From positions 1,488,001 through 1,552,000 of the forward strand of contig NZ_CP037993.1 of assembly GCF_004367745.1 (NCBI RefSeq): 64,000 nt of DNA, given 5' to 3'. Every line of letters starts with the position of its first letter. Position 1 is the first letter of the stretch. The notes under the pieces were generated by a model, which had not been told where the DNA came from, did not search any database, and saw only the letters and a program-made list of their open reading frames with translations. A program made the translations under genes and the position numbers. Shown one piece after another: positions 1 to 64,000 of this stretch. Source of the stretch: Herbaspirillum huttiense (GTDB lineage: Bacteria; Pseudomonadota; Gammaproteobacteria; Burkholderiales; Burkholderiaceae_D).

Positions 1-26
1 TTTTTTGATTTTCTTTCCGACTCGCT

Positions 27-494
27 TCAGTTTGGGCCGGATTTATTCTCGATCTTCTTGCCAACTTGAATCCATAAATTTCTAATGTCCGAGACATAGG
101 CTTTACGCTGACGCTTCACGTCATCGGAAATATGGAAGATGCTGTGCAGAAAAACGCCTTCGCGCAACTGATAGAAGGCAGCATGGCAGGTGCTGGTTGG
201 CCGATTCCCTCGCTCATCAAGACTACAATCCACTTCGGCCTCATAAGTCTTTATCGGGTCGAGGATGAATGGCGCCATTGGATAGATGAACATTGGCGTG
301 ACAATCCAATAGCCGACTTCGTATTTGCTTCGGCCGGCCCAGTCTTCATCTTCAGGGCGTTCGTCTCGAACACCCATGGCGCTGATGAAATTCTGGTTTG
401 ACGAAAGACAGAGTCGTCCCAGCCATTGATTGCTCTTCCGTGAGTAAAATTCGGTGCAGTATGTTCTCGGATAGTCTTTTCCGAGTGGAGCCAT
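27..494 (-). CDS. Hypothetical protein, possible T6SS immunity remnant (start uncertain)
   Basis: A protein of 155 residues if it starts at the ATG at 494. I do not recognise the family. It has four cysteines (in YCTEF, LCLSS, VDCSL and TCHAA), many aromatic residues and no membrane segment, which would suit a disulfide-bonded periplasmic protein. It lies directly downstream of an M23-like secretion effector, where an immunity gene is expected, so an immunity role is inferred from position only. The frame stays open upstream past 494 into the end of the effector gene, up to a TAG near 635, but holds no in-frame ATG, GTG or TTG. The ATG at 494 has only a weak ribosome binding site. The true start may therefore have been lost in a deletion. 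Base composition is lower in GC than the neighbours. Confidence 0.4.
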   Translation of the reverse strand: MAPLGKDYPRTYCTEFYSRKSNQWLGRLCLSSNQNFISAMGVRDERPEDEDWAGRSKYEVGYWIVTPMFIYPMAPFILDPIKTYEAEVDCSLDERGNRPTSTCHAAFYQLREGVFLHSIFHISDDVKRQRKAYVSDIRNLWIQVGKKIENKSGPN

Positions 495-574
495 ATTTTT
501 TCTGATACGCCACGTTGCCGGGATATGCAGATCTTGCGACAGCGCGATGATCTCCTTTTTGTAAATCTCACTTG

Positions 575-1810
575 CTACAGTTGACTGAAGGAATAATGCA
601 AGTTGGATACCTGCACACGGCCATCGCAGTTGCTATCAAGCCAGCTGCGGATGGTCCGGGAGTCGCAGCGGCTGTCCTGATCCGTATCGTCATCGATGAG
701 CCGCCATCCCTTCCAGGGCGGGAAATCCGCATCGCTGAAGATGCGGATGTTGGGCGCGTGGAGATTGACCCAGCCGAATCCCTCGGAATACGGAACTTTC
801 CTCCAATGCGGCAGCGAGGCCGAGGGCAGCTTGTCAGGACCGATCACGCGTCCGAAACGCAGCAGTTCATAGACGGCAGCGGGTGCCGGCCGCTGCGCAT
901 CGGGAAAGGCCTTGGCAATCCGTACCGCATTTCTGTAGAGACCGGCCTCGCCATCCTTGTCCGGCAAGGGCGCGCCCATCCGGCTCCCATCCATGGCGTA
1001 AGCGGAGACCACGGCTTCGCCGGTACGCGCAACATCGCCCTCCGCACCGGGGTAACGCACTCCCACAAGATAGTCACTCGCCGTCGCATGAATGGCTGTC
1101 AGGGCCACCGGAGGATCCTGTTCTTCATCGCCGGCGCGCCGCTTGCGTTTCGGGGGCGGCGTCATCGCCTGCGCGGAATGCGGCAGGGGCTCCTGATCGA
1201 AGACCGGCGTGCCGGCGGGGATGAGGAAAAAGGTCTCGCCGAAGATCACATCATTGCGTCCATTCGAGGCAAGAGACAACGCGTCTGCAGCGCGGCCCGC
1301 GAGACGGACGAGATTGGCATCGTCGCAGATGATCTCGACATGCAGGCGGCCCTTTTCGCCATTGATGTAGCCCGCCTGCCCGATGATTTCCTTGCGATGC
1401 ACGAAGCGCTTGAGCATCGTGGCCGGCGCGATGTCATGCAAGTGCATGTAGACACTGAAGAAGACGACGAGCGCCTGTTCACCTTCGCCGATCTCGGCTT
1501 CATGCCTGATGACGACCACGCCGTCGCTGGTCGCGCCGTTGTACATGAGGGGATGTTCAGGCGGCAGGTTGGGCAAGCCTTTCGTTGGCGGGCGCACAAA
1601 GACGATGGTGCCATCCGCAATGGCCCGGACGGGTTCATGGGCGTTGCCTGCCTTCGGAGCGGTCAGGTGAATCCCGCCATGCCATCCGAGATTGAAACTG
1701 ACCGGAAATGCGCCCCGGCCAGGCGCATCGCCGTTCATGGCCAGGTCCAGCCATTCGTCTTCGGTTTGTTGGCCCGTGCGCGGTGGCAGGAAAGGGGGAC
1801 TGATCAGCAT
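575..1810 (-). CDS. M23-like peptidase-domain protein, probable T6SS effector, apparently C-terminally truncated
   Basis: 411 residues; the ATG at 1810 follows a GAGG ribosome binding site. Residues about 40-165 resemble an M23 (LytM/lysostaphin) fold: WHGGIHL at 43-49, AIADGTIVFV, YMHLHDIA and GRLHVEI. In most M23 enzymes the first motif is HxxxD, but here it is H44-x3-H48, and the usual HxH of the last motif has one histidine, so metal binding may be altered. Residues 230-411 form a second region found in VgrG-linked M23 proteins, ending in an Asp-rich GWRLIDDD stretch. From memory, relatives continue well past this point, whereas this protein stops soon after LDSNCDGRV. It starts 22 bp after the vgrG remnant, the usual place for a cargo effector that cleaves peptidoglycan in rival cells. 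Confidence 0.6.
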   Translation of the reverse strand: MLISPPFLPPRTGQQTEDEWLDLAMNGDAPGRGAFPVSFNLGWHGGIHLTAPKAGNAHEPVRAIADGTIVFVRPPTKGLPNLPPEHPLMYNGATSDGVVVIRHEAEIGEGEQALVVFFSVYMHLHDIAPATMLKRFVHRKEIIGQAGYINGEKGRLHVEIICDDANLVRLAGRAADALSLASNGRNDVIFGETFFLIPAGTPVFDQEPLPHSAQAMTPPPKRKRRAGDEEQDPPVALTAIHATASDYLVGVRYPGAEGDVARTGEAVVSAYAMDGSRMGAPLPDKDGEAGLYRNAVRIAKAFPDAQRPAPAAVYELLRFGRVIGPDKLPSASLPHWRKVPYSEGFGWVNLHAPNIRIFSDADFPPWKGWRLIDDDTDQDSRCDSRTIRSWLDSNCDGRVQVSNLHYSFSQL

Positions 1811-1832
1811 GATGTCCTCGTCGAAGAAAAAA

Positions 1833-3618
1833 TTACTGTGAGTAGGGATAGCGTTTCGGCAGTGTCAGGCTGCTCGCCGGCAGCAGTGGCATCGCATACG
1901 ACACGCGTGCCGGACCCGTCATCACATGCTGCGACGCCTTGCATTCCCATTTGCCGGCGGTTCCTTGCGTGATCCCGGAGGCGTTGATCTGGATGAAGGA
2001 ACCGCCTGCCGAAATCATCACCTCGTCCTTCGCATGGATCTCCACACGTCCGCTGGTCGACAGCAGCCGCGCCACCTTCTCTGCAATGAGATCCAGATCG
2101 TCGCTCTGCGCCTGCACCTCCACCTTGCCCTTGGCGGAGAACAGCTTGATCCCGGCCTTGAAGGCGAACAGGCTGATCTTTTCGGCGACGCTGGACGGCA
2201 CCCCAGTACTCGCCTGCATTGGCATAACTCACCCGGACCCAGCAGGACGCCGCCTCATTGCCCGGGTTGATGCGATCCCAGCGGAACTGGACCTTGATGC
2301 GATCAAGAGGATCGGTGTAAATCTCTTCTCCCGCAGGCCCCACGACGATCGCTGTCTGCGGCAGCATGACCGGCCTGGCATGCGACCGCGCAGGGCGGAA
2401 CGGCAGCTTGCGCCGCTGTACCTCGAAGCGGTTGAAGCAATGGCCGGTGTGTTCATTCTCCGTCTGGTCGACTTGCCGCTCACGCCGGATCGACTCCTTG
2501 AAGGCCAGCAGCGCCGCGCTCAGGCTGCCCGGAAAATCCAGCGCCTGATGCGACAGGGGAAGGTTGTTCTCGATGAACCAGTCGATGGCCAGGATGACGA
2601 ACTGGCGATCGCTCTCCGGCTCCTTGCGATGCTGGGGATGGTCCTCCAGCCTGAACCAGCGCCCGCAAGCCAGATTGCGCACGCCCGAGACGCCGCTGTA
2701 GCGTTGCATCGCAGATTCCCATTGCTCCACTTGCAGGTCGGCCTGACGATTGCCTTGCTCCTGCTGGGCAAAACTGTATGCACCGGTGTACTCATACACC
2801 TCCAGCTGTGCGGGAAGAAGTCGATACTCTGCCATCACCTGCTCTTCGGCCTCCTTCTGCTGGCGAGGCGATTTGTAGTCGTCGCTGCGGCCCCGCCATG
2901 ACTTCGAGGAAAGCGTGCGGCTGGCACTCCACTGCAGGATCTTGTCGAGCTCGTCACGGGGGCTGGCACCGTGGAAGGCAATGCCTTGCCGGTGCAGGCC
3001 GGGCAGGCACCATGTAGTGTCGGTAATGACCAGAACATGGCCACCGCCATCCTCCTGTTGCTCGTGATGGGCGAACCAGCCTTCTTCTTCCATCAGACGC
3101 TGGACGAAGTTCCAATCGGTTTCATACTGGGTGCAATAGGACCGAGCCAGAGACGGGCGCTCCAGTTCGAAGCGATAGTGGCCGCGCGCTTGCGGATGGC
3201 AGTCGAACACGTCCGCAAGAATGTCCTCGGTGGTCTTGTCCTGCCAGATCCGGGCGTCCTTGCGAAAGCGCAGGAAATGCAGCCAGGGAGAAAACGAGAG
3301 CTGGCAGAAATCGATCTCGCCATCACTGCCCAGGCGCTTGGCGGTATGCACTTAGCCATGCCAGGGGAGGGTGTCGCCTTCATGCTGCCTGATCCACAGG
3401 GTGACGGGCTGTGCAATCAACTGCTCCAGCGCGATGCCGGTGCGCGTGGCCAGCAGATCGAGGGTGACTTCGTAGCCGTGATTCAGTCGCTCAGTGGCGA
3501 TGAGCCGTTGTGGCAGGAGGATGTCCGGCCCGAGCGGCGAGTCCAGCTGGAGCAGCCGGCGATGCTGCGTGATGCGCGCTTGGGAGCGGGATGAATCTTT
3601 TTGCGAGGGGGAGGGCAT
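1833..3618 (-). pseudogene. vgrG: vgrG (type VI secretion tip protein), disrupted
   Basis: The reading frame begins at 3618 and encodes a VgrG N-terminus, including ILLPQRLIATERLNHGYEV, but stops at a TAA at 3352-3354 after LPWHG. The same frame resumes at once with VHTAKRLGSDGE, so a Tyr codon (family pattern PWHGYV) has probably become a stop. The frame then covers the gp27-like part as far as CWVRVSYANAGEYWG near 2240. There it goes out of register, and the next VgrG-like sequence (EKISLFAFKAGIKLFSAKGK, a DUF2345 tail) is in another frame ending at 1833. The OB-fold and needle region that normally lies between these parts is missing. A single intact VgrG cannot be made without readthrough and a frameshift. 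Confidence 0.85.
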
Positions 3619-3935
3619 CCGATGCGCTTTCCAGGGAGAATTCGCGCAATCCGGAACAGGCCAGTGAACAAACAGGCAAAAAACGCAGACCCACTTGCGA
3701 AGTGCGCTTGCCCGGCTTGAAGGAGGAAGTCCCGGATGCGGCCAATGCCCTTGAGCTCATTGATGCTGCAGAGGCCTCGGGCGACGAAGGCGACAGTCTC
3801 CGTTGCGAGAGGCGTTTTCTCAATGGAAGAAATTCTAATTTTCAGGCGATTTGTATTGCTGTGTTCACTCCGCCATCGTCAAGATAGATAGCAGTTTTTG
3901 ATGGAATGACGAATTGTTTTGAATGGCGACATCCA
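3619..3935. other. Intergenic region upstream of the vgrG remnant
   Basis: About 320 bp between the start of the vgrG remnant and the terminator of the gallate dioxygenase operon. The half towards 3900 is AT-rich and could hold the former vgrG promoter, but no convincing -35/-10 pair was identified. A short plus-strand frame at 3591-3887 lacks a ribosome binding site and family features and was not accepted as a gene. Confidence 0.4.
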
Positions 3936-3966
3936 TAAAAAATTGCGCCGCTCCGAAGGAGGGCGC
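3936..3966 (-). terminator. Rho-independent terminator of the gallate dioxygenase operon
   Basis: On the minus strand a GC-rich hairpin (GCGCCCTCC, short loop, GGAG-G-GGCGC with one bulge; 3945-3966) is followed by a T-rich tract (AATTTTTTA). It starts about 30 bp after the stop of the dioxygenase gene at 3998. Confidence 0.8.
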
Positions 3967-3997
3967 GATACCAGGTACATCCGCAAGCAAGAGACGT

Positions 3998-5305
3998 TCA
4001 CTTCGTCCCGGTCTTGTTCCAATCCGCCGCCTTGTCCGACGCTGCGCCCGCCACCGAGTACAGCGCCCCCGGCGCATTGCGCGTCTGCTGGAATTCTTCC
4101 AGCGACTGCCCGCGCATGGCCGCATAAATATGCAGGTTCGACACGCCGACCACCGCGCCCAGCTTTTCCAGCAGGAAGAAAATCACGCCATAGCGGATCA
4201 TGGCCTGCCAGTCGCGGCGGCTGATCATGTCGCATTCCTCCTGCGACAGCCCGGCTTCCTCATAGGTCGCCTGCGGATCTGCCCGGAAGCGCTCGCGGAA
4301 CGCCGGCTGGATCAGCTGGTACAGATAGCGGTTGATGCGGTAGCGCGCATTGGCCGTCTCCAGCGTGAAGGGGTAGGTGCCTTGCAGTTGCTCGATGCCC
4401 TTGAGCTGCTGCGCCACGTGCTCGCGATGACGCGCCACCTCGGCGGCCTGCAAGGCCGCATCGACCGGCACCGCCGGTTCATACACGGCCACCGCGATGC
4501 CGGTCATGGAGGGCAGGTAATACTCGCGATGACGGCAGTTGACGCCTGCCGGCATGGCCCCGCGCATGATCAGCCACATGATGACCTCGGCACTCTCCAG
4601 TCCGCCCAGCGTCGCCAGTTCGGCGTGGGTCAGGCGCGTGAGCGCCTCCGGGTCATGCTGCAGGAGATCGAGGAACTGATGGTCCCACGGCGTATTGTTG
4701 AACCCCGCACGCTCGCCATGCACCTGGTGCGACAGCCCGCCGGTCGCGACGATGACCACATCCAGGTCCTCCGGATAGCTTTCGATGGCGCGGCGCAGGC
4801 CCTGGCCCAGTTTGTAGCAACGGCGCGCGGTCGGGATCGGGAACTGCAGTACGCCCACCTGCAGCGGGATGATCTGGCCGGGCCAGCCCTCCTGGTGCGG
4901 CCACAGCATCGACAGCGGCGAGAAGCACCCGTGGTCCAGCGGCTTGTTCTGGAAGAAGGCCATGTCGAATTCATCGGCCATCAGGGAGCTGCCGATATGC
5001 CGCGCCAGCGCCGCATGGCCGCCCACTGGCGGCAGCTTGCGAGCACCCCCGCCTTCGTCGGCGACCTGGTACTCGCTGCCCACCCCCAGGGCAAAGGCGG
5101 AGTAATGGTCGAAGAAGAAGGAGGTCACGTGGTCGTTGTAGACCACCAGCAGCACGTCCGGCTGCTTCTCTTGCAGCCATTGCTGCACCGGCTCGTAAGC
5201 CTTGAAGATGGGCGCCCACACCGCATCGTGCTGCTTGTTGGCATCCAGCGCGAAGCCGATGGTCGGTGTATGGGAGGTGGCGATGGCGCCGACGATATTG
5301 GCCAT
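3998..5305 (-). CDS. galA: Gallate dioxygenase (class III extradiol, LigB-LigA fusion)
   Basis: 435 residues. It opens the ring of gallate with O2, giving 4-oxalomesaconate. The N-terminal two thirds are LigB-like, with the expected iron-ligand histidines H12 (TSHTPT) and H59 (YNDHVTS). The C-terminal third is LigA-like (MIRYGVIFFLLEKLG, NLHIYAAMRG), the one-chain arrangement of gallate dioxygenases, as opposed to the two-subunit protocatechuate 4,5-dioxygenase. It is the second gene of an operon with the MFS transporter, 53 bp downstream of it, and is followed by a strong terminator. The divergent genes supply every later step of the gallate pathway, which supports the assignment over other LigAB substrates. 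Confidence 0.9.
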   Translation of the reverse strand: MANIVGAIATSHTPTIGFALDANKQHDAVWAPIFKAYEPVQQWLQEKQPDVLLVVYNDHVTSFFFDHYSAFALGVGSEYQVADEGGGARKLPPVGGHAALARHIGSSLMADEFDMAFFQNKPLDHGCFSPLSMLWPHQEGWPGQIIPLQVGVLQFPIPTARRCYKLGQGLRRAIESYPEDLDVVIVATGGLSHQVHGERAGFNNTPWDHQFLDLLQHDPEALTRLTHAELATLGGLESAEVIMWLIMRGAMPAGVNCRHREYYLPSMTGIAVAVYEPAVPVDAALQAAEVARHREHVAQQLKGIEQLQGTYPFTLETANARYRINRYLYQLIQPAFRERFRADPQATYEEAGLSQEECDMISRRDWQAMIRYGVIFFLLEKLGAVVGVSNLHIYAAMRGQSLEEFQQTRNAPGALYSVAGAASDKAADWNKTGTK

Positions 5306-5358
5306 GACGATTTATTCCTGTAACAGATGAATCCGATGTGATTGATGCAGCAGCTTGA

Positions 5359-6690
5359 TCAAACCGCAGCCGCCGGACGCTGCCCCATCTGGATGAAGAC
5401 GATGATCAGCGCCGCCAGCGTAGCCGGCACCGCGAGAATGGCGATGACGGCACCAAAGCCCCAGCCCATCGACAGCAGCACGCCGCCGGCGAAGGAGCCC
5501 AGGATGCTGCCGAAGCGGCCCACGCCCAGCATCCACGACACGCCGGTGGCACGCACCACGGTCGGATAGCAGGAGGGGGCGAAGGCGTTCAGTCCGGTCT
5601 GTGCGCCGCTCATGCAGAAGCCGGCCAGCAGCACGTAGGCCGCAAACATGCCCGACTGCACGCTGCCGGACGCCAGCAGCAGGATGAAGACGGCACCCGC
5701 GATGTAGGCGCAGGCAATGGCACGGCTGGGTGACCAGCGATCCATCAGGAAGCCTACCACCAGTGCACCGACGGTACCGCCCAGCTGGAACAGCGCCGTG
5801 ATGCTGGCCGCCTTCTCGATGGGCAGGCCGGCGTCCTTGATCAGCGTGGGCAGCCAGCCGGAGAGCAGGTAGATCACCAGCAGGCCCATGAAGTAGGTGC
5901 CCCACAGCGACAGCGTGGTCTTGCGATAGGTCTCCGAGAGCAGCACCTTGGCCGGCTGGCCGCCCTTGACCGGCGGTTCGCTGACGCTGAAGGTCTGGCC
6001 GGCGGCGAAGTGGCCGCCGCACACGCGCGCCAGGGTGCGGGCAATGCGCTCGGCGGGATAGTGGCGCACCACCATGAAGCGCGCCGACTCCGGCACCAGC
6101 CACAGGTAGAAGGGCAGGCACAGCAGCGGGATGGCACCGCCGACCATCAGGACGGTGCGCCAGCCATAGTCCGGCAAGAGGGCGGCGGCGAGAAAGCCCA
6201 CCAGGCCCGAACCCAGGTTGAATCCGGTGAACATGATGGCCAGCAGCGTGCTGCGCGAACGCTCCGGGACGTATTCGGAGAGCAGGGTAGTGGCATTGGG
6301 CATGGCCGCACCCAGACCGAGGCCGGTCAAAAAGCGCAGCGCCGAGAGCGTGACCACGTCCTGCGCGAAGGCACAGGCCAGGCTGCACGCACCGAACCAG
6401 GCGACCGCCGTCATCAGCAGTTTCTTGCGGCCATAGCGGTCCGACAGCGGACCGACCAGCAGCGCACCCACGGCCAGGCCGATGGGCGCGGCACTCATGA
6501 CCACGCCGAAGGCCGCGCGCGAGATGCCCCACTCCTTGGTGATGGCCGGTGCCAGGAAGCCCATGATGGCCACGTCCATGCCGTCAGTGGCCACGATGAG
6601 GAAGCACAGGATCAGCAGTAGCCATTGATAGCCGGACATCTTGCGCCCGTTGATGTGCGAACGCACGTCCAGCGATTGTGCTGTATTCAT
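5359..6690 (-). CDS. galT: MFS transporter, AAHS (aromatic acid:H+ symporter) family, probable gallate uptake
   Basis: 443 residues from the ATG at 6690, which has GGAGA just upstream; the frame also extends to 6741 without a better start. It has about 12 hydrophobic segments and AAHS/PcaK hallmarks: DGMDVAIMGFLAPAI in the first helix, GPLSDRYGRKK in loop 2-3, and VPESARFMV mid-protein. The family imports aromatic acids with protons. Pairing with galA and the LysR gene points to gallate as substrate, which is inference. The 245 bp between its start and the LysR stop should hold the promoter of this operon. Confidence 0.8.
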   Translation of the reverse strand: MNTAQSLDVRSHINGRKMSGYQWLLLILCFLIVATDGMDVAIMGFLAPAITKEWGISRAAFGVVMSAAPIGLAVGALLVGPLSDRYGRKKLLMTAVAWFGACSLACAFAQDVVTLSALRFLTGLGLGAAMPNATTLLSEYVPERSRSTLLAIMFTGFNLGSGLVGFLAAALLPDYGWRTVLMVGGAIPLLCLPFYLWLVPESARFMVVRHYPAERIARTLARVCGGHFAAGQTFSVSEPPVKGGQPAKVLLSETYRKTTLSLWGTYFMGLLVIYLLSGWLPTLIKDAGLPIEKAASITALFQLGGTVGALVVGFLMDRWSPSRAIACAYIAGAVFILLLASGSVQSGMFAAYVLLAGFCMSGAQTGLNAFAPSCYPTVVRATGVSWMLGVGRFGSILGSFAGGVLLSMGWGFGAVIAILAVPATLAALIIVFIQMGQRPAAAV

Positions 6691-6935
6691 TAAGTCTCCG
6701 TAATGGTGTCGAATTGTCGGGATCTGCCGGCTTGTCTGCACGCGGCTTGGGAATTACCTGTCCAGGCAGCACCAGCGTGCCTCGACTTGGCACAAAGTGT
6801 AAGACGGGGAGGGCTGGCGAGTATTGCTTTCGGCTACCGGAGTGTTGCCATTTGCTAATCGCGATGGATTTTTTATGAATCCGGAAAGCGTGGCTCGCAG
6901 CGGCCTGAAGCCCTTGTGCTGCGGGCTTGCGCCGT

Positions 6936-8141
6936 TCAGTCCAGCGCGGCGGCGACCGCTTCGATGGCCTCCTGCAGCGCCCGGGCACCGGGCGACAGAT
7001 GCGCCCCCTTGCGCTGCATGAGCCCGATGCGGCGCTCCATGCCGCGCATGGCGAAGGAGAGGGTGGTGAGCTGTCCGGTGGCGATCTCATGCTGCAGCTG
7101 ATGAGCGGAGATCACGGTGAGCATGTCGCTGCCCACCAGCAGCCCGCGCAACAGCGCCAGGTCGCCGGTCTCCACCGCAGGGCGGGGCGCCGGCCAGTGG
7201 CTGTCGCGGAAGAATTGCTCGATGGAATCGCGCAAGGGTGTCCCGGCTCGCGAGAGCACCCAGGGATAGCCGTCGAGATCACGCAGGGACAGCTTCTTGC
7301 GGCGCGCCAGCGGGTGGCCGGCCCGTGCGATCAGGGCAGCACTGTCGGCCACCAGGGGCCGCATGTCGAAGGTGTCACTGGAGAAGGCGCGCAATGCGCC
7401 GACGATGAAATCGATGCGTCCGCTCATGAGGCCGGCGGCCAGTTCTTCATAGGGACTTTCCAGCGAACGGATCTGCAAGCGCGGATGGCGTGCCAGCACC
7501 CGCGTCATGGCCGCCGGCAGCAGTTGCGAGCGCGCCAGCGGCAAGGCGCCGACTGTGACCGTACCTTGCACTACACCGTCGAGGGCGGCGATGTCTTCCG
7601 GAATATGGCGCAGTTCGGCCAGCGCCCGGCCGAAGCGTTCGGTCCAGCGGCGGCCCGCATCGGTGGGCAACATCCCGTGCGCGGTGCGGAAGAACAGCGC
7701 CTGTCCGAGAATGCCCTCCAGCATCGACAAGGCCTGGCTCACCGCCGAGGGCGACACGTCCATCAGGCGCGCCACGCTGGGCATGTGATGCGTTTCGGCC
7801 AGCAGCGCGGCGGCCTGCAGGCGGCGGTCATTGAACAGCGCGTCCAGGCTGCCTACCGGCTGGCCGTTGCGGTCGCGCAGGCGCAGGGCATCGTCGCGCA
7901 CTTCGCGCAGTTCGGCTTCGATGCGCTCGACGCGCAGCCGGACGGCTTCGCCGGCGGCGGTCAGCAGCATGCCGCGCCCCTTGCGCTCGAACAGTTGCGC
8001 CGACAGGCTCTGCTCCAGCGCCGCCACCGAGCGCGCCACCGCCGAGGAGGCACGCAGCAGCGTGTCGGAGGAGCGGCGTACCCCGCCGGTGGTGGCGACG
8101 ACATTGAAGACATGCAGGTGACGCAGGTTGAGCAGGGCCAT
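6936..8141 (-). CDS. galR: LysR-type regulator with two tandem HTH domains, probable gallate-cluster regulator
   Basis: 401 residues, about 100 more than a normal LysR protein. Two winged-HTH units are visible. The first is at residues 4-63 (LRHLHVFNVVATTGG, then AQLFERKGRGMLLTAAGE). The second is at about 105-163 (RRLQAAALLAETHHM, SVARLMDVSPSAVSQALSML, then ALFFRTAHGMLPTDAG). The substrate-binding domain starts at about residue 185. Only the second HTH has the usual ASQPAVS-like recognition segment (VSPSAVSQAL); the first reads RASSAVARSVAALEQ. The gene lies between the transporter/dioxygenase operon and the divergent galD-galC operon, so it likely controls both. The galR symbol rests on context. 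Confidence 0.8.
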   Translation of the reverse strand: MALLNLRHLHVFNVVATTGGVRRSSDTLLRASSAVARSVAALEQSLSAQLFERKGRGMLLTAAGEAVRLRVERIEAELREVRDDALRLRDRNGQPVGSLDALFNDRRLQAAALLAETHHMPSVARLMDVSPSAVSQALSMLEGILGQALFFRTAHGMLPTDAGRRWTERFGRALAELRHIPEDIAALDGVVQGTVTVGALPLARSQLLPAAMTRVLARHPRLQIRSLESPYEELAAGLMSGRIDFIVGALRAFSSDTFDMRPLVADSAALIARAGHPLARRKKLSLRDLDGYPWVLSRAGTPLRDSIEQFFRDSHWPAPRPAVETGDLALLRGLLVGSDMLTVISAHQLQHEIATGQLTTLSFAMRGMERRIGLMQRKGAHLSPGARALQEAIEAVAAALD

Positions 8142-8164
8142 GGCGTGACGATCCGGGACATTGA

Positions 8165-8184
8165 TTTCTGAGCGCGATTAGAAA
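8165..8184. promoter_or_regulatory. Candidate LysR operator between galR and galD
   Basis: An inverted repeat, TTTCT-N10-AGAAA, lies in the 130-bp divergent region, close to the T-N11-A form bound by LysR proteins and about 25 bp upstream of the regulator gene. It is short, so the call is tentative. Confidence 0.3.
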
Positions 8185-8271
8185 ATTAGAACAGAGGAAG
8201 GCCCACAACGCAACCAAGCCGACAGGGCGCTCACGCATACTCGACGCCATTGTTTTCAAAGGTAAAGCGCC

Positions 8272-9432
8272 GTGCCTGACCTCGATTTCCCTCTTCCCGG
8301 AGACGCTGACGCGTCCGACCTGCTGGTCATTCCCTGCACCCTGATGCGCGGTGGCACCTCGCGTGGTCCCTTCTTCGTGGCCGATGATCTGCCAGAGGAC
8401 ATCGCTGCGCGCGATCGGGTGTTGCTGGCCGCGCTGGGGTCGCCGGATCGTCGTCAGATCGACGGCCTCGGCGGTGCCCATCCACTGACCAGCAAGGCCG
8501 GCATCGTCAGCCGCAGCCGCGTGACCGGCGTGGATCTGGATTTTCTGTTCGCGCAGTTGCAACCCGAATCGGACCGTGTCGATACCACGCCCAATTGCGG
8601 CAACATGCTGGCCGCCGTGCTGCCCTTTGCCATCGAGCGCGGCCTGATCGCCGCCGGTCCCGAGACCACCACCGCGCGCATCCTCACACTCAACACCGGC
8701 ATGCAGTGCGACGTGACGGTACAGACACCGGGCGGCCGCCTGCGCTATCGGGGCGATACCCGTATCGATGGCGTGCCGGGATCGGCGGCACCGGTCAGCA
8801 TCAACTTCCTCGACACGGCGGGCTCGGTCTGCCCTGCCATGCTGCCCACGGGGCGCGTGCAGGACCGGGTGCGCTACGCCACCCCCGGCGGTGAGCAGCG
8901 CGAGACTGCCGCCACCCTGATCGACAATGGCATGCCTATGGTGTTGGTGCGTGCGTCTGATTTCGGCCTGACTGGAGATGAAAGCGTGGCTGTCCTCAAT
9001 GCCGATGCGGTCCTGAAGGAGAGACTGGAGGCGCTGCGGCTGGCCTGCGGTCCGCTCATGGGGCTGGGGGAGGTCAGTGCCAGGAATTATCCCAAGATGT
9101 GCCTGCTGTCGGCCCCCGTGGCGGGTGGCACGATCAGCACCCGCTGCTTCATCCCGCATGTCTGTCACGAGGCCATTGGTGTGCTGGCCGCCGTCACCGT
9201 CGCCACCGCCTGCGTGCTGGAAGGCTCGGTAGCCCAGGGGCTGGCGCTGCCTGGCAGCGGCTTGCTGCGCACCGTCTCGGTGGAGCATCCCAGCGGCGAA
9301 TTCAGCGTTGCGCTGGAGCTGGATCCGCACGACCAGCAACAAATCCGGCGTGCCGCGCTGCTGCGCACGGCGCGTCCCATCCTGCGCGGGGAAGTGCTGA
9401 TCCCCGCCGAACTCCTCACCGACCATTCCTGA
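8272..9432 (+). CDS. galD: 4-oxalomesaconate tautomerase (PrpF family)
   Basis: 386 residues, starting at GTG 8272 with an AAAGGTAAAG ribosome binding site. It converts the keto form of 4-oxalomesaconate to the enol form used by the hydratase. PrpF/GalD features include MRGGTSRGPFF near the N-terminus, the TPNCGNM loop with its conserved Cys near residue 107, and GLGGAHPLTSK. These proteins have two diaminopimelate-epimerase-like halves. It is the first gene of the galD-hydratase-galC operon, 5 bp before the next start. PrpF proteins also isomerise aconitate, but the neighbouring genes make the gallate role much more likely. Confidence 0.88.
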   Translation: MPDLDFPLPGDADASDLLVIPCTLMRGGTSRGPFFVADDLPEDIAARDRVLLAALGSPDRRQIDGLGGAHPLTSKAGIVSRSRVTGVDLDFLFAQLQPESDRVDTTPNCGNMLAAVLPFAIERGLIAAGPETTTARILTLNTGMQCDVTVQTPGGRLRYRGDTRIDGVPGSAAPVSINFLDTAGSVCPAMLPTGRVQDRVRYATPGGEQRETAATLIDNGMPMVLVRASDFGLTGDESVAVLNADAVLKERLEALRLACGPLMGLGEVSARNYPKMCLLSAPVAGGTISTRCFIPHVCHEAIGVLAAVTVATACVLEGSVAQGLALPGSGLLRTVSVEHPSGEFSVALELDPHDQQQIRRAALLRTARPILRGEVLIPAELLTDHS

Positions 9433-9437
9433 ATCCC

Positions 9438-10481
9438 ATGCGAGACTCCCTCATCATTGACTGCCATGGCCACTACACCACCGCCCCCAAGGCGCTGGAA
9501 GACTGGCGCAACCGGCAGATCGCCCACCTGAACACGCCCGGACTCGGTCCCAAGGTGGCCGAGCTCAAGATCAGCGACGACGAACTGCGCGAGTCCATCG
9601 AAAGCAACCAGTTGCGCCTGATGCGCGAACGCGGTGCGGATCTCACCATCTTCTCGCCGCGCGCTTCCTTCATGGCGCATCACATTGGCGATCTCAACAC
9701 CAGCCAGACCTGGGCGGCCATCTGCAACGAGCTGTGCCATCGCGTGGCGCAACTGTTCCCCGATCACTTCATCGGTGCGGCCATGCTGCCGCAGTCGCCG
9801 GGCGCCGATATCCGCACCTCGATTGCGGAGATGGAGAAGTGCGTGCGCGAATATGGTTTCGTCGGCATCAATCTCAATCCCGATCCCTCGGGCGGCCACT
9901 GGACTGCGCCGCCGCTGTCGGACCGCGCCTGGTATCCGCTCTACGAAAAGATGGTGGAGCTGGAAGTGCCCGCCATGATCCACGTGAGCACCAGCTGCAA
10001 TGCCTGCTTCCACACCACCGGTGCGCATTACCTCAATGCCGACACCACCGCCTTCATGCAGTGCCTGACCTCGGACCTGTTCAAGGATTTCCCGACGCTG
10101 AAGTTCCTGATCCCGCACGGCGGCGGTGCCGTGCCGTATCACTGGGGCCGTTTCCGTGGCCTGGCGCAGGAGATGAAGAAGCCGCTGCTGGAAGAACATC
10201 TGCTCAACAACATCTTCTTCGACACCTGCGTGTATCACCAGCCGGGCATCGACCTGCTCACGCGCGTGATCCCGGTAGAGAACGTGCTGTTCGCCTCCGA
10301 GATGATCGGTGCCGTGCGCGGCATCGATCCGCAGACCGGCCACTACTACGACGACACCAAGCGCTACATCGAGGCGGCCGCCCTGAGCCCCGAAGAACGC
10401 CACCAGATCTACGAAGGCAATGCCCGCCGCGTCTACCCGCGCCTGGATGCCGCCCTCAACGCGAAAGGACTGTCCGCATGA
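9438..10481 (+). CDS. ligJ: 4-oxalomesaconate hydratase, LigJ-type (amidohydrolase superfamily)
   Basis: 347 residues. It adds water to 4-oxalomesaconate, giving 4-carboxy-4-hydroxy-2-oxoadipate. It has the amidohydrolase-2 layout, with a metal-binding DCHGHY near residue 10, [13 protein letters not shown] in the middle, AMIHVSTSC, and [19 protein letters not shown] carrying a conserved His. The ATG at 9438 fits the family N-terminus ([11 protein letters not shown]); the frame is open further upstream, but that part overlaps galD. The stop overlaps the galC start (ATGA). Pseudomonas putida uses an unrelated PIG-L-type GalB for this step, so the cluster mixes gene types. Confidence 0.85.
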
Positions 10482-11176
10482 GCACTCCCCTGATCAACCA
10501 GCTTGGCGTGGTCAAGCGCCAGATCGAACGCGCCGATGCCGCGGCCGTACAACAGCTCGGCCAGTTCGGCGTGGCAACCGTGCATGAGGCGCAGGGCCGC
10601 ACCGGCCTGTTGAAGCCCTATCTGCGTCCCATCTATCCCGGCACCACGATCTCGGGCACCGCCGTGACCGTACTGCTGCACCCCGGCGACAACTGGATGA
10701 TGCACGTGGTGGCTGAGCAGATCCGGCCTGGCGACATCGTGGTGGCGGCCATTACGGCCGAGTGCACCGACGGCTATTTCGGTGACCTGCTGGCCACCAG
10801 TTTCATGGCCCGCGGCGCGCGGGCCCTCATCATCGATGCCGGTGTACGCGACGTGAAGGTGTTGAAGGAAATGGGCTTCCCGGTGTGGAGCCGTGCCATC
10901 AGTGCCAAGGGCACGATCAAGGCCACACCGGGTTCGGTCAACGTGCCGGTGATCTGCGCCGGTGCCCTGGTCAATCCGGGCGATGTGATCGTGGCCGATG
11001 ATGATGGCGTGGTGGCTGTACCTGCCGCTGACGCTGTGCGTGTGGCCGAGGTGGCACGCAAGCGCGAAGCCCTGGAAGGGGAGAAGCGCGCCCAGTTGGC
11101 CGCCGGCGTGCTGGGGCTGGACATGTACCAGATGCGCGCGCCGCTGGAGGCGGCCGGCTTGAAATACATCGACTGA
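10478..11176 (+). CDS. galC: 4-carboxy-4-hydroxy-2-oxoadipate (CHA) aldolase
   Basis: 232 residues, starting at the ATG that overlaps the hydratase stop by 4 bp, so translation is probably coupled. It is a class II, metal-dependent aldolase of the RraA-like fold that cleaves CHA into pyruvate and oxaloacetate, the last step of gallate catabolism. Recognisable parts are [24 protein letters not shown], the catalytic IIDAGVRD segment near residue 125, and [23 protein letters not shown]. RraA-like aldolases also act on HMG. The operon context settles the likely role. Confidence 0.88.
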
Positions 11177-11367
11177 GTTGGTATCACCCACAGGCTGAAC
11201 CTGACTAGGAGCCGTGAGGGGAAGAAGAGAGCGTCCACGCAGAAGAGGCGCACGCCGACCTGAACAGACCTCCGTACCGCGCAGCAGAGCGCCCTCGGTG
11301 TGCGCCATCCCGATTGACAAGAACACTGGATCAACCAGACCGATTTACCCACAGGAGGAGATTCCTT

Positions 11368-12489
11368 ATGCAGTTGCAACACCCCATCCGTCTCATCCCG
11401 GCAGCCCTGCTGCTGGCCGCCGCTCCCGTTGCCTTCGCGCAGAGTTCAGTCACGATCTATGGCGTCGTGGATGTCTATACGGCCTACCAGAAGAGTACCG
11501 TCGGCGGCAAGGACACCTCGCTCTGGGCCATGGGCAACAATGGCCAGATGACCAGCCGGCTTGGCTTCAAGGGCGTCGAGGATCTGGGCGGTGGCTATCG
11601 CGCCAGCTTCAATCTGGAAACCGGTTTCGATCCCAGCACCGGCGGCCTGCAGAACAGCTACCGCTACTTCGACCGCCAGTCCTGGGTCGGTCTCGGCGGC
11701 GGCTTCGGCGAAGTGCGCGTGGGGCGGCAGAACAGCGTCATGTTCCTCTACTCGGGCAACATGGATGCATTCGGTGCGGCCACCTATGGCTCGGCCTACA
11801 ACAACTTCGCCAACTGGCTGGCGCGGGTGGACAACGATATCAGCTACATCTCGCCCAAGTTTGCCAATACCACGCTGGAGCTGCATTACTCGGTCGGCGA
11901 GCGCGCCGGCAGCACCGCCGGCAATGCGGTCTACCAGATCGGCATGCAGACCCAGCAGGGACCGGTCTACGTGGGCAGTGCCTACCTCAACGCCAACAAC
12001 AGCACCAACACCAACAGCGTGAAGCAGTTCATGCTGGGCGGCAATGTTGACTATGGCAGCGGCAAGGTCTACCTGGCCTTCTTCCGCACCAATGAAGTGA
12101 TCTCGGCCACCACCGGCAATGTCTTCACCAACCCGGCGGGCAAGTACGATCCGGCCGGTGCCGTGGTCGGCAATACTGCGGGCGATTATCACAACACCTA
12201 CAGCCTCTCGGCCGACTACCGCATCAATGCGCAGACCACTGTCGGCGCGGGGGGCGGCTACGTCAAGGACAGCTCGCGCTACAACAACAACGCGCGCCAG
12301 TTCAGCCTGATCGTGAACTACGACCTGTCCAAGCGCACGCGGCTGTATGCGGTGGCCTCACGCCTGATCAACCAGAATACCGCCGCCTATCGCATGACCG
12401 GTGCCAGCTTCACGGCCAGCCAGGCCCTGAGTCCGGACGCCGGTGCGAGCGAGACCGGCGTGCAGCTGGGGATCCGGCACACCTTCTGA
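11368..12489 (+). CDS. Gram-negative porin (OmpC-like, Burkholderiales type)
   Basis: 373 residues from the ATG at 11368, which has a near-ideal AGGAGGAG ribosome binding site. The signal peptide runs about residues 1-24 (LLLAAAPVAFAQ). The mature start SSVTIYGVVDVYTAYQ, the eyelet-type loop segments (GNNGQMTSRLGFKGVEDLGGG) and the terminal GIRHTF, with a C-terminal Phe for outer-membrane insertion, are typical of beta-barrel porins of this group. It lies 191 bp after galC on the same strand and may let gallate or related acids cross the outer membrane, but it could also have its own promoter. Confidence 0.85.
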   Translation: MQLQHPIRLIPAALLLAAAPVAFAQSSVTIYGVVDVYTAYQKSTVGGKDTSLWAMGNNGQMTSRLGFKGVEDLGGGYRASFNLETGFDPSTGGLQNSYRYFDRQSWVGLGGGFGEVRVGRQNSVMFLYSGNMDAFGAATYGSAYNNFANWLARVDNDISYISPKFANTTLELHYSVGERAGSTAGNAVYQIGMQTQQGPVYVGSAYLNANNSTNTNSVKQFMLGGNVDYGSGKVYLAFFRTNEVISATTGNVFTNPAGKYDPAGAVVGNTAGDYHNTYSLSADYRINAQTTVGAGGGYVKDSSRYNNNARQFSLIVNYDLSKRTRLYAVASRLINQNTAAYRMTGASFTASQALSPDAGASETGVQLGIRHTF

Positions 12490-12501
12490 GGACCGTCGTT
12501 C

Positions 12502-13116
12502 TCAGGCGGCAGGTACGGCATAGGCCGCGAGGAAGGTCTCCACCGCGCGGCCGACCATGCGCTTCATGCGTGGCCGCGAAATGCTGGTCTCCAGCCCCAG
12601 CATCATCGGCTTGACCGTCTCGCAATCGAGCAGGGCGCACAGCTGCAGGGTCGCCAGCATGGGATCAGCCGTGCGCAGCCGGCCAGCCGCCATCTGCTTC
12701 TTCAGGAAGGTGGCGACGCGCTCCATCCCCATCTTCGGTCCCTCTTCATGGAAGCGCCGGCCGATGTCGCTGCGGCCGGCTTCGGCCACGATCATGCGGT
12801 GCGTCTGCAAGGTGCTCTCCTGGCACAGGAAGCTGACCGCCTTTTCTCCAAAGACCTGCAAGGTCTTCGCCAGATCGTCCACCTCCTCCTGGTCCAGTGC
12901 GGCCAGGGCCGGCTCAATCTGCTTTTTCGCCTCGCCGTGGGTCACCGCCAGGAACAGCTCCTCCTTGGACTTGAAGTAGCCATACAGCGTGGCCTTGGAG
13001 CCACCAATGCGGGCCGAGATCTCGGCCATGGACGCACCCTCGAAACCCATCTCCTTGAATACCTCGGCCGCCACGGCCAGGATGGCCTCGCGCCGGGCAG
13101 GGGTCTTGACTCTCAT
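12502..13116 (-). CDS. TetR/AcrR-family repressor, divergent to the RND efflux operon
   Basis: 204 residues, with GGAGA before the ATG at 13116. The N-terminal HTH at about residues 10-55 reads ILAVAAEVFKEMGFEGASM, ARIGGSKATLYGYFKSKEEL. The rest is a helical ligand-binding domain with an AefR-like C-terminus. It is transcribed away from the efflux operon across a 143-bp region holding a clear palindrome, so it probably represses the efflux genes and itself until a toxic ligand binds. Its stop faces the porin stop across only 12 bp. Confidence 0.85.
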   Translation of the reverse strand: MRVKTPARREAILAVAAEVFKEMGFEGASMAEISARIGGSKATLYGYFKSKEELFLAVTHGEAKKQIEPALAALDQEEVDDLAKTLQVFGEKAVSFLCQESTLQTHRMIVAEAGRSDIGRRFHEEGPKMGMERVATFLKKQMAAGRLRTADPMLATLQLCALLDCETVKPMMLGLETSISRPRMKRMVGRAVETFLAAYAVPAA

Positions 13117-13174
13117 CGAACTGTCTCCGTTTTCTTTACAAGTGTCATTTTCGTACAGATGTGTTCAGTATTGC

Positions 13175-13203
13175 TTGACCGGGGAAGAACTGTCAATTAA
13201 TAA
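13175..13203 (+). promoter_or_regulatory. Predicted sigma-70 promoter of the RND efflux operon
   Basis: TTGACC at 13175-13180, a 17-bp spacer, then TAATAA at 13198-13203, about 57 bp before the adaptor gene start. The element fits the consensus well and lies beside the palindrome at 13202-13222. Confidence 0.6.
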
Positions 13204-13222
13204 TACTGTACAGTTCGGTATT
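13202..13222. promoter_or_regulatory. Candidate TetR operator
   Basis: A perfect 10-bp palindrome, ACTGTACAGT (13205-13214), lies inside an outer inverted repeat AATAC/GTATT (13202-13206 and 13218-13222). It starts at the -10 element of the predicted efflux promoter, where a bound repressor would block RNA polymerase. GTACAG recurs once at about 13153, nearer the TetR gene. Confidence 0.55.
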
Positions 13223-13259
13223 GTTATAAAAACCTTCTTCCCTTTCCGGAGAGTCCTTC

Positions 13260-14444
13260 ATGCGCACCACACCCCTTCTACGGCCCGTCGCTGCACTGGC
13301 CATCCTCAGTGTCCTCAGTGCCTGCGGCAAGCCGCCGGGCGGGGCGCCACCAGCAGCGGGTACGCCCGTGCTGGGCGTGATGACGGTACGCGCGCAGCCG
13401 GTGGAGCTGCATACCGAGTTGCCGGGCCGGACCTCGCCTTACCAGATTGCCGACGTGCGGCCGCAGGTCAACGGCATCATCAAGGCACGCAATTTCCGCG
13501 AGGGCAGCGACGTCAAGGCCGGGCAGGTGCTGTACCAGATCAATCCGGCCAGCTATCAGGCGGCCTATGACAGCAGCGTGGCGGCCCTGGCCAAGGCCGA
13601 AGCGAGCGTGAAGACGGCGCGCCTGAAGGCCAGCCGCTACAAGGAGCTGGTGGCCATCAAGGCGGTCAGCCAGCAGGATTACGATGACGCCGTGGCATCC
13701 CTGGGCGAAGCCGAGGCCGACGTCGGCTCGGCCCGGGCCAATGTGCAGACCAGCCGCATCAATCTCGATTACGCCAAGGTCGATGCGCCCATCTCCGGCC
13801 GCATCGGCAAGTCCAGCGTGACGCCGGGCGCACTGGTCACCGCCAGCCAGACCACGGCGCTGACGACCATCCAGCAGCTCGATCCCATCTACGTCGATGT
13901 CACTCAGTCCAGCACCAACTGGCTCAACCTGAAGGAAGCGCTGGCCAATGGCGAACTGCAGAAGTCCGGCAACGGCGCCAAGGTCAGGCTGATCCTGGAG
14001 AACGGCCGCACCTACGCACAGGAAGGTACGCTGCAGTTCTCCGATGTGACGGTCAACCAGGACACCGGTGCCATCACGCTGCGCGCAGTCTTCCCCAACC
14101 CCAAGACCGACCTGCTGCCGGGCATGTATGTGCGCGCCGTGCTGCAGGAGGGTGTGCGCCAGCAGGGCCTGCTGGTACCGCAACAGGCGGTCAGCCGTGA
14201 CGGTGCCGGCAAGCCGGTAGCCTTCGTGGTCAATGCGGAGGGCGTGGTGGAGCAGCGCGCACTGGTGACCGACCGTGCCATCGGCAGTCAATGGCTGGTC
14301 AGCAGCGGCCTGAAGGAAGGCGACCAGCTGGTGGTCGATGGCCAGCAGCGCGCCACTGCCGGAGCCAAGGTGAAGGTGGTGCCATGGTCGCCCAAGACCA
14401 CCGTGGCCAGCACCAACGGCAGCGCCGGCAACGGCAACAACTGA
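13260..14444 (+). CDS. RND efflux periplasmic adaptor lipoprotein (AcrA/MexA type)
   Basis: 394 residues. It links the inner-membrane pump to the outer-membrane channel. The lipoprotein signal ends in the lipobox LSAC (about residues 19-22), so it is anchored in the inner membrane. Family features follow: barrel-sandwich segments ([37 protein letters not shown]), an alpha-helical hairpin with [17 protein letters not shown], and beta-barrel [20 protein letters not shown] site precedes the ATG. It is the first gene of a four-gene operon. Confidence 0.9.
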
Positions 14445-14460
14445 GAGGCGGGAAAACATC

Positions 14461-17400
14461 ATGGCTCGCTTCTTCATTGACCGTCCCATCTTCGCCTGGG
14501 TACTCGCCATCATCGTCATGCTGGCCGGTGCCATCTCGGTGCTGACCCTGCCGATTGCGCAGTATCCGGCCATCGCACCACCGGCCATCGCCATCACCGC
14601 CAACTATCCGGGGGCGTCGGCCAAGACCCTGGAAGACACCGTGACCCAGATCATCGAGCAAAAGATGAAGGGGCTGGATCGGCTCAGCTACATGGCCTCC
14701 ACCAGTGAATCGTCCGGTTCGGTGACCATCACCCTTACCTTCGAGAACGGTACCAATCCGGATACCGCCCAGGTGCAGGTGCAAAACAAGCTGTCGCTGG
14801 CCACGCCCTTGCTGCCCTCCGAAGTACAGCAGCAGGGCATCACCGTAACCAAGTCGGCCACCAACTTCCTGAACGTGCTGGCCTTTACTTCGGAAGATGG
14901 CAGCATGAGCGGCTCCGACCTGTCGGACTACGTGGCCGCCAATATCCAGGATGCCATCAGCCGGGTGGAGGGCGTGGGCGACACCACGCTCTTCGGTTCG
15001 CAATATGCGATGCGCATCTGGCTCGATCCCAACAAGCTCAACAGCTACAGCCTCACGCCGCTGGACGTGAAGAACGCCATCCAGGCGCAGAACGTGCAGG
15101 TCTCGTCCGGCCAGCTGGGCGGCCTGCCTGCTGCCGAGAACCAGCAGATCAACGCCACCATCACGGCCCAGACCCGCCTACGCACCGCCGAGCAGTTCCA
15201 GAACATCGTGCTGCGCACGCTCTCCGACGGGGCGCGCGTCAAGCTGCGCGACGTCGCCCGCATCGAACTGGGCAGCGAAAGCTATACCTCGGTCGGCCGC
15301 TACAACGGCAAGCCTGCAGCCGGCCTGGCCATCAAGCTGGCCACCGGGGCCAATGCACTCGATACCGTCAAGGCCATCGATGCCCGCGTAGCCCAGCTGG
15401 AGAAGTTCTTCCCCGCCGGAATGAAGGTGCAGAAGCCCTATGACACCACGCCCTTCGTGCGCATCTCCATCGAGGAAGTGGTACGCACCCTGATCGAAGC
15501 GGTGGTGCTGGTGTTCCTGGTGATGTACCTGTTCCTGCAGAATTTCCGCGCTACGCTGATCCCGACCATTGCCGTGCCGGTGGTGCTGCTGGGAACCTTC
15601 GGCGTGCTGGCGGCGTTCGGCTTCACCATCAACACGCTCACCATGTTCGCCATGGTGCTGGCCATCGGCTTGCTGGTGGACGATGCCATCGTGGTGGTGG
15701 AAAACGTCGAGCGCGTGATGTCCGAGGAAGGCTTGCCGCCCAAGGAAGCCACCCGCAAGTCGATGGGCCAGATCAGTGGCGCGCTGGTCGGCGTGGCGCT
15801 GGTGCTGGCAGCGGTGTTCGTGCCGATGGCCTTCTTCAGCGGCTCGACCGGCGTGATCTATCGCCAGTTCTCCATCACCATCGTCTCGGCCATGACGCTG
15901 TCGGTGCTGGTGGCACTGGTGCTGACACCGGCCCTGTGCGCCACGCTGCTCAAGCCCGCGGCCAAGGGCCATGCGCTGGCCACGACCGGTTTCTTCGGGT
16001 GGTTCAATCGCCAGTTCGATCGCGGCAACCTGCGCTACCAGGGCATCGTGCGTCACATGCTGGGGCGCGGCTGGCGCTACATGGCCGCTTACGCGGTGCT
16101 GCTGGCGCTGGTGGTGACGGGTTTCATGAAGCTGCCCGTGGGATTCCTGCCGGATGAAGACCAGGGCACGCTGTTTGCGATCCTGCAGTTGCCCTCCGGT
16201 GCCACGAAGGCGCGCACCGATGAAGTCATTCAACAGGTCGAGCATCATTTCCTGGTGGACCAGAAGGATGCGGTATCGGGCGTGTTCGCCGTCTCCGGTT
16301 TCAGCTTCGCCGGTAGCGGCCAGAACATGGGCTTTGCCTTCATCAAGCTCAAGCCCTGGGATGAGCGCAAGGGCCCCGGACTCTCGGTGACCGACGTCGC
16401 GGCCAAGGCCGGTGCGGCCTTCGCGCAGATCCGCGATGCCCGCGTATTCGCCTTCGCCCCGCCGGCCGTGTCCGAGCTGGGCAATGCCACCGGCTTCGAC
16501 CTGATGCTGAAGGATGAAGCCAACCTCGGCCACGCCGCCCTGATGCAGGCGCGCAACCAGTTGCTGGGCACGCTGATGCAGGACAAGCGCCTGGTGGCGG
16601 TGCGCCCCAACGGCCTCGAAGATACACCGGAGTTCCGCCTCAATGTCGATACCGACAAGGCCGGTGCACTGGGCGTGGCCATGTCCGACATCAATGACAC
16701 CATCGCCACCGCCTGGGGCAGCAGCTACGTCAATGACTTCATCGACAAGGGCCGCGTCAAGAAGGTGATGCTGCAGGCCGATGCGCAATACCGCATGCTG
16801 CCCTCCGACCTCGATCGCTGGTACGTGCGCAACAGCGCCGGCACCATGGTTCCCTTCAGCGCCTTCTCGACCGCCAGCTGGACTTCCGGTTCGCCCCGCC
16901 TGGAGCGCTACAACGGCGTGCCCTCCATGGAAATCCTCGGCATGGCCTTGCCGGGGGCGGCCTCCAGCGGTGAAGCCATGGCCATCGTGGAAGCGGCCAT
17001 GGCCAAGATGCCACCTGGCATCGGCTATGAGTGGACCGGCCTGTCGCTGCAGGAAAAGGCCTCCAGCGGCAAGACCGGCCTGCTGTATTCGATCTCGATC
17101 CTGATCGTGTTCCTGGCGCTGGCGGCGCTCTATGAAAGCTGGGCGGTGCCGTTCTCGGTGATCCTGGTGGTACCGCTGGGCGTGTTCGGCGCATTGCTGG
17201 GCGCGATCCTGACCTGGAAGATGAATGACGTCTACTTCCAGGTGGGCCTGCTGACTACCATCGGCCTGGCCTGCAAGAACGCCATCCTGATCGTGGAATT
17301 TGCCAAGGATCTGCACGAGCATGGCAAGAGCCTGGTGGAAGCGACGATGGATGCGGTGCGCATGCGCTTGCGTCCTATCCTGATGACCTCGCTGGCCTTC

Positions 17401-17610
17401 ATCCTCGGCGTGCTGCCGCTGGTGCTGGGCAGCGGTGCGGGTGCCGGCGCGCAGCATGCGCTGGGCACGGCGGTGATCGGCGGCATGCTCTCGGGCACGG
17501 TGCTGGCGGTGTTCTTCGTGCCGCTGTTCTTCGTGATCATCATGAAGCTGTTCGCCCGCAAGCCTTCCTCCGCGCCGCAAGGCCAACCCGCGATTTCCCC
17601 GGAGCACTGA
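14461..17610 (+). CDS. RND multidrug efflux pump, HAE1 family (AcrB/MexB type)
   Basis: 1049 residues, the usual length for the HAE1 family. It begins with the typical [17 protein letters not shown]. The proton-relay pair of Asp residues in transmembrane helix 4 is present ([17 protein letters not shown]), and [12 protein letters not shown] and [13 protein letters not shown] mark the second half. It exports hydrophobic drugs, dyes, solvents or signals using the proton gradient, as a trimer with the adaptor and the channel protein. It starts 16 bp after the adaptor gene. Closest by pattern are MexB, TtgB and BpeB; the substrates cannot be read from sequence. Confidence 0.93.
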
Positions 17611-17611
17611 C

Positions 17612-19114
17612 ATGAATCCTTCCCTGACCCATCGCGCCGCGCATCGTCCCCGCGCGCTGATGACACCGCTGTTGCTGGCCATGCTGCTGGGCGGCTGCAC
17701 CCTGATGCCCGAGTACCAGCGGCCCGCCGCCCCCGTGGCGAGGCAGTTTGCGGGCGACCACAGCGCAGCGGCCGCGAGCGGCACGCCGGCCATGGCGGTG
17801 TCTGATATCGGCTGGCGTGATGTCTTCACCGATCCGACATTGCAGGAGGTGATAAGCCTCAGTCTGGCCAACAATCGCGATCTGCGCGTGGCCGTACTCA
17901 ACATCGAGAAGGCGCGCGCCCAATATGGCGTGGAGCGCGCCGCACTGTTCCCGACCATCAACGCCGCCACCAGTGAATCGGCCAGCCGCACGCCGGCCGA
18001 CCTGTCGGCCACCGGCCGTGCGCTGACCGCGCGCAGCTATACCGCCACGCTGGGTTTCAGCGCCTACGAACTGGACCTGTTCGGTAGAGTCCGTAGCCTC
18101 AAGGAACAGGCGCTGCAATCCTTCCTCTCCACTGCCGAGGCACGTCGCAGCACCCAGATCAGCCTGATCGCCGAAGTCGCCACTGCCTGGCTGACGCTGG
18201 CCTCCGACCAGGACCGCCTGCGCCTGGCCAAGGACACGCTGGCCAGCCAGAGCAGCAGTTACGAACTCACGCAGCGCAGCTTCGACTTGGGCTCGTCCTC
18301 GGCGCTGACCTTGCGCCAGGCGCAGACCAGCGTGGAGAGTGCGCGCGTGGACGTGGAGAGCTACACCGCCCAGGTCGACCAGGACCGCAATGCCCTGGTA
18401 CTGCTGGTGGGCAAGGATCTGCCGGACCGGCTGCTGCCGCAGGGTTTGCCCGATACCGCACTGGCCGCCGCCAGTCCGCTGGCGACCATTCCGCCGGGGC
18501 TGCCCTCGGACCTGCTGCAGCGGCGCGCCGACATCGTCGAGGCCGAACGCACGCTGCGTGCCGCCAATGCCAACATCGGAGCGGCGCGCGCGGCCTTCTA
18601 TCCCAGCATCAGCCTGACTGCCGATGCGGGCACGGCCAGTGCGCGGCTGGCCGGCCTGTTCAAGGGCGGCTCGGGTTCGTGGAGTTTCGTGCCGCAGATC
18701 TCCTTGCCGATCTTCGATGGCGGCGCCAACCAGGCCAACCTGGATATCGCCACCATCAGCCGCGACATCAGCGTGGCCCAGTATGAGAAGGCCATCCAGA
18801 CCGCCTTCCAGGAGGTCTCGGATGCACTGGCCCAGCGCAATACCCTGGGCCGCCAGTTGAAGGCGCAGGAGGATCTGGTGGACGCCAGCGATGCCTCGTA
18901 CCGGCTTTCGCAGGCGCGCTTCAACAATGGCGTGGACAGCTATCTCACCGTGCTCGATTCGCAACGCACGCTGTACTCGGCGCAGAAGACCCTGATCGGT
19001 ACGCGCCTGTCGCGCTGGACCAATCTGGTGACCTTCTACAAGGCGCTCGGCGGCGGCTGGGTGGAACGCTCCGGCAGCCCTGTCGCCAGTGACCTGGCCA
19101 CGGCCGCGCCATGA
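17612..19114 (+). CDS. Outer-membrane efflux channel lipoprotein (NodT/OprM family)
   Basis: 500 residues, starting directly after the pump stop. The signal ends in a lipobox-like LGGC at about residues 27-30 ([15 protein letters not shown]), typical of OprM-type lipoproteins. Two TolC-family repeats are visible, including [16 protein letters not shown] in the first half and [14 protein letters not shown] in the second, plus [15 protein letters not shown]. It forms the trimeric exit duct of the efflux system. Its last codons overlap the following tetR-type gene by 4 bp. Confidence 0.9.
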
Positions 19115-19713
19115 GCCCGCGCGCCGGCAAGACCCGCGCCATCCTGCTCGATGCCGCGCTGGCCGCGTTTGCCCGGCGCGGCGTGCGGGCCACCACGCTG
19201 GAACACGTGGCGGCCAGCGCGGCTTTTACGCGCGGGGCGGTGTACTGGCACTTCCCGGACAAGCTGTCCCTGGTCAATGCCGTGTTCGATGATCTGGTCT
19301 GGCCCTTCGACATCGGTCCGGAACTGGCGGTCTATCGCCAGAGCGAGCAGCCGCTGTTGTTGCTGCGCGAGGTGCTGTGGTTGAAGCTGCTGGACTACCT
19401 GCGCAACGTACGGCAGCGGCGTCGCATGGAAGTGGTGCTGCGTTATCGCGGCACGCCCGAGCTGCCGGAGGAATTGGGTGAACGTATCGAGTCGCTGAGC
19501 CTGCGCGCCCTGCAGCATCTGACCGCCGCCCTCAATATCGCCTATGAACGCGGCCAGTTGCGGCGCGGACTCACGCCCATCGACGTGGCGCGCTGCCTGG
19601 TGGCGGCCTGCATGGGCGTCATTGCCGAGCACATGGAAGACCCGCAGGCGCGCCTGGAACATTCCTTCCATCTGGCACCGCTGTTGGTGCTGCAAGGCGC
19701 TGAAGTGGCGTAA
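19111..19713 (+). CDS. TetR-family repressor of the AcrR/TtgR type, fourth gene of the efflux operon
   Basis: 200 residues; the ATG overlaps the channel-gene stop (ATGA). The HTH is at about residues 10-55 ([38 protein letters not shown]), with the YWHFPDK segment typical of AcrR, TtgR and MexR-like TetR repressors of RND pumps. The long C-terminal helical domain would bind ligands. Such repressors are usually divergent from their pump genes. Here that position is held by another TetR gene at 12502, so this one may give delayed feedback from inside the operon. Confidence 0.85.
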
Positions 19714-19717
19714 AAGT

Positions 19718-20638
19718 TCAGTGCCGCCCGCTGGCGCGCGCGATCAGGGCGTTGAGGAAAGCGCGCGCCGCATTGGGCAAGGTGCGTCCGGCCAGGGACT
19801 GGATTTCCAGCTGCAGGGTGTTCATGTCCTTGTCCCGGATGGGCAGGGCGGCCAGCTGTCCTTCGCGCACCAGCTTGCGGATGGGCAGCGCGGCCGAGAA
19901 GCCGATGCCGTCGCCGGACATCACGAAGCACAGCAGGGCACTGATGGAGTCCGCCGCCAGGGTCGGCTCCAGCAGCACGTTGCGGCGGCTGCAGCAGGCA
20001 TCGATCAGCCGCCGCATGGTGATGTTCTTCTGCGGCATGGCCAGCGGATACGGGGCAAGTTCCGACAGGCTGACCTGCTTGCGATGGGCCAGTGCATGGT
20101 CCGGCCGCATCACCGCCATGATGGGCGCGCGCTGGGCGAACTCGACCTTGATGTCCGGATCCGGTGCCATGGTGAAGGTCAGTCCCAGGTCGACTGCGCC
20201 TTCGCGGATCTGCTGCGCCACGTGGACTGCATTGCCCACCGAGAGCTGGAAACGGATGCCCTTGTGCTGGCGGCAGAATTGCTCAATGGCCGCTGGTACG
20301 AATTCCAGCGCGAAACCCTCAGTGGTCGCCAGCTTCACCTCCCCGCGCCGCAAGCCCTTCAAGGCCGCCAGTTCATTGCCGATGCGTTCGGCTTCCAGTT
20401 GCTGGCGCAGCGCGTGCGCGGCCAGCAGTTCTCCGGCGGCATTGGGCCGCATGCCGCGCGAGACGCGCTCGAAGAGCGGCGTGTCGAGTTCGGCTTCGAG
20501 CCGCGCGATCTGGCGGCTGATGGCCGAGGAGGCGACGTTGAGCGTATTGGCCGCTTCGGTAATGGAGCCGCGCCGCACCACTTCAAGGAAGTAGCGCACG
20601 GCGGTCTCCTGCAGCACACGGGTATGGATGATGGACAT
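19718..20638 (-). CDS. LysR-type regulator of the adjacent MFS-amidase-RidA-DauA genes
   Basis: 306 residues from the ATG at 20638; the frame is open to an ATG at 20704, but the family N-terminus (VLQETAVRYFLEVVRRGSI) fits the shorter form. The HTH is at about residues 10-65 (AANTLNVASSAISRQIARLE, LFERVSRGM), followed by a normal substrate-binding domain. It is divergent to the transporter gene across a region with a 10-bp inverted repeat, so it probably regulates that operon and itself. Its stop lies 4 bp from the convergent TetR stop. Confidence 0.85.
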   Translation of the reverse strand: MSIIHTRVLQETAVRYFLEVVRRGSITEAANTLNVASSAISRQIARLEAELDTPLFERVSRGMRPNAAGELLAAHALRQQLEAERIGNELAALKGLRRGEVKLATTEGFALEFVPAAIEQFCRQHKGIRFQLSVGNAVHVAQQIREGAVDLGLTFTMAPDPDIKVEFAQRAPIMAVMRPDHALAHRKQVSLSELAPYPLAMPQKNITMRRLIDACCSRRNVLLEPTLAADSISALLCFVMSGDGIGFSAALPIRKLVREGQLAALPIRDKDMNTLQLEIQSLAGRTLPNAARAFLNALIARASGRH

Positions 20639-20653
20639 CCATGAATTGTAGGA

Positions 20654-20709
20654 ATGGTTTGCCGATTCGGCAATCACTGGTTCGAAAACTTGTACTTGTG
20701 GCAAACCAT
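20654..20709. promoter_or_regulatory. Candidate LysR operator region with a perfect 10-bp inverted repeat
   Basis: ATGGTTTGCC at 20654-20663 is matched exactly by GGCAAACCAT at 20700-20709. A third half-site forms a small palindrome with the first arm (TTGCC-GATTC-GGCAA, 20659-20673). Two or three spaced half-sites between divergent genes are what a LysR tetramer binds. Confidence 0.5.
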
Positions 20710-20777
20710 GTGCAGGCTTAGGATGCTTTCACGGATCGGCGGCAGGGTGCCCGCCGTCGCGTCGCGAGGGAGGCTTC

Positions 20778-22013
20778 ATGGATGCTGCACAGGCTGCAAT
20801 GACGAAGGCGCAGGGCGAGGGACGCTACAAGTATCTGGTATTGGTGCTGCTGTACCTGGGCTGGTGCGTGTCCTACATCGACCGCGCCGCCATCACCTTC
20901 GCCGCCACCCAGATCGCCAGCGAATTCGCGCTCAAGCCGTCCGACCTCGGCATCCTGCTGTCGAGTTTCTTCCTCGGCTATTCCCTCCTGCAACTGCCCG
21001 GCGGCTGGCTGGCCGACCGCTACGGTTCGCGTCCCGTCATCGTCATCTCCATCCTGCTGTGGTCGGTCTTCACCGGCGTGACCGGCATGGCCTGGTCGGT
21101 GACCAGCCTGGTGGTGATCCGCTTCATCTTCGGTCTGGGCGAGGGCGCGTTTCCGGCCGCCAGCGTCAAGGGCGTGGCAGAAAACTTCAGCCGCGAGGAA
21201 CGGCCCAAGATGTCCTCGCTGCTGATGTCCTCCAACTACATCGGCAGCATGCTGGCCCCGCTGCTGATCGCACCGCTGATCATGCATTTCGGCTGGCGCG
21301 CGGTGTTCCATACCATCGGCATTGCCGGGCTGGTGTTCGCCCTCGTGTACTGGTTCTGCGTGCGTCCGGTACGGCCCGGCAAGGACGGTCCCAAGGCCAT
21401 CAACAAGGAAGCCTTCGCGGCCCTGCTCAGGATGCCGCTGATGTGGAAGATCGTGGCGGTGTGGTTTGGCCTGTCCATCATCAACAAGGGGCTCGACAGC
21501 TGGATGCCGACCTATCTGATGACCGTGCGCGGCCTCAATCTCAAGGCGGTCGGCTTGCTGCTGCCGCTGCCCTACATCATGGCCGGTCTGTCGACCGCCA
21601 TCGGCGGCTGGGTCATGGTGCGCTTCTTCGATGGCCGTGAGAAGCTGCTGCTGATTGCCTCTTCGCTGCTGACCGCCGTCTTCGTCTACTGCATGTACAC
21701 TGCCGCGACCGTCGAGGGCGTCATCGCCTGGCAATGCCTGGCTTACTTCTTCAAGTCCTTCGTGCTGGCCACCTGCATCGCGTTGCCGACCAAGCTGCTG
21801 CAGGCGCAGCTGGTGGGCAGCGGCGTGGGCATGGTCAACCTGGGCGGGCAACTGGCGGGCTTCATTTCGCCGCTGGTGATCGGCTTCCTGGTCAGCGCCT
21901 TTGCCAACTACGATTACGCCTTCAGCTTCCTGATCGGCGCGGCCCTGTTCTCGGTGCTGGTGAGCCTGTTCATCCGCACCAGCAAGACCGGTGGCCAGAT
22001 GCAGCCGGCCTGA
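20778..22013 (+). CDS. MFS transporter, ACS (anion:cation symporter)-like family
   Basis: 411 residues with about 12 transmembrane segments. ACS-like features are YIDRAAITFAATQIASEF in the first helix, GGWLADRYGSRPVI in loop 2-3 and FGLGEGAFPAASVKGVAENF in helix 4. This family imports organic anions such as sugar acids, tartrate or N-acyl compounds together with protons. It is the first gene of a run of four close same-strand genes (amidase 19 bp downstream, then RidA and DauA), so it likely imports the substrate of the amidase. The substrate itself is unknown. Confidence 0.8.
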   Translation: MDAAQAAMTKAQGEGRYKYLVLVLLYLGWCVSYIDRAAITFAATQIASEFALKPSDLGILLSSFFLGYSLLQLPGGWLADRYGSRPVIVISILLWSVFTGVTGMAWSVTSLVVIRFIFGLGEGAFPAASVKGVAENFSREERPKMSSLLMSSNYIGSMLAPLLIAPLIMHFGWRAVFHTIGIAGLVFALVYWFCVRPVRPGKDGPKAINKEAFAALLRMPLMWKIVAVWFGLSIINKGLDSWMPTYLMTVRGLNLKAVGLLLPLPYIMAGLSTAIGGWVMVRFFDGREKLLLIASSLLTAVFVYCMYTAATVEGVIAWQCLAYFFKSFVLATCIALPTKLLQAQLVGSGVGMVNLGGQLAGFISPLVIGFLVSAFANYDYAFSFLIGAALFSVLVSLFIRTSKTGGQMQPA

Positions 22014-22032
22014 TCCACTTACAAGGAAATTC

Positions 22033-23553
22033 ATGTCCGATTCCCTCGTCGAAAAAACTGCCGTCGAACTGCGCCAGCTGATCGGCAGCAAGCAAGTCTC
22101 TCCGGTCGAGTTGCTGGACGCCTGCATCGCCCGCATCGAAGACCTCAATCCCCACATCAACGCCGTGACCGCCACCTGCTTCGAGCGTGCCCGCAAGGAG
22201 GCGCGTGCGGCCGAGCAGGCGGTCATGGTCGGGGCTGAACTGGGGCTGCTGCACGGCCTGCCCATCGGCATCAAGGATCTCGAAGAAACCGAAGGCCTGC
22301 TGACCACCTACGGCTCGCCTATCTATCGCGGCAACGTCCCCGCACACGACAACGCGCTGGTGGCGCGCCTGCGCGCGGCCGGTGCCATCGTGGCCGGCAA
22401 GACCAACGTGCCCGAGATGGGGGCCGGGGCCAACAGCCGCAATACGGTGTGGGGGGCCACCGGCAATCCCTTCAATCCGCTGCTCAATGCGGGCGGCTCC
22501 TCCGGAGGCTCGGCGGCGGCGCTGGCGGTGGACCTGCTGCCGCTGTGCTCGGGCTCGGATACCGGTGGCTCGCTGCGCATTCCGGCGGCCAAGTGCGGCG
22601 TCGTGGGATTCCGTCCCTCGCCGGGACTGGTACCGAGCGAGCGCAAGCTGCTGGGCTGGACGCCGATCTCGGTGGTCGGTCCGATGGGCCGCAATGTGGC
22701 CGATACCGTGCTGCAATTGCGCGCCACCATTGGCCTGCATGCCAGCGATCCCTTGAGCCACGCGGTCGATGAAGCGGCGTTCGCGGCCTTGCCGCCGGTG
22801 GACTTGTCGCGCCTGCGCATCGGCTATACCGAAGACTTCGGCGTGTGCGCAGTGGACGAGGGCATTCGCGCAGTGTTCCGCCAGAAGATGGCTGCCATCA
22901 GCCGTTTCGTGCAGGTTTGCGAGCCCGTGGAGATGGAGATGGGCGAGGCCCATCGCGCCTTCGACGTGATCCGTGCCGAAGCCTTCGTGGCAGGGTTCGA
23001 GGCCGCCTATCGCCGCGATCCCGCTTCGCTCGGCCCCAACACCCGCGCCAACTACGAGATGGGTGCGGCCATGAGCTTGTCCGACTGCGCCTGGGCGCAG
23101 GGCGAGCAGACGCGCCTGTTCCGTCGCTTCCAGCAGCTGTATGCGCGCTATGACCTGATCCTCTCGCCGACCACGCCGGTGTCGCCTTTCCCGTGGAGCG
23201 AGCTGTACCTGAAGGAGGTCAACGGCGCGCCATTGGAAAATTATTATCGCTGGCTGGCCCTGACCTATGTGGTCACACTGGTTACCAATCCCTCGATCTC
23301 GCTGCCCTGCGGCCGTGATCATCGCGGCATGCCCTTCGGCTTGCAGGTCACCGGTGCCTTCCGCGACGATGCCCGTTTGCTGGCCTGGGCCGGCGCGCTG
23401 GAGGCGGCGTTCGCGGGCGATGAGACATTGCAGCGGCCACGGCCTGACCTGGCGAAGCTGAAGTCCGTCAACGCAGAGCTGACGTCCCTGGTTACCCATC
23501 CGCCCATCTTCGATGGTGCGGCGACGGCAGCGTCGGCGCAGGCTGCGGTATAA
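22033..23553 (+). CDS. Amidase of the amidase-signature family
   Basis: 506 residues from the ATG at 22033, with an AAGGAAAT ribosome binding site. The Ser-cisSer-Lys triad is visible: Lys in GLPIGIKDLEE (near residue 82), the Gly/Ser-rich NAGGSSGGSAAALAV (near 157) and the nucleophile region GSDTGGSLRIPAA (near 178). It hydrolyses an amide bond in the cytoplasm; substrates in this family range from simple amides to N-acyl compounds and peptides. Between a transporter and a D-amino-acid dehydrogenase, it may release a D-amino acid from an amide or N-acyl precursor, which is inference. Confidence 0.88.
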   Translation: MSDSLVEKTAVELRQLIGSKQVSPVELLDACIARIEDLNPHINAVTATCFERARKEARAAEQAVMVGAELGLLHGLPIGIKDLEETEGLLTTYGSPIYRGNVPAHDNALVARLRAAGAIVAGKTNVPEMGAGANSRNTVWGATGNPFNPLLNAGGSSGGSAAALAVDLLPLCSGSDTGGSLRIPAAKCGVVGFRPSPGLVPSERKLLGWTPISVVGPMGRNVADTVLQLRATIGLHASDPLSHAVDEAAFAALPPVDLSRLRIGYTEDFGVCAVDEGIRAVFRQKMAAISRFVQVCEPVEMEMGEAHRAFDVIRAEAFVAGFEAAYRRDPASLGPNTRANYEMGAAMSLSDCAWAQGEQTRLFRRFQQLYARYDLILSPTTPVSPFPWSELYLKEVNGAPLENYYRWLALTYVVTLVTNPSISLPCGRDHRGMPFGLQVTGAFRDDARLLAWAGALEAAFAGDETLQRPRPDLAKLKSVNAELTSLVTHPPIFDGAATAASAQAAV

Positions 23554-23586
23554 ACCATTTATATCATTTCATTCTTGAACGATTCC

Positions 23587-23937
23587 ATGAACACGATCCA
23601 ACGCTTCAATACCAATGCCCGCATGAGCCAGCTGGTGCTGGCCAACAACTTTGCCTTCGTCGCCGGCCAGGTGGCGGACCATCCGGGTGCGCCCATCCCG
23701 CAGCAGGCCAGCGAAGTGCTGGCCAAGGTCGATGCCCAGTTGCAGGCCCAGGGGATCGCGCGCGAGCGCATCGTCAGCGCCAATGTCTGGCTCTCCAGCC
23801 CGGAGCATTTCGCTGCCTTCAATGCGGTGTGGGATGCCTGGGTCCCTGCAGGCCATGCGCCCACGCGCGCCTGCGTGCAGGCACTGCTGATGGCCCCGGG
23901 GCTGGACGTGGAAGTGGCCGTCATCGCCGCCCTCTGA
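23587..23937 (+). CDS. RidA/YjgF-family protein (imine/enamine deaminase)
   Basis: 116 residues from the ATG at 23587; a TTG at 23575 is an alternative start. RidA proteins speed hydrolysis of reactive enamine and imine intermediates to keto acids. Visible features are FAFVAGQVADHP near the N-terminus, then RIVSANVWLSSPEHFAAFN and WVPAGHAPTRACVQALL. The arginine in PTRACV matches the ligand-binding Arg of the family. The flavoenzyme encoded 20 bp downstream produces imino acids, so the pairing makes chemical sense. Confidence 0.82.
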   Translation: MNTIQRFNTNARMSQLVLANNFAFVAGQVADHPGAPIPQQASEVLAKVDAQLQAQGIARERIVSANVWLSSPEHFAAFNAVWDAWVPAGHAPTRACVQALLMAPGLDVEVAVIAAL

Positions 23938-23957
23938 AAAGATCACGGAGTTTGCCC

Positions 23958-25103
23958 ATGAGCCAGCAAGGCCGCGTCGACTATCTCATCATCGGGGCCG
24001 GCATCGCCGGTGCCTCCATCGCTTACTGGCTGGCGCGTCACGGCAGCGTGCTGCTGCTGGAGCGCGAATCGCAGCCGGGCTATCACAGCACCGGCCGCTC
24101 GGCCGCGCTCTACATGGAGAGCTACGGTCCGCCGCAAGTGCGGGCGCTGACCTGCGCCAGCCGCGCCTTCTTCGATCATCCGCCCGAGGGCTTCGCCGAC
24201 CATGCCCTGCTGACGCCGCGCGGTGCCTTGTTCTATGCGACCGCTGCCTTGCACGCGGAACTCGATGCCCATGAAGCGCTGGTGCGTTCGGTGTCCGACA
24301 AGGTGCAGCGCCTCGATGCGGCGCAGACCCGCGCCATGGTGCCAGTGCTGCGTGAGCAAGACCTGATCGGTTCGGTCTACGAGGAAGATGCCAGCGACAT
24401 TGACGTGCATGCCTTGCACCAGGGCTTCCTGCGCGGCGCGCGGGCAGCGGGCGCACGCGTGCTGTGCAATGCCGAGGTGCAGTCGCTGCAGCATGGCCAT
24501 GCGCAGGGAGAGAGCACGTGGCATGTGCAGACGAGTCAGGGCGAGTTGCGCGCGGGCGTCATCGTCAACGCCGCCGGTGCCTGGGCCGACGAGATCGGGC
24601 AACTGGCCGGAGCCGCGCCCATCGGACTGGTGCCGAAGCGGCGTTCAGCCTTCACCTTCACGGCACCGGCCGATAGCGCCCACTGGCCAATGTTCATGCC
24701 GGTCGATGAATCTTTCTACATCAAGCCGGATGCCGGCCTGCTGCTGGGTTCGCCGGCCAATGCCGATCCGGTCGGAGCGCACGACGTGCAGGCCGAGGAA
24801 CTGGATATCGCCATCGCCATCGACCATATCCAGAACGGCACGACGCTGGAGATCCGGCGTCCGGCGCACGTCTGGGCCGGCCTGCGTTCCTTCGTGAGCG
24901 ACGGCAGTTTCGTCGGCGGCTACGACGCCAAGGTGCCGGATTTCTTCTGGGCTGCCGGGCAGGGCGGGTATGGCATTCAGTCGTCACCGGCGGCGGGCGA
25001 GGCCTATGCGGCCCTGATCCGGGGCGAGCCGGTGCCGGCGCATATCGCGCGCTTCGGGGTCGATGCCGCGGCCTTGAGTCCGGCGCGGCTCAGGCCAGCT
25101 TGA
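23958..25103 (+). CDS. dauA: FAD-dependent D-amino-acid dehydrogenase, D-arginine dehydrogenase (DauA)-like
   Basis: 381 residues from the ATG at 23958, with a CACGGAG ribosome binding site. The FAD-binding dinucleotide fold is at the N-terminus (DYLIIGAGIAGASIAYWLA, then LLERESQPGYHSTGRSAA). From memory it closely matches Pseudomonas aeruginosa DauA, sharing GYHSTGRSAA, PQVRALT-ASRAFFD, GLVPKRRSAF, DESFYIKPDAGLLLGSPANA and a C-terminal WAGLRSF. DauA oxidises D-arginine and other D-amino acids to imino acids, which become 2-keto acids. No dauB-like L-arginine dehydrogenase gene lies nearby, so the physiological substrate may differ from D-arginine. Confidence 0.8.
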   Translation: MSQQGRVDYLIIGAGIAGASIAYWLARHGSVLLLERESQPGYHSTGRSAALYMESYGPPQVRALTCASRAFFDHPPEGFADHALLTPRGALFYATAALHAELDAHEALVRSVSDKVQRLDAAQTRAMVPVLREQDLIGSVYEEDASDIDVHALHQGFLRGARAAGARVLCNAEVQSLQHGHAQGESTWHVQTSQGELRAGVIVNAAGAWADEIGQLAGAAPIGLVPKRRSAFTFTAPADSAHWPMFMPVDESFYIKPDAGLLLGSPANADPVGAHDVQAEELDIAIAIDHIQNGTTLEIRRPAHVWAGLRSFVSDGSFVGGYDAKVPDFFWAAGQGGYGIQSSPAAGEAYAALIRGEPVPAHIARFGVDAAALSPARLRPA

Positions 25104-25815
25104 GGCTGGCCGTGCTGCGCATCTGCGCTGCCTCTTCTTGTGCCTGCATCGCCTCCACCAGCTTGTGCAGCACCTGGCCGGTGAGGCGAGCGAGCAGGCC
25201 CTCGTGATCCTGCTCATACTTTTTCAACAGCCGCAGGCAATCCTGATCCACCCACATCCAGTCGCCGCTGCGGCTCTGCGGCGGCAATTGCGCGCGTGCT
25301 GCCAGCGGTAGCGGCGCTATCTCCTCCTGCCATGCCCACAGGTAGTCGTGACGGTGCGAGCGCGTGAAGGGCAGCCCGCAGACCTCGGCCACCAGCGGGT
25401 CGTGGCGCATGGTGAAATCGATGATCTCGCGCCGCAGGCTGCCGTCCGGCATCGGATGCAAGGCTTCGATCCAGCAATGGTAATCCTTCAGTTCAGACAG
25501 CTTGCGCGCACTGCGCCGTGCCTTGCGGCCCGGATGCATGGCAACGTAGAGACCGCTGCCGCAGTCAATGACCTCGCCGCCCGACAGCGCCGTGTAAGGA
25601 CGATTGAGCAGGAGGCGCAGCACGCGCGCACCTACCAGGGCGTAATCGGCGCAGCGCCCCAGCGTGCCCATGGTCAGCCGTGCTTCGGCGGCCGCTTCTT
25701 CCATGACCGCATTGAGGGCGGCATCGATCATGCCGCGCAGCGCCGGGGCGACCGGCAGCGTGAGGGCGGCACCGTTGGCGGCGGGGGCAGCGGCGAAGGA
25801 CATACCGGGACTCAT
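25090..25815 (-). CDS. Unknown protein with a transglutaminase-like Cys-His-Asp pattern
   Basis: 241 residues. I cannot name the family with confidence. Residues about 50-140 show the order of a transglutaminase/papain-like core: C55 in RCADYALVGARVL, H113 in DYHCWIEAL and D133 in IIDFTMRHD. The order Cys, then H-x-W-(I/V)-E, then D-x-T, is characteristic of that fold, so a thiol hydrolase or acyltransferase is plausible. There is no signal peptide or membrane helix. It is the last gene of the FlgE/FliD operon, 10 bp after flgE, and its 3' end overlaps the convergent dauA gene by 14 bp. GAGG lies 9 bp before the ATG. Confidence 0.6.
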   Translation of the reverse strand: MSPGMSFAAAPAANGAALTLPVAPALRGMIDAALNAVMEEAAAEARLTMGTLGRCADYALVGARVLRLLLNRPYTALSGGEVIDCGSGLYVAMHPGRKARRSARKLSELKDYHCWIEALHPMPDGSLRREIIDFTMRHDPLVAEVCGLPFTRSHRHDYLWAWQEEIAPLPLAARAQLPPQSRSGDWMWVDQDCLRLLKKYEQDHEGLLARLTGQVLHKLVEAMQAQEEAAQMRSTASLKLA

Positions 25816-25825
25816 GCGTGCATCC

Positions 25826-27088
25826 TCATCGCAGGCTGATGAGCGTCTGCAATACCGTGTCCTGCACCTTGATGGATTGCGAATTGGCCTGGTAGACGCG
25901 CTGCGCCACGATCATGTTGACCAGCTCGGCGGTCAGGTCGACGTTGGATTGTTCGACGGCACGGCCCTGCAGGCTGCCGAAGGTGGCCGTGGTGGGGGTG
26001 CCGACCAGCGGACTGCCGGCCGCCGCCGTGGCCTGGTAGAGATTGTTGCCCAGCGGCTGCAGTCCGTTCGGGTTGGCGAAGTTGACCAGCACGATCTGGC
26101 CCAGCACCTTGGTTTGCTGGTTGCTGTAGCTGCCCACCAGGCTGCCATCCTTGCCGATACTGAAGCTGGAGAGCGTGCCCGGCGGCGAGCCATCCTGCGA
26201 TTGCGCCAGGTTGGCAAAGGCCGAACCGGTCTGGGTGGAGCCGGCGTAGTTCAGTGCGATGGGCGTGGGGAAGCTGGCCCCGCCCTTGACCATGCTGCTC
26301 AGGTCGACCGTCATGCCGGTGCTGGCGGTGAGGGCACCGGTGGCATCGAAGCGCAGCGTGCCCAGCAGTTGCGGGCCGGTGGCCGGTGGCGCGGCGTTGA
26401 TCAGCTTGCCGTCCAGCGTGCCATACACCGACCAGGTGGTAGCGGGCGGGCTGCCGGTCGGCGGGCTCTTCACGTAGTAGGTCTGCAGCGAATACGGATT
26501 GCCCAGGCTGTCATACACGGTCGCGCCGGTGGAATTGTTGTAGCTGTTGGGATTGGCCGGATCGAAGGGACTGATGGTCGGCACGCTCTTGCGCGAGTCG
26601 AGGTTGATCTTGGTGGTGATGCGCGAGGTGGCAGTGGCCGGGAGGGTGGCCGTATCGATCTTCAGCGGTACCGGATCGCCGCCTGCGGCACCGGCCGGAT
26701 AGCCGGTGAGATAGGCACCGTTCATGCTGGGGTTGATGAGGTAGCCATCCTTGTTCAGCTGGAACTGGCCATTGCGCCCGTAACGCGGGGACTGGTCATT
26801 CAGGTTGGCCGCCATGCGGAAAAAGCCGTCGCCGTTGATCGCCACATCCAGCGCATTGTTGGTGGTGGCGATGTTGCCCTGGGTGAAGGCCTGGCTGACA
26901 TTGGCCAGTGTCACTCCGATGCCGACCGGCGAATTGCCGGAGCGGTTCATGGAGTTGGCATAGGCGTCGGCAAATTGCACCTGTCCCTGCTTGAAGCCGA
27001 CGGTGCTGGCGTTGGCCACGTTGTTGCCGACGACTTCCAGATGTTTGCTCGCGCCCTGCAGGCCGCTGAGTCCCTGTTGAAAGCTCAT
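25826..27088 (-). CDS. flgE: Flagellar hook protein FlgE
   Basis: 420 residues. The N-terminal flagellar rod/hook motif is clear (FQQGLSGLQGASKHLEVVGNNVANASTVGFK), followed by QFADAYANSM and hook-type D1/D2 segments such as TNNALDVAINGDGFFRM and YGRNGQFQLNKDGYLI. The C-terminus has the matching coiled-coil part (VDLTAELVNMIVAQRVYQAN, then QTLISLR). FlgE polymerises into the hook. Here it is not followed or preceded by other flg rod genes but is the third gene of a small operon after fliD, 35 bp downstream of it, so it may be a second hook gene or a relocated one. Confidence 0.85.
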   Translation of the reverse strand: MSFQQGLSGLQGASKHLEVVGNNVANASTVGFKQGQVQFADAYANSMNRSGNSPVGIGVTLANVSQAFTQGNIATTNNALDVAINGDGFFRMAANLNDQSPRYGRNGQFQLNKDGYLINPSMNGAYLTGYPAGAAGGDPVPLKIDTATLPATATSRITTKINLDSRKSVPTISPFDPANPNSYNNSTGATVYDSLGNPYSLQTYYVKSPPTGSPPATTWSVYGTLDGKLINAAPPATGPQLLGTLRFDATGALTASTGMTVDLSSMVKGGASFPTPIALNYAGSTQTGSAFANLAQSQDGSPPGTLSSFSIGKDGSLVGSYSNQQTKVLGQIVLVNFANPNGLQPLGNNLYQATAAAGSPLVGTPTTATFGSLQGRAVEQSNVDLTAELVNMIVAQRVYQANSQSIKVQDTVLQTLISLR

Positions 27089-27123
27089 GGTGGTGGTTCC
27101 GTTGAGTGAGGTGGAAAAGGGCG

Positions 27124-29178
27124 TCAGGTCTTGCGCAGGCGCGCCAGTTGCTGGGTCAGGTAGGACTGCGAGGCCTGCATCCGGGCCAGCGTCAGGTTGA
27201 GGCGATTGAACTGGTTGGTGTAGCTGTCGCGCAGGTTGGCCAGGCGTTCGCGGGCGGCGGCCTGCTGGTCGGAGACCGTCTTGAGGCTGCTCTGCAGGCC
27301 GCGCGTCTTGCCGGCCAGCAGCCCGGTCTCGCCCAGCACCTTGTCCAGCAGGGCCTGGCTGCGCATGACCACGCCGCCCTTGTCGGTGAACAGGCGCGCC
27401 AGCGCATCGAAGCTGGTGCTGCCGGCCTTGCTCAGGCGGGCGTCGTCCAGGGCCAGCGTGCCGTCCTTCTTGAAACTCACGCCAATGGCCGCCAGCGAGC
27501 CATGCTCATTGCCGCTCACGGCCCCCAGCACCGCGTTGCGCAACTGCCCCATCAGGGCCTGCACCATCGTTTCGCTGGCCAGTGGTCCCTGTTCGCCGGC
27601 CTGGCCGCGCACCTTGGAGGGGACTTGGCGGGTCAGTGTGGCGACCGACTTGGTCAAGGCATTGAAGGCATTGACGAAACTGTTGACCGCCTCCTTGGCA
27701 CCGCTGTTGTCGTTGCTGACGGTGAGCGTGAAGCGGTCGCTGCTACGGGTGGTCTTGTTCAGGTTGAGGGTCACGCCGGAGATGGCATCGCGGATCTGGT
27801 TGCCGGGGGCGGTGATGGCCACGCCATCAATGCTGAGGCGGGCGTCCTGCGGGCGCTGCAGCTGGCCCATGGCGCTGGCCGTGAGCACCGCATAGTCGCC
27901 GCTGCCGCGCAGGCGAATGGCATCGCTGCCGCCGTTGCTCAGCACCAGCCGTTCCACGGCCTGGTCACCCTGGCCTTCGCGCCGCACCGTCGCGGTGACG
28001 CCGGCCTTGGCTTCATTGATGGCGCTTGCCACGTCGGCCAGGCCCGGTGCGGCACCCGCCGTGCTGGAGGCCGGTGACAGGCTGAAATTGCGGGTGCCAA
28101 CCGTGAGGCTCACGGTCCCTGTACCGAAACGTTTTTCCAGCGCGACCGATGCGGTGCTGACATTGCCGGAAGGATCGGAAGCGAACACCGCAAAGTCCCC
28201 CGTGCCCGAGACCCGGATGGCGTTTTGCGCGCCGCTCTCCTTGGCGGTGAGCACCAGGTGTTCCTGCTTGCCGTCGCTGACGATGGAGGCATTCACGCCA
28301 GCCTCTGCCGCATTGATGGCATCACGCACGCCGGCGAGGGTGTGGTTGGCGGGTTTGATGAGCGCGGTCGATCCCTGCCCGGTCTTGATCGCCAGCACGC
28401 CCACGTCGAAGGTCGTGCCGGGGTTGATGCCGGCCGAGCTGAGCTTGTGCGCCTGCGCCAGTTGCTCCACGCTCAGCGCATAGCTGCCGGCCGCCGCACG
28501 GGTGGCGTCGCGCGCGGCCTGGGTTTGCGTCATGGCACCGGGTCGCTGCTGCTGTGGATCGAAGCTGATCGCGGAGAGACTGTTGTTGGATCGTACGCTC
28601 AGCGTGTTGGCGGTGCCGCCGGTATTGGATTCCAGGACCAGGTGTTCACCGGCTTCGTCGCGCGTGACGCTGGCGGTCACGCCTGCGTTGGCGGCGTTGA
28701 TGGTATCGCGCAGCCCGGTGACGGTGGCGTCGGCCTTGAGCGTGATGAATGTCGGCGGCCGGGTGCCGACCTTGATGGCCAGTGAATCGCCAGCCCGGAA
28801 CAGGTGGCCGCTGGCAAAGCCGCCGGAGCGGATCTTCTGGGCCAGCGCGCGGGTGGAGTCATCGGCGTTGATGTCGGCGCTGATGGCGTCGGCCCCGGTC
28901 TTGACCTCGCCGCCACTGCCCGTGGCGTTGCCGCTGTTGCTGACCGCCGCCTTCTGGGCGCTGAACCTGGCGGCCGTCAGCCCGGCCAGCGCGCTCTGGT
29001 AGGTGCCGAGCGCCTTGTCGAGGCTGCCATAGGCGGCCAGCAGGGCATTGAAGCCATCGGCCTTGCTGGCCAGCGGCGTCAGGCGCGATTTGCTTTCCAC
29101 GGCGACCAGCTGGTTGACCAGGTTGGCCACGTCCAGTGGTCCCGCCGAGGTGGAGATGGAGCCGGTAGATGTTGCCAT
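27124..29178 (-). CDS. fliD: Flagellar filament cap/hook-associated protein FliD (HAP2), long form with repeats
   Basis: 684 residues from the ATG at 29178, with GGAGG 4 bp upstream; the frame is open further but with no better start. FliD features are an N-terminal SAGPLDVANLVNQLVAVESK and a C-terminal domain ending in SYTNQFNRLNLTLARMQASQSYLTQQLA. Many FliD proteins have about 450-500 residues. The extra length comes from three copies of a flagellin-hook-IN-like unit, at about 152-200 (VTGLRDTINAANAGVTASV), 280-330 (LAGVRDAINAAEAGVNASI) and 380-430 (LADVASAINEAKAGVTATV). FliD caps the filament and can bind host surfaces. It lacks its usual fliC, fliS and fliT neighbours. Confidence 0.88.
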   Translation of the reverse strand: MATSTGSISTSAGPLDVANLVNQLVAVESKSRLTPLASKADGFNALLAAYGSLDKALGTYQSALAGLTAARFSAQKAAVSNSGNATGSGGEVKTGADAISADINADDSTRALAQKIRSGGFASGHLFRAGDSLAIKVGTRPPTFITLKADATVTGLRDTINAANAGVTASVTRDEAGEHLVLESNTGGTANTLSVRSNNSLSAISFDPQQQRPGAMTQTQAARDATRAAAGSYALSVEQLAQAHKLSSAGINPGTTFDVGVLAIKTGQGSTALIKPANHTLAGVRDAINAAEAGVNASIVSDGKQEHLVLTAKESGAQNAIRVSGTGDFAVFASDPSGNVSTASVALEKRFGTGTVSLTVGTRNFSLSPASSTAGAAPGLADVASAINEAKAGVTATVRREGQGDQAVERLVLSNGGSDAIRLRGSGDYAVLTASAMGQLQRPQDARLSIDGVAITAPGNQIRDAISGVTLNLNKTTRSSDRFTLTVSNDNSGAKEAVNSFVNAFNALTKSVATLTRQVPSKVRGQAGEQGPLASETMVQALMGQLRNAVLGAVSGNEHGSLAAIGVSFKKDGTLALDDARLSKAGSTSFDALARLFTDKGGVVMRSQALLDKVLGETGLLAGKTRGLQSSLKTVSDQQAAARERLANLRDSYTNQFNRLNLTLARMQASQSYLTQQLARLRKT

Positions 29179-29203
29179 GTTGCCTCCGTAGCGCAGTCGG
29201 TGT

Positions 29204-30322
29204 TCAGGGGCCGGTGCGCACCAGCGCGCCGCGCACCTGCTGCGTGACAGCCTGCGTGAGCGCCAGGCGCTGGCGGGCTTCGGCGCGCTTGCGCGAGGGC
29301 AGGGATTGCAGATCCGGTGCCGTTTCTTCACATGGCAATTCGTAGTCGCCATCGCTGCGCCTTGCTGCGCCCAGTTCCTGCCAGAAAGCGTCATAGTCAG
29401 CGTGGACCCGCCCGCGTTTGCCGCGCCGGCTGGCCACGCGATTGCCATTGCTCACCAGCAGCACGCGGCTGCAGCCATGGCCGGCGCCGATGGCGCGCAC
29501 CATGCGGATCATCAGCGCCTTGGGCCGCAGGCCGAACAGGTCGCGTGTGGCGCGCCGGATCTGCTCGCGGCTGTCAGCACCGCCGCCGCCCTGCAGGCAG
29601 CCGATGCGCACGATCCAGCCGTTTCCTTGGCGGCACAGGGTGAAGGCGGTCGAGAACAGGTGGTCCTGGCCGCGATACAGGTGCAGCGCCAGTTCGCCCT
29701 CATGGTCCAGGCTGTTGATGGCGGCCAGGCGCACCTCGTAGTCCTGGCCCGACTTGCCTTGGAACTGGCCGATCGGGATTTGCTGCTGCGACGCTTGCAG
29801 CACCAGCGGGGCCAGGCCACGGCGGATGACGAAGTCGTAGTGGCTGGTCAGGATCTCCAGCCGTTGCGGCCGGCGCAGGCGCAGCGACTGGTAGGGCCGG
29901 TAGATCTTGTGCAGCAGGCGCGGCGTGGCTACCGCCAGGGCCGCATGGGTGGCGGTCAGGTTCCAGAAATCCAGCCATTGCCGCGTCTGGCGCGGGGCCA
30001 GCAGGCCGCGTGTGCGCAGCTTGATCTGCCGAGCCAGGCGGGAGAGCGGCGCGCGCGGCTGGTCCGGAGCACTGAGCAGGCTGAGCGGCGCACTCGGGCG
30101 GGCCGCACGCAGACGCGCGGGAACGGCCGCGTTCCAGGCCGGGGAGGGGCGGGCGGCACCGGTACTGGCACGTACCAGCTGTACGCAGCGGGCCATGCCC
30201 GGTACCAGCAGGTAACACGCCACGGCCAGCAGCAACAGGCTCAGGCAGGCCAGCAACGGTTCCTGGATGTCCAGCAGCAGCCCGTAAGGGCCGGGGGTAT
30301 GCGGAACGGTAATGAACGACAT
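29204..30322 (-). CDS. VirK/YbjX-family (DUF535) protein with an N-terminal membrane helix
   Basis: 372 residues from the ATG at 30322, preceded by AAGGAG. A hydrophobic helix spans about residues 23-42 (LLACLSLLLLAVACYLLVPG), then a basic, Pro/Ala-rich linker to about 100. The DUF535 domain follows, with KIYRPYQSLRLRRPQRLEIL, SHYDFVIRRGL, EGELALHLYRG, and RVLLVSNGNRVASR. Enteric members (VirK, YbjX) are linked to virulence and resistance to antimicrobial peptides, but their biochemistry is not established. It is the first gene of the operon with fliD, flgE and the transglutaminase-like gene, 25 bp upstream of fliD. Confidence 0.72.
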   Translation of the reverse strand: MSFITVPHTPGPYGLLLDIQEPLLACLSLLLLAVACYLLVPGMARCVQLVRASTGAARPSPAWNAAVPARLRAARPSAPLSLLSAPDQPRAPLSRLARQIKLRTRGLLAPRQTRQWLDFWNLTATHAALAVATPRLLHKIYRPYQSLRLRRPQRLEILTSHYDFVIRRGLAPLVLQASQQQIPIGQFQGKSGQDYEVRLAAINSLDHEGELALHLYRGQDHLFSTAFTLCRQGNGWIVRIGCLQGGGGADSREQIRRATRDLFGLRPKALMIRMVRAIGAGHGCSRVLLVSNGNRVASRRGKRGRVHADYDAFWQELGAARRSDGDYELPCEETAPDLQSLPSRKRAEARQRLALTQAVTQQVRGALVRTGP

Positions 30323-30334
30323 GGGGACGACTCC

Positions 30335-30382
30335 TTGCACGATGAAGACAGAGAAAGGGAGCTCTCTGTCTTGCTTGTGCAA
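30335..30382 (-). promoter_or_regulatory. Long 5'-UTR hairpin abutting the ribosome binding site of the DUF535-fliD-flgE operon
   Basis: On the minus strand TTGCAC (30377-30382), AAGACAGAGA (30363-30372), an 8-nt loop, TCTCTGTCTT (30345-30354) and GTGCAA (30335-30340) form a hairpin with a perfect 10-bp inner stem and a 6-bp outer stem, separated by a 4 x 4 internal loop. The last AA of the outer stem is also the start of AAGGAG, the ribosome binding site of the first gene. No T-tract follows, so a terminator is unlikely. A role in translation control or mRNA stability is inferred. Confidence 0.6.
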
Positions 30383-30456
30383 CGAGCCGCGCAAAATGAC
30401 GGTCTGTTACAAATTTTTTTTCAGGGGGCAGTGGTCCGCTGCGCTGGGGCAGCGGA

Positions 30457-32943
30457 TCAGAACTCGACGATATGGGTCAGGGTGAGCGTGCGGGACGGCT
30501 CCACGCCGATGGTGGTAGTGGCGAAGTCGCTGTAGAGGCGGCGGTCGAACAGGTTGCGGATGCCCAGCGTGGTGCGGCTGCCGCTGCCGCGATGGTAGAG
30601 GCTGGCGTCGACCCGGGTCTGGCCGGCGATGCGTACCTGCGAATTGCTGTCGCTGAAGGCCATGTAGCTGCTGCGTGCAGTGAGGCCGGCCCCGAAGCCC
30701 CAGCCGCGCCAGGCCTCGGACTGCAGGTCATAGGTGCTCCACAAGCTGGCGCGATGGTGGGCGAACTGTGCGATCCGGCGGTCTTCTTCGGTGCTCGCGG
30801 CCGGACGGAACAGGCTGTAGCCGTAACTGGCGATGATGTTCCAGCCGCGTGCCAGGCGGCCCGACAGGTTCAGCTCCACGCCCTGGCTGACGGCCGAGGG
30901 CAGCAGCACGTAGCTGTTGAAGGGCGAGCTGGTATCGGGAAACACGAACTGCAGCACATTGGTATGGCTGGCACGGTAGAGGGCGGCGGTGAAGATGGCA
31001 CGGCGCTCCAGCAGCTCCAGCTTGAGGCCGACTTCCGCCGATTTCCCGGTGGTGGCGGGCGCACTGTTGATGCCGGGTTTGCCGCCATTGAGGCTGGAGT
31101 CCAGCAGCAGCTGGCCCGGGGTGAAACTGCGGAAGGCATTGGCGTAAACGGTGGCGGTGTCGCTGAGCCGGTACGCGATCCCGAGGTTGTAGACCGGTCC
31201 GTGCCGGGGTGGCGAGGTGTCGTGCTCGACGCCGTTCATGTCGACGTCCGACGAAAAATTGTTGCGTTCCTGTTCGTAGCCGACGTTGGCCAGCAGCGTC
31301 CAGCGACGCCAGCGCACCTGGTCCTGCAGGTAGAGGTTGGAGGTGTAGATCGCGTCGCGGCCACTGACGATGCCGGGGGTATCGGTGATGGCCGGGAAGT
31401 CGCTGGCGACGGGCGGCCAGGTGACGCCGATGACGTTCGAATTGCTGGCGTCGCTGTAGCGGAGCAGGCGTGTGCGCGTGAAGCTGCCACCGGCCATCAC
31501 CGTATGCTGCCACTCGCCGCTGACGATCTTGCGGGAGAGGCTGTTATCCAGCCCGATGCTGTCCGCATGCAGCAGCGACTGGTCGCTCACGCATACGCCG
31601 GTACCTTCGTCCAGGTCCACCGGCGAGCAACTGGTGTAGCCGGCTGAGTGGTAGCGCAGCCGCGTCAGGCGGGCCTTGCTGTTGAGACGCCAGCCGTCAC
31701 CCAGGTCTTGCTCCCAGCGGTAGAACAGCTCGCTCTTGGTGGCCTGGCTGTGATCGTCCGGCAGGCCCCAAGGCGTGTTGCGCAGGTCGGGGCCGGGGCC
31801 GGTGTCGGTGAGCATGGCGCTCTGGTAGCCGCCGAAGGGGGACCGTGTGACGTGGTGGCTCAGGCCTGCTACCACGGCGGTATCACGGTCCTTGTAGCCG
31901 AGCGAGGCGGCGAGGTAGAACTCGCGCGCGCCGTCGTAGCCATCCAGGGTGCGCTTCTCGTGCGTGGCCGAGAGGATCGTGCGATAGGTCCAGGCGCGGT
32001 CCTCCGTGAGGCTGCCGCCGAGGTCGAGGGCGCTGCGCCGATGGCCGCGATTGTCGACCTCCAGCGTCCATTCGCGCAGGGTATCGGCCACCGGTTGCTT
32101 GGTCACGATGTTGACCGATCCGCCCGGTTCCATCGGTCCGCCGACCACGATGGAGTCGGCACCGCCCAGGACTTCGACGCGTTCGATGGCGGCCATGGGC
32201 ACATCCAGCGAGGTGATGCTGCGTGAGCCGGCGACGCGGCCATTGGTCACGTTGGACAGCGAGACCAGGTCGCCCCAGCCATCGCGCATGACCGGGGCGA
32301 TGAAGCTGCGCACGTAGAGCGTACCGGCCTGGTCGACGCCGTCGCCGCGGCCATGGACCACGGCGCTGATGTTCTGCAGGCTGTCCACCACCGAGCGCGA
32401 TTGCTGGCTTTCGAGAACGGAACTGGTGATCTCCTGCAGCGACACCGGCAGGGCCGACAGTTTTTCTTCCTGCCGTGTGGCCAGCCGGCTGCCGCTGGCC
32501 AGGAAGCCGCTGTCGAGATAACCGTGGCTGCTGTTGCGCTCCTCCCCGGTGCCGGTCTGCATGACCGGTGGCAGCGGCGGATTGTAGCGGGGCAGCACTT
32601 CCGGAATGCGGCGTACCCCGTATGAGCCATCGGCCTGCGCGACCAGTTCCAGCGGGCTGTCGGCCAGTGCGCGCTGCAGTGCCTGGGGTAGCGTGTAGCG
32701 GCCTTGCACGCCGTTGCTGCCGAGCCCGGCCGTCACCGCCGGATCGAACAGCACGATGCCACCGGCGGTACGCGCGATGGCGGCCAGCGTCGCTTCCATG
32801 CTGGCGGCGGGCAACTGGAAGTCGAACTGCGCCAGCGGGACGGGGGCGGAAACGATTTGCGCGGCAGCGGGCGCGGTCAGCAGCGCCAGCGGGCTGGCCG
32901 CGAGGCAGTGCGCCAGCAGGAGGGTGAGGCGGGTGGGGCGCAT
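30457..32943 (-). CDS. TonB-dependent siderophore receptor with N-terminal signalling (STN) domain
   Basis: 828 residues. After a signal peptide ending near AAAQ (residues 1-28), an STN domain spans about 38-112 (FDFQLPAASMEATLAAIART, NGVQGRYTLPQALQRAL). The plug domain follows (SVLESQQSRSVVDSLQNISA, RVEVLGGADSIVVGGPMEPGG), then a 22-strand barrel ending in TLTHIVEF with the C-terminal Phe. It imports a ferric siderophore using TonB. The STN domain would touch the FecR protein encoded just upstream (13-bp gap) to signal binding. The ligand is unknown. It is the third gene of the sigma-FecR-receptor operon. Confidence 0.9.
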   Translation of the reverse strand: MRPTRLTLLLAHCLAASPLALLTAPAAAQIVSAPVPLAQFDFQLPAASMEATLAAIARTAGGIVLFDPAVTAGLGSNGVQGRYTLPQALQRALADSPLELVAQADGSYGVRRIPEVLPRYNPPLPPVMQTGTGEERNSSHGYLDSGFLASGSRLATRQEEKLSALPVSLQEITSSVLESQQSRSVVDSLQNISAVVHGRGDGVDQAGTLYVRSFIAPVMRDGWGDLVSLSNVTNGRVAGSRSITSLDVPMAAIERVEVLGGADSIVVGGPMEPGGSVNIVTKQPVADTLREWTLEVDNRGHRRSALDLGGSLTEDRAWTYRTILSATHEKRTLDGYDGAREFYLAASLGYKDRDTAVVAGLSHHVTRSPFGGYQSAMLTDTGPGPDLRNTPWGLPDDHSQATKSELFYRWEQDLGDGWRLNSKARLTRLRYHSAGYTSCSPVDLDEGTGVCVSDQSLLHADSIGLDNSLSRKIVSGEWQHTVMAGGSFTRTRLLRYSDASNSNVIGVTWPPVASDFPAITDTPGIVSGRDAIYTSNLYLQDQVRWRRWTLLANVGYEQERNNFSSDVDMNGVEHDTSPPRHGPVYNLGIAYRLSDTATVYANAFRSFTPGQLLLDSSLNGGKPGINSAPATTGKSAEVGLKLELLERRAIFTAALYRASHTNVLQFVFPDTSSPFNSYVLLPSAVSQGVELNLSGRLARGWNIIASYGYSLFRPAASTEEDRRIAQFAHHRASLWSTYDLQSEAWRGWGFGAGLTARSSYMAFSDSNSQVRIAGQTRVDASLYHRGSGSRTTLGIRNLFDRRLYSDFATTTIGVEPSRTLTLTHIVEF

Positions 32944-32956
32944 GCAGCAGGCGGGT

Positions 32957-33910
32957 TCAGGCGCGTGCGCTGATGGTGACCCAGTAGGGGCTCACCCGTG
33001 TCACAGAGATGGGCAAGGCGCTGGCCAGTGCCGACAGGGCGCGCTCGCTGTCATCCAGCGGGAAGGCACCGCTGATGCGCAGCCCGGCCACGGCCGGATC
33101 GAGCCTGAGGATGCCCGTGCGGTAAGGACGCAGCGCTGCCACCACTTCGGCCAGCGTGTTGTTGGCGGCGGTGTAGTAACCGTCGACCCACGAGGTTTCC
33201 CCGCCAGCATTGGCGCGTGCGGTACCGATGCGGTCGCTGTCGAACCAGAGATGCTGGCCGCCGGCCAATTGGCCACGGGTATTGTTGCGGGTCACCACCC
33301 CGATCTGACCGGCCTGCACCGCCACCAGTTCGGTGCGGGCGGGCTGCAGGGCCATCGCCAGCGTTCCGCCCAGCAGCTCGGCGCTGCCATGCACGGTCTG
33401 GATGATGAAGGGCAGGTCCGCACGCGCCGCCACCTGCAGCTGGATTTCGCCCGCCAGCAAGCGGATTTGCCGCGTGCCCGATGCGATCTGCTGGTCGATG
33501 GCGCTGCGCGCGTTGAGGATCAGGGTGCTGCCGTCGGCCAGCAGGGTGCGGCGACGCTCGCCGGTGCCGGTGTGCAGGTCGGCGCGCAGTCCTGCCAGCG
33601 GGGTGACGCGGTCGGCCAGCAGGGCGGCACCCACGGTGAGGCCGGCCAGAATGGCGATCTGCTTGAGGGCCTTGCGACGCCGGCTCTTCTGCTGCAGCGT
33701 GTTGCGCAGCACCTGGGGGGCGGCACCGACCTGGCGCGGAACGTCGAACTGCTGCACCGACTGCGCCAGATTGGCATAGGCCACGGCATGGCGCGGATCA
33801 GCCGTTTTCCAGTGTTCGAAGGCGGCTTGTTCGCCTTTGCTCAGTTCGCCTTGTTCGATCTGCAGCATCCACTCGATGGCCTGCTCCACGATCTTGTCTT
33901 CGTTCTTCAT
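32957..33910 (-). CDS. fecR: FecR-family anti-sigma/sigma regulator
   Basis: 317 residues from the ATG at 33910; the frame extends 15 codons upstream, but MKNEDKIVEQAIEWMLQIE is the normal family start. The DUF4880-like N-terminus includes AIEWMLQIEQGELSKGEQAAFEHWKTADPRH. One membrane helix lies near residues 85-105 (KQIAILAGLTVGAALLADRV). The periplasmic FecR domain follows (LHTGTGERRRTLLADGSTLILNARSAI), and a C-terminal STN-binding part. It passes the signal from the receptor to the sigma factor across the inner membrane. Confidence 0.9.
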   Translation of the reverse strand: MKNEDKIVEQAIEWMLQIEQGELSKGEQAAFEHWKTADPRHAVAYANLAQSVQQFDVPRQVGAAPQVLRNTLQQKSRRRKALKQIAILAGLTVGAALLADRVTPLAGLRADLHTGTGERRRTLLADGSTLILNARSAIDQQIASGTRQIRLLAGEIQLQVAARADLPFIIQTVHGSAELLGGTLAMALQPARTELVAVQAGQIGVVTRNNTRGQLAGGQHLWFDSDRIGTARANAGGETSWVDGYYTAANNTLAEVVAALRPYRTGILRLDPAVAGLRISGAFPLDDSERALSALASALPISVTRVSPYWVTISARA

Positions 33911-33918
33911 GCGCGCGC

Positions 33919-34452
33919 TTACCCCAGCGGCGCGAAGCCGGCGGCCTTGTAGCATTGCAGCAGACCCTTGGCGACGTAGCGGCGGGCCACGCTGGGCGTG
34001 ATGCGCAACTGTTCACCGATGGCCTGGTAGGTCAGGCCATCGAGCTTGTAAAGCAGGAAGGCCGCGCATTCCTTGGCGGTCAGCCCGGCCAGCGCCTGGT
34101 CCATGGCGCGCAGGGCCTGCAGCAGTTGCAGCTGGTCTTCGGGCGAGATGGCCTGGGCCTCGCCGTTGGTGTGCGCCAGCGCTTGCAGGCAGGCTTCCTC
34201 CAGATCGCGGCGTCGCCACAGCTCGTAGACGATGCGGCGCGAGATCGTGGTCAGCAGCGCGCGCGGTTCGCGCACTTCCTGCGGCGGCGAGGTGAGCAAC
34301 TGGGTGAAGGTTTCGGCGGCCACGTCCTCGGCGGCAAAGGCATCCCCCACGCTGCGCCGCAGGCGCGTGCGCAACCAACCATGGTGTTCGATGAACATGG
34401 CTTCGATCTGGTTCATGGCGCCGAGCGGATCGGACATCAGATGTGAACTCAT
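33919..34452 (-). CDS. fecI: ECF sigma factor, FecI type
   Basis: 177 residues. Region 2 spans about residues 10-75 (MFIEHHGWLRTRLRRSVGDAFAAEDVAAETF, ALLTTISRRIVYELWRR), and region 4 about 110-170 (LAGLTAKECAAFLLYKLDGLTYQAIGEQL, then PSVARRYVAKGL). This is the FecI-like subgroup that transcribes the receptor operon when a ferric siderophore is bound. It lies 8 bp upstream of fecR. Starts at 34437 or 34413 are possible alternatives, since no strong ribosome binding site marks the first ATG. Confidence 0.88.
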   Translation of the reverse strand: MSSHLMSDPLGAMNQIEAMFIEHHGWLRTRLRRSVGDAFAAEDVAAETFTQLLTSPPQEVREPRALLTTISRRIVYELWRRRDLEEACLQALAHTNGEAQAISPEDQLQLLQALRAMDQALAGLTAKECAAFLLYKLDGLTYQAIGEQLRITPSVARRYVAKGLLQCYKAAGFAPLG

Positions 34453-34823
34453 GCGGGGTCAGAAATGCGAGTAATTTTCGAGGAAGAGGCCGTGGTGGCC
34501 ATGCTGGTCTCATCACCAGTCCGCTCTTGTCTAAGGACGGGATGCGCTGCAAATTATAAGAGAAATTCACAGTTGTGAAAAAAACTGCCTGCGACCATGG
34601 ATGCGCCGTGCATCTGAGCCCGCTTTTAATCAGCATGGACAGGCATTTCCGGTCGATTGACTTAGTCCGTTGTGTGACCAAAGTGTAAAGTTTCGATGGA
34701 GATTCCGTGACGGGATCGCTCCCGCAGTCAGTGTTTTGTCAGCTGCGGAGACATGTTGGTGATCTCATTCGCACCGGATGTCATCCATTTTTATTGTGAG
34801 TTCTTGGTTGAGTTCTGGGCGCT
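34453..34823. other. Intergenic region between the sigma-factor operon and the diguanylate cyclase
   Basis: 371 bp upstream of fecI and downstream of the diguanylate cyclase gene. It holds one plausible minus-strand promoter (34553-34581). No convincing Fur box, terminator or small gene was recognised. Confidence 0.5.
34553..34581 (-). promoter_or_regulatory. Predicted promoter of the fecI-fecR-receptor operon
   Basis: On the minus strand TTTTCA (34576-34581), a 17-bp spacer and a consensus TATAAT (34553-34558) lie about 100 bp before the sigma-factor start. The -35 is weak. A small inverted repeat, TTCACA-ACTG-TGAA, overlaps the spacer. Confidence 0.4.
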
Positions 34824-36416
34824 TCACTGCGAATTTCCTGCGGCTGCATCCGGTTTGATCGAAGGCGTTACCGGACGCGGCAGCTGGCAGTCTTCCACCC
34901 GGTCGCGGCCGCGTTCCTTGGCGCGATAGAGTGCGCGGTCGGCCCCCGCGAACAGATCTTCGATGCGCATCTCGGGCCGTGGCACGCAGCTCATCACGCC
35001 GGCGCTGATGGTGACCACGCCACCGGCATTGCCCTGATGCGGGATCGCCAGTGCGCGCACACCATCAAGCACCTTCTGGGCGATGCGATGAGCATTGTCG
35101 AGATCGGTGTCGGGCAGCAGCAGCGCAAATTCCTCGCCGCCGTAGCGCGCTGCCAGGTCGCCGTGCCGGCGCTGCATCCCGCGCAGGGTGCGGGCCACGT
35201 CCTGCAGGCAGTAGTCACCTTGAATATGGCCGTACAGGTCGTTGTATTTCTTGAAGTAATCGACATCGAACATCACCAGCGAGAGGGCGCTCTTGCTGCG
35301 GCTGGCATTGCGCATGGCCAGTTGCAGTTGTTCATCCAGGTAGCGCCGGTTGGGAATGCCGGTCATGCCATCCAGCATGGCCTGGGCCCGCAGGTTTTCG
35401 GTGAGCAGCTTGAGGGACAGGTTCTTCTTTTCGATCTCTTCTTCGGCGCGATCGCGCATGCGTACCACGCGCAGCAGGTAGGCCGTCAGCAGGCCGACCA
35501 GCAGCGCCGCCGAGACGATCACCAGCAATTGCGCACGCTGCGCTTCGCGCCAGTCGGCCAGCATTTCGTCATGGGCCAGAGCGGCCGTGACGAACAGCGG
35601 ATAGTCCGGCACCCGGGTGAAATAGTTCAGGCGCAGCACGCCATCCTGCGCCGACTGGATCACCGCCCAGCCCGACTGGCGCTGTTGCGCATGATCGCGA
35701 TAGAGCGGCAGGTCGGCCATGCTCTTGCCGAGAAACTCGCTGCCGTAGGGTCGGCGCAGCAGCATGCTGCCGTCGGTGCTGGCCAGCACCAGTGAGCCCT
35801 GCTTGCCGATGTTGAGTTCGTTGAACAGGCGCATGAAGTGGTCCAGGCTCACGCCCACGCGGATGACGCCGGCCGGCTTGCCCTGGCGCAGGCGCTGGCG
35901 CGTCACCGGAATGATCCAGCGGCCGGTGACGCTGCTGATGACCGGCGTGCCGATCTGCAGTCCGCCGCTCTTGTCCTCCGCACGGCGCTCTCCGCGCGCC
36001 ATGGCCATTGCCGGTTCCATGCCGGACAGGCCGGCCGGCTCCGCATGGGCGGGCCAGCGCTGCCGGGTGCGGCCCTGCTCGTCGATGACCAGCAGGCTGT
36101 CCAGTTCGGGAAAGAGCTGGCTCTGGCGCGTGAGCAGATCTTGCACCATGCCTTGCAGTTCAGCCGGGGAGAGGCTGCGGCTGCCTTCCAGTCCGGCGAT
36201 TTCCTGTATCAGCAGATCGGCCGCACGAAAGCTCAGGTTGACCTGGGTAGCCAGGCCGGTGGCGAGATTGAGGGTGGCGGTCTCGCCGCTCTTGATCGCT
36301 GCTTCGCGGCTGCTGAGGCTGCCGTTGAGCAAGGCATAACCAAACAGCGCGCTGCCCAGGATGGCCAGGACCAGCGAGGTGATCCTGACCTTGTTGTTGA
36401 GACGTTTGAGAGGCAT
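34824..36416 (-). CDS. Membrane-bound diguanylate cyclase with double-CACHE-like sensor
   Basis: 530 residues. A membrane helix lies at about 12-32, then a periplasmic sensor region (about 35-290) with dCACHE-like segments such as LDSLLVIDEQGRTRQRWPA and GVIRVGVSLDHFMRLF. A second helix is at about 300-320 (LLVIVSAALLVGLLTAYLLRVV), a short coiled coil to about 350, and a GGDEF domain (355-515) starting DGMTGIPNRRYLDEQL. The active-site loop is RYGGEEFALLLP, with an inhibitory RxxD site (RHGD) in the usual place, so it should make c-di-GMP and be feedback-controlled. It appears to be a single-gene unit. Confidence 0.92.
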   Translation of the reverse strand: MPLKRLNNKVRITSLVLAILGSALFGYALLNGSLSSREAAIKSGETATLNLATGLATQVNLSFRAADLLIQEIAGLEGSRSLSPAELQGMVQDLLTRQSQLFPELDSLLVIDEQGRTRQRWPAHAEPAGLSGMEPAMAMARGERRAEDKSGGLQIGTPVISSVTGRWIIPVTRQRLRQGKPAGVIRVGVSLDHFMRLFNELNIGKQGSLVLASTDGSMLLRRPYGSEFLGKSMADLPLYRDHAQQRQSGWAVIQSAQDGVLRLNYFTRVPDYPLFVTAALAHDEMLADWREAQRAQLLVIVSAALLVGLLTAYLLRVVRMRDRAEEEIEKKNLSLKLLTENLRAQAMLDGMTGIPNRRYLDEQLQLAMRNASRSKSALSLVMFDVDYFKKYNDLYGHIQGDYCLQDVARTLRGMQRRHGDLAARYGGEEFALLLPDTDLDNAHRIAQKVLDGVRALAIPHQGNAGGVVTISAGVMSCVPRPEMRIEDLFAGADRALYRAKERGRDRVEDCQLPRPVTPSIKPDAAAGNSQ

Positions 36417-36845
36417 GGCTTACTCCGGGGGATGTTGGGTGAACGTGTCAATCTGAAATCAAATTAATCAAATTCACCATTTGTATTTTAATGCAAATGC
36501 ATTTTGATTTCCTTTATTGCAATAGAAAGCCCCTTTTTAAAGGGCAGAATGTTGATGTGGATTAAGCCGCTTGTTGCTTTTCGTCAGGCATCGATCGGAT
36601 CGCGAATTCCTCTCATTTCCTTATGGAATGGCTATTTCCACATGGTAATGCTCACCATTTGTCACGCCTGGATGATTGATCCGGCAACTGTGGCGTGAAA
36701 ATGCGACGGAATTTCGGCGTTAAAAACATTTTCATCGAATACGTTAAATAAATCGTTTATATTTCTTGCAGTCGGCTGACAAATGTTGGCCCGGCACAGG
36801 GGTTTCTTGGGGTTGGCTCAGGTGTAAAAACGAAGAGGGGATGAA
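36417..36845. other. AT-rich intergenic region upstream of a chemoreceptor gene
   Basis: 429 bp between divergent genes, markedly richer in AT than the rest of the window. It has several short inverted repeats: CATTTG-N10-CAAATG around 36478-36499, CCCTTT-TT-AAAGGG around 36531-36544, and ATAAA-TCG-TTTAT at 36748-36760. These could be regulator or nucleoid-protein sites. No clear sigma-28 promoter for the chemoreceptor and no gene was recognised. Confidence 0.5.
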
Positions 36846-38573
36846 ATGAAAATCACGGATATCAAGATCAGCGTCCGGTTGGGCGCATGTTTCGCGGCAC
36901 TCATTGCGGTGATGTGCCTGATCGCGGGAGTGGGCGTCAAGAATTTGTGGTCGGTCAGCGATGCCACCTCGGAAATCGTCAATGACCGCTACGTCAAGGT
37001 CGCGCTCGGTGCGCAGATGAGCGACAAGATCAACACGGCCGCCCGCAGCCTGCGCAATGCCATCCTGGCGCGCAATCCGGAGGAGGCGAAGAAATACCTC
37101 GACCGGGTCGAGACCAACACCAAGGATGTCGGCGAGATGCTGGTACGGATGGAAAAACTCATCAACACCCCGCGCGGCAGGGAATTGATCGGCGCGCTCA
37201 ATCAGTCGCGCGACGAATACAGCAAGCACCGGGCCAAGGTCGTGGAATTGATCCAGCAGCAGAAAAAGGATGAGGCAACAGCTTATCTGTTCGATCAGAC
37301 CATCCCGGTGCAGGACAAGTATTTCGCCGCCCTCAAGAACTTGGCCGAGTTCCAGGTCAGCCTGATGGACAAGGCGGTGGAGCGCGCCAATGACGCATCC
37401 AGCAATGCGGTCAACATCATGCTGCTGCTGTCGGCGGCTGCCATCGTGCTCTCGGTGGTGTGTGCCTGGCTGATTACCCGTTCCATCACCCGTCCGCTCA
37501 ACCAGGCCGTGCAAGTGGCCACCGCCGTGGCGGCCGGTGACCTGACGGTGCAGATCGACAATTCCTCCAAGGATGAAACCGGCGCGCTGCTGGCGTCGCT
37601 CAAGGCCATGAACGACAACCTGCACCGCATCGTGACCGAAGTGCGCCAGGGCAGCGATACCATCAATACCGCTTCCGGCGAGATTGCCACCGGCAACCTG
37701 GATCTGTCCTCGCGCACCGAGCAGCAAGCCGGCGCGCTGGAAGAAACCGCTTCGGCGATGGAAGAGCTGACCTCCACCGTCAAGCAGAACGCCGACAACG
37801 CCCGCCAGGCCAACACCCTGGCCGAAACCGCCTCGCAGGTGGCAATCCAGGGTGGCAGCGTGGTCGGTGAAGTGGTGCAGACCATGAGCCAGATCAACGA
37901 TGCGTCGCGCAAGATCGTCGACATCATCAGCGTCATCGATGGCATCGCCTTCCAGACCAACATCCTGGCCTTGAATGCCGCCGTGGAAGCGGCCCGGGCC
38001 GGTGAGCAGGGGCGCGGTTTCGCGGTGGTGGCTTCTGAAGTGCGGACCCTGGCGCAGCGCAGTGCCGCCGCCGCCAAGGAAATCAAGACATTGATCGACG
38101 CCTCGGTGGAGCGCGTGGAAAACGGCAGCCGCCTGGTCGAACAGGCCGGCACCACCATGGATGAAGTGGTGGCCAGCGTCAAGCGCGTCACCGATGTGGT
38201 GGCCGAGATCACCGCCGCCAGCGGCGAACAGAGCGATGGCATCGAGCAGATCAACCAGGCCATCGTGCAGATGGATGAAGTGACCCAGCAGAATGCTGCG
38301 CTGGTGGAAGAGGCGGCCGCCGCTGCGCAATCGCTGCAGGAGCAGTCGGGCCGTCTGGTGGAAACGGTCAGCATCTTCAAGCTGAGCAACCATGAAACGC
38401 GTCGTCCGGTACCGGTGGCTGCTACCGCGGCACGCACCGTGGACGTCACGCCCCGTGCTGCAGCACTGCCGCGCAAGCCGGCAGCCAAGGCCAGCGCACC
38501 GGCCAAGGCTCTGCCGGTTGCGCAGCCAGCCCTCAAGCCGGCCGCTGCTGAAGGGGATTGGGAACAGTTCTGA
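36846..38573 (+). CDS. Methyl-accepting chemotaxis protein (four-helix-bundle sensor)
   Basis: 575 residues. The first membrane helix is at about 11-31, followed by a periplasmic four-helix-bundle domain (about 32-190, with [21 protein letters not shown]). The second helix (about 195-217) leads to a HAMP domain ([25 protein letters not shown]). The signalling tip [33 protein letters not shown] lies near residues 365-400, with [15 protein letters not shown] before it. It ends in an Ala/Pro/Lys-rich tail and WEQF, resembling the C-terminal CheR/CheB tethers of Tar-type receptors. It senses a small molecule and controls CheA. A strong terminator follows. Confidence 0.93.
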
Positions 38574-38611
38574 AGGGCCAGCTCAATCCCGCAAGGGGAG
38601 GGTTTGGCGAG

Positions 38612-38641
38612 CAGCGCGTCCATTGGGCGCGCTGTTTTTTT
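38612..38641 (+). terminator. Rho-independent terminator of the first chemoreceptor gene
   Basis: A perfect 7-bp stem (CAGCGCG ... CGCGCTG, 38612-38634) with a 9-nt loop is followed by a run of seven T. It starts 39 bp after the stop codon. Confidence 0.88.
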
Positions 38642-38648
38642 GTATTGA

Positions 38649-38746
38649 TTCAAGCCTGCATTGAGGCCTGAATCCAAGCGTGAATGAAGGGCAGAACTGT
38701 GGCGTGAATTCGCACGTGGATTGAAGCGTGAATTCACGTGCGAATT
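38649..38746. repeat. Cluster of degenerate GTGAATT/CACGTG repeats with nested palindromes
   Basis: Variants of a core (A)AGCGTGAATT/GCGTGAATTC/CGTGGATTGAAG recur several times. Two 12-bp arms, AATTCGCACGTG (38707-38718) and CACGTGCGAATT (38735-38746), are perfect inverted copies 16 bp apart. A perfect 12-bp palindrome, CGTGAATTCACG (38727-38738), overlaps the second arm. The block lies between the chemoreceptor terminator and the 3' end of the MerR-like gene and contains no gene. Confidence 0.7.
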
Positions 38747-38811
38747 TTGCACCAGATCCTGTACAGAATTCTGTCCCCAATTCGGACCGGCCTCATCCCG
38801 GTCAACTGTGC

Positions 38812-39810
38812 TTACGTCAGCGAAATTCCCTTGAAGCGCGCCAGCTTTTGCAGTGCGTCTTCCAGCGGCAGGCGCGCGCGTCCGGCGGCAATGCGCAGTT
38901 CCCGATGCAGTTCGGCTTCCTCGGTCGTGTCGTCTTCGCACTGGCGGCTGTAGCGTTCGAATCCGGCCAGTGCCGTCAGCAGTTCGGCCAGATGGCGCGG
39001 ACATTCACACTGCATGCGATCGGACTGGTCCGACACCGACGCCAGGGCGCTCTCGCTGAAGCGCGGCTCCGGCACCCATTCGTCCTCGCCCGGCGTCTGC
39101 GCGGCCGCCGGTTCCATGCGTCGGATCATCTCGCACAGCCACTCCACATCGATCCCTTCCACCGCCTTGCGCACCACCCGATGCCCGGCTTCGCGCAGGC
39201 GCACCACCATCTCCGGCGAGCCGAAGCGATACAGGATCAGTACCGGTACCTGCACGCCGTCGCGGCGCAGCCCCTCCAGCCGCTGATCGAGATCGCTGTC
39301 GAGAACCGTGCTTTCCAGCAGCAGCAGGTCGCCCTCGAACTGCCTGAGGTCGAGTTCATCCAGGCTCTCGACAGCCATGATGACGCTCAGTTGCCGATGC
39401 GCCAGCGCCTGGCCGACCGCCTTGGTGGCAATCCAGGGGCCGACCAGGGCCAGCCGCGTGACCGGGCCGGCCTGCCGCTCGTGGCTGCCGCTGCCCTCGG
39501 CAGGCAGGCTCTGCGCCAGCGCCTGCAGGTCCTGCGGGGACAGCGTGGCCAGCTTGCCGATGCGATGGCCGGCATCCACCAGTGTCTTGATCCAGACCAG
39601 GCGTTGCATGTCTTCCTGCGAATACAGGCGCTGGCCGCCGCCGCTGTGCTGCGAGGAGGTAATGCCGTAACGATGTTCCCAGGCGCGCAGCGTCTCGACT
39701 GCCATGCCCAACTGGCGCGCCACCGCGCCGGGGCGCAGCAGCGGCAGGTCGGACAGCTCGGCTGTTTCTGCTGCAGGAGCCGGTGAAGAGGGGGCTTGTT
39801 GGTTCGTCAT
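38812..39810 (-). CDS. MerR-type regulator with a Rossmann-like C-terminal domain
   Basis: 332 residues. The MerR HTH is at about residues 25-95 (LRPGAVARQLGMAVETLRAWEHRYG, QRLYSQEDMQRLVWIKTLVDAG). The C-terminal part (about 118-235) alternates strand and helix (TRLALVGPWIATKAVG, LSVIMAVESLDELDL, VPVLILYRFGSPEMV) as in the cobalamin-binding domains of CarH/LitR-like MerR proteins, but I see no DxHxxG/ExxH cobalamin motif. It may therefore sense something else or act by protein contacts. It stands alone between two chemoreceptor genes, so a role in motility or surface behaviour is possible but unproven. Confidence 0.75.
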   Translation of the reverse strand: MTNQQAPSSPAPAAETAELSDLPLLRPGAVARQLGMAVETLRAWEHRYGITSSQHSGGGQRLYSQEDMQRLVWIKTLVDAGHRIGKLATLSPQDLQALAQSLPAEGSGSHERQAGPVTRLALVGPWIATKAVGQALAHRQLSVIMAVESLDELDLRQFEGDLLLLESTVLDSDLDQRLEGLRRDGVQVPVLILYRFGSPEMVVRLREAGHRVVRKAVEGIDVEWLCEMIRRMEPAAAQTPGEDEWVPEPRFSESALASVSDQSDRMQCECPRHLAELLTALAGFERYSRQCEDDTTEEAELHRELRIAAGRARLPLEDALQKLARFKGISLT

Positions 39811-40061
39811 TGTCGTATTTCCAATGAAAAATATTTTTGTAATGTACGGATATTTTTTAAATATATCTGTTCAGAGTCGTTGCAAAGCAAATTTGTTGCG
39901 CGCTGAAAAAGATTTTTACCGTTTGTTTTGGTGATTATCTTGAGTGTGTCACGCTTTTTCCTGAATGTGAAACATCGTGATCAACAACAAGAATCGGCCC
40001 GCCCCCGTGGACACGTGTCGATCCATTCGAGAAACCTTGCATCCCCCCGGAAAGAACCATC

Positions 40062-41795
40062 ATGAAGATATCGGACCTGAAAATCGGCACTCGCCTCTAT
40101 ATCGGCTTCGGATTGGTTTCCGCCATCCTGGTCATCCTGGTCAGTGTGGCCTATGCCAATTTTGCGCGGCTGGGTGCAGCCAATGACATGAACATCCATA
40201 GCTACCAGGCGCGGGCAGAAATGCAGGCGATGCTCGAAAGCCTGATCAATATGGAAACCGGCGCGCGCGGTTTCGCCTTGACCGGCAATGAGGCTTCGCT
40301 GGAGCCGATGCAGCAGGGCCTGGCCAGTTTCAAAACGCATCTGGACAAGGCCCGTCAGCTCACCGTGGACAACCCGACCCAACAACAGCGCTTGCAGCAA
40401 TTGGCCGAAGCCGAGCAGCGCTGGGTGAGCACCGCCATCGAGCCCACCGTCGCCCTGCGCCGTGCCGTGCGTGACGGCCGCGAGGACATGAGCAAGCTGG
40501 TGGCCCTCGTGCAGGCCGGCCGCGGCAAAGCCGAAATGGACAACATGCGCGCCATCTTTGCCGAGATGGACCGCATGGAAAGCAGTCTGCAACAAGAGCG
40601 CAGCGACCAGGCCGATGCACTGGAAGCGCTCACCGGCAAGACCCTCATCATCGGCGGCGTGGTCGCGGTGGTGCTGGCGCTGCTGCTGGCCTGGTGGCTG
40701 GCCAACAACATCACCCGTCCGCTGGCCGTGGCCGTGCGCCTGGCACGCCAGGTGGCAGGCGGTGACCTGACCGCCCGCATCGACGTGCGTTCCCGTGACG
40801 AAACCGGCGAGCTCCTCAGCGCACTGAAGGACATGAATGCCAGCCTGGTTACCATCGTCTCTGGTGTGCGCCGTGGTACCGACATGATCGCCACCGCCTC
40901 CTCGCAGATTGCCAGCGGCAACCTGGACCTGTCCTCGCGCACCGAACAACAGGCCAGCTCGCTGGAAGAGACCGCATCCTCGATGGAAGAACTGACCTCC
41001 ACCGTGCAGCAGAACAGCGCCAATGCACGCGAAGCCAACCGCATGGCGCAGGCCGCCTCCGACATCGCCAGCAGCGGTGGCGGCGTGGTCAGCCGCGTGG
41101 TGGAAACCATGGAAGAGATCAATGCCTCCTCGCGCAAGATCGTCGACATCATCAGCGTGATCGACGGTATCGCTTTCCAGACCAATATCCTGGCCTTGAA
41201 TGCCGCCGTGGAAGCGGCACGCGCCGGTGAGCAGGGTCGCGGCTTCGCCGTGGTCGCGACCGAAGTGCGCAGCCTGGCCCAGCGTTCGGCCGCCGCTGCC
41301 AAGGAAATCAAGGCGCTCATCAGCGACTCGGTGGCCAAGGTCGAATCGGGCAGCGTGCTGGTCAATGAAGCCGGTGACACCATGCGCGAGATCGTCGAGA
41401 GCGTGCAGCGCGTGACCGGCATGATCAACGAGATCAGCGCGGCCGGTGAAGAACAGCGTTCCGGCATCGAGCAGGTGAGCCAGGCGGTCGGCCAGATGGA
41501 TCAGGTCACGCAGCAGAATGCAGCCCTGGTCGAAGAAGCGGCCGCTGCCTCGCAATCGCTGCAGGAACAGGCGCAGGAACTGGCGCAGGCCGTCAGCGTG
41601 TTCCGCCTCGATGCACAGGCCGCCCAAGAGATGGCCATCGACGTAGCTGCCGCCGCAGTGACACCGGCACCGGCGGCCATCAAGAAGGCTCCGGCCACCA
41701 TCAAGCCGCGCATTGCACCGCGCGAGCCGCACCTGTCGGCACCGGTGCCCAGCCGCAGTCTGGCGGGCGCTTCCGACGAATGGGTTACTTTCTGA
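40062..41795 (+). CDS. Methyl-accepting chemotaxis protein with CHASE3 sensor
   Basis: 577 residues. The first helix is at about 12-32. The CHASE3 domain (about 40-185) has the family signature [22 protein letters not shown]. The second helix (about 193-213) is followed by HAMP ([22 protein letters not shown]). The signalling tip [33 protein letters not shown] is almost identical to that of the other receptor in this window, as expected for receptors sharing CheA/CheW. It ends in a proline- and alanine-rich tail with EWVTF. The EAL-domain gene follows after 13 bp, so the two are probably cotranscribed. Confidence 0.92.
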
Positions 41796-41808
41796 TCGCC
41801 ACGCCACC

Positions 41809-43620
41809 ATGCACGCCGACCTCCTCCGATTGACCGCCCCCTTGTCGGGGCAAGCCGGGCAAGCCGAACGGGAGCGTGAGCGCCTGGCCGTGCTCGATAC
41901 CTACTGCGTGCTGGATACCCATCCCGATGTGCTGTGCGATCTGGTGACCGAACTGGCGGCCACGCTGTTCAACACCGAGATCGCACTGGTCTCGCTGGTC
42001 GCTGAGAACCGCCAGTGGTTCAAGTCGCGGCGCGGTCTGGAGGCACCCGGCACACCGCGCTCGCAGTCCTTCTGCAGCCACGTGATCGAGCAGGATCAGG
42101 TCATGGTGGTGCTGGATGCGACGCAGGACCTGCGCTTCGCCGACAACCCGTTGGTGACCGGTGAGCCCGGCATCCGCTTCTATGCCGGGGCCCCGCTGCA
42201 GGCCAGCGATGGCGTGCGGCTGGGGACGCTGTGCGTGATCGGCAAGTCGCCACGCGCCGCCTTCGGTGATGCTGATCGGACCAAGCTGACGCAACTGGCG
42301 GCCATCGTCATGGCGCGGCTGGAGATCCTGCGAGTGTCCAGCTATGTCGACAGCCTGACTTCCTTGCCCAATCGCAGCCGCCTGACCGCCGACCTGCACA
42401 GTCTCGCTGCGCTGGGGCAGGACGGCGAGGGCCTGTCGGGCAAGTTGACGGCGGTGGCGGTCGACATCTGTGATCGCGTGTACCTGCGCGACATGATCAA
42501 GGCGCTGGGCTGGGATTACGTGGAAGGTTTCCTGATCCAGGCCAAGGAACAACTGCGCCAGTCGCTGGGTGAGGTGGCGCTCTACCGCATCGGCACCACC
42601 ACCTTTGCTTACCTCGAGCGGCGCGACATCTGGCAGCAACAGGTGGAGCAGATCGAACGTGCCTTCGCCGGTACCGTCGAGTACCAGGGCATTCCACATC
42701 GACTGGAAATTTCCGTGGGCATCGTGCCGCTGGGCCAGTGCGATGACATCGAGGAACTGGTGCCCTCGCTGCTGACGGCAGCTGATATGGCGCGTGATTG
42801 CGGCAGCCTGCAATGCCGCTATGAGCAGCCACTGGGGCAACAGCAGAAGCATTCGTTCGAGCTGCTGTCGGCCATTCCCGGCGCGCTGCTCGCGGGCGAC
42901 CAGCTGTGGCTGGAATACCAGCCCAAGATCGCGCTGGCCTCGGGCCATTGCGTCGGGGTGGAGGCGCTGCTGCGCTGGCGTCATCCGGTGCATGGGGTGA
43001 TCTCGCCGGCCCTCTTCATTCCGCTGGCCGAGAAGACCGCACTGATTCGGCAGGTGACCCTGTGGGTGCTGCAACATGGCATTGAGCAGGCGGCCGCGTG
43101 GGCGCGCCGTGGCCGCGCCGTTCCAGTGGCCATCAACGTATCGGCCCGCGACTTCGACAATGATGATCTGGTGCAGACACTGGCGATCCAGTTGCGGCGG
43201 CATCGCATTCCGGCCGGGCTGATCGAGATCGAGTTCACCGAAAGCGCGATGAGCAAGAACCCCGAGGCGCTCTACGGGCGGATCCAGGAAATCAAGCGCC
43301 TGGGCGTGAAGGTGGCCATCGATGATTTCGGGGCCGGCTTCAGCAACCTGAGCTATCTCAAGAACATTCCGGCGGACTACCTCAAAATCGACCAGTCCTT
43401 CATTCGCAACATGGAAAGCAATTACTCGGACCAGCAGATCGTGCCTTCGATGATTCACCTCGGGCAGAAGCTGGGCTTTGCCGTCGTAGCCGAAGGCGTG
43501 GAAACCGAGAAGTGCCGCCGCATCCTGCATCACCTCGGGTGCGAATACGGGCAGGGCTACGGCATCGCCCGCCCGATGGCGGCCGCCGATACCTGGGACT
43601 GGATCGCGGCGCGCGATTGA
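41809..43620 (+). CDS. GAF / degenerate GGDEF / EAL c-di-GMP phosphodiesterase
   Basis: 603 residues from the ATG at 41809. A GAF domain lies at about 25-175 (LVTELAATLFNTEIALVSLVAENRQ, SQSFCSHVI, GIRFYAGAPL). The GGDEF-like domain (about 180-345) has lost its active-site motif (YRIGTTTFAYLE in its place). The EAL domain (about 360-600) looks intact: VEALLRWRHP, EFTESAMSKN, VAIDDFGAGFSNLSYL, DYLKIDQSFI and VVAEGVETEK. It should hydrolyse c-di-GMP under GAF control. It has no membrane helix and is encoded directly behind a chemoreceptor, suggesting linked control of motility. Confidence 0.9.
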   Translation: MHADLLRLTAPLSGQAGQAERERERLAVLDTYCVLDTHPDVLCDLVTELAATLFNTEIALVSLVAENRQWFKSRRGLEAPGTPRSQSFCSHVIEQDQVMVVLDATQDLRFADNPLVTGEPGIRFYAGAPLQASDGVRLGTLCVIGKSPRAAFGDADRTKLTQLAAIVMARLEILRVSSYVDSLTSLPNRSRLTADLHSLAALGQDGEGLSGKLTAVAVDICDRVYLRDMIKALGWDYVEGFLIQAKEQLRQSLGEVALYRIGTTTFAYLERRDIWQQQVEQIERAFAGTVEYQGIPHRLEISVGIVPLGQCDDIEELVPSLLTAADMARDCGSLQCRYEQPLGQQQKHSFELLSAIPGALLAGDQLWLEYQPKIALASGHCVGVEALLRWRHPVHGVISPALFIPLAEKTALIRQVTLWVLQHGIEQAAAWARRGRAVPVAINVSARDFDNDDLVQTLAIQLRRHRIPAGLIEIEFTESAMSKNPEALYGRIQEIKRLGVKVAIDDFGAGFSNLSYLKNIPADYLKIDQSFIRNMESNYSDQQIVPSMIHLGQKLGFAVVAEGVETEKCRRILHHLGCEYGQGYGIARPMAAADTWDWIAARD

Positions 43621-43693
43621 GCCGCTCCCATCAACGCTGCCGGCGGCGCATGCCCAAAAAGGAGGGGGCTTGCGGTGAGGATTGGTGAGGCGT

Positions 43694-43721
43694 ATATTTC
43701 CAGATAGAAATATAAATCTGG
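43694..43721 (+). promoter_or_regulatory. Two mutually exclusive small hairpins before a lipoprotein gene
   Basis: ATATTTC (43694-43700) pairs with GAAATAT (43707-43713). Alternatively CCAGAT (43700-43705) pairs with ATCTGG (43716-43721), which includes the start of the CTGGAGAC ribosome binding site. Only one can form at a time. This is AT-rich sequence, so it could equally be promoter DNA. Confidence 0.3.
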
Positions 43722-43730
43722 AGACTTTAC

Positions 43731-43958
43731 GTGACAATCCGACCGGTCCCCCTCCCGTTCGCATGGTTCGCCGTTCTCGTCTTGGCCGTGGTGCTGCCCC
43801 TGATGCTGGGCGCGTGCAGCCGTTCGCCAAAGGAGCAACTGGCGTTCCAGCACGCGGAAGAGCAATACCAGATCAACCAGCGCAATGCCGAGCTCGCGCG
43901 CAGCCGGCCCGAGGGGGACTCCTCGCGGGACGATGAACGGAGCCGGGAGCGCGATTAA
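43731..43958 (+). CDS. Small predicted lipoprotein
   Basis: 75 residues starting at GTG 43731 with CTGGAGAC 6 bp upstream. A hydrophobic signal ends in the lipobox LGAC (about residues 26-29), so the mature part of about 47 residues is lipid-anchored. It is strongly charged (QHAEEQYQINQRNAELARSR, then Asp/Glu/Arg-rich). No known function. It sits between the EAL gene and the convergent hybrid kinase gene, which it overlaps by 4 bp at the stop codons. Confidence 0.65.
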   Translation: MTIRPVPLPFAWFAVLVLAVVLPLMLGACSRSPKEQLAFQHAEEQYQINQRNAELARSRPEGDSSRDDERSRERD

Positions 43959-46681
43959 GCCTCGCCTGCCGTCTCTTGCCGCATGGCTTGATCATCGCGG
44001 CACAGCGCCTCCAGCCGGTCCAGATCCGCAGTGATCACCCATTGCCGCGCCAGCACAGCAAAACTTTCATACGCGGGATTCTGCTGCTGCAGCGTATCGC
44101 ACCAATCCAGCAAGTCCGACACCGCGCCCATCGCGATGAGCGCCAGCGCCTGCTGCAGCTCTTCCGGCGGCGGATGCTGCAAGGGCAGGGGAGCGGCATC
44201 GTCATCGGCTGAGGCCGCCTCCGGATGCAAGCCCAGCAGGCGACCGATGGTTTCCTGCAGTTCCAGGAAATTGACCGGCTTGAGCAGGCAGGCATCGAAA
44301 CGTTCATCCGGCTCATCGCTCGGCGCCGGCTGCAGCGTGGCTGACAGCAGCAGCACCGGGACTTGCGGCAGATGCCGGCGTACTGCTTGCAGCACGGCGT
44401 CGCCATGCAGGCCCGGCAGCTGGTAATCGGTCAGCACCAGCGCCAATGCGGGCGCCTCCGGGAGGGCGATACGGGCGATGGCGCTTTCCGCATCGGCCAG
44501 CAATTCCACCGCGAAGCCGACGCTGGCCAACTGGTCGCCCAGCAATTGCGCGATGTCGGCATGATCTTCCACCACCAGTGCCAGGCGGCCCTGGCCATCG
44601 ATGAGAAGGCGACCATTGGCGTCTTCCGGCGCATCATGGCGGGCGATGTCGCGCTCGCTGGAGATGGCGGCCGGCAGGCGCAGCGTCATCGTCGTGCCTT
44701 CGCCGGGCCGGCTGGACAGCATCACCTGGCCGCCCATCTGCTGCATCCACTGGCGCACGATGGACAGCCCCATGCCGATACCCGGCTGCGAGCGGTCGGC
44801 GTTGGCCCGTTCGAAGGGTTCAAACACCCGGGTCTGGAAATGTGCAGGGATGCCGCTGCCGGTATCGCGTACCTGCATCTCCATGACGCCCATCTCGGAC
44901 TTCGCCGAGGCCGGGTGCCAGAGGATCTGCAGCACGATGCGACCGTCCCGGGTGTACTTGGCGGCGTTGTCCAGCAGGTTGCCGAGGATGCGCCGCAGTC
45001 GCCGGGCGTCGATGGCGAGCACCGGTGGCAGCGTCGGGTCCACCTGCAGATGAAAGGAATTGTGCTGGCGCTCGGCCAGCAGGGCCGCTTCCTGGCCGAT
45101 CTCCTGCAGCAGGGCGTGGGCATAGACCGGGGCAGCGTGCGGCAGATCGGGGCGATCGCCGCGGGCATAGTCGATCAGGTCGTTGACCATGGCCAGCATG
45201 TGGCGGGCGCTGCGCACGATGATGCGGCCATGGCGCGCACGCTCGCCGCCGCCGGTCTGCAGCATGTCAGCAAAGCCGAGGATGGAAGTCAGCGGTGTGC
45301 GCAGGTCGTGGCTGATGCGGGTGAGGAATCCGGTCTTGGCGCGGTTGGCCTGGTCGGCCGCCGCCAGCGCTTCGCGCAGCTCGCGGGTGCGGGTCGCCAC
45401 CGCCTGTTCCAGCTTGAGTTGCTCGCGCACACGCATATACAGCATGGCCCATTGCATCTGCTCATGCTTGCGATGCAGTTCCAGCGCGCGGCCGATGATC
45501 GCCACGGTGGCCAGGCACAGCAGTCCCATCTGGAACAGCGCCGCGAAATGCCAGTCCGGCAGCAGGCTGCGGTCGACCAGGCCATTGAGTTCGAGCAGCT
45601 TGACCGACAGGCCCAGCCAGGCCACCGCAAAGGACAGCGTCAGCAATCGGGCGTGCGGCAGTCCATACCACCAGGCATGCAGCATCGAGGCCAGCCAGAT
45701 CACATAGGCGAGGGCACCGGTGGCATTGGCCAGCGGCGCGGTGACGCGATAATCGCCCAGCGCGGTCCAGCCGATGATCACCGACAGCAGCAGGTACAGC
45801 GTGCGATAGACGATCTGCCAGCCGCGCAATCGCTCCATTCCGACCAGCACCTCGCTCATGCGCACGTAGAGCAGGGTGGCCGCGCATCCCAGGGTGGCCG
45901 GGGCACGCACCTGCCATGCACCGCCCGCGGGAAACAGGTAGCGATAGAGATAGCCCTGAAACGTCCAGATATAAGCCAGCGCGATGAGAATCCACGCAGC
46001 CATCAGCAGGAAGCCACGGTCGCGCCAGGCGATGCCCTGGATCAGGGCATAGCTCACCAGCAGCAGCGCGCCCCCCAGTACGAAGGCCTGGATGGCCAGT
46101 TCGCGTCCTTCCTCTTCGCGATAAGCCGCCGGCTCCCACAGGGCGAGGTTGAGATCGATGGAGGATTCACCGGCGACGCGCAGCACCCACTGGCGCTGCT
46201 CGCCGGGAGCCAGTGTCAGCGCGAACAGTGGTGTGCGACTGATGATCTCGCGTTGCGCGAGGGCGTGCAGCGTACCGGCGCTAAGTGGCGTGATCGCTGC
46301 CGGCGCGACCTCCACAGGCGTGGCTGGCAGCCAGTACAGGCGTACATCCTGCAGCCGCGCCGAGGCCAGAGTCAGCCAGCGTGTGACAGGCTGGCTGCTG
46401 TCGTTGCGCACCGTGCCGCGCAGCCAGAAGGCAGCGCTGCTGTAGCCCTCCTGCAGCATGGGGACGGCGATGGCTTCCCATTGCGTACTGTCGAGGGCCG
46501 CGGCCAGCATGGCGCGGCCTTCAGTGTCGCGCAGTATCTGCACTTGCGGCGTGATGACCACGCGCGAGTCGATCCCCGCCAGCTCGATGGACGGCAGCGC
46601 CGGTGCGGCCCGCGCGGCTTGGGGCAGCAGGCTCCAGAGCAACAACGATGGCCACAGCAGCGCTTTACGCAGACGTGACAT
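43955..46681 (-). CDS. Hybrid sensor histidine kinase with 7TMR-DISM sensor
   Basis: 908 residues. A signal peptide (1-25) precedes a periplasmic DISMED2-like domain (about 30-185), then seven membrane helices (about 195-395). A coiled coil leads to HisKA (RISHDLRTPLTSILGFADML, with the phosphorylated His) and HATPase_c (NLLDNAAKYT, GIGMGLSIVRQWM). A receiver domain follows at about 690-805, with Asp in LVLTDYQLPG and Lys in LLKPVNF. The last 100 residues are a helical extension seen in related kinases. It probably senses an extracellular ligand, perhaps a carbohydrate. It is encoded 10 bp downstream of a REC-AraC regulator, its likely partner. Confidence 0.9.
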   Translation of the reverse strand: MSRLRKALLWPSLLLWSLLPQAARAAPALPSIELAGIDSRVVITPQVQILRDTEGRAMLAAALDSTQWEAIAVPMLQEGYSSAAFWLRGTVRNDSSQPVTRWLTLASARLQDVRLYWLPATPVEVAPAAITPLSAGTLHALAQREIISRTPLFALTLAPGEQRQWVLRVAGESSIDLNLALWEPAAYREEEGRELAIQAFVLGGALLLVSYALIQGIAWRDRGFLLMAAWILIALAYIWTFQGYLYRYLFPAGGAWQVRAPATLGCAATLLYVRMSEVLVGMERLRGWQIVYRTLYLLLSVIIGWTALGDYRVTAPLANATGALAYVIWLASMLHAWWYGLPHARLLTLSFAVAWLGLSVKLLELNGLVDRSLLPDWHFAALFQMGLLCLATVAIIGRALELHRKHEQMQWAMLYMRVREQLKLEQAVATRTRELREALAAADQANRAKTGFLTRISHDLRTPLTSILGFADMLQTGGGERARHGRIIVRSARHMLAMVNDLIDYARGDRPDLPHAAPVYAHALLQEIGQEAALLAERQHNSFHLQVDPTLPPVLAIDARRLRRILGNLLDNAAKYTRDGRIVLQILWHPASAKSEMGVMEMQVRDTGSGIPAHFQTRVFEPFERANADRSQPGIGMGLSIVRQWMQQMGGQVMLSSRPGEGTTMTLRLPAAISSERDIARHDAPEDANGRLLIDGQGRLALVVEDHADIAQLLGDQLASVGFAVELLADAESAIARIALPEAPALALVLTDYQLPGLHGDAVLQAVRRHLPQVPVLLLSATLQPAPSDEPDERFDACLLKPVNFLELQETIGRLLGLHPEAASADDDAAPLPLQHPPPEELQQALALIAMGAVSDLLDWCDTLQQQNPAYESFAVLARQWVITADLDRLEALCRDDQAMRQETAGEA

Positions 46682-46691
46682 CGTCCTCTCG

Positions 46692-47486
46692 TCAGCGCCG
46701 GAACTGGCTGGGCGGCATGCCGAAGCGTTCGCGGAAGGCCGTGGAGAAATTGGCCGTGTTGCTGTAGCCCAAGGCCAGTGCGATGGCCCCGATGTCGAGG
46801 GTGCTTTCGGAGAGCAGGCGGCGCGCTTCCTTCATGCGCTCCTCGCGCAGGAAGTCGAAGACGGTGACGCCGGCGCAATGCTTGAAGGCGCTGGACAGGC
46901 GGCGCGCATTGGTGCCGACCGCAGCGGCCAGGGCATTGAGCCCCAGCGGCTGGTCCAGCTTGTCCATCATGAGCCGGCGCGCGGCCTGGAACAAGACCAT
47001 GTCGAAAGTGCTGGAGCCGCCCTGCGTTGCGGAACCGGTGGGCGTCTGCGTGATCGGCGGCAGGTCCGCATGCAGGGTTGAACGCAGATGCACGCACAGG
47101 CGCAGCCGCACCTCCTCGAAATCGAAGGGCTTGGTGATGTAGTCCACCGCGCCCACGCTCAGGCCATTGACCTTTTCCTCGGTGGACGCGGCGGCCGAGA
47201 GGAAGATCAGCGGAATGTTGCGCGTGCAGGAATTGGCCTTGAGCAGACGGGCGCTGGTGAGTCCGTCGTAGACCGGCATGCGGATGTCCATCAGGATCAG
47301 GTCCGGCCGCACGGTCTGCGCCTTGCGGTAGCCATCCTGTCCGTCGCGTGCCACGTAGAGCCGCGCGCCATGGCGCAGCAGGAAGTCCGACAGCAGCATG
47401 CGATCTTCCTCGGCGTCGTCGACGACCAGGATGCGCTGTCCGGACAAAGGCCCGGCATAGACCGGGTGGATTGATTTGTAGACCAT
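46692..47486 (-). CDS. Response regulator with REC and AraC-type HTH domains
   Basis: 264 residues from the ATG at 47486; a GTG at 47537 is an alternative. The receiver domain (about 15-130) has the acidic pair VVDDAEEDR, phosphoacceptor Asp in LILMDIRMPV and Lys in ITKPFDF. The C-terminal AraC HTH (about 165-262) includes LGLNALAAAVGTNARRLSSAFK and IGAIALALGYSNTANFSTAFRERFG. It binds DNA after phosphorylation, most likely by the 7TMR-DISM hybrid kinase encoded 10 bp downstream. The target genes are not evident from sequence. Confidence 0.88.
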   Translation of the reverse strand: MVYKSIHPVYAGPLSGQRILVVDDAEEDRMLLSDFLLRHGARLYVARDGQDGYRKAQTVRPDLILMDIRMPVYDGLTSARLLKANSCTRNIPLIFLSAAASTEEKVNGLSVGAVDYITKPFDFEEVRLRLCVHLRSTLHADLPPITQTPTGSATQGGSSTFDMVLFQAARRLMMDKLDQPLGLNALAAAVGTNARRLSSAFKHCAGVTVFDFLREERMKEARRLLSESTLDIGAIALALGYSNTANFSTAFRERFGMPPSQFRR

Positions 47487-47994
47487 GTTCGCCTCATCTT
47501 GAATGAGCGGGACGTTACCGCGAAAATTCGAAGACACGAAGCGAAAATGGCCACCCTGAAAATATTTTTCCCGCGATCAAAACTCTGCGGTGGATGAGCA
47601 AAACATCGACGAGAAATTCATCGAAAAAGTTCTATATCGACGACAGGGAGGACGCTGCGCCAGCCGCCCGGGAGCGAAGAAATGAGCGCCGCTGACGAGG
47701 CCCGCCTGGAAAAAAATGAGAGCGCATAGCGACCCGCTGAGAAGCGCTTCCCGCATCGTTGAAGCGATGGATGGCGTCGCACCGAAATATTTTTCCTTGC
47801 GCCAGAAAGATGAGACCGGTTCGCAATACCTGCAGGTAAAAACGGAGGGTGTCTTGCGCTAAATTCTTTTCCGGTCATCGGGCTCGCCGACGTTGCAGCA
47901 GCACGCCCGGCGGCAAGGCGATGACACCACGAACCCGTGCCCGCAGCAGGTGCGCGGCGTGACGGGAAACGCAATGACATCAGGGGAAATCGCA
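47487..47994. other. Intergenic region between two divergent response-regulator genes
   Basis: 508 bp with promoters expected in both directions. It is rich in short A tracts. The only open frame worth noting is a 48-codon one at 47716-47862. The segment 47893-47994 is open in frame with the downstream gene but is better read as its leader, because the family N-terminus starts at 47995. Confidence 0.5.
47716..47862 (+). CDS. Possible small protein, 48 residues
   Basis: An ATG-started frame (MRAHSDPLRSASRIVEAM ... TEGVLR) in an otherwise empty region. The ribosome binding site is weak (GGA followed by A-rich sequence). No family recognised. It could be chance. Confidence 0.15.
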   Translation: MRAHSDPLRSASRIVEAMDGVAPKYFSLRQKDETGSQYLQVKTEGVLR

Positions 47995-48669
47995 ATGGCC
48001 ACTATTCTGTTGGTTGAAGACATTTTGAGACACGACCGCAACGCTTGCCTGGCCCGCTTCCTGGAAGATCAGGGGCACAAGCTGATCCGGATGATGGCGG
48101 ACGGGGAGGAATTGCTCGCGCCGCTGCAGGACGGCGACATCGCCATCATCCACGTAGGGCGGGCCAGCGCCGCCGGTTATGCGCTCACGCAGCGACTGCG
48201 CAGAAGCAACGCGCGCATGGGCATCCTGCTGCTGGCCTCCGAGCACGAGAGCGTGACGGTGCGCATCGCCGGCCTGGAACGCGGTGCCGACTTCTGTGAA
48301 CCACTGCCGCAGCGGCTGGAACTGCTCAACGCCTATATCGAGACGATGTTGCGCCGGGTGGTGCCACAGGCGTGGCAGCTGGATGTGGCCGCACGCACGC
48401 TGCGCGCGCCGCATCACGATGCGGTGGAAATCAATTCGCGCGAAGTGGCGCTGTTGAAGGCGCTGGCCAGCAGCACCCGCCATGCCGCTGACCGTTGCGC
48501 CATTGCCCATGCCTTCGGCGTGGAGTGGGTCAGCTTCGACGAGCGGGTGCTGGAGAAGACCGTCAGCCGCCTGCGCCGCAAGTGGCGCGACAGCACCATG
48601 TACGATTTGCCGCTGCGCACCTTGCACGGCGTGGGCTACTGTTTTACGGAAGCGATTCAGGCCTGCTAA
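47995..48669 (+). CDS. Atypical OmpR-type response regulator lacking the phosphoacceptor Asp
   Basis: 224 residues from the ATG at 47995, with AGGGGAAA upstream. The receiver domain keeps the acidic pair (LLVEDI, residues 8-9), but the phosphoacceptor position holds His53 (DIAIIHVGRAS), and the usual K-P segment is replaced by CEPLPQR. A winged-helix OmpR domain follows at about 125-222 (VEINSREVALLKALASS, RVLEKTVSRLRRKW, LRTLHGVGYCF). It probably binds DNA without Asp phosphorylation, or through another signal. No kinase gene adjoins it on the same strand. Confidence 0.82.
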   Translation: MATILLVEDILRHDRNACLARFLEDQGHKLIRMMADGEELLAPLQDGDIAIIHVGRASAAGYALTQRLRRSNARMGILLLASEHESVTVRIAGLERGADFCEPLPQRLELLNAYIETMLRRVVPQAWQLDVAARTLRAPHHDAVEINSREVALLKALASSTRHAADRCAIAHAFGVEWVSFDERVLEKTVSRLRRKWRDSTMYDLPLRTLHGVGYCFTEAIQAC

Positions 48670-48687
48670 GGTTCCCGTTGCGGGAGA

Positions 48688-49272
48688 TCAGACCTGGCGC
48701 GCCTGCTGCTGGTTGCCGGCCACCACGAACTTGCCGGCGCCCAGGTGATGCAGGGTGTGGAGGTCGGCATTGTCCGCCGTGAAGTTCCAGTGGCCGTTCT
48801 CGAAGATGCGGGCATCGGCGGCGGCACTGACGACTTCCGCGAACAGGGTGTCGTAGGCATCCTCGGTCTGGCCCTGCGGCAGCCAGCGGCATTCCAGCCA
48901 GGCGGCGCAGCCTTGTTCGAGGACCGGCACGCCCAGCACCGGGCCGCTGGTGGCCGCGATCCGGTGGCGCGCGAACTTGTCTTCGTCGCGGCCACTGGTG
49001 CTGCCGACCGCGTAGCTCAGATCCATCTGTGCCGCACCGGGGATGATGAGGCCGAAGCTGCCCGATTGCCTGATCAATTCACGCGTGAAGGTGCTCTTGT
49101 CGATCACCACGGCGATGCGCGGCGGCGTGAATTCCACGGGCATCGACCAGGCCGCTGCCATGATGTTGCGGCGACCCTCACGGGCGCTGGTGATGAGCAC
49201 GGTCGGGCCGTGGTTGATGAGGCGACTGGCGTGTTCCAGTGCGACGGGGCGGAAGTGGCTGGCTTGTGACAT
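48688..49272 (-). CDS. Flavin reductase-like (FMN-binding split-barrel) protein
   Basis: 194 residues from the ATG at 49272, with GAGGAG before it. The family pattern is clear: GPTVLITSAREGRRNIMAAAW, MPVEFTPPRIAVVIDKSTFT and SGSFGLIIPG. Members bind FMN and reduce it for a partner oxygenase or act as flavoprotein reductases or scavengers. No oxygenase gene adjoins, so its partner is unknown. It stands alone, convergent with the upstream regulator gene. Confidence 0.78.
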   Translation of the reverse strand: MSQASHFRPVALEHASRLINHGPTVLITSAREGRRNIMAAAWSMPVEFTPPRIAVVIDKSTFTRELIRQSGSFGLIIPGAAQMDLSYAVGSTSGRDEDKFARHRIAATSGPVLGVPVLEQGCAAWLECRWLPQGQTEDAYDTLFAEVVSAAADARIFENGHWNFTADNADLHTLHHLGAGKFVVAGNQQQARQV

Positions 49273-49361
49273 GGACTCCTCGTGCGATAGAAAAATTGGC
49301 AAACGCCAAGGATGACACAGAACGCACAGCCTCGCCGGATGCGCGGCAGCAAGCGAGCGCC

Positions 49362-49390
49362 CAAGAAAAACGGGAGCCTGAGCTCCCGTT
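49362..49390 (-). terminator. Rho-independent terminator of the KDA dehydratase gene
   Basis: A perfect 9-bp stem (AACGGGAGC, 4-nt loop, GCTCCCGTT; 49369-49390) is followed on the minus strand by TTTCTT. It begins about 30 bp after the stop at 49420. Confidence 0.85.
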
Positions 49391-49419
49391 GCGTGCGGCA
49401 TGCCTTGCTGCGGACTGCC

Positions 49420-50340
49420 TTACTTGCCCCAGCTCAGGACCATCGGATCCAGGCGGCGCGCCACGCGCAGCAGGCCTTCGCGCACCTTGGGGTGCATCGG
49501 GGCTTGCGGATGGCGCAGCATGTCGGACTTGATCACGCCGCCTTCGAGCATCAGCGCCTTGCAAGCGGCCAGGCCGCACTGACGGTTCTCGTAGTTGATC
49601 AGCGGCAGCCATTGCATGTACAGCTCGGCGGCCTTCTCGGTATCGCCCGCGAAATACGCATCGACGATCTTGCGGATACCGTCCGGATAGCCGCCACCGG
49701 TCATGGCACCGGTCGCACCGCCATCCAGGTCGGGGATCAGGGTGATGGCTTCTTCGCCATCCCACGGGCCGACCACGGCGTCGCCGCCCAGCTCGATCAG
49801 TTCGCGCAGCTTGGAGGCGGCACCGGCGGTCTCGATCTTGAAGTAGGAGACATTGGCGATCTCCTTGGCCATGCGCGCCAGGAAGGGGGCTGACAGCGGC
49901 GTGCCGGCGACCGGTGCATCCTGGATCATGATGGGGATGTCGATGGCATCGGAGACGCGGCCATAGAACTCGTAAATCTGTTTTTCCGAGACACGGAAGG
50001 TGGCACCGTGATACGGCGGCATCACCATCACCATGGCGGCACCAGCATCCTGCGCGGCACGGCTGCGCTCGGCGCAGATCTGGCTGCCGAAGTGGGTGGT
50101 GGTGACGATCACGGGGATGCGGCCGGCCACGTGCTTCAAGACCGTGTCCTGCACCAGCACGCGCTCTTCGTCGGAGAGTACGAATTGCTCGGAGAAGTTG
50201 GCCAGGATGCAGATGCCATTGGAGCCGGCATCGATCATGAAGTCGATGGCGCGCTTCTGGCCTTCCAGATCAAGCTTGCCGTTTTCGTCAAAGATGGTCG
50301 GGGCGACCGGGAATACGCCGCGGTAAATGGGGGTGCTCAT
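49420..50340 (-). CDS. L-2-keto-3-deoxyarabonate dehydratase (DapA/NAL superfamily)
   Basis: 306 residues from the ATG at 50340, with GGAGAC upstream. It is a class I aldolase-fold dehydratase; the Schiff-base Lys lies in VSYFKIETAGAA. From memory it closely matches the Azospirillum brasilense enzyme of the non-phosphorylating L-arabinose route (shared RAIDFMIDAGS-G-CILANFSEQF, MPPYHGATFRV, GPWDGEEAITL and GATGAMTGGG), which turns L-2-keto-3-deoxyarabonate into 2-oxoglutarate semialdehyde. The other pathway genes are not nearby. A divergent LysR gene probably controls it. Confidence 0.8.
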   Translation of the reverse strand: MSTPIYRGVFPVAPTIFDENGKLDLEGQKRAIDFMIDAGSNGICILANFSEQFVLSDEERVLVQDTVLKHVAGRIPVIVTTTHFGSQICAERSRAAQDAGAAMVMVMPPYHGATFRVSEKQIYEFYGRVSDAIDIPIMIQDAPVAGTPLSAPFLARMAKEIANVSYFKIETAGAASKLRELIELGGDAVVGPWDGEEAITLIPDLDGGATGAMTGGGYPDGIRKIVDAYFAGDTEKAAELYMQWLPLINYENRQCGLAACKALMLEGGVIKSDMLRHPQAPMHPKVREGLLRVARRLDPMVLSWGK

Positions 50341-50365
50341 GGAGTCTCCGTCGTGGTTGTCATGG

Positions 50366-50382
50366 GCCATCACAGCGATGGC
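50366..50382. promoter_or_regulatory. Candidate operator between the KDA dehydratase and LysR genes
   Basis: GCCATC-ACAGC-GATGGC is a perfect 17-bp inverted repeat about 26 bp upstream of the dehydratase start. A further GCGATGGCG copy lies a few bases on, towards the LysR gene. Position and shape suit a LysR binding site. Confidence 0.45.
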
Positions 50383-50469
50383 GGGGTGCGATGGCGTTGA
50401 ATATACGTGGGGGCCGATGGACTGTATAGTGAAGACTTTCCATCATGTGATCGCTTTTTGGAATCACCC

Positions 50470-51420
50470 ATGAAACCCGCGCCCAGCCAGCAAAGCCTCA
50501 ACAGTCTCCTGTCCCGCCTGCGCATGAAGCAGCTGCAGCTGCTCATCGCCCTGGACGATCATCAATCCCTGCACAAGGCTTCCAGCGCCCTGGCCATGAC
50601 GCAATCTGCGGCCAGCAAGTCGCTGGCCGAGCTGGAATCGATGCTGGATGCGCAATTGTTCGAGCGCACCAAATCGGGCCTGATCCCCAACCAGTTCGGC
50701 CATTGCGTGATCCGCCATGCGCGTCTGATGGCGACCGATCTCGGATCGCTCTGCGAGGAAATGGCGCAGATCCGCTCCGGACGCGGCGGACGGCTGGCCA
50801 TCGGGGCGGTCATGGGGGCCTTGCCGGAACTGGTGGTGCCGGCGGTGGATGCCTTGCAGCGGCGTCATCCGGAGCTGTCCATCGATATCGTCGAAGAGAC
50901 CAGCGTGCAGTTGCTGAGCCGGCTGGATGAAGGCCATCTGGATTTGCTGGTGGCGCGCGCGAGCGTCTCGGACAACCCGGGCAAGTATCACTATCAGCCC
51001 TTGTCGGAAGAGCCGCTGTCGGTGGTGGTCTCGGGCGAGCACCCGCGCCCGCGCGGCAGGCAGATGAGCCTGGCGGCGCTGGCCGGCTATCGCTGGGTCA
51101 CCTATCCCAGCCACATGCCGCTGCATGCGGTGCTGGAGCGCGAAATGGACCTGGCCGGGGTGAGCATGCCGGGCAATGCGATCTCCACCGCCTCCACCTT
51201 CGTGACGGTGGCCTTGCTGCAGCAGGGGACCGACATGGTCTCGATTCTGCCCACGGCGGTGGCGGAGATGTTCGTCAAGCGCGGCATGCTGCGCATCCTG
51301 CCGGTGAAGCTGCGGTCGATGTCGCAGACCATCGGCATTGTCACGCGCAAGGGCGGGCAGTTGTCGATGGCGGGGCAGGCCTTCGTGCGTTTGTTGCAGG
51401 AAGGAATCTGCGCAGCCTGA
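50470..51420 (+). CDS. LysR-type regulator, divergent to the KDA dehydratase gene
   Basis: 316 residues from the ATG at 50470. The HTH is at about residues 15-75 (LRMKQLQLLIALDDHQSLHKAS, MTQSAASKSLAELESM, LFERTKSGLIP). The substrate-binding domain follows (GRLAIGAVMGALPELVVPAVDALQRRHPELSI). It resembles the GbpR/CbbR-like group linked to sugar and sugar-acid genes. The divergent arrangement suggests control of L-2-keto-3-deoxyarabonate breakdown, probably with a pathway intermediate as inducer. Confidence 0.87.
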   Translation: MKPAPSQQSLNSLLSRLRMKQLQLLIALDDHQSLHKASSALAMTQSAASKSLAELESMLDAQLFERTKSGLIPNQFGHCVIRHARLMATDLGSLCEEMAQIRSGRGGRLAIGAVMGALPELVVPAVDALQRRHPELSIDIVEETSVQLLSRLDEGHLDLLVARASVSDNPGKYHYQPLSEEPLSVVVSGEHPRPRGRQMSLAALAGYRWVTYPSHMPLHAVLEREMDLAGVSMPGNAISTASTFVTVALLQQGTDMVSILPTAVAEMFVKRGMLRILPVKLRSMSQTIGIVTRKGGQLSMAGQAFVRLLQEGICAA

Positions 51421-51493
51421 GCATGCAGGCCTGCTGTGGCAGGTTGATGCGATGTTGATGGCAAAGAGCGGATGGGGTGGTGAAAATGATGCG

Positions 51494-51510
51494 CGAAACG
51501 CTCCGTTTCG
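51494..51510. promoter_or_regulatory. Inverted repeat upstream of the GntR gene
   Basis: CGAAACG-CTC-CGTTTCG is a perfect 7-bp inverted repeat about 80 bp before the GntR start and 74 bp after the LysR stop. It could be an autoregulatory operator; there is no T-tract to make it a terminator. Confidence 0.35.
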
Positions 51511-51589
51511 GCGCCCGCAATCACAGTACTGGCGCGGGATTGTGGTAGAGTGCGCGTCCAACGAAACCTACAAACGAGACAGTGCAGCC

Positions 51590-52297
51590 ATGCCGGAACC
51601 GATACAGCGACGCAAGCTTTACCAGGAAGTGTTGGAGCGCCTGATGGCGCGCATCCATCAAGGGGAATTTCCTCCGGGATCGCAGTTGCCCTCGGAACGC
51701 GACCTGATGGACCAGTACGGAGTGGGCCGCCCTGCCGTGCGCGAAGCCTTGCAGGCGATGGAGCGTTCCGGCTTCGTCGAGATTGCCCACGGTGAACGGG
51801 CGCGGGTGCGGGATCTCACCGCCCGCAGCCTGATCGCCCAGATCGCCGGTGGCGCACAGCACCTGTTGCGGACCAAGCCGGACATGCTGGGCCATCTGAA
51901 GGAAGCGCGGGTCCTGCTGGAAACCCACACCGCCCGCCTGGCCGCCGAGCGCGCCACCGACGCGCAGATCGATCGCCTGCGCGAAATCATCGCCGCACAC
52001 CGGGCCTCGATGGTCAACCTGGACCAGTTCATTGAACGCGACATGGCCTTCCACCGCGAGATTGCCGATATCAGCGGCAACCCCATCTTCCCGTCCATCG
52101 TCGAATCGATGTTTTGCTGGGCAGGCGAGTTCTATACCAACCTGGTGCGTGCACCGGGCGCGGAAGAACTGACCCTGGCCGAGCACCAGCGCATCGTCGA
52201 CGCCATTGCCGCGCATGACGGCGATGCCGCCGCCGACGCCATGCGCGCGCATCTGATGCGGGCCAATGACCTGTACCGGGAGCTGGGCCAGCAGTAA
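51590..52297 (+). CDS. GntR-family regulator, FadR/NanR subgroup (FCD domain)
   Basis: 235 residues from the ATG at 51590. The winged HTH spans about residues 8-78 (LYQEVLERLMARIHQGEFPPGSQLPSERDL, VGRPAVREALQAMERSGFVEI, GERARVRD). The FCD effector domain (about 95-225) has metal/ligand-binding features: FHREIADISGNPIF and EHQRIVDAIAAHDGDAAADAMRAHL. Members sense organic acids or sialic/sugar acids. The N-terminus resembles NanR. It may regulate sugar-acid catabolism beside the KDA dehydratase, but its nearest downstream gene is convergent, so its targets are unclear. Confidence 0.85.
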   Translation: MPEPIQRRKLYQEVLERLMARIHQGEFPPGSQLPSERDLMDQYGVGRPAVREALQAMERSGFVEIAHGERARVRDLTARSLIAQIAGGAQHLLRTKPDMLGHLKEARVLLETHTARLAAERATDAQIDRLREIIAAHRASMVNLDQFIERDMAFHREIADISGNPIFPSIVESMFCWAGEFYTNLVRAPGAEELTLAEHQRIVDAIAAHDGDAAADAMRAHLMRANDLYRELGQQ

Positions 52298-52309
52298 GGG
52301 GAAGCGGTC

Positions 52310-53167
52310 CTAACGCAGCATGCCGTGCCAGGTCGGCTGTTTTTCTTCGTGATAATAAGGGCGGGTCAGCGGTGCCGACATCACCGCCGCATCGGCCAGC
52401 ACCGTGACCGTGAACAGGCCCGGCGGGCCGTCATAGCGGCGGCAGGCCTGGGCTGAATTGCGGTTGTTGTGCATGTCCACCACCAGCAGGCGCTTCTCCT
52501 CTTCGCTCATGCCCGGCGTGGGCGGCGGGGCCATGCGCTTGGGCGGGATCACGAGGGCATCGCCCGGTTCCACCCACAGGTCGGCCAGGCTGATTTCATT
52601 GACGTAAGGACGCCAGCGCGCCACCGTGATCACCAGCGGTTCGGGGCCGCGCGAAAAGAAGATGTGCGCGAAGTAGTGATACTCCAGGTCGGTGGCATTC
52701 CAGGTCAGCAGTTCGCGGCTGCGGCCATCGCCCAGGTAGGGCGATTCATAGCCGGCCCACTTGCCATAGGTGTAGTCGGCCATCACCAGGTTGTCGAAGG
52801 GAAAGTGCAGGCATTGGCCGTCGCGCAACAGGGTCGCGCCGAAAGCCTGGGCGTTCTCCGGGGTGGCTGGCAAGGGCTCGTAGCGCACCTCGGGCACACG
52901 GAAATCGAATTCGGTAATCTCGTAAGAGGGCCAGTCCTTGGGCGTGACGGTGCGCTGCCAATGGGCGATGTCGCGGTAGGTCGCGCCGCGTTCAAGGGCC
53001 GGCGCTTCCGGTGCCAGGGTGATGATCTCGCCCACAGGGGTCTCGCTCTGGCTGCCCACGCCCCTGTCGTTGCACATGTACGGATATTGCTTGGGGTCGA
53101 GCAAGGGCGTTGACGGCCCATCCTTGATGAAGAGTACGGGATCGAAATCACTCTGGTCTGGCGGCAT
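52310..53167 (-). CDS. Conserved-looking protein of unknown function
   Basis: 285 residues from the ATG at 53167, with AGGGGAAG upstream. I do not recognise a family. It has no signal peptide or membrane helix and is rich in Tyr, Trp and Pro. Possible domain parts are FDFRVPEVRYEPLPATPENA, GQCLHFPFDNLVMADYTYGKW, YHYFAHIFFSRG and VDMHNNRNSAQACRRYDGPPG. Its His-rich middle could bind a metal, but no known motif fits. It lies downstream of and codirectional with an Fe-S-type regulator gene, with 115 bp between them, so the two may be linked. Confidence 0.6.
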   Translation of the reverse strand: MPPDQSDFDPVLFIKDGPSTPLLDPKQYPYMCNDRGVGSQSETPVGEIITLAPEAPALERGATYRDIAHWQRTVTPKDWPSYEITEFDFRVPEVRYEPLPATPENAQAFGATLLRDGQCLHFPFDNLVMADYTYGKWAGYESPYLGDGRSRELLTWNATDLEYHYFAHIFFSRGPEPLVITVARWRPYVNEISLADLWVEPGDALVIPPKRMAPPPTPGMSEEEKRLLVVDMHNNRNSAQACRRYDGPPGLFTVTVLADAAVMSAPLTRPYYHEEKQPTWHGMLR

Positions 53168-53282
53168 GGCTTCCCCTGGCGTTGGTACGGTGGCATGGTG
53201 GCGATGGCCGTGCGGCCTCCCCCGAGGCGGCGCGGCGAGCGCGATCTTCGCACATTTCCGGCCGTGCCGGCAGTCCCGCGTT

Positions 53283-53948
53283 TCAGCGCGCGGGCAAGCG
53301 CCGGATACGATAGACGCAGCGCCGGCCGCCTGCGGGCAGGTGCTCCTCCCGGGTGATGGCGAACTCCTCGCCCAGCACCTCGCCAAAGAGCTGCAGCTCC
53401 GAACGGCAAAATCCCTGGCAAGTGCTGGCGGCGGCGCAGATGGGACAGTGGTCCTCGATCAGCAACCAATCCCTTCCTTGCTTTTCCACCCGTGCCATGT
53501 AGCCCTCGGCGGTGCGCAGCTCGGCCAGCCGCTGCAGGCGCTTGCCGGGGGCCGTGATCCCGTCGCACTGCAGCAGGTAGTCCGCACGCATGTCCTGCTC
53601 GCGCTGGTCGATCAGCTTGTGCAGGCCGGGTTCGCCAAACAACTGGCGGATCGAGCCGATCAACTGCACCGTCAGCTGGGCGTGGGTATCGGGAAAGCGG
53701 CGATGGCCGGCACCGGTCAACTCCCAGTCCTGGCGCGGCCTTCCGGCCCGCACGGTAGTCTGGACCTGGCGCGGGCAGATCAGGCCTTCGGCCGCCAGCT
53801 TCTGCAACTGCTGGCGCGCCGCCTCGGGCGTGATCTGCAGTTCGCCTGCCAGTTCGGCGGTGGATGCCGGTCCACGTGTCTTCAGGCGCAGCAGGAGTCG
53901 TTCGGCCGTGCTGGGGCCGGTGTCGGCAGCAGAGCTTTCATCGCGCAT
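53283..53948 (-). CDS. DeoR/SufR-like HTH regulator with a four-cysteine (probable Fe-S) motif
   Basis: 221 residues from the ATG at 53948; a TTG at 53960 is possible. A winged HTH lies at about residues 12-75 (LLLRLKTRGPASTAELAGEL, TPEAARQQLQKLAAEGLI). Near the C-terminus C168-x2-C171-x5-C177-x3-C181 (DHCPICAAASTCQGFC) is the pattern of COG2345/SufR-like regulators that carry an Fe-S cluster and sense redox or iron state. It is divergent to an MFS gene across a region with a palindrome, so it likely controls that gene and itself. Confidence 0.78.
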   Translation of the reverse strand: MRDESSAADTGPSTAERLLLRLKTRGPASTAELAGELQITPEAARQQLQKLAAEGLICPRQVQTTVRAGRPRQDWELTGAGHRRFPDTHAQLTVQLIGSIRQLFGEPGLHKLIDQREQDMRADYLLQCDGITAPGKRLQRLAELRTAEGYMARVEKQGRDWLLIEDHCPICAAASTCQGFCRSELQLFGEVLGEEFAITREEHLPAGGRRCVYRIRRLPAR

Positions 53949-53957
53949 ACTATTTTC

Positions 53958-53971
53958 CAAGTGTTTACTTG
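53958..53971. promoter_or_regulatory. Candidate operator of the Fe-S-type regulator
   Basis: CAAGT-GTTT-ACTTG is a perfect inverted repeat 9 bp upstream of the regulator's ATG. A second small repeat, TTACC-N6-GGTAA (53991-54006), lies towards the MFS gene. The region is much more AT-rich than its surroundings. Confidence 0.45.
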
Positions 53972-54107
53972 TTTAATTAAAAAATTGCTCTTACCATTTG
54001 GGGTAATTAAGCAAGAATTGGCTTGCATAATATCCCGGTGTCCCGTCCTTGTCGATGCGGTCCCGGGCCACGCATCGTGTCCGCTGCATTGAGAAAGGCC
54101 TGTTGCC

Positions 54108-55547
54108 ATGACCCGTTCTTCCACCTCATCCCTTTCCCCAGGCGCCGCAACCGCTGCGGCCGGCTGGGGTGAACTGCTGGGTCCGCACCGCTGGCGCGCC
54201 GTCGCGCTGACCGGTGGGGTCGCCCTGTATGCGATCAACGTGCACATTGTCACTACCATCCTGCCCTCCGTGGTGCGGGATATTGGCGGCCTGGTGTATT
54301 ACGCCTGGAACGTGACGCTCTTCGTGGCCGCCTCCATCGCCGGTTCCGCCTTGACCGGCAAGCTCATGGGGGCGATGGGGGCGCGCGCCGCCTACCTGAT
54401 GGCGCTGGCGCTGTTCGGCAGCGGCGCCTTGCTGTGCGGCAGCGCAGGCAGCATGGGATGGATGCTGGCGGGCCGGGCGGTGCAGGGCATCGGCGGCGGT
54501 CTGCTGGCGGCGCTGGCGTATGCCCTGATCCCGCTGGTGTTCGAGCCGCGCATGTGGCCGCGTGCCATCGCGCTGGTGTCCGGCATGTGGGGTGTCTCGA
54601 CCTTGCTGGGGCCCGCCGTCGGTGGCCTGTTTGCCGCCAGCGGCCATTGGCGCGTGGCGTTCTTTGCCTTGTTGCCCTTGCTTGCCGCACAGGCCTGGCT
54701 GGTGTGGCGGCAATTGGGGCCGGCGACGGTGCGCAGCGCGAGCGGCCCGGCGCAGGCCGTGCCGCTGGGACGCATCGCCTTGCTGGCGTCATCGGTAGTG
54801 CTGGTAGCGCTGGCCGCACAGGCCGACGATGACTGGCTGGCCTCGGCCTGCGTGCTGGCGGGAGTGTTGCTGGCTGTGTGGATGGCGCGCATCGACCTGG
54901 GCCATCGCGCGAACCTGTTGCCGCACGCGGCTTATCGGCCGCGCACGGTGATGGGCGGGGTGATGGCTTGCATTGCCTTGCTGGTCATGGGCAGTTGCGT
55001 GGAAATCTTCCTGCCGTATTTCCTGCAGGGCTTGCATGGCTACGACCCGCTGGGCGCCGGCTATGCGACGGCGGCCATGGCAGCGGGCTGGAGCCTGGGT
55101 TCGCTGGGCGGTTCGGGTCTGAGCGAACGGGCGGCCTTGCGCATGATCCGGCTCGGTCCCTGCATGATGACGCTGGGCATGGCGCTGCTGGCGTTCTTGA
55201 TGCCGGCGCAATGGCTGCCCGCAGGCGCGCTGGCCGATGGCCTGATCGTGCTGGCGCTGGGGGTGACGGGCCTGGGCATCGGCATGGGCTGGCCGCATCT
55301 GGTGGCCCGTGCGCTGCATGCGGCGCAGCCCGGCGAAGAGAACCTGACCTCGTCGGCCATCACGACGGTGCAATTGTTTGCCATGGCGCTGGGGGCGGCA
55401 CTGGCGGGACTGGTGGCCAATCAGGCCGGGCTGGGAGCGGGCGGGGCAGAGGCCACTGCGCGCGCAGCCTGGGTATTGCTGGCGCTGTTCACGCTGGCAC
55501 CGGCACTGGCGATCTTCGTGGCGCGCAGTGTGGCGCGGGACCGGTGA
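54108..55547 (+). CDS. MFS transporter, drug-efflux (DHA)-like
   Basis: 479 residues with about 14 hydrophobic segments. It begins with WRAVALTGGVALYAINVHIVTTILPSVV, and the motif C-like segment GLLGPAVGG-type (SGMWGVSTLLGPAVGGLFA) in helix 5 is a mark of drug:H+ antiporters. RAVQGIGGGLLAALAYALIP matches helix 4 of that group. It probably exports a toxic compound. The divergent Fe-S-type regulator suggests induction by redox or related stress, which is inference. The stop is followed 7 bp later by a small gene on the same strand. Confidence 0.78.
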   Translation: MTRSSTSSLSPGAATAAAGWGELLGPHRWRAVALTGGVALYAINVHIVTTILPSVVRDIGGLVYYAWNVTLFVAASIAGSALTGKLMGAMGARAAYLMALALFGSGALLCGSAGSMGWMLAGRAVQGIGGGLLAALAYALIPLVFEPRMWPRAIALVSGMWGVSTLLGPAVGGLFAASGHWRVAFFALLPLLAAQAWLVWRQLGPATVRSASGPAQAVPLGRIALLASSVVLVALAAQADDDWLASACVLAGVLLAVWMARIDLGHRANLLPHAAYRPRTVMGGVMACIALLVMGSCVEIFLPYFLQGLHGYDPLGAGYATAAMAAGWSLGSLGGSGLSERAALRMIRLGPCMMTLGMALLAFLMPAQWLPAGALADGLIVLALGVTGLGIGMGWPHLVARALHAAQPGEENLTSSAITTVQLFAMALGAALAGLVANQAGLGAGGAEATARAAWVLLALFTLAPALAIFVARSVARDR

Positions 55548-55554
55548 GGGTGGC

Positions 55555-55752
55555 ATGAATGCTTCAACACCGTTGACGGAAATCGACTACCACCTGCTCG
55601 TGGCGGAATTCGACATGCTGTGGTCGCGTCCGCCCGAGGCGGCCCGGCGGGCGCGGATGGATCAGATGATGCGCTTGATCTCGGCGTTCGAAGAGAGCCG
55701 GCGAATGGCCTCCTCGGCCTGCGACAGCGCCGCTTCGGGCAAGCGCAGGTGA
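55555..55752 (+). CDS. Small protein of unknown function, overlapping the 3' end of the YigZ gene
   Basis: 65 residues from the ATG at 55555, with GAGGGTGG upstream, 7 bp after the MFS stop. The N-terminal two thirds (TEIDYHLLVAEFDMLWSRPP, RMDQMMRLISAFEE) look like a folded helical small protein. The last 30 codons lie opposite the end of the convergent yigZ-type gene, which may explain the low-complexity tail. No function known. Confidence 0.5.
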   Translation: MNASTPLTEIDYHLLVAEFDMLWSRPPEAARRARMDQMMRLISAFEESRRMASSACDSAASGKRR

Positions 55753-56252
55753 AGATGGGCCAGGGTGTCGTGGCGGCTGTCCAGCAATTCGTATTTCTGC
55801 TGGGCCAGCCAGTGGCGCAGCTGCGGCTCGGCGGAATAGACCACGCCGATCTCGATCTCGGCTTGGGCCACGCGTTCGGTGCGCTCGGTGCTCTTGAGCG
55901 CAGTCGCAATCGCCTCGGTATAGGCGCGCACCAGACCGCCTGCGCCGAGTTTGACGCCACCGTAGTAACGCACCACCATGGCCAGCACGCCATCGAGCTC
56001 GTGGTGGCGCAGCACTTCCAGCATCGGGCGTCCCGCCGTTCCTGACGGTTCGCCATCGTCGGACATGCCGGACTGGCCCCCGGCCATCAATGCCCAGCAG
56101 ACATGGGTGGCGCTGCGATGGGCATCACGCATTCGGGCGATTTCCTGCATGGCGGCTTCGCGGCCGGGCACCGGCGTGACGATGCCGATGAAGCGGCTCT
56201 TGCGGATTTCCAGTTCGATCTCGGCGCGCCGGGCGATGGTGAAGGTGGCCAT
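55662..56252 (-). CDS. yigZ: YigZ/IMPACT-family protein
   Basis: 196 residues, the normal length. The UPF0029 N-terminal domain shows KSRFIGIVTPVPGREAA, HVCWAL, SDDGEPSGTAGRPMLEVLRHHELDGVLAMVVRYYGGVKLGAGGLVRAY in order, a near-complete family signature. A C-terminal DUF1949 domain follows (YSAEPQLRHWLAQQKYELLD). Related eukaryotic proteins (IMPACT) affect translation control. The bacterial role is not established, though ribosome association has been proposed. It lies 13 bp after the ParB-like gene on the same strand. Confidence 0.9.
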   Translation of the reverse strand: MATFTIARRAEIELEIRKSRFIGIVTPVPGREAAMQEIARMRDAHRSATHVCWALMAGGQSGMSDDGEPSGTAGRPMLEVLRHHELDGVLAMVVRYYGGVKLGAGGLVRAYTEAIATALKSTERTERVAQAEIEIGVVYSAEPQLRHWLAQQKYELLDSRHDTLAHLHLRLPEAALSQAEEAIRRLSSNAEIKRII

Positions 56253-56265
56253 GAAAGAGGGCGCT

Positions 56266-57159
56266 TCAGTCCTGCTGCGGAGCGGCGCCCTTGAGCAGGG
56301 CCAGTTCGGCGCGCAGGCCCTGGTTCTCTTCCGACAGGCGGCTCACGCGCGACTGCAGGGCAGCGATTTCGCGGCGCAGGGTGGCAGTGAGTTCGTTTTC
56401 CTGGCCCTCCACCAGCGGGATGGCGTTTTCCGTGATCGCCTCATCGGGCTTGGGTGTGCGCGGGGTGCGGGTGGCGGCTTTCTGTTCGCGCACCTTCTTG
56501 GCGGCTTCGCGCAATTCCTTTTTGCCCCCGGCCACAGCGCTGACCTGCGCCTCGCTGGGCAGGGTCGCCACGGCGGCGGCGGCATTGATGGAGATGGCAC
56601 CATTGCGCACTGCTTCCACCAGCTCGGGCGCGGCCGTCTTGCGGATGCGGTCGATCTGGCCGATGGTGGCGCTGCTGATGCCGGCGGCGCGGGCGATGTC
56701 TTCGCGGGTCTTGATGCGGCCGGTGTTGTCGTCGGCGTGCCAGGGATCGTCACTGGCCGCAGGCGCATCGCTGGCAGCTGCGCCTTCGTTCTCTTCAGTG
56801 CTGGTGTTTTTCGCTGGCGTGGCCTCGGCCTTGGTGCGGGCGGCGATGATGTCGCGCTTGCGCAGGGCCAGCATGCCGCGCTGGAAGTCCGAGACGCTGC
56901 GGCGGCCGAGCTGGTTGTCGATCATCCAGAGCAGCACATCGTCCAGCGAGCCGAAGCTGTCGTTCTGGATCGTCTTGAAAGGCAGGTCGTACTTGCTGCA
57001 GATTTCGTAACGGTTGTGACCATCGATGAGCACATCGCCCCACAGCACCAGCGCGTCGCGGCAGCCCTCGGCCAGCAGGCTGCGTTCCAGCGCCGCGTAC
57101 TCGTTGGGGGTGAGGGGATCGATGTACTGCTTCAGTTCTTCGTTGATGACGATATTCAT
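56266..57159 (-). CDS. ParB-like nuclease/partition-domain protein, chromosomal orphan
   Basis: 297 residues. The ParB/Srx N-terminal fold is at about 5-95 (YIDPLTPNEYAALERSLLAEG, ALVLWGDVLIDGHNRYEIC, with the DGHNRY motif). A central HTH-like part spans about 150-210 (TREDIARAAGISSATIGQIDRI). A Lys/Arg-rich linker leads to a C-terminal coiled coil (LRREIAALQSRVSRLSEENQGLRAELALL). No parA gene or plasmid genes are nearby, so it is unlikely to be the chromosome-partition ParB. It may be a regulator or DNA-modification accessory protein. It is divergent to the patatin lipoprotein gene. Confidence 0.75.
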   Translation of the reverse strand: MNIVINEELKQYIDPLTPNEYAALERSLLAEGCRDALVLWGDVLIDGHNRYEICSKYDLPFKTIQNDSFGSLDDVLLWMIDNQLGRRSVSDFQRGMLALRKRDIIAARTKAEATPAKNTSTEENEGAAASDAPAASDDPWHADDNTGRIKTREDIARAAGISSATIGQIDRIRKTAAPELVEAVRNGAISINAAAAVATLPSEAQVSAVAGGKKELREAAKKVREQKAATRTPRTPKPDEAITENAIPLVEGQENELTATLRREIAALQSRVSRLSEENQGLRAELALLKGAAPQQD

Positions 57160-57306
57160 GTGCCTATGCTGCCTGTGATGCCTGGATGTGCCGGGCCGGA
57201 TCGAAAAGCCAGGGGCCGCATTCTACACCACCGCCTCCCGTGCTCTCCGGACGGGCAGGGCGCTTGCAGTACAATGTCGGGCTTCGTCACTGCTTTCCCT
57301 CGCGTC

Positions 57307-58281
57307 ATGCGCCTCTCCTCTCGCTTGATGGCTGCGGCCATCGCTTCGGTATTTCTTCTCTCTGCCTGCGGTACCTCGTCGCTCTTGCCGGGCGGTGCTG
57401 GCAACAAGCCCGTGGAGGCCAGCGGATCCACGCCGGCCGGCACGGCGGTTGCGCCCAGCGCCACGGCGGCACCGACGCCACGCCGCATCAAGATCGGCCT
57501 TGCATTGGGCGGCGGCGCAGCGCGCGGCTTTGCCCACATCGGCGTGATCAAGGCACTGGAAGCCCAGGGCATCACCGTCGATGTGGTGGCCGGCACCAGT
57601 GCCGGCAGCCTGGTCGGGGCGCTCTATGCGGCGGGCAATGATGGCTTCGCCCTGCAGAAGCTGGCGCTGGCCATGGATGAGGCGGCCATCTCGGACTGGT
57701 CGGTGCCGCTGTTCTCCAAGGTCAGCGGCGTGCTCAAGGGCGAGGGCGTGCAGAACTACGTCAACAAGGCCGTGCACAACGTCCCCATCGAGAAATTCAA
57801 GATCCCCTTCGGCGCGGTCGCCACCGACCTGCGCACCGGCCAGCCCATCCTGTTCCAGCGCGGCAATGCCGGCACTGCGGTGCGGGCTTCGTCAGCGGTG
57901 CCGGGGGTGTTCCAGTCGGTCAGGATCGGCGACCACACCTATGTGGATGGCGGGCTGGTGTCGCCGGTGCCGGTGCGCTTTGCGCGGCAGATGGGGGCGG
58001 ACTTCGTGATCGCGGTCAATATCTCGGCCAATCCGGAGGCGCAGGCGGCCTCCAGCAGCTCCATCGACGTGCTGCTGCAGACCTTCGCCATCATGGGCCA
58101 GACCATCAACCAGTATGAACTCAAGAACGCCGACATCGTGCTGCAGCCGGGCTTGGGTTCGATGAAGGGCAGCGACTTCGCCAGCCGCAACGTGGCTATC
58201 CTGGCTGGGGAGCAGGCCGCCACCGCTGCCATGCCGGAAATCAAGCGCAAACTCAAGCTCATGGCGACTGGCGGGAATTGA
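57307..58281 (+). CDS. Patatin-like phospholipase lipoprotein (RssA/NTE-type)
   Basis: 324 residues from the ATG at 57307; an in-frame ATG at 57274 is possible, but the shorter form gives a standard lipoprotein signal with lipobox LSAC (about residues 19-22). After a Ser/Thr/Ala-rich linker, the patatin core begins near residue 60: oxyanion loop GLALGGGAARGFAHIGVIKAL, nucleophile GTSAGSLVGALYA, and catalytic Asp in DGGLVSPVPV. It should be a membrane-anchored serine acyl hydrolase acting on phospholipids or lysophospholipids. It stands alone and ends before a bidirectional terminator. Confidence 0.9.
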   Translation: MRLSSRLMAAAIASVFLLSACGTSSLLPGGAGNKPVEASGSTPAGTAVAPSATAAPTPRRIKIGLALGGGAARGFAHIGVIKALEAQGITVDVVAGTSAGSLVGALYAAGNDGFALQKLALAMDEAAISDWSVPLFSKVSGVLKGEGVQNYVNKAVHNVPIEKFKIPFGAVATDLRTGQPILFQRGNAGTAVRASSAVPGVFQSVRIGDHTYVDGGLVSPVPVRFARQMGADFVIAVNISANPEAQAASSSSIDVLLQTFAIMGQTINQYELKNADIVLQPGLGSMKGSDFASRNVAILAGEQAATAAMPEIKRKLKLMATGGN

Positions 58282-58313
58282 CGGCTTGGCCGTTTTTGGC
58301 CGTACTATGAACG

Positions 58314-58345
58314 AAAAAAAAGGCCGCTGTTTCCAGCGGCCTTTT
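58314..58345. terminator. Bidirectional Rho-independent terminator
   Basis: AAGGCCGCTG (58320-58329), loop TTTC, CAGCGGCCTT (58334-58343) form a perfect 10-bp stem. T4 follows on the plus strand (patatin gene) and T8 on the minus strand (NlpC/P60 gene), so it serves both convergent genes and is stronger for the latter. Confidence 0.9.
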
Positions 58346-58372
58346 GCCATGCGGTCTGCACCGCGATGGTGA

Positions 58373-58975
58373 TCATTTCTGCTCTTCTTCACCTGCGATG
58401 ATGCGGCGTGCACCATTGAAGCGCTTCTTCCAGTAGGACTCGTCCATGCTCTCGATGCGCACCTGGCCGCCGGCCGAAGGGGAGTGGATGAACTTGCCGT
58501 CGCCCAGGTAGATGCCGACGTGCGAGAACCCGCGGCGCAAGGTGTTGTAGAACACCAGGTCGCCGGGCTGCAGGTTGTCGCTGCCGATCTTCTCGCCCAC
58601 GCGGCTGATTTCCAGCGAGGTGCGCGGCAGGTCGGTGCCCCATGCTTCCTTGAAGACGTAACGCACCAGTCCGCTGCAATCCAGGCCGGTATCGGGCGAA
58701 TTGCCGCCGTAGCGGTAATTGATGCCCAGCATGGCCAGGGCCTGGGTCGCCAGTTCGGAGGCGCGGTTGGTGATGTCTTGCAGGCGGGCGATCGCAAGAT
58801 TGGTCTTGCTGATCAGCAGCTGGGCTTGCGGGGAGGTGGCTTGGGGAGGGGGAAGATCCTGCGCTGCCAGGGAAAGGTCAGCGGAATAGGCCGATGCACT
58901 GATCCAAAGGCCGGCTGCGAGCGCGCACGCACGAGCGGTTTGTCGTCGGATTCGGTCAGATCGGCGTAGGGTCAT
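58373..58975 (-). CDS. NlpC/P60-family cell-wall hydrolase
   Basis: 200 residues from the ATG at 58975, with AGAGGAT upstream. It has a signal peptide (about 1-30, ending near SAYSA), a helical linker (NLAIARLQDITNRASELATQALAML), then an NlpC/P60 domain (about 80-195). Catalytic Cys is in GLDCSGLVRYVFKEA, His in GFSHVGIYLGDGKFIHSPS, and the third polar residue (His in FIHSPS) is in place. It likely cleaves peptide cross-links of peptidoglycan (gamma-D-glutamyl bonds) in the periplasm. Confidence 0.88.
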   Translation of the reverse strand: MTLRRSDRIRRQTARACALAAGLWISASAYSADLSLAAQDLPPPQATSPQAQLLISKTNLAIARLQDITNRASELATQALAMLGINYRYGGNSPDTGLDCSGLVRYVFKEAWGTDLPRTSLEISRVGEKIGSDNLQPGDLVFYNTLRRGFSHVGIYLGDGKFIHSPSAGGQVRIESMDESYWKKRFNGARRIIAGEEEQK

Positions 58976-59326
58976 CGGGATCCTCTCAAAATAGGATTGC
59001 GGGACTGTAAGGTAAATCTTACGGCTTGTCAAAAGCTGGATTCGTGCCAGCTTGTCAAAATGAAATCATTTATGGGGCAAAAGCGGGGTATTTGGCGGCT
59101 TCTCCCAGTCAGTGTTTTTCCTACGCGGGGTAGGAAAATATTTCGGCTAAATGATTTACGTTTTTGCAGAAAGTTTCCTTGATGCATGAGAAAAGCGATC
59201 GAGAGGGCCGCGTTGATGCAAAAAACTTCATCTATTGGTGAAAGATGAGTTGGCCGGGCGGGATGTCAAAAAAGACTTTCTGGCCGTACAATCAGCGTTC
59301 AATTTTTTCTGCCTATCGGAGCCACC
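58976..59326. other. Intergenic region upstream of NlpC/P60 and GlcG-type genes
   Basis: 351 bp of divergent promoter DNA, richer in AT than its surroundings. It holds a direct repeat, GCTTGTCAAAA (59024-59034 and 59050-59060), with AGCTGG/CCAGCT inverted between the copies, and a 9-bp inverted repeat, TTTTCCTAC/GTAGGAAAA (59116-59124 and 59130-59138). A plus-strand promoter is proposed at 59263-59292. No gene found. Confidence 0.5.
59263..59292 (+). promoter_or_regulatory. Predicted promoter of the GlcG/HbpS-type gene
   Basis: ATGTCA (59263-59268), an 18-bp spacer and TACAAT (59287-59292), about 35 bp before the start codon. The -10 is good, the -35 moderate. Confidence 0.45.
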
Positions 59327-59734
59327 ATGCAAACCAAACCGTTCCTGTCGCTGGACGACGTCAAGAAGATCGCTGCCGGCGCTGAAGCCGAAGCCCGTGC
59401 CAACAACTGGAACGTGGCCATCTCGGTGGTCGATGACGGTGGCCACCTGCTGTGGCTGCAGCGCATGGACGGCGCTGCCCCGATCTCCTCGCAGATCGCC
59501 CCGGCCAAGGCGCGCACCGCTGCCCTGGGCCGCCGCGAAAGCAAGATCTATGAAGACATGATCAACAACGGCCGTGTCTCCTTCCTGAGCGCCCCCGGCC
59601 TGGACGGCCTGCTCGAAGGCGGCGTGCCGGTGGTGGTTGAAGGCCATTACGTCGGTGCCGTCGGCGTCTCCGGTGTGAAGTCGTCGGAAGACGTGCAGAT
59701 CGCCAAGGCCGGTATCGCTGCCCTGGGCCTGTAA
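59327..59734 (+). CDS. GlcG/HbpS-family (DUF336) protein
   Basis: 135 residues, the whole of a single DUF336 domain: SLDDVKKIAAGAEAEARANNWNVAISVVDDGGHLLWLQRMDGA at the start, KARTAALGRRES, and GGVPVVVEGHYVGAVGVSGVKSSEDVQIAKAG at the end. Family members bind haem (HbpS) or accompany glycolate and diol metabolism genes; here no such genes adjoin, so the ligand is unknown. CGGAG precedes the ATG. It is a single-gene unit before carAB. Confidence 0.85.
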   Translation: MQTKPFLSLDDVKKIAAGAEAEARANNWNVAISVVDDGGHLLWLQRMDGAAPISSQIAPAKARTAALGRRESKIYEDMINNGRVSFLSAPGLDGLLEGGVPVVVEGHYVGAVGVSGVKSSEDVQIAKAGIAALGL

Positions 59735-60045
59735 TTTCCCTTCGGCGCCGGCGGCCTTGCCGGCCGGCGTTCCCGCCTTGCTTGCACGCTGTTTCGGTGC
59801 AATTTCGGTGCAATTTACGCCAACTTTCGGCAATCTACGATTTGCCGGAGGGAGGCTTTTGCGCTATAATCGAGCGGTTTAGCCAATTTTATCCGCCGTA
59901 GCGCATACCCATTCCTCTTCCTCGTTCCCAACAGGCCCAGCCACGCTTCCGTACCGAATGAGTCGGGGTGTTCGCGCCGGTCAGTTTGGCGCGCAAAGGT
60001 CTACCGGTCATCCAGCCGCGGCGGTAACAATCTCAGGAGTTACCC
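59735..60045. other. Intergenic region and long leader upstream of carA
   Basis: 311 bp. The first part shows direct copies of TTTCGGTGCAA (about 59791-59812). A strong promoter (59842-59870) leaves a leader of about 165 nt before carA. The leader holds one small hairpin, CGCGCC/GGCGCG (59973-59993), with no T-tract. No riboswitch or leader peptide was recognised. Confidence 0.5.
59842..59870 (+). promoter_or_regulatory. Predicted sigma-70 promoter of carAB
   Basis: TTGCCG (59842-59847), a 17-bp spacer and a perfect TATAAT (59865-59870). Confidence 0.72.
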
Positions 60046-61201
60046 TTGCTGCCTCTTCTTTCCGGTCCCGCGATTCCGGCCGTCCTCGCGCTCGCAGACG
60101 GGTCTGTCTTCCAAGGTTTTTCCATCGGCGCCGCAGGCAACACCACCGGTGAGGTCGTGTTCAATACCGCGATGACCGGCTACCAGGAAATCCTGACCGA
60201 CCCCAGCTACAGCCGCCAGATCGTCACCCTCACTTATCCGCACATCGGCAACACGGGCGTGAACCGTGAAGACGTCGAAGCTTCGCAGATCCACGCCGCC
60301 GGCCTCATCATCAAGGACCTGCCGCGCCTGCTGTCGAACTTCCGCAGCCAGCAATCGCTGTCGGATTACCTCAAAGAAGGCAACATCGTCTCCATCGCCG
60401 GCATCGATACCCGCAAGCTGACCCGCATCCTGCGCGAGAAGGGTGCCCAGAACGGCGCCATCGTCGCCGGTGAAGCCGACATCGCTGCGGCGACCGCCAA
60501 GGCACTGGAACTGGCGCGCGCCTTCCCGGGCCTGGCCGGCATGGACCTGGCCAAGGTGGTTTCCACCCGGAAGGCCTACAACTGGACCGAGACCGAATGG
60601 CGCCTGGGCCGCGGCTATGGCCAGCAGATCACCCCGAAATTCCACGTGGTCGCCTTCGACTACGGCGTCAAGTACAACATCCTGCGCATGCTGGCCGAGC
60701 GCGGCTGCAAGGTCACCGTGCTGCCGGCACAAGCCACTGCTGCAGAAGCGCTGGCCCTGAACCCGGACGGCATCTTCCTCTCCAACGGTCCTGGCGATCC
60801 GGAACCCTGTGATTACGCCATCGCCGCCTCCAAGGAACTGATCGAGCGCGGCATCCCGACCTTCGGCATCTGCCTGGGTCACCAGATCATGGCCCTGGCC
60901 TCCGGTGCCAAGACCCTCAAGATGAAGTTCGGCCACCACGGCGCCAACCACCCGGTGCAGGACCTGGACAGCAAGCAGGTGATGATCACCTCGCAGAACC
61001 ACGGTTTCGCCGTGGACCAGGCGACCCTGCCTGCCAACTGCCGCGTGACCCACGTGTCGCTCTTCGATGGCTCGCTGCAAGGCTTCGAGCGCACCGACAA
61101 ACCTGCTTTCTGCTTCCAGGGCCACCCCGAAGCATCCCCTGGACCGCATGACATCGCTCCCCTGTTCGACAAGTTCGTGGCGATGATGGAGAAGAAACAA
61201 A

Positions 61202-61209
<8 letters not shown>
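60046..61209 (+). CDS. carA: Carbamoyl-phosphate synthase small (glutaminase) subunit
   Basis: 387 residues, starting at TTG 60046, which has a good CAGGAGT site 5 bp upstream; no ATG or GTG lies in a suitable place. It releases ammonia from glutamine for the large subunit, feeding arginine and pyrimidine synthesis. The N-terminal CPSase_sm domain includes [20 protein letters not shown]. The class I glutaminase domain has the nucleophile Cys in [13 protein letters not shown] and the His-Glu pair in GHPEASPGP. Its end overlaps carB by 8 bp, so the two are translationally coupled. Confidence 0.96.

Positions 61210-64000
<2,791 letters not shown>

Follow-up and report, generated by a model that had tools for sequence, protein, structure and literature searches.

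A seven-gene cassette in Herbaspirillum huttiense combines spare hook and cap genes, a FecIRA-like signalling trio and two putative enzymes

Hook and cap are usually regarded as fixed parts of the flagellum. What purpose, then, could be served by a further hook gene and a further cap gene placed between genes for two putative enzymes? The question is raised by a window of 64,000 nucleotides from Herbaspirillum huttiense, in which four minus-strand genes occupy positions 25090-30322 with gaps of 25, 35 and 10 nt, exactly as an earlier note on this DNA had described. In order of transcription, they encode a 372-aa DUF535 (VirK/YbjX) protein (29204..30322), the filament cap protein FliD (684 aa, 27124..29178), the hook protein FlgE (420 aa, 25826..27088) and a transglutaminase/papain-like fold protein of 241 aa, hereafter TGL (25090..25815). 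Each open reading frame runs from ATG to TGA with no internal stop. No description of this operon was found in the accessible portions of the open-access literature. The earlier note had the operon begin at the DUF535 gene, and on this point it needs correction. The unit is larger: 134 nt upstream of DUF535 lies the end of a trio of fecI, fecR and a TonB-receptor gene (30457-34452), and none of the four cassettes found has the other genes without it. The cassette is a seven-gene unit of fecI, fecR, TonB receptor, DUF535, fliD, flgE and TGL, jointly conserved in the carriers found. Rod, flagellin and chaperone genes, whose absence the note had remarked on, are indeed missing among the ORFs at 23000-33000 and in a 20-kb stretch of a second carrier (G026).

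The genome holds two flgE, three fliD and one DUF535 gene in total. A main flagellar region lies at 2.345-2.385 Mb, where flgC, D, E, F, G, K and L as well as fliC, D, F, G, I, M, N, R, S and T were recovered by profile search and a further three, flgH, I and J, were recognized by eye; flhA, flhB, fliP and fliQ were outside the scope of that search. The broad set was read in this genome; further carriers of the cassette are G026, G146 and G152. Because of this region, the hook and cap genes of the cassette are regarded as an accessory set, an option raised by the note that holds: the check run for a second flgE and a complete main set returned a second flgE, two further fliD genes and a broad region with fliC, D, S and T. 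The option of a moved part of the main system is unsupported, because the accessory FlgE forms a separate clade and six other genomes of the genus that were examined have a single FlgE each. In the FlgE tree, built without rows G054 and G096, the accessory clade (4 rows, support 99/98) is sister to a main clade (8 rows, 88/95), the joint clade being supported at 100/100. The FliD tree lacks the main rows of G026 and G129, which were not recovered as ORFs. The accessory FliD (FliD_N and FliD_C above curated cut-offs) is 55% identical to the main FliD; to a solitary FliD, the identity is 60%. The note called it long, but its length is normal here (main 689 aa, solitary 673 aa). A complete secondary flagellar system was rejected, as no basal-body, exporter, motor or flagellin gene belonging to such a system was found among the neighbouring ORFs (23000-33000 in the window, and G026).

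The best explanation, which we hold tentatively and rate somewhat short of even, is that the cassette is a switchable kit by which, on an outside signal, the ordinary flagellum receives an altered hook and cap whose subunits have probably been modified by enzymes. Binding of a ligand at the TonB receptor would be relayed by FecR and would free FecI, and the DUF535-fliD-flgE-TGL genes would then be transcribed. We infer that the spare FlgE and FliD, which are accompanied by genes for neither an export gate nor a rod, would exit through the main flagellum. Before export, they would meet the cytoplasmic enzyme domains of DUF535, a putative GNAT-like acyltransferase, and TGL; the former may acylate FlgE and FliD, and the latter may deamidate or cross-link them. 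The changed hook and tip would in turn alter adhesion, stiffness or recognition. The more specific version, a mobile, signal-switched cassette whose receptor induces the spare hook and cap along with two dedicated enzymes that modify them during passage through the resident exporter, no new flagellum being built, is considered unlikely.

The signalling part of the proposed kit is recognizable from its domains. The ECF sigma factor FecI (33919..34452, minus strand; Sigma70_r2 and Sigma70_r4_2), the anti-sigma and signal relay protein FecR (32957..33955, minus strand; FecR and DUF4880) and a FecA-like TonB-dependent receptor with plug and barrel (30457..32943, minus strand) were assigned with Pfam, the first two above cut-off. 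Adjacent and in FecIRA order, they occur in 4/4 cassettes, and the other three fecI copies are 87-90% identical. The STN signalling domain of the receptor gives a weak match (E 2e-5; 24.7 bits vs a cut-off of 28.4). We infer that FecI controls the four genes downstream, which may, given the 134-nt gap, stand outside its control.

Two short elements are identical in all four cassettes. The first, of 14 nt, ATTTCTCTTATAAT, precedes fecI (34553..34566, minus strand) and includes TATAAT. The second, of 24 nt, AAATTTGTAACAGACCGTCATTTT, precedes DUF535 (30393..30416, minus strand) and is probably a promoter. It is unique: the 5.69-Mb genome contains a single match at up to 3 mismatches (reversed control, 0), and its 21-nt core has no match at up to 5 mismatches in L010-L013, the four stretches that contain the main and the solitary flagellar genes. 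A regulon shared through this element was rejected, since there is no second genomic site. The exact iron-starvation box TAAAT-N16-CGT is found before DUF535 in none of the four leaders, which counts against FecI control; looser xAAAx forms lie 15-16 nt before CGT in all four. The box has been reported before mbtH of H. seropedicae in the accessible text of the source (PMC6037834). The exact box is a feature of some FecIRA members. Compared with the sigma-28 consensus, the best site has 7/16 mismatches in each of the four leaders, compared with 2/16 before the main fliC, and a class-3 flagellar operon was rejected on these grounds. Sigma-54 was also considered for the leader and dropped (-24 GG in only 2/4, by eye).

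As for the enzymes, the DUF535 domain is clearly assigned (Pfam 257 bits, cut-off 27; alignment A2, without P0043). The protein has one N-terminal hydrophobic helix, with a hydropathy maximum of 2.59 at residue 23, no Lys/Arg before it and 11 Lys/Arg vs 1 acidic residue after it; by the positive-inside rule, the domain is therefore placed in the cytoplasm. The structure model, compared with known structures, contains a GNAT core fold, and the protein models as a membrane-anchored GNAT-like acyltransferase. The anchor is not general, as the DUF535 protein of genome G416 has no membrane helix (hydropathy maximum 1.08). In TGL (minus strand), the Cys-His-Asp pattern seen in the note was confirmed as an invariant triad, Cys55-His113-Asp133, placed in a predicted transglutaminase/papain-like fold (alignment A1, without P0002-P0005 and P0007). 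TGL matches no Pfam or NCBIfam family at E up to 0.1, and its profile has no sequence match among solved chains at E up to 1. A possible role as a processing or cross-linking enzyme fits the predicted folds.

These enzymes need not act on the flagellum. According to the strongest rival explanation, which appears rather improbable, the spare FlgE and FliD would serve the ordinary flagellum simply as variant subunits, and the envelope would be the target of DUF535 and TGL; the four genes would share regulation because all contribute to one surface change, neither enzyme touching the flagellar proteins. The accessible part of PMC13109725 describes DUF535 members for effects on the envelope and on virulence, not flagella, and no report linking DUF535 to hook or cap genes was found in the portions of the open-access literature available. 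The distribution of the two proteins is also in line with this rival: DUF535 occurs in 54/145 genomes of the family and TGL in 7/145, G416 carries a DUF535-TGL pair without flagellar genes, and in the stretches fetched from G145, G469 and G284 (L057) neither flagellar genes nor DUF535 lie beside TGL. Because of these solitary cases, TGL is not tied to flagella everywhere. Burkholderia, a second lineage, argues the other way. TGL is near fliD in 3/3 Burkholderia replicons carrying it, that fliD (E up to 1e-100) occurs in the same 3 of 72,556 records, and the fetched TGL stretches give no DUF535 match; TGL is therefore linked to the cap protein apart from DUF535. The three cases represent one orthologous locus. 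The single Burkholderia locus, the solitary TGL, the helix-less DUF535 of G416 and the cassette without fliD count against the remodelling of the flagellum.

The hook protein itself bears on a second rival. The accessory FlgE (minus strand) scores 492 bits against NF004238 (cut-off 400), with FlgE_D2, Flg_bbr_C and Flg_bb_rod above their cut-offs. It keeps the hook core, being 72% identical to the main FlgE overall (N part 77%, C part 88%, D2 59%). If FlgE and FliD (both minus strand) were instead secreted free through the flagellar exporter, as decoys, adhesins or host-active factors, and not built in, the lack of rod, junction and flagellin genes beside them (23000-33000; G026) would be expected. 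Moreover, between G000 and G026, the hook-exposed D2 is better conserved in the accessory protein (136/155) than in the main one (118/155), as if facing a fixed partner. A free protein would have no need, however, of polymerising ends 77-88% identical to those of the main FlgE, and this rival is quite unlikely. In the same pair of genomes, the C part is better conserved in the main FlgE (117/120) than in the accessory one (113/120), which counts against the remodelling explanation.

The cassette was found in 4/34 Herbaspirillum genomes and at no fewer than two chromosomal sites among the carriers. Protein copies are on record from H. seropedicae, H. camelliae and H. rubrisubalbicans. A fifth genome (G129) has a cassette scar and a sixth TGL alone. 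The whole-genus search used TGL only, and cassettes without it would escape; the order-wide search scored at most seven candidates per genome. A check of gene order gave the same order in the four carriers, except for one that lacks fliD, and the outer genes are thus not freely varying within carriers. The cassette is old and under purifying selection, dN/dS being 0.087-0.423 for five of its genes (27 comparisons, all purifying) and 0.087-0.157 for the accessory flgE (6 pairs); in the G000-G026 pair, the accessory flgE has 0.087 and the main flgE 0.181. That the cassette is a functionless piece broken off or duplicated from the main cluster, as its patchy occurrence with one scar might suggest, is highly improbable given purifying selection in 27/27 comparisons, conserved order, deep divergence of FlgE and FliD and a dedicated upstream element. 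Pseudogenes were ruled out by the same dN/dS values. A recent transfer between G000 and G026 is unsupported (dS 0.493 for flanking genes vs 0.50-0.60 for cassette genes). A tRNA-site island was rejected because neither the window nor L050, L051 and L056 contain a tRNA, and so was phage defence, with no PADLOC match for four proteins. In PHROGs, DUF535 matches a family of unknown function (E 2.8e-36) and TGL gives a weak match (0.023), which settles nothing on a phage origin.

If the switchable kit is real, bacteria would be able to refit a flagellum that they already have in response to a signal, and DUF535, whose biochemistry is unsettled, and an unnamed transglutaminase-like family would gain concrete candidate substrates. 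Among known systems, FecIRA is similar in the order of ECF sigma factor, FecR and TonB receptor directly upstream of a candidate target operon. It differs in that the apparent target here is a flagellar and enzyme operon, not iron uptake, and the exact iron-starvation box is absent. Secondary (lateral) flagella likewise place further structural flagellar genes beside a broad main set, whereas this cassette brings hook and cap only, and no gene for a basal body, a motor, an exporter or flagellin was found in or beside it. The first protein shares the DUF535 domain with VirK/YbjX, whose known members have been studied for the envelope and virulence (accessible part of PMC13109725). TGL has a solved protein of related fold in 2hly (APC5867), at 11% identity and with no function given. 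In spirochetes, according to the available part of PMC10691653, FlgE carries a lysinoalanine cross-link formed by its own Cys or Ser and Lys residues, a covalent modification of the hook protein that matters for motility. The accessory FlgE, in contrast, contains no Cys, and the candidate enzyme is encoded by a separate gene.

The four-gene operon proposed in the earlier note holds in its genes, its strand and its gaps of 25, 35 and 10 nt, but the unit extends further upstream. The minus strand carries genes for a DUF535 protein (29204-30322, 372 aa; Pfam), FliD (27124-29178, 684 aa; Pfam), FlgE (25826-27088, 420 aa; Pfam and NCBIfam above the cut-off) and TGL (25090-25815, 241 aa), a predicted transglutaminase/papain-like protein with no family matches in Pfam or NCBIfam at E up to 0.1. 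Directly upstream lie the ECF sigma gene fecI (33919-34452), fecR (32957-33955) and the TonB-receptor gene fecA (30457-32943), whose product has a plug and a barrel as well as a weak STN domain. A gap of 134 nt separates the receptor gene from DUF535.

The cassette is an accessory set in the genome of the window (G000), one of the readings first put forward. The whole-genome profile search (one contig, 5,691,775 bases) returned three FliD_N matches, two FlgE_D2 matches and one DUF535 match; besides those of the cassette, the genome has a second flgE and two further fliD, and it has a main flagellar region. Profiles placed flgC, flgD, flgE, flgF, flgG, flgK and flgL, as well as fliC, fliD, fliF, fliG, fliI, fliM, fliN, fliR, fliS and fliT, in this region (2.345-2.385 Mb), names inside the rod/hook family being assigned from position and length. 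Reading by eye added flgA, flgB, flgH, flgI, flgJ, flgM and flgN. The third fliD is solitary (673 aa; L010:6354-8375, about 1.204 Mb on G000:C1), away from any flagellar cluster seen in the fetched stretch. The ORF next to it (L010:5461-6129) has an Abi_2 match below threshold.

Another reading, a moved part of the main system, is not supported, given the separate clade of accessory FlgE (99/98) and the single FlgE of six other genus genomes. In a midpoint-rooted drawing of 18 FlgE rows, including three long-branched outgroup rows, the four accessory FlgE form that one clade, the eight main FlgE from the genus form the neighbouring one (88/95), and the two are joined with support of 100/100. 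The two FlgE of G000, accessory and main, share 72% identity (77% in residues 1-145, 59% in D2 and 88% in 301-420). As for accessory FliD, it shares 55% identity with main FliD and 60% with the solitary FliD, its nearest non-cassette type. Among the best 120 of 177 matches in a large clustered protein set, eight proteins are 78-99% identical to it and the next 60%; records of this type include some named H. camelliae and H. seropedicae.

The cassette genes are constrained, with dN/dS of 0.087-0.423 over 27 pairwise comparisons of five genes. Between G000 and its relative G026, dN/dS is 0.087 for accessory flgE versus 0.181 for main flgE. Accessory FlgE is better kept in residues 1-145 (136/145 versus 131/145) and D2 (136/155 versus 118/155), whereas main FlgE is better kept in 301-420 (117/120 versus 113/120). 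For this single pair, these values argue that accessory FlgE as a whole is the more tightly held protein.

Cassettes were sought through TGL among 34 genus genomes, using a profile built from 17 aligned TGL sequences. Five genomes matched (G000, G026, G145, G146 and G152), and four of them carry the unit in the order fecI-fecR-fecA-DUF535-fliD-flgE-TGL. Gene order is conserved in the four carriers found in this way among the 34 genomes, with one exception in content: in G146 (L056, Herbaspirillum chlorophenolicum), fliD is absent, and flgE and both outer genes are kept. The window DUF535 is 97% identical to a protein named H. huttiense. Across 145 genomes sampled from the family, TGL matched seven, close and full-length only in G000 and G026; DUF535 was found in 54, FlgE_D2 in 125 and FliD_N in 118. 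Eight of these genomes belong to the same genus: each of the two carriers has two FlgE and three FliD, and each of the other six one FlgE and two FliD, so that at least two fliD occur in all eight. The order-wide search, which scored at most seven candidates per genome, gave TGL matches in 5/399 genomes (G000, G026, G284, G416 and G469).

The chromosomal site gives hints on the age of the unit. Its TGL-side neighbour, an FAD-dependent oxidoreductase gene (23979-25103; Pfam), was found in 16 of the 34 genus genomes, and the cassette occupies this site in G000 and G026. In five empty sites (G101, G059, G162, G116 and G082), the oxidoreductase gene and the GGDEF gene (34824-36416 in the window) are immediate neighbours; a different ORF lies in between in G165. 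A 76-bp TGL remnant of 84% identity in G129 (L051:9391-9466), where only part of the GGDEF gene aligns, appears to mark a cassette deletion that also took part of the GGDEF gene. In the stretches fetched for the remaining seven genomes, the neighbours are different ones. The cassette of G152 sits at another site (4.05 Mb), and the flanks of that of G146, on a short contig, differ from both. Hence, with empty or scarred sites and cassettes elsewhere, the unit looks old in the genus and repeatedly lost or moved. For the pair G000-G026, dS of five cassette genes (0.50-0.60) resembles that of a flanking gene (0.493), and vertical descent is likely. Just past the cassette, at 34824-41795, lie the GGDEF gene, which encodes a diguanylate cyclase, and genes for two methyl-accepting chemotaxis receptors; they have counterparts at several empty sites and are therefore part of the site rather than of the cassette. 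A very large ORF (about 2155 aa) is found close to the cassette locus in G165 (L060:1691-8170) and G162 (L061:2169-8627), and the window genes matched on either side of it are adjacent in the window.

Outside the genus, TGL is linked to fliD in one lineage and to DUF535 in another, and Herbaspirillum combines both. A search of 72,556 plasmid records gave Burkholderia relatives of TGL (39-40% identity) in three, each of them a large replicon (L105, L106 and L107), with a convergent fliD 124-437 bp away in 3/3. Searching with this fliD (E limit 1e-100) returned exactly the same three records. The three replicons represent one orthologous locus and therefore one independent event. This fliD is presumably a spare copy, the main flagellar cluster being on chromosome 1. 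Between TGL and fliD, B. pyrrocinia has an ORF made up of strongly repeated FEW/FAQ-like triplets (L106:8626-9033). In G416, DUF535 and TGL are adjacent, 23 nt apart (L084:8380-10127), with no flagellar matches in the 20-kb stretch, which suggests that the DUF535-TGL partnership is older. Against the linkage counts TGL alone, without cassette neighbours, in the fetched stretches of G145, G469 and G284.

The gap before DUF535 holds a unique leader element, AAATTTGTAACAGACCGTCATTTT, whose 24 nt are identical in 4/4 cassettes. It sits inside a longer conserved leader, the portion right after the receptor gene being unconserved, and has one match in the G000 genome at up to three mismatches (reversed control: none). 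The leader was rejected as a sigma-28 site: measured against the consensus, the best site in each leader has 7/16 mismatches versus 2/16 before main fliC. Upstream of fecI, ATTTCTCTTATAAT (34553-34566, minus strand) is identical in 4/4 cassettes and resembles a housekeeping -10 box. In H. seropedicae, one study reports an iron-starvation box, TAAAT-N16-CGT, before mbtH, and an mbtH promoter reporter tested in pfrI and cirA mutants (PMC6037834). The exact box was found in none of the four leaders before DUF535; looser forms are GAAAA-N16-CGT (G000 and G026), CAAAT-N16-CGT (G146) and GAAAA-N15-CGT (G152). The case for FecI control of the four-gene set therefore still comes from position and joint conservation, which tip the balance slightly in its favour.

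Gene content and order, joint conservation, age, constraint and the unique leader are shown by these data. The preferred reading is a signal-controlled kit that would change the resident flagellum at its hook and cap, the outer proteins DUF535 and TGL being the likely modifiers. Accessory FlgE and FliD would probably be exported through the main flagellum. A putative step, and a more doubtful one, is that DUF535 or TGL would modify either of these two proteins. Published DUF535 work concerns the envelope: YbjX is said to add myristate to lipid A, according to the introduction of PMC13109725, and the VirK of that paper left lipid A unchanged. Spirochetes are known to modify their hook protein covalently, but there the bond is formed between FlgE's own residues (PMC10691653).
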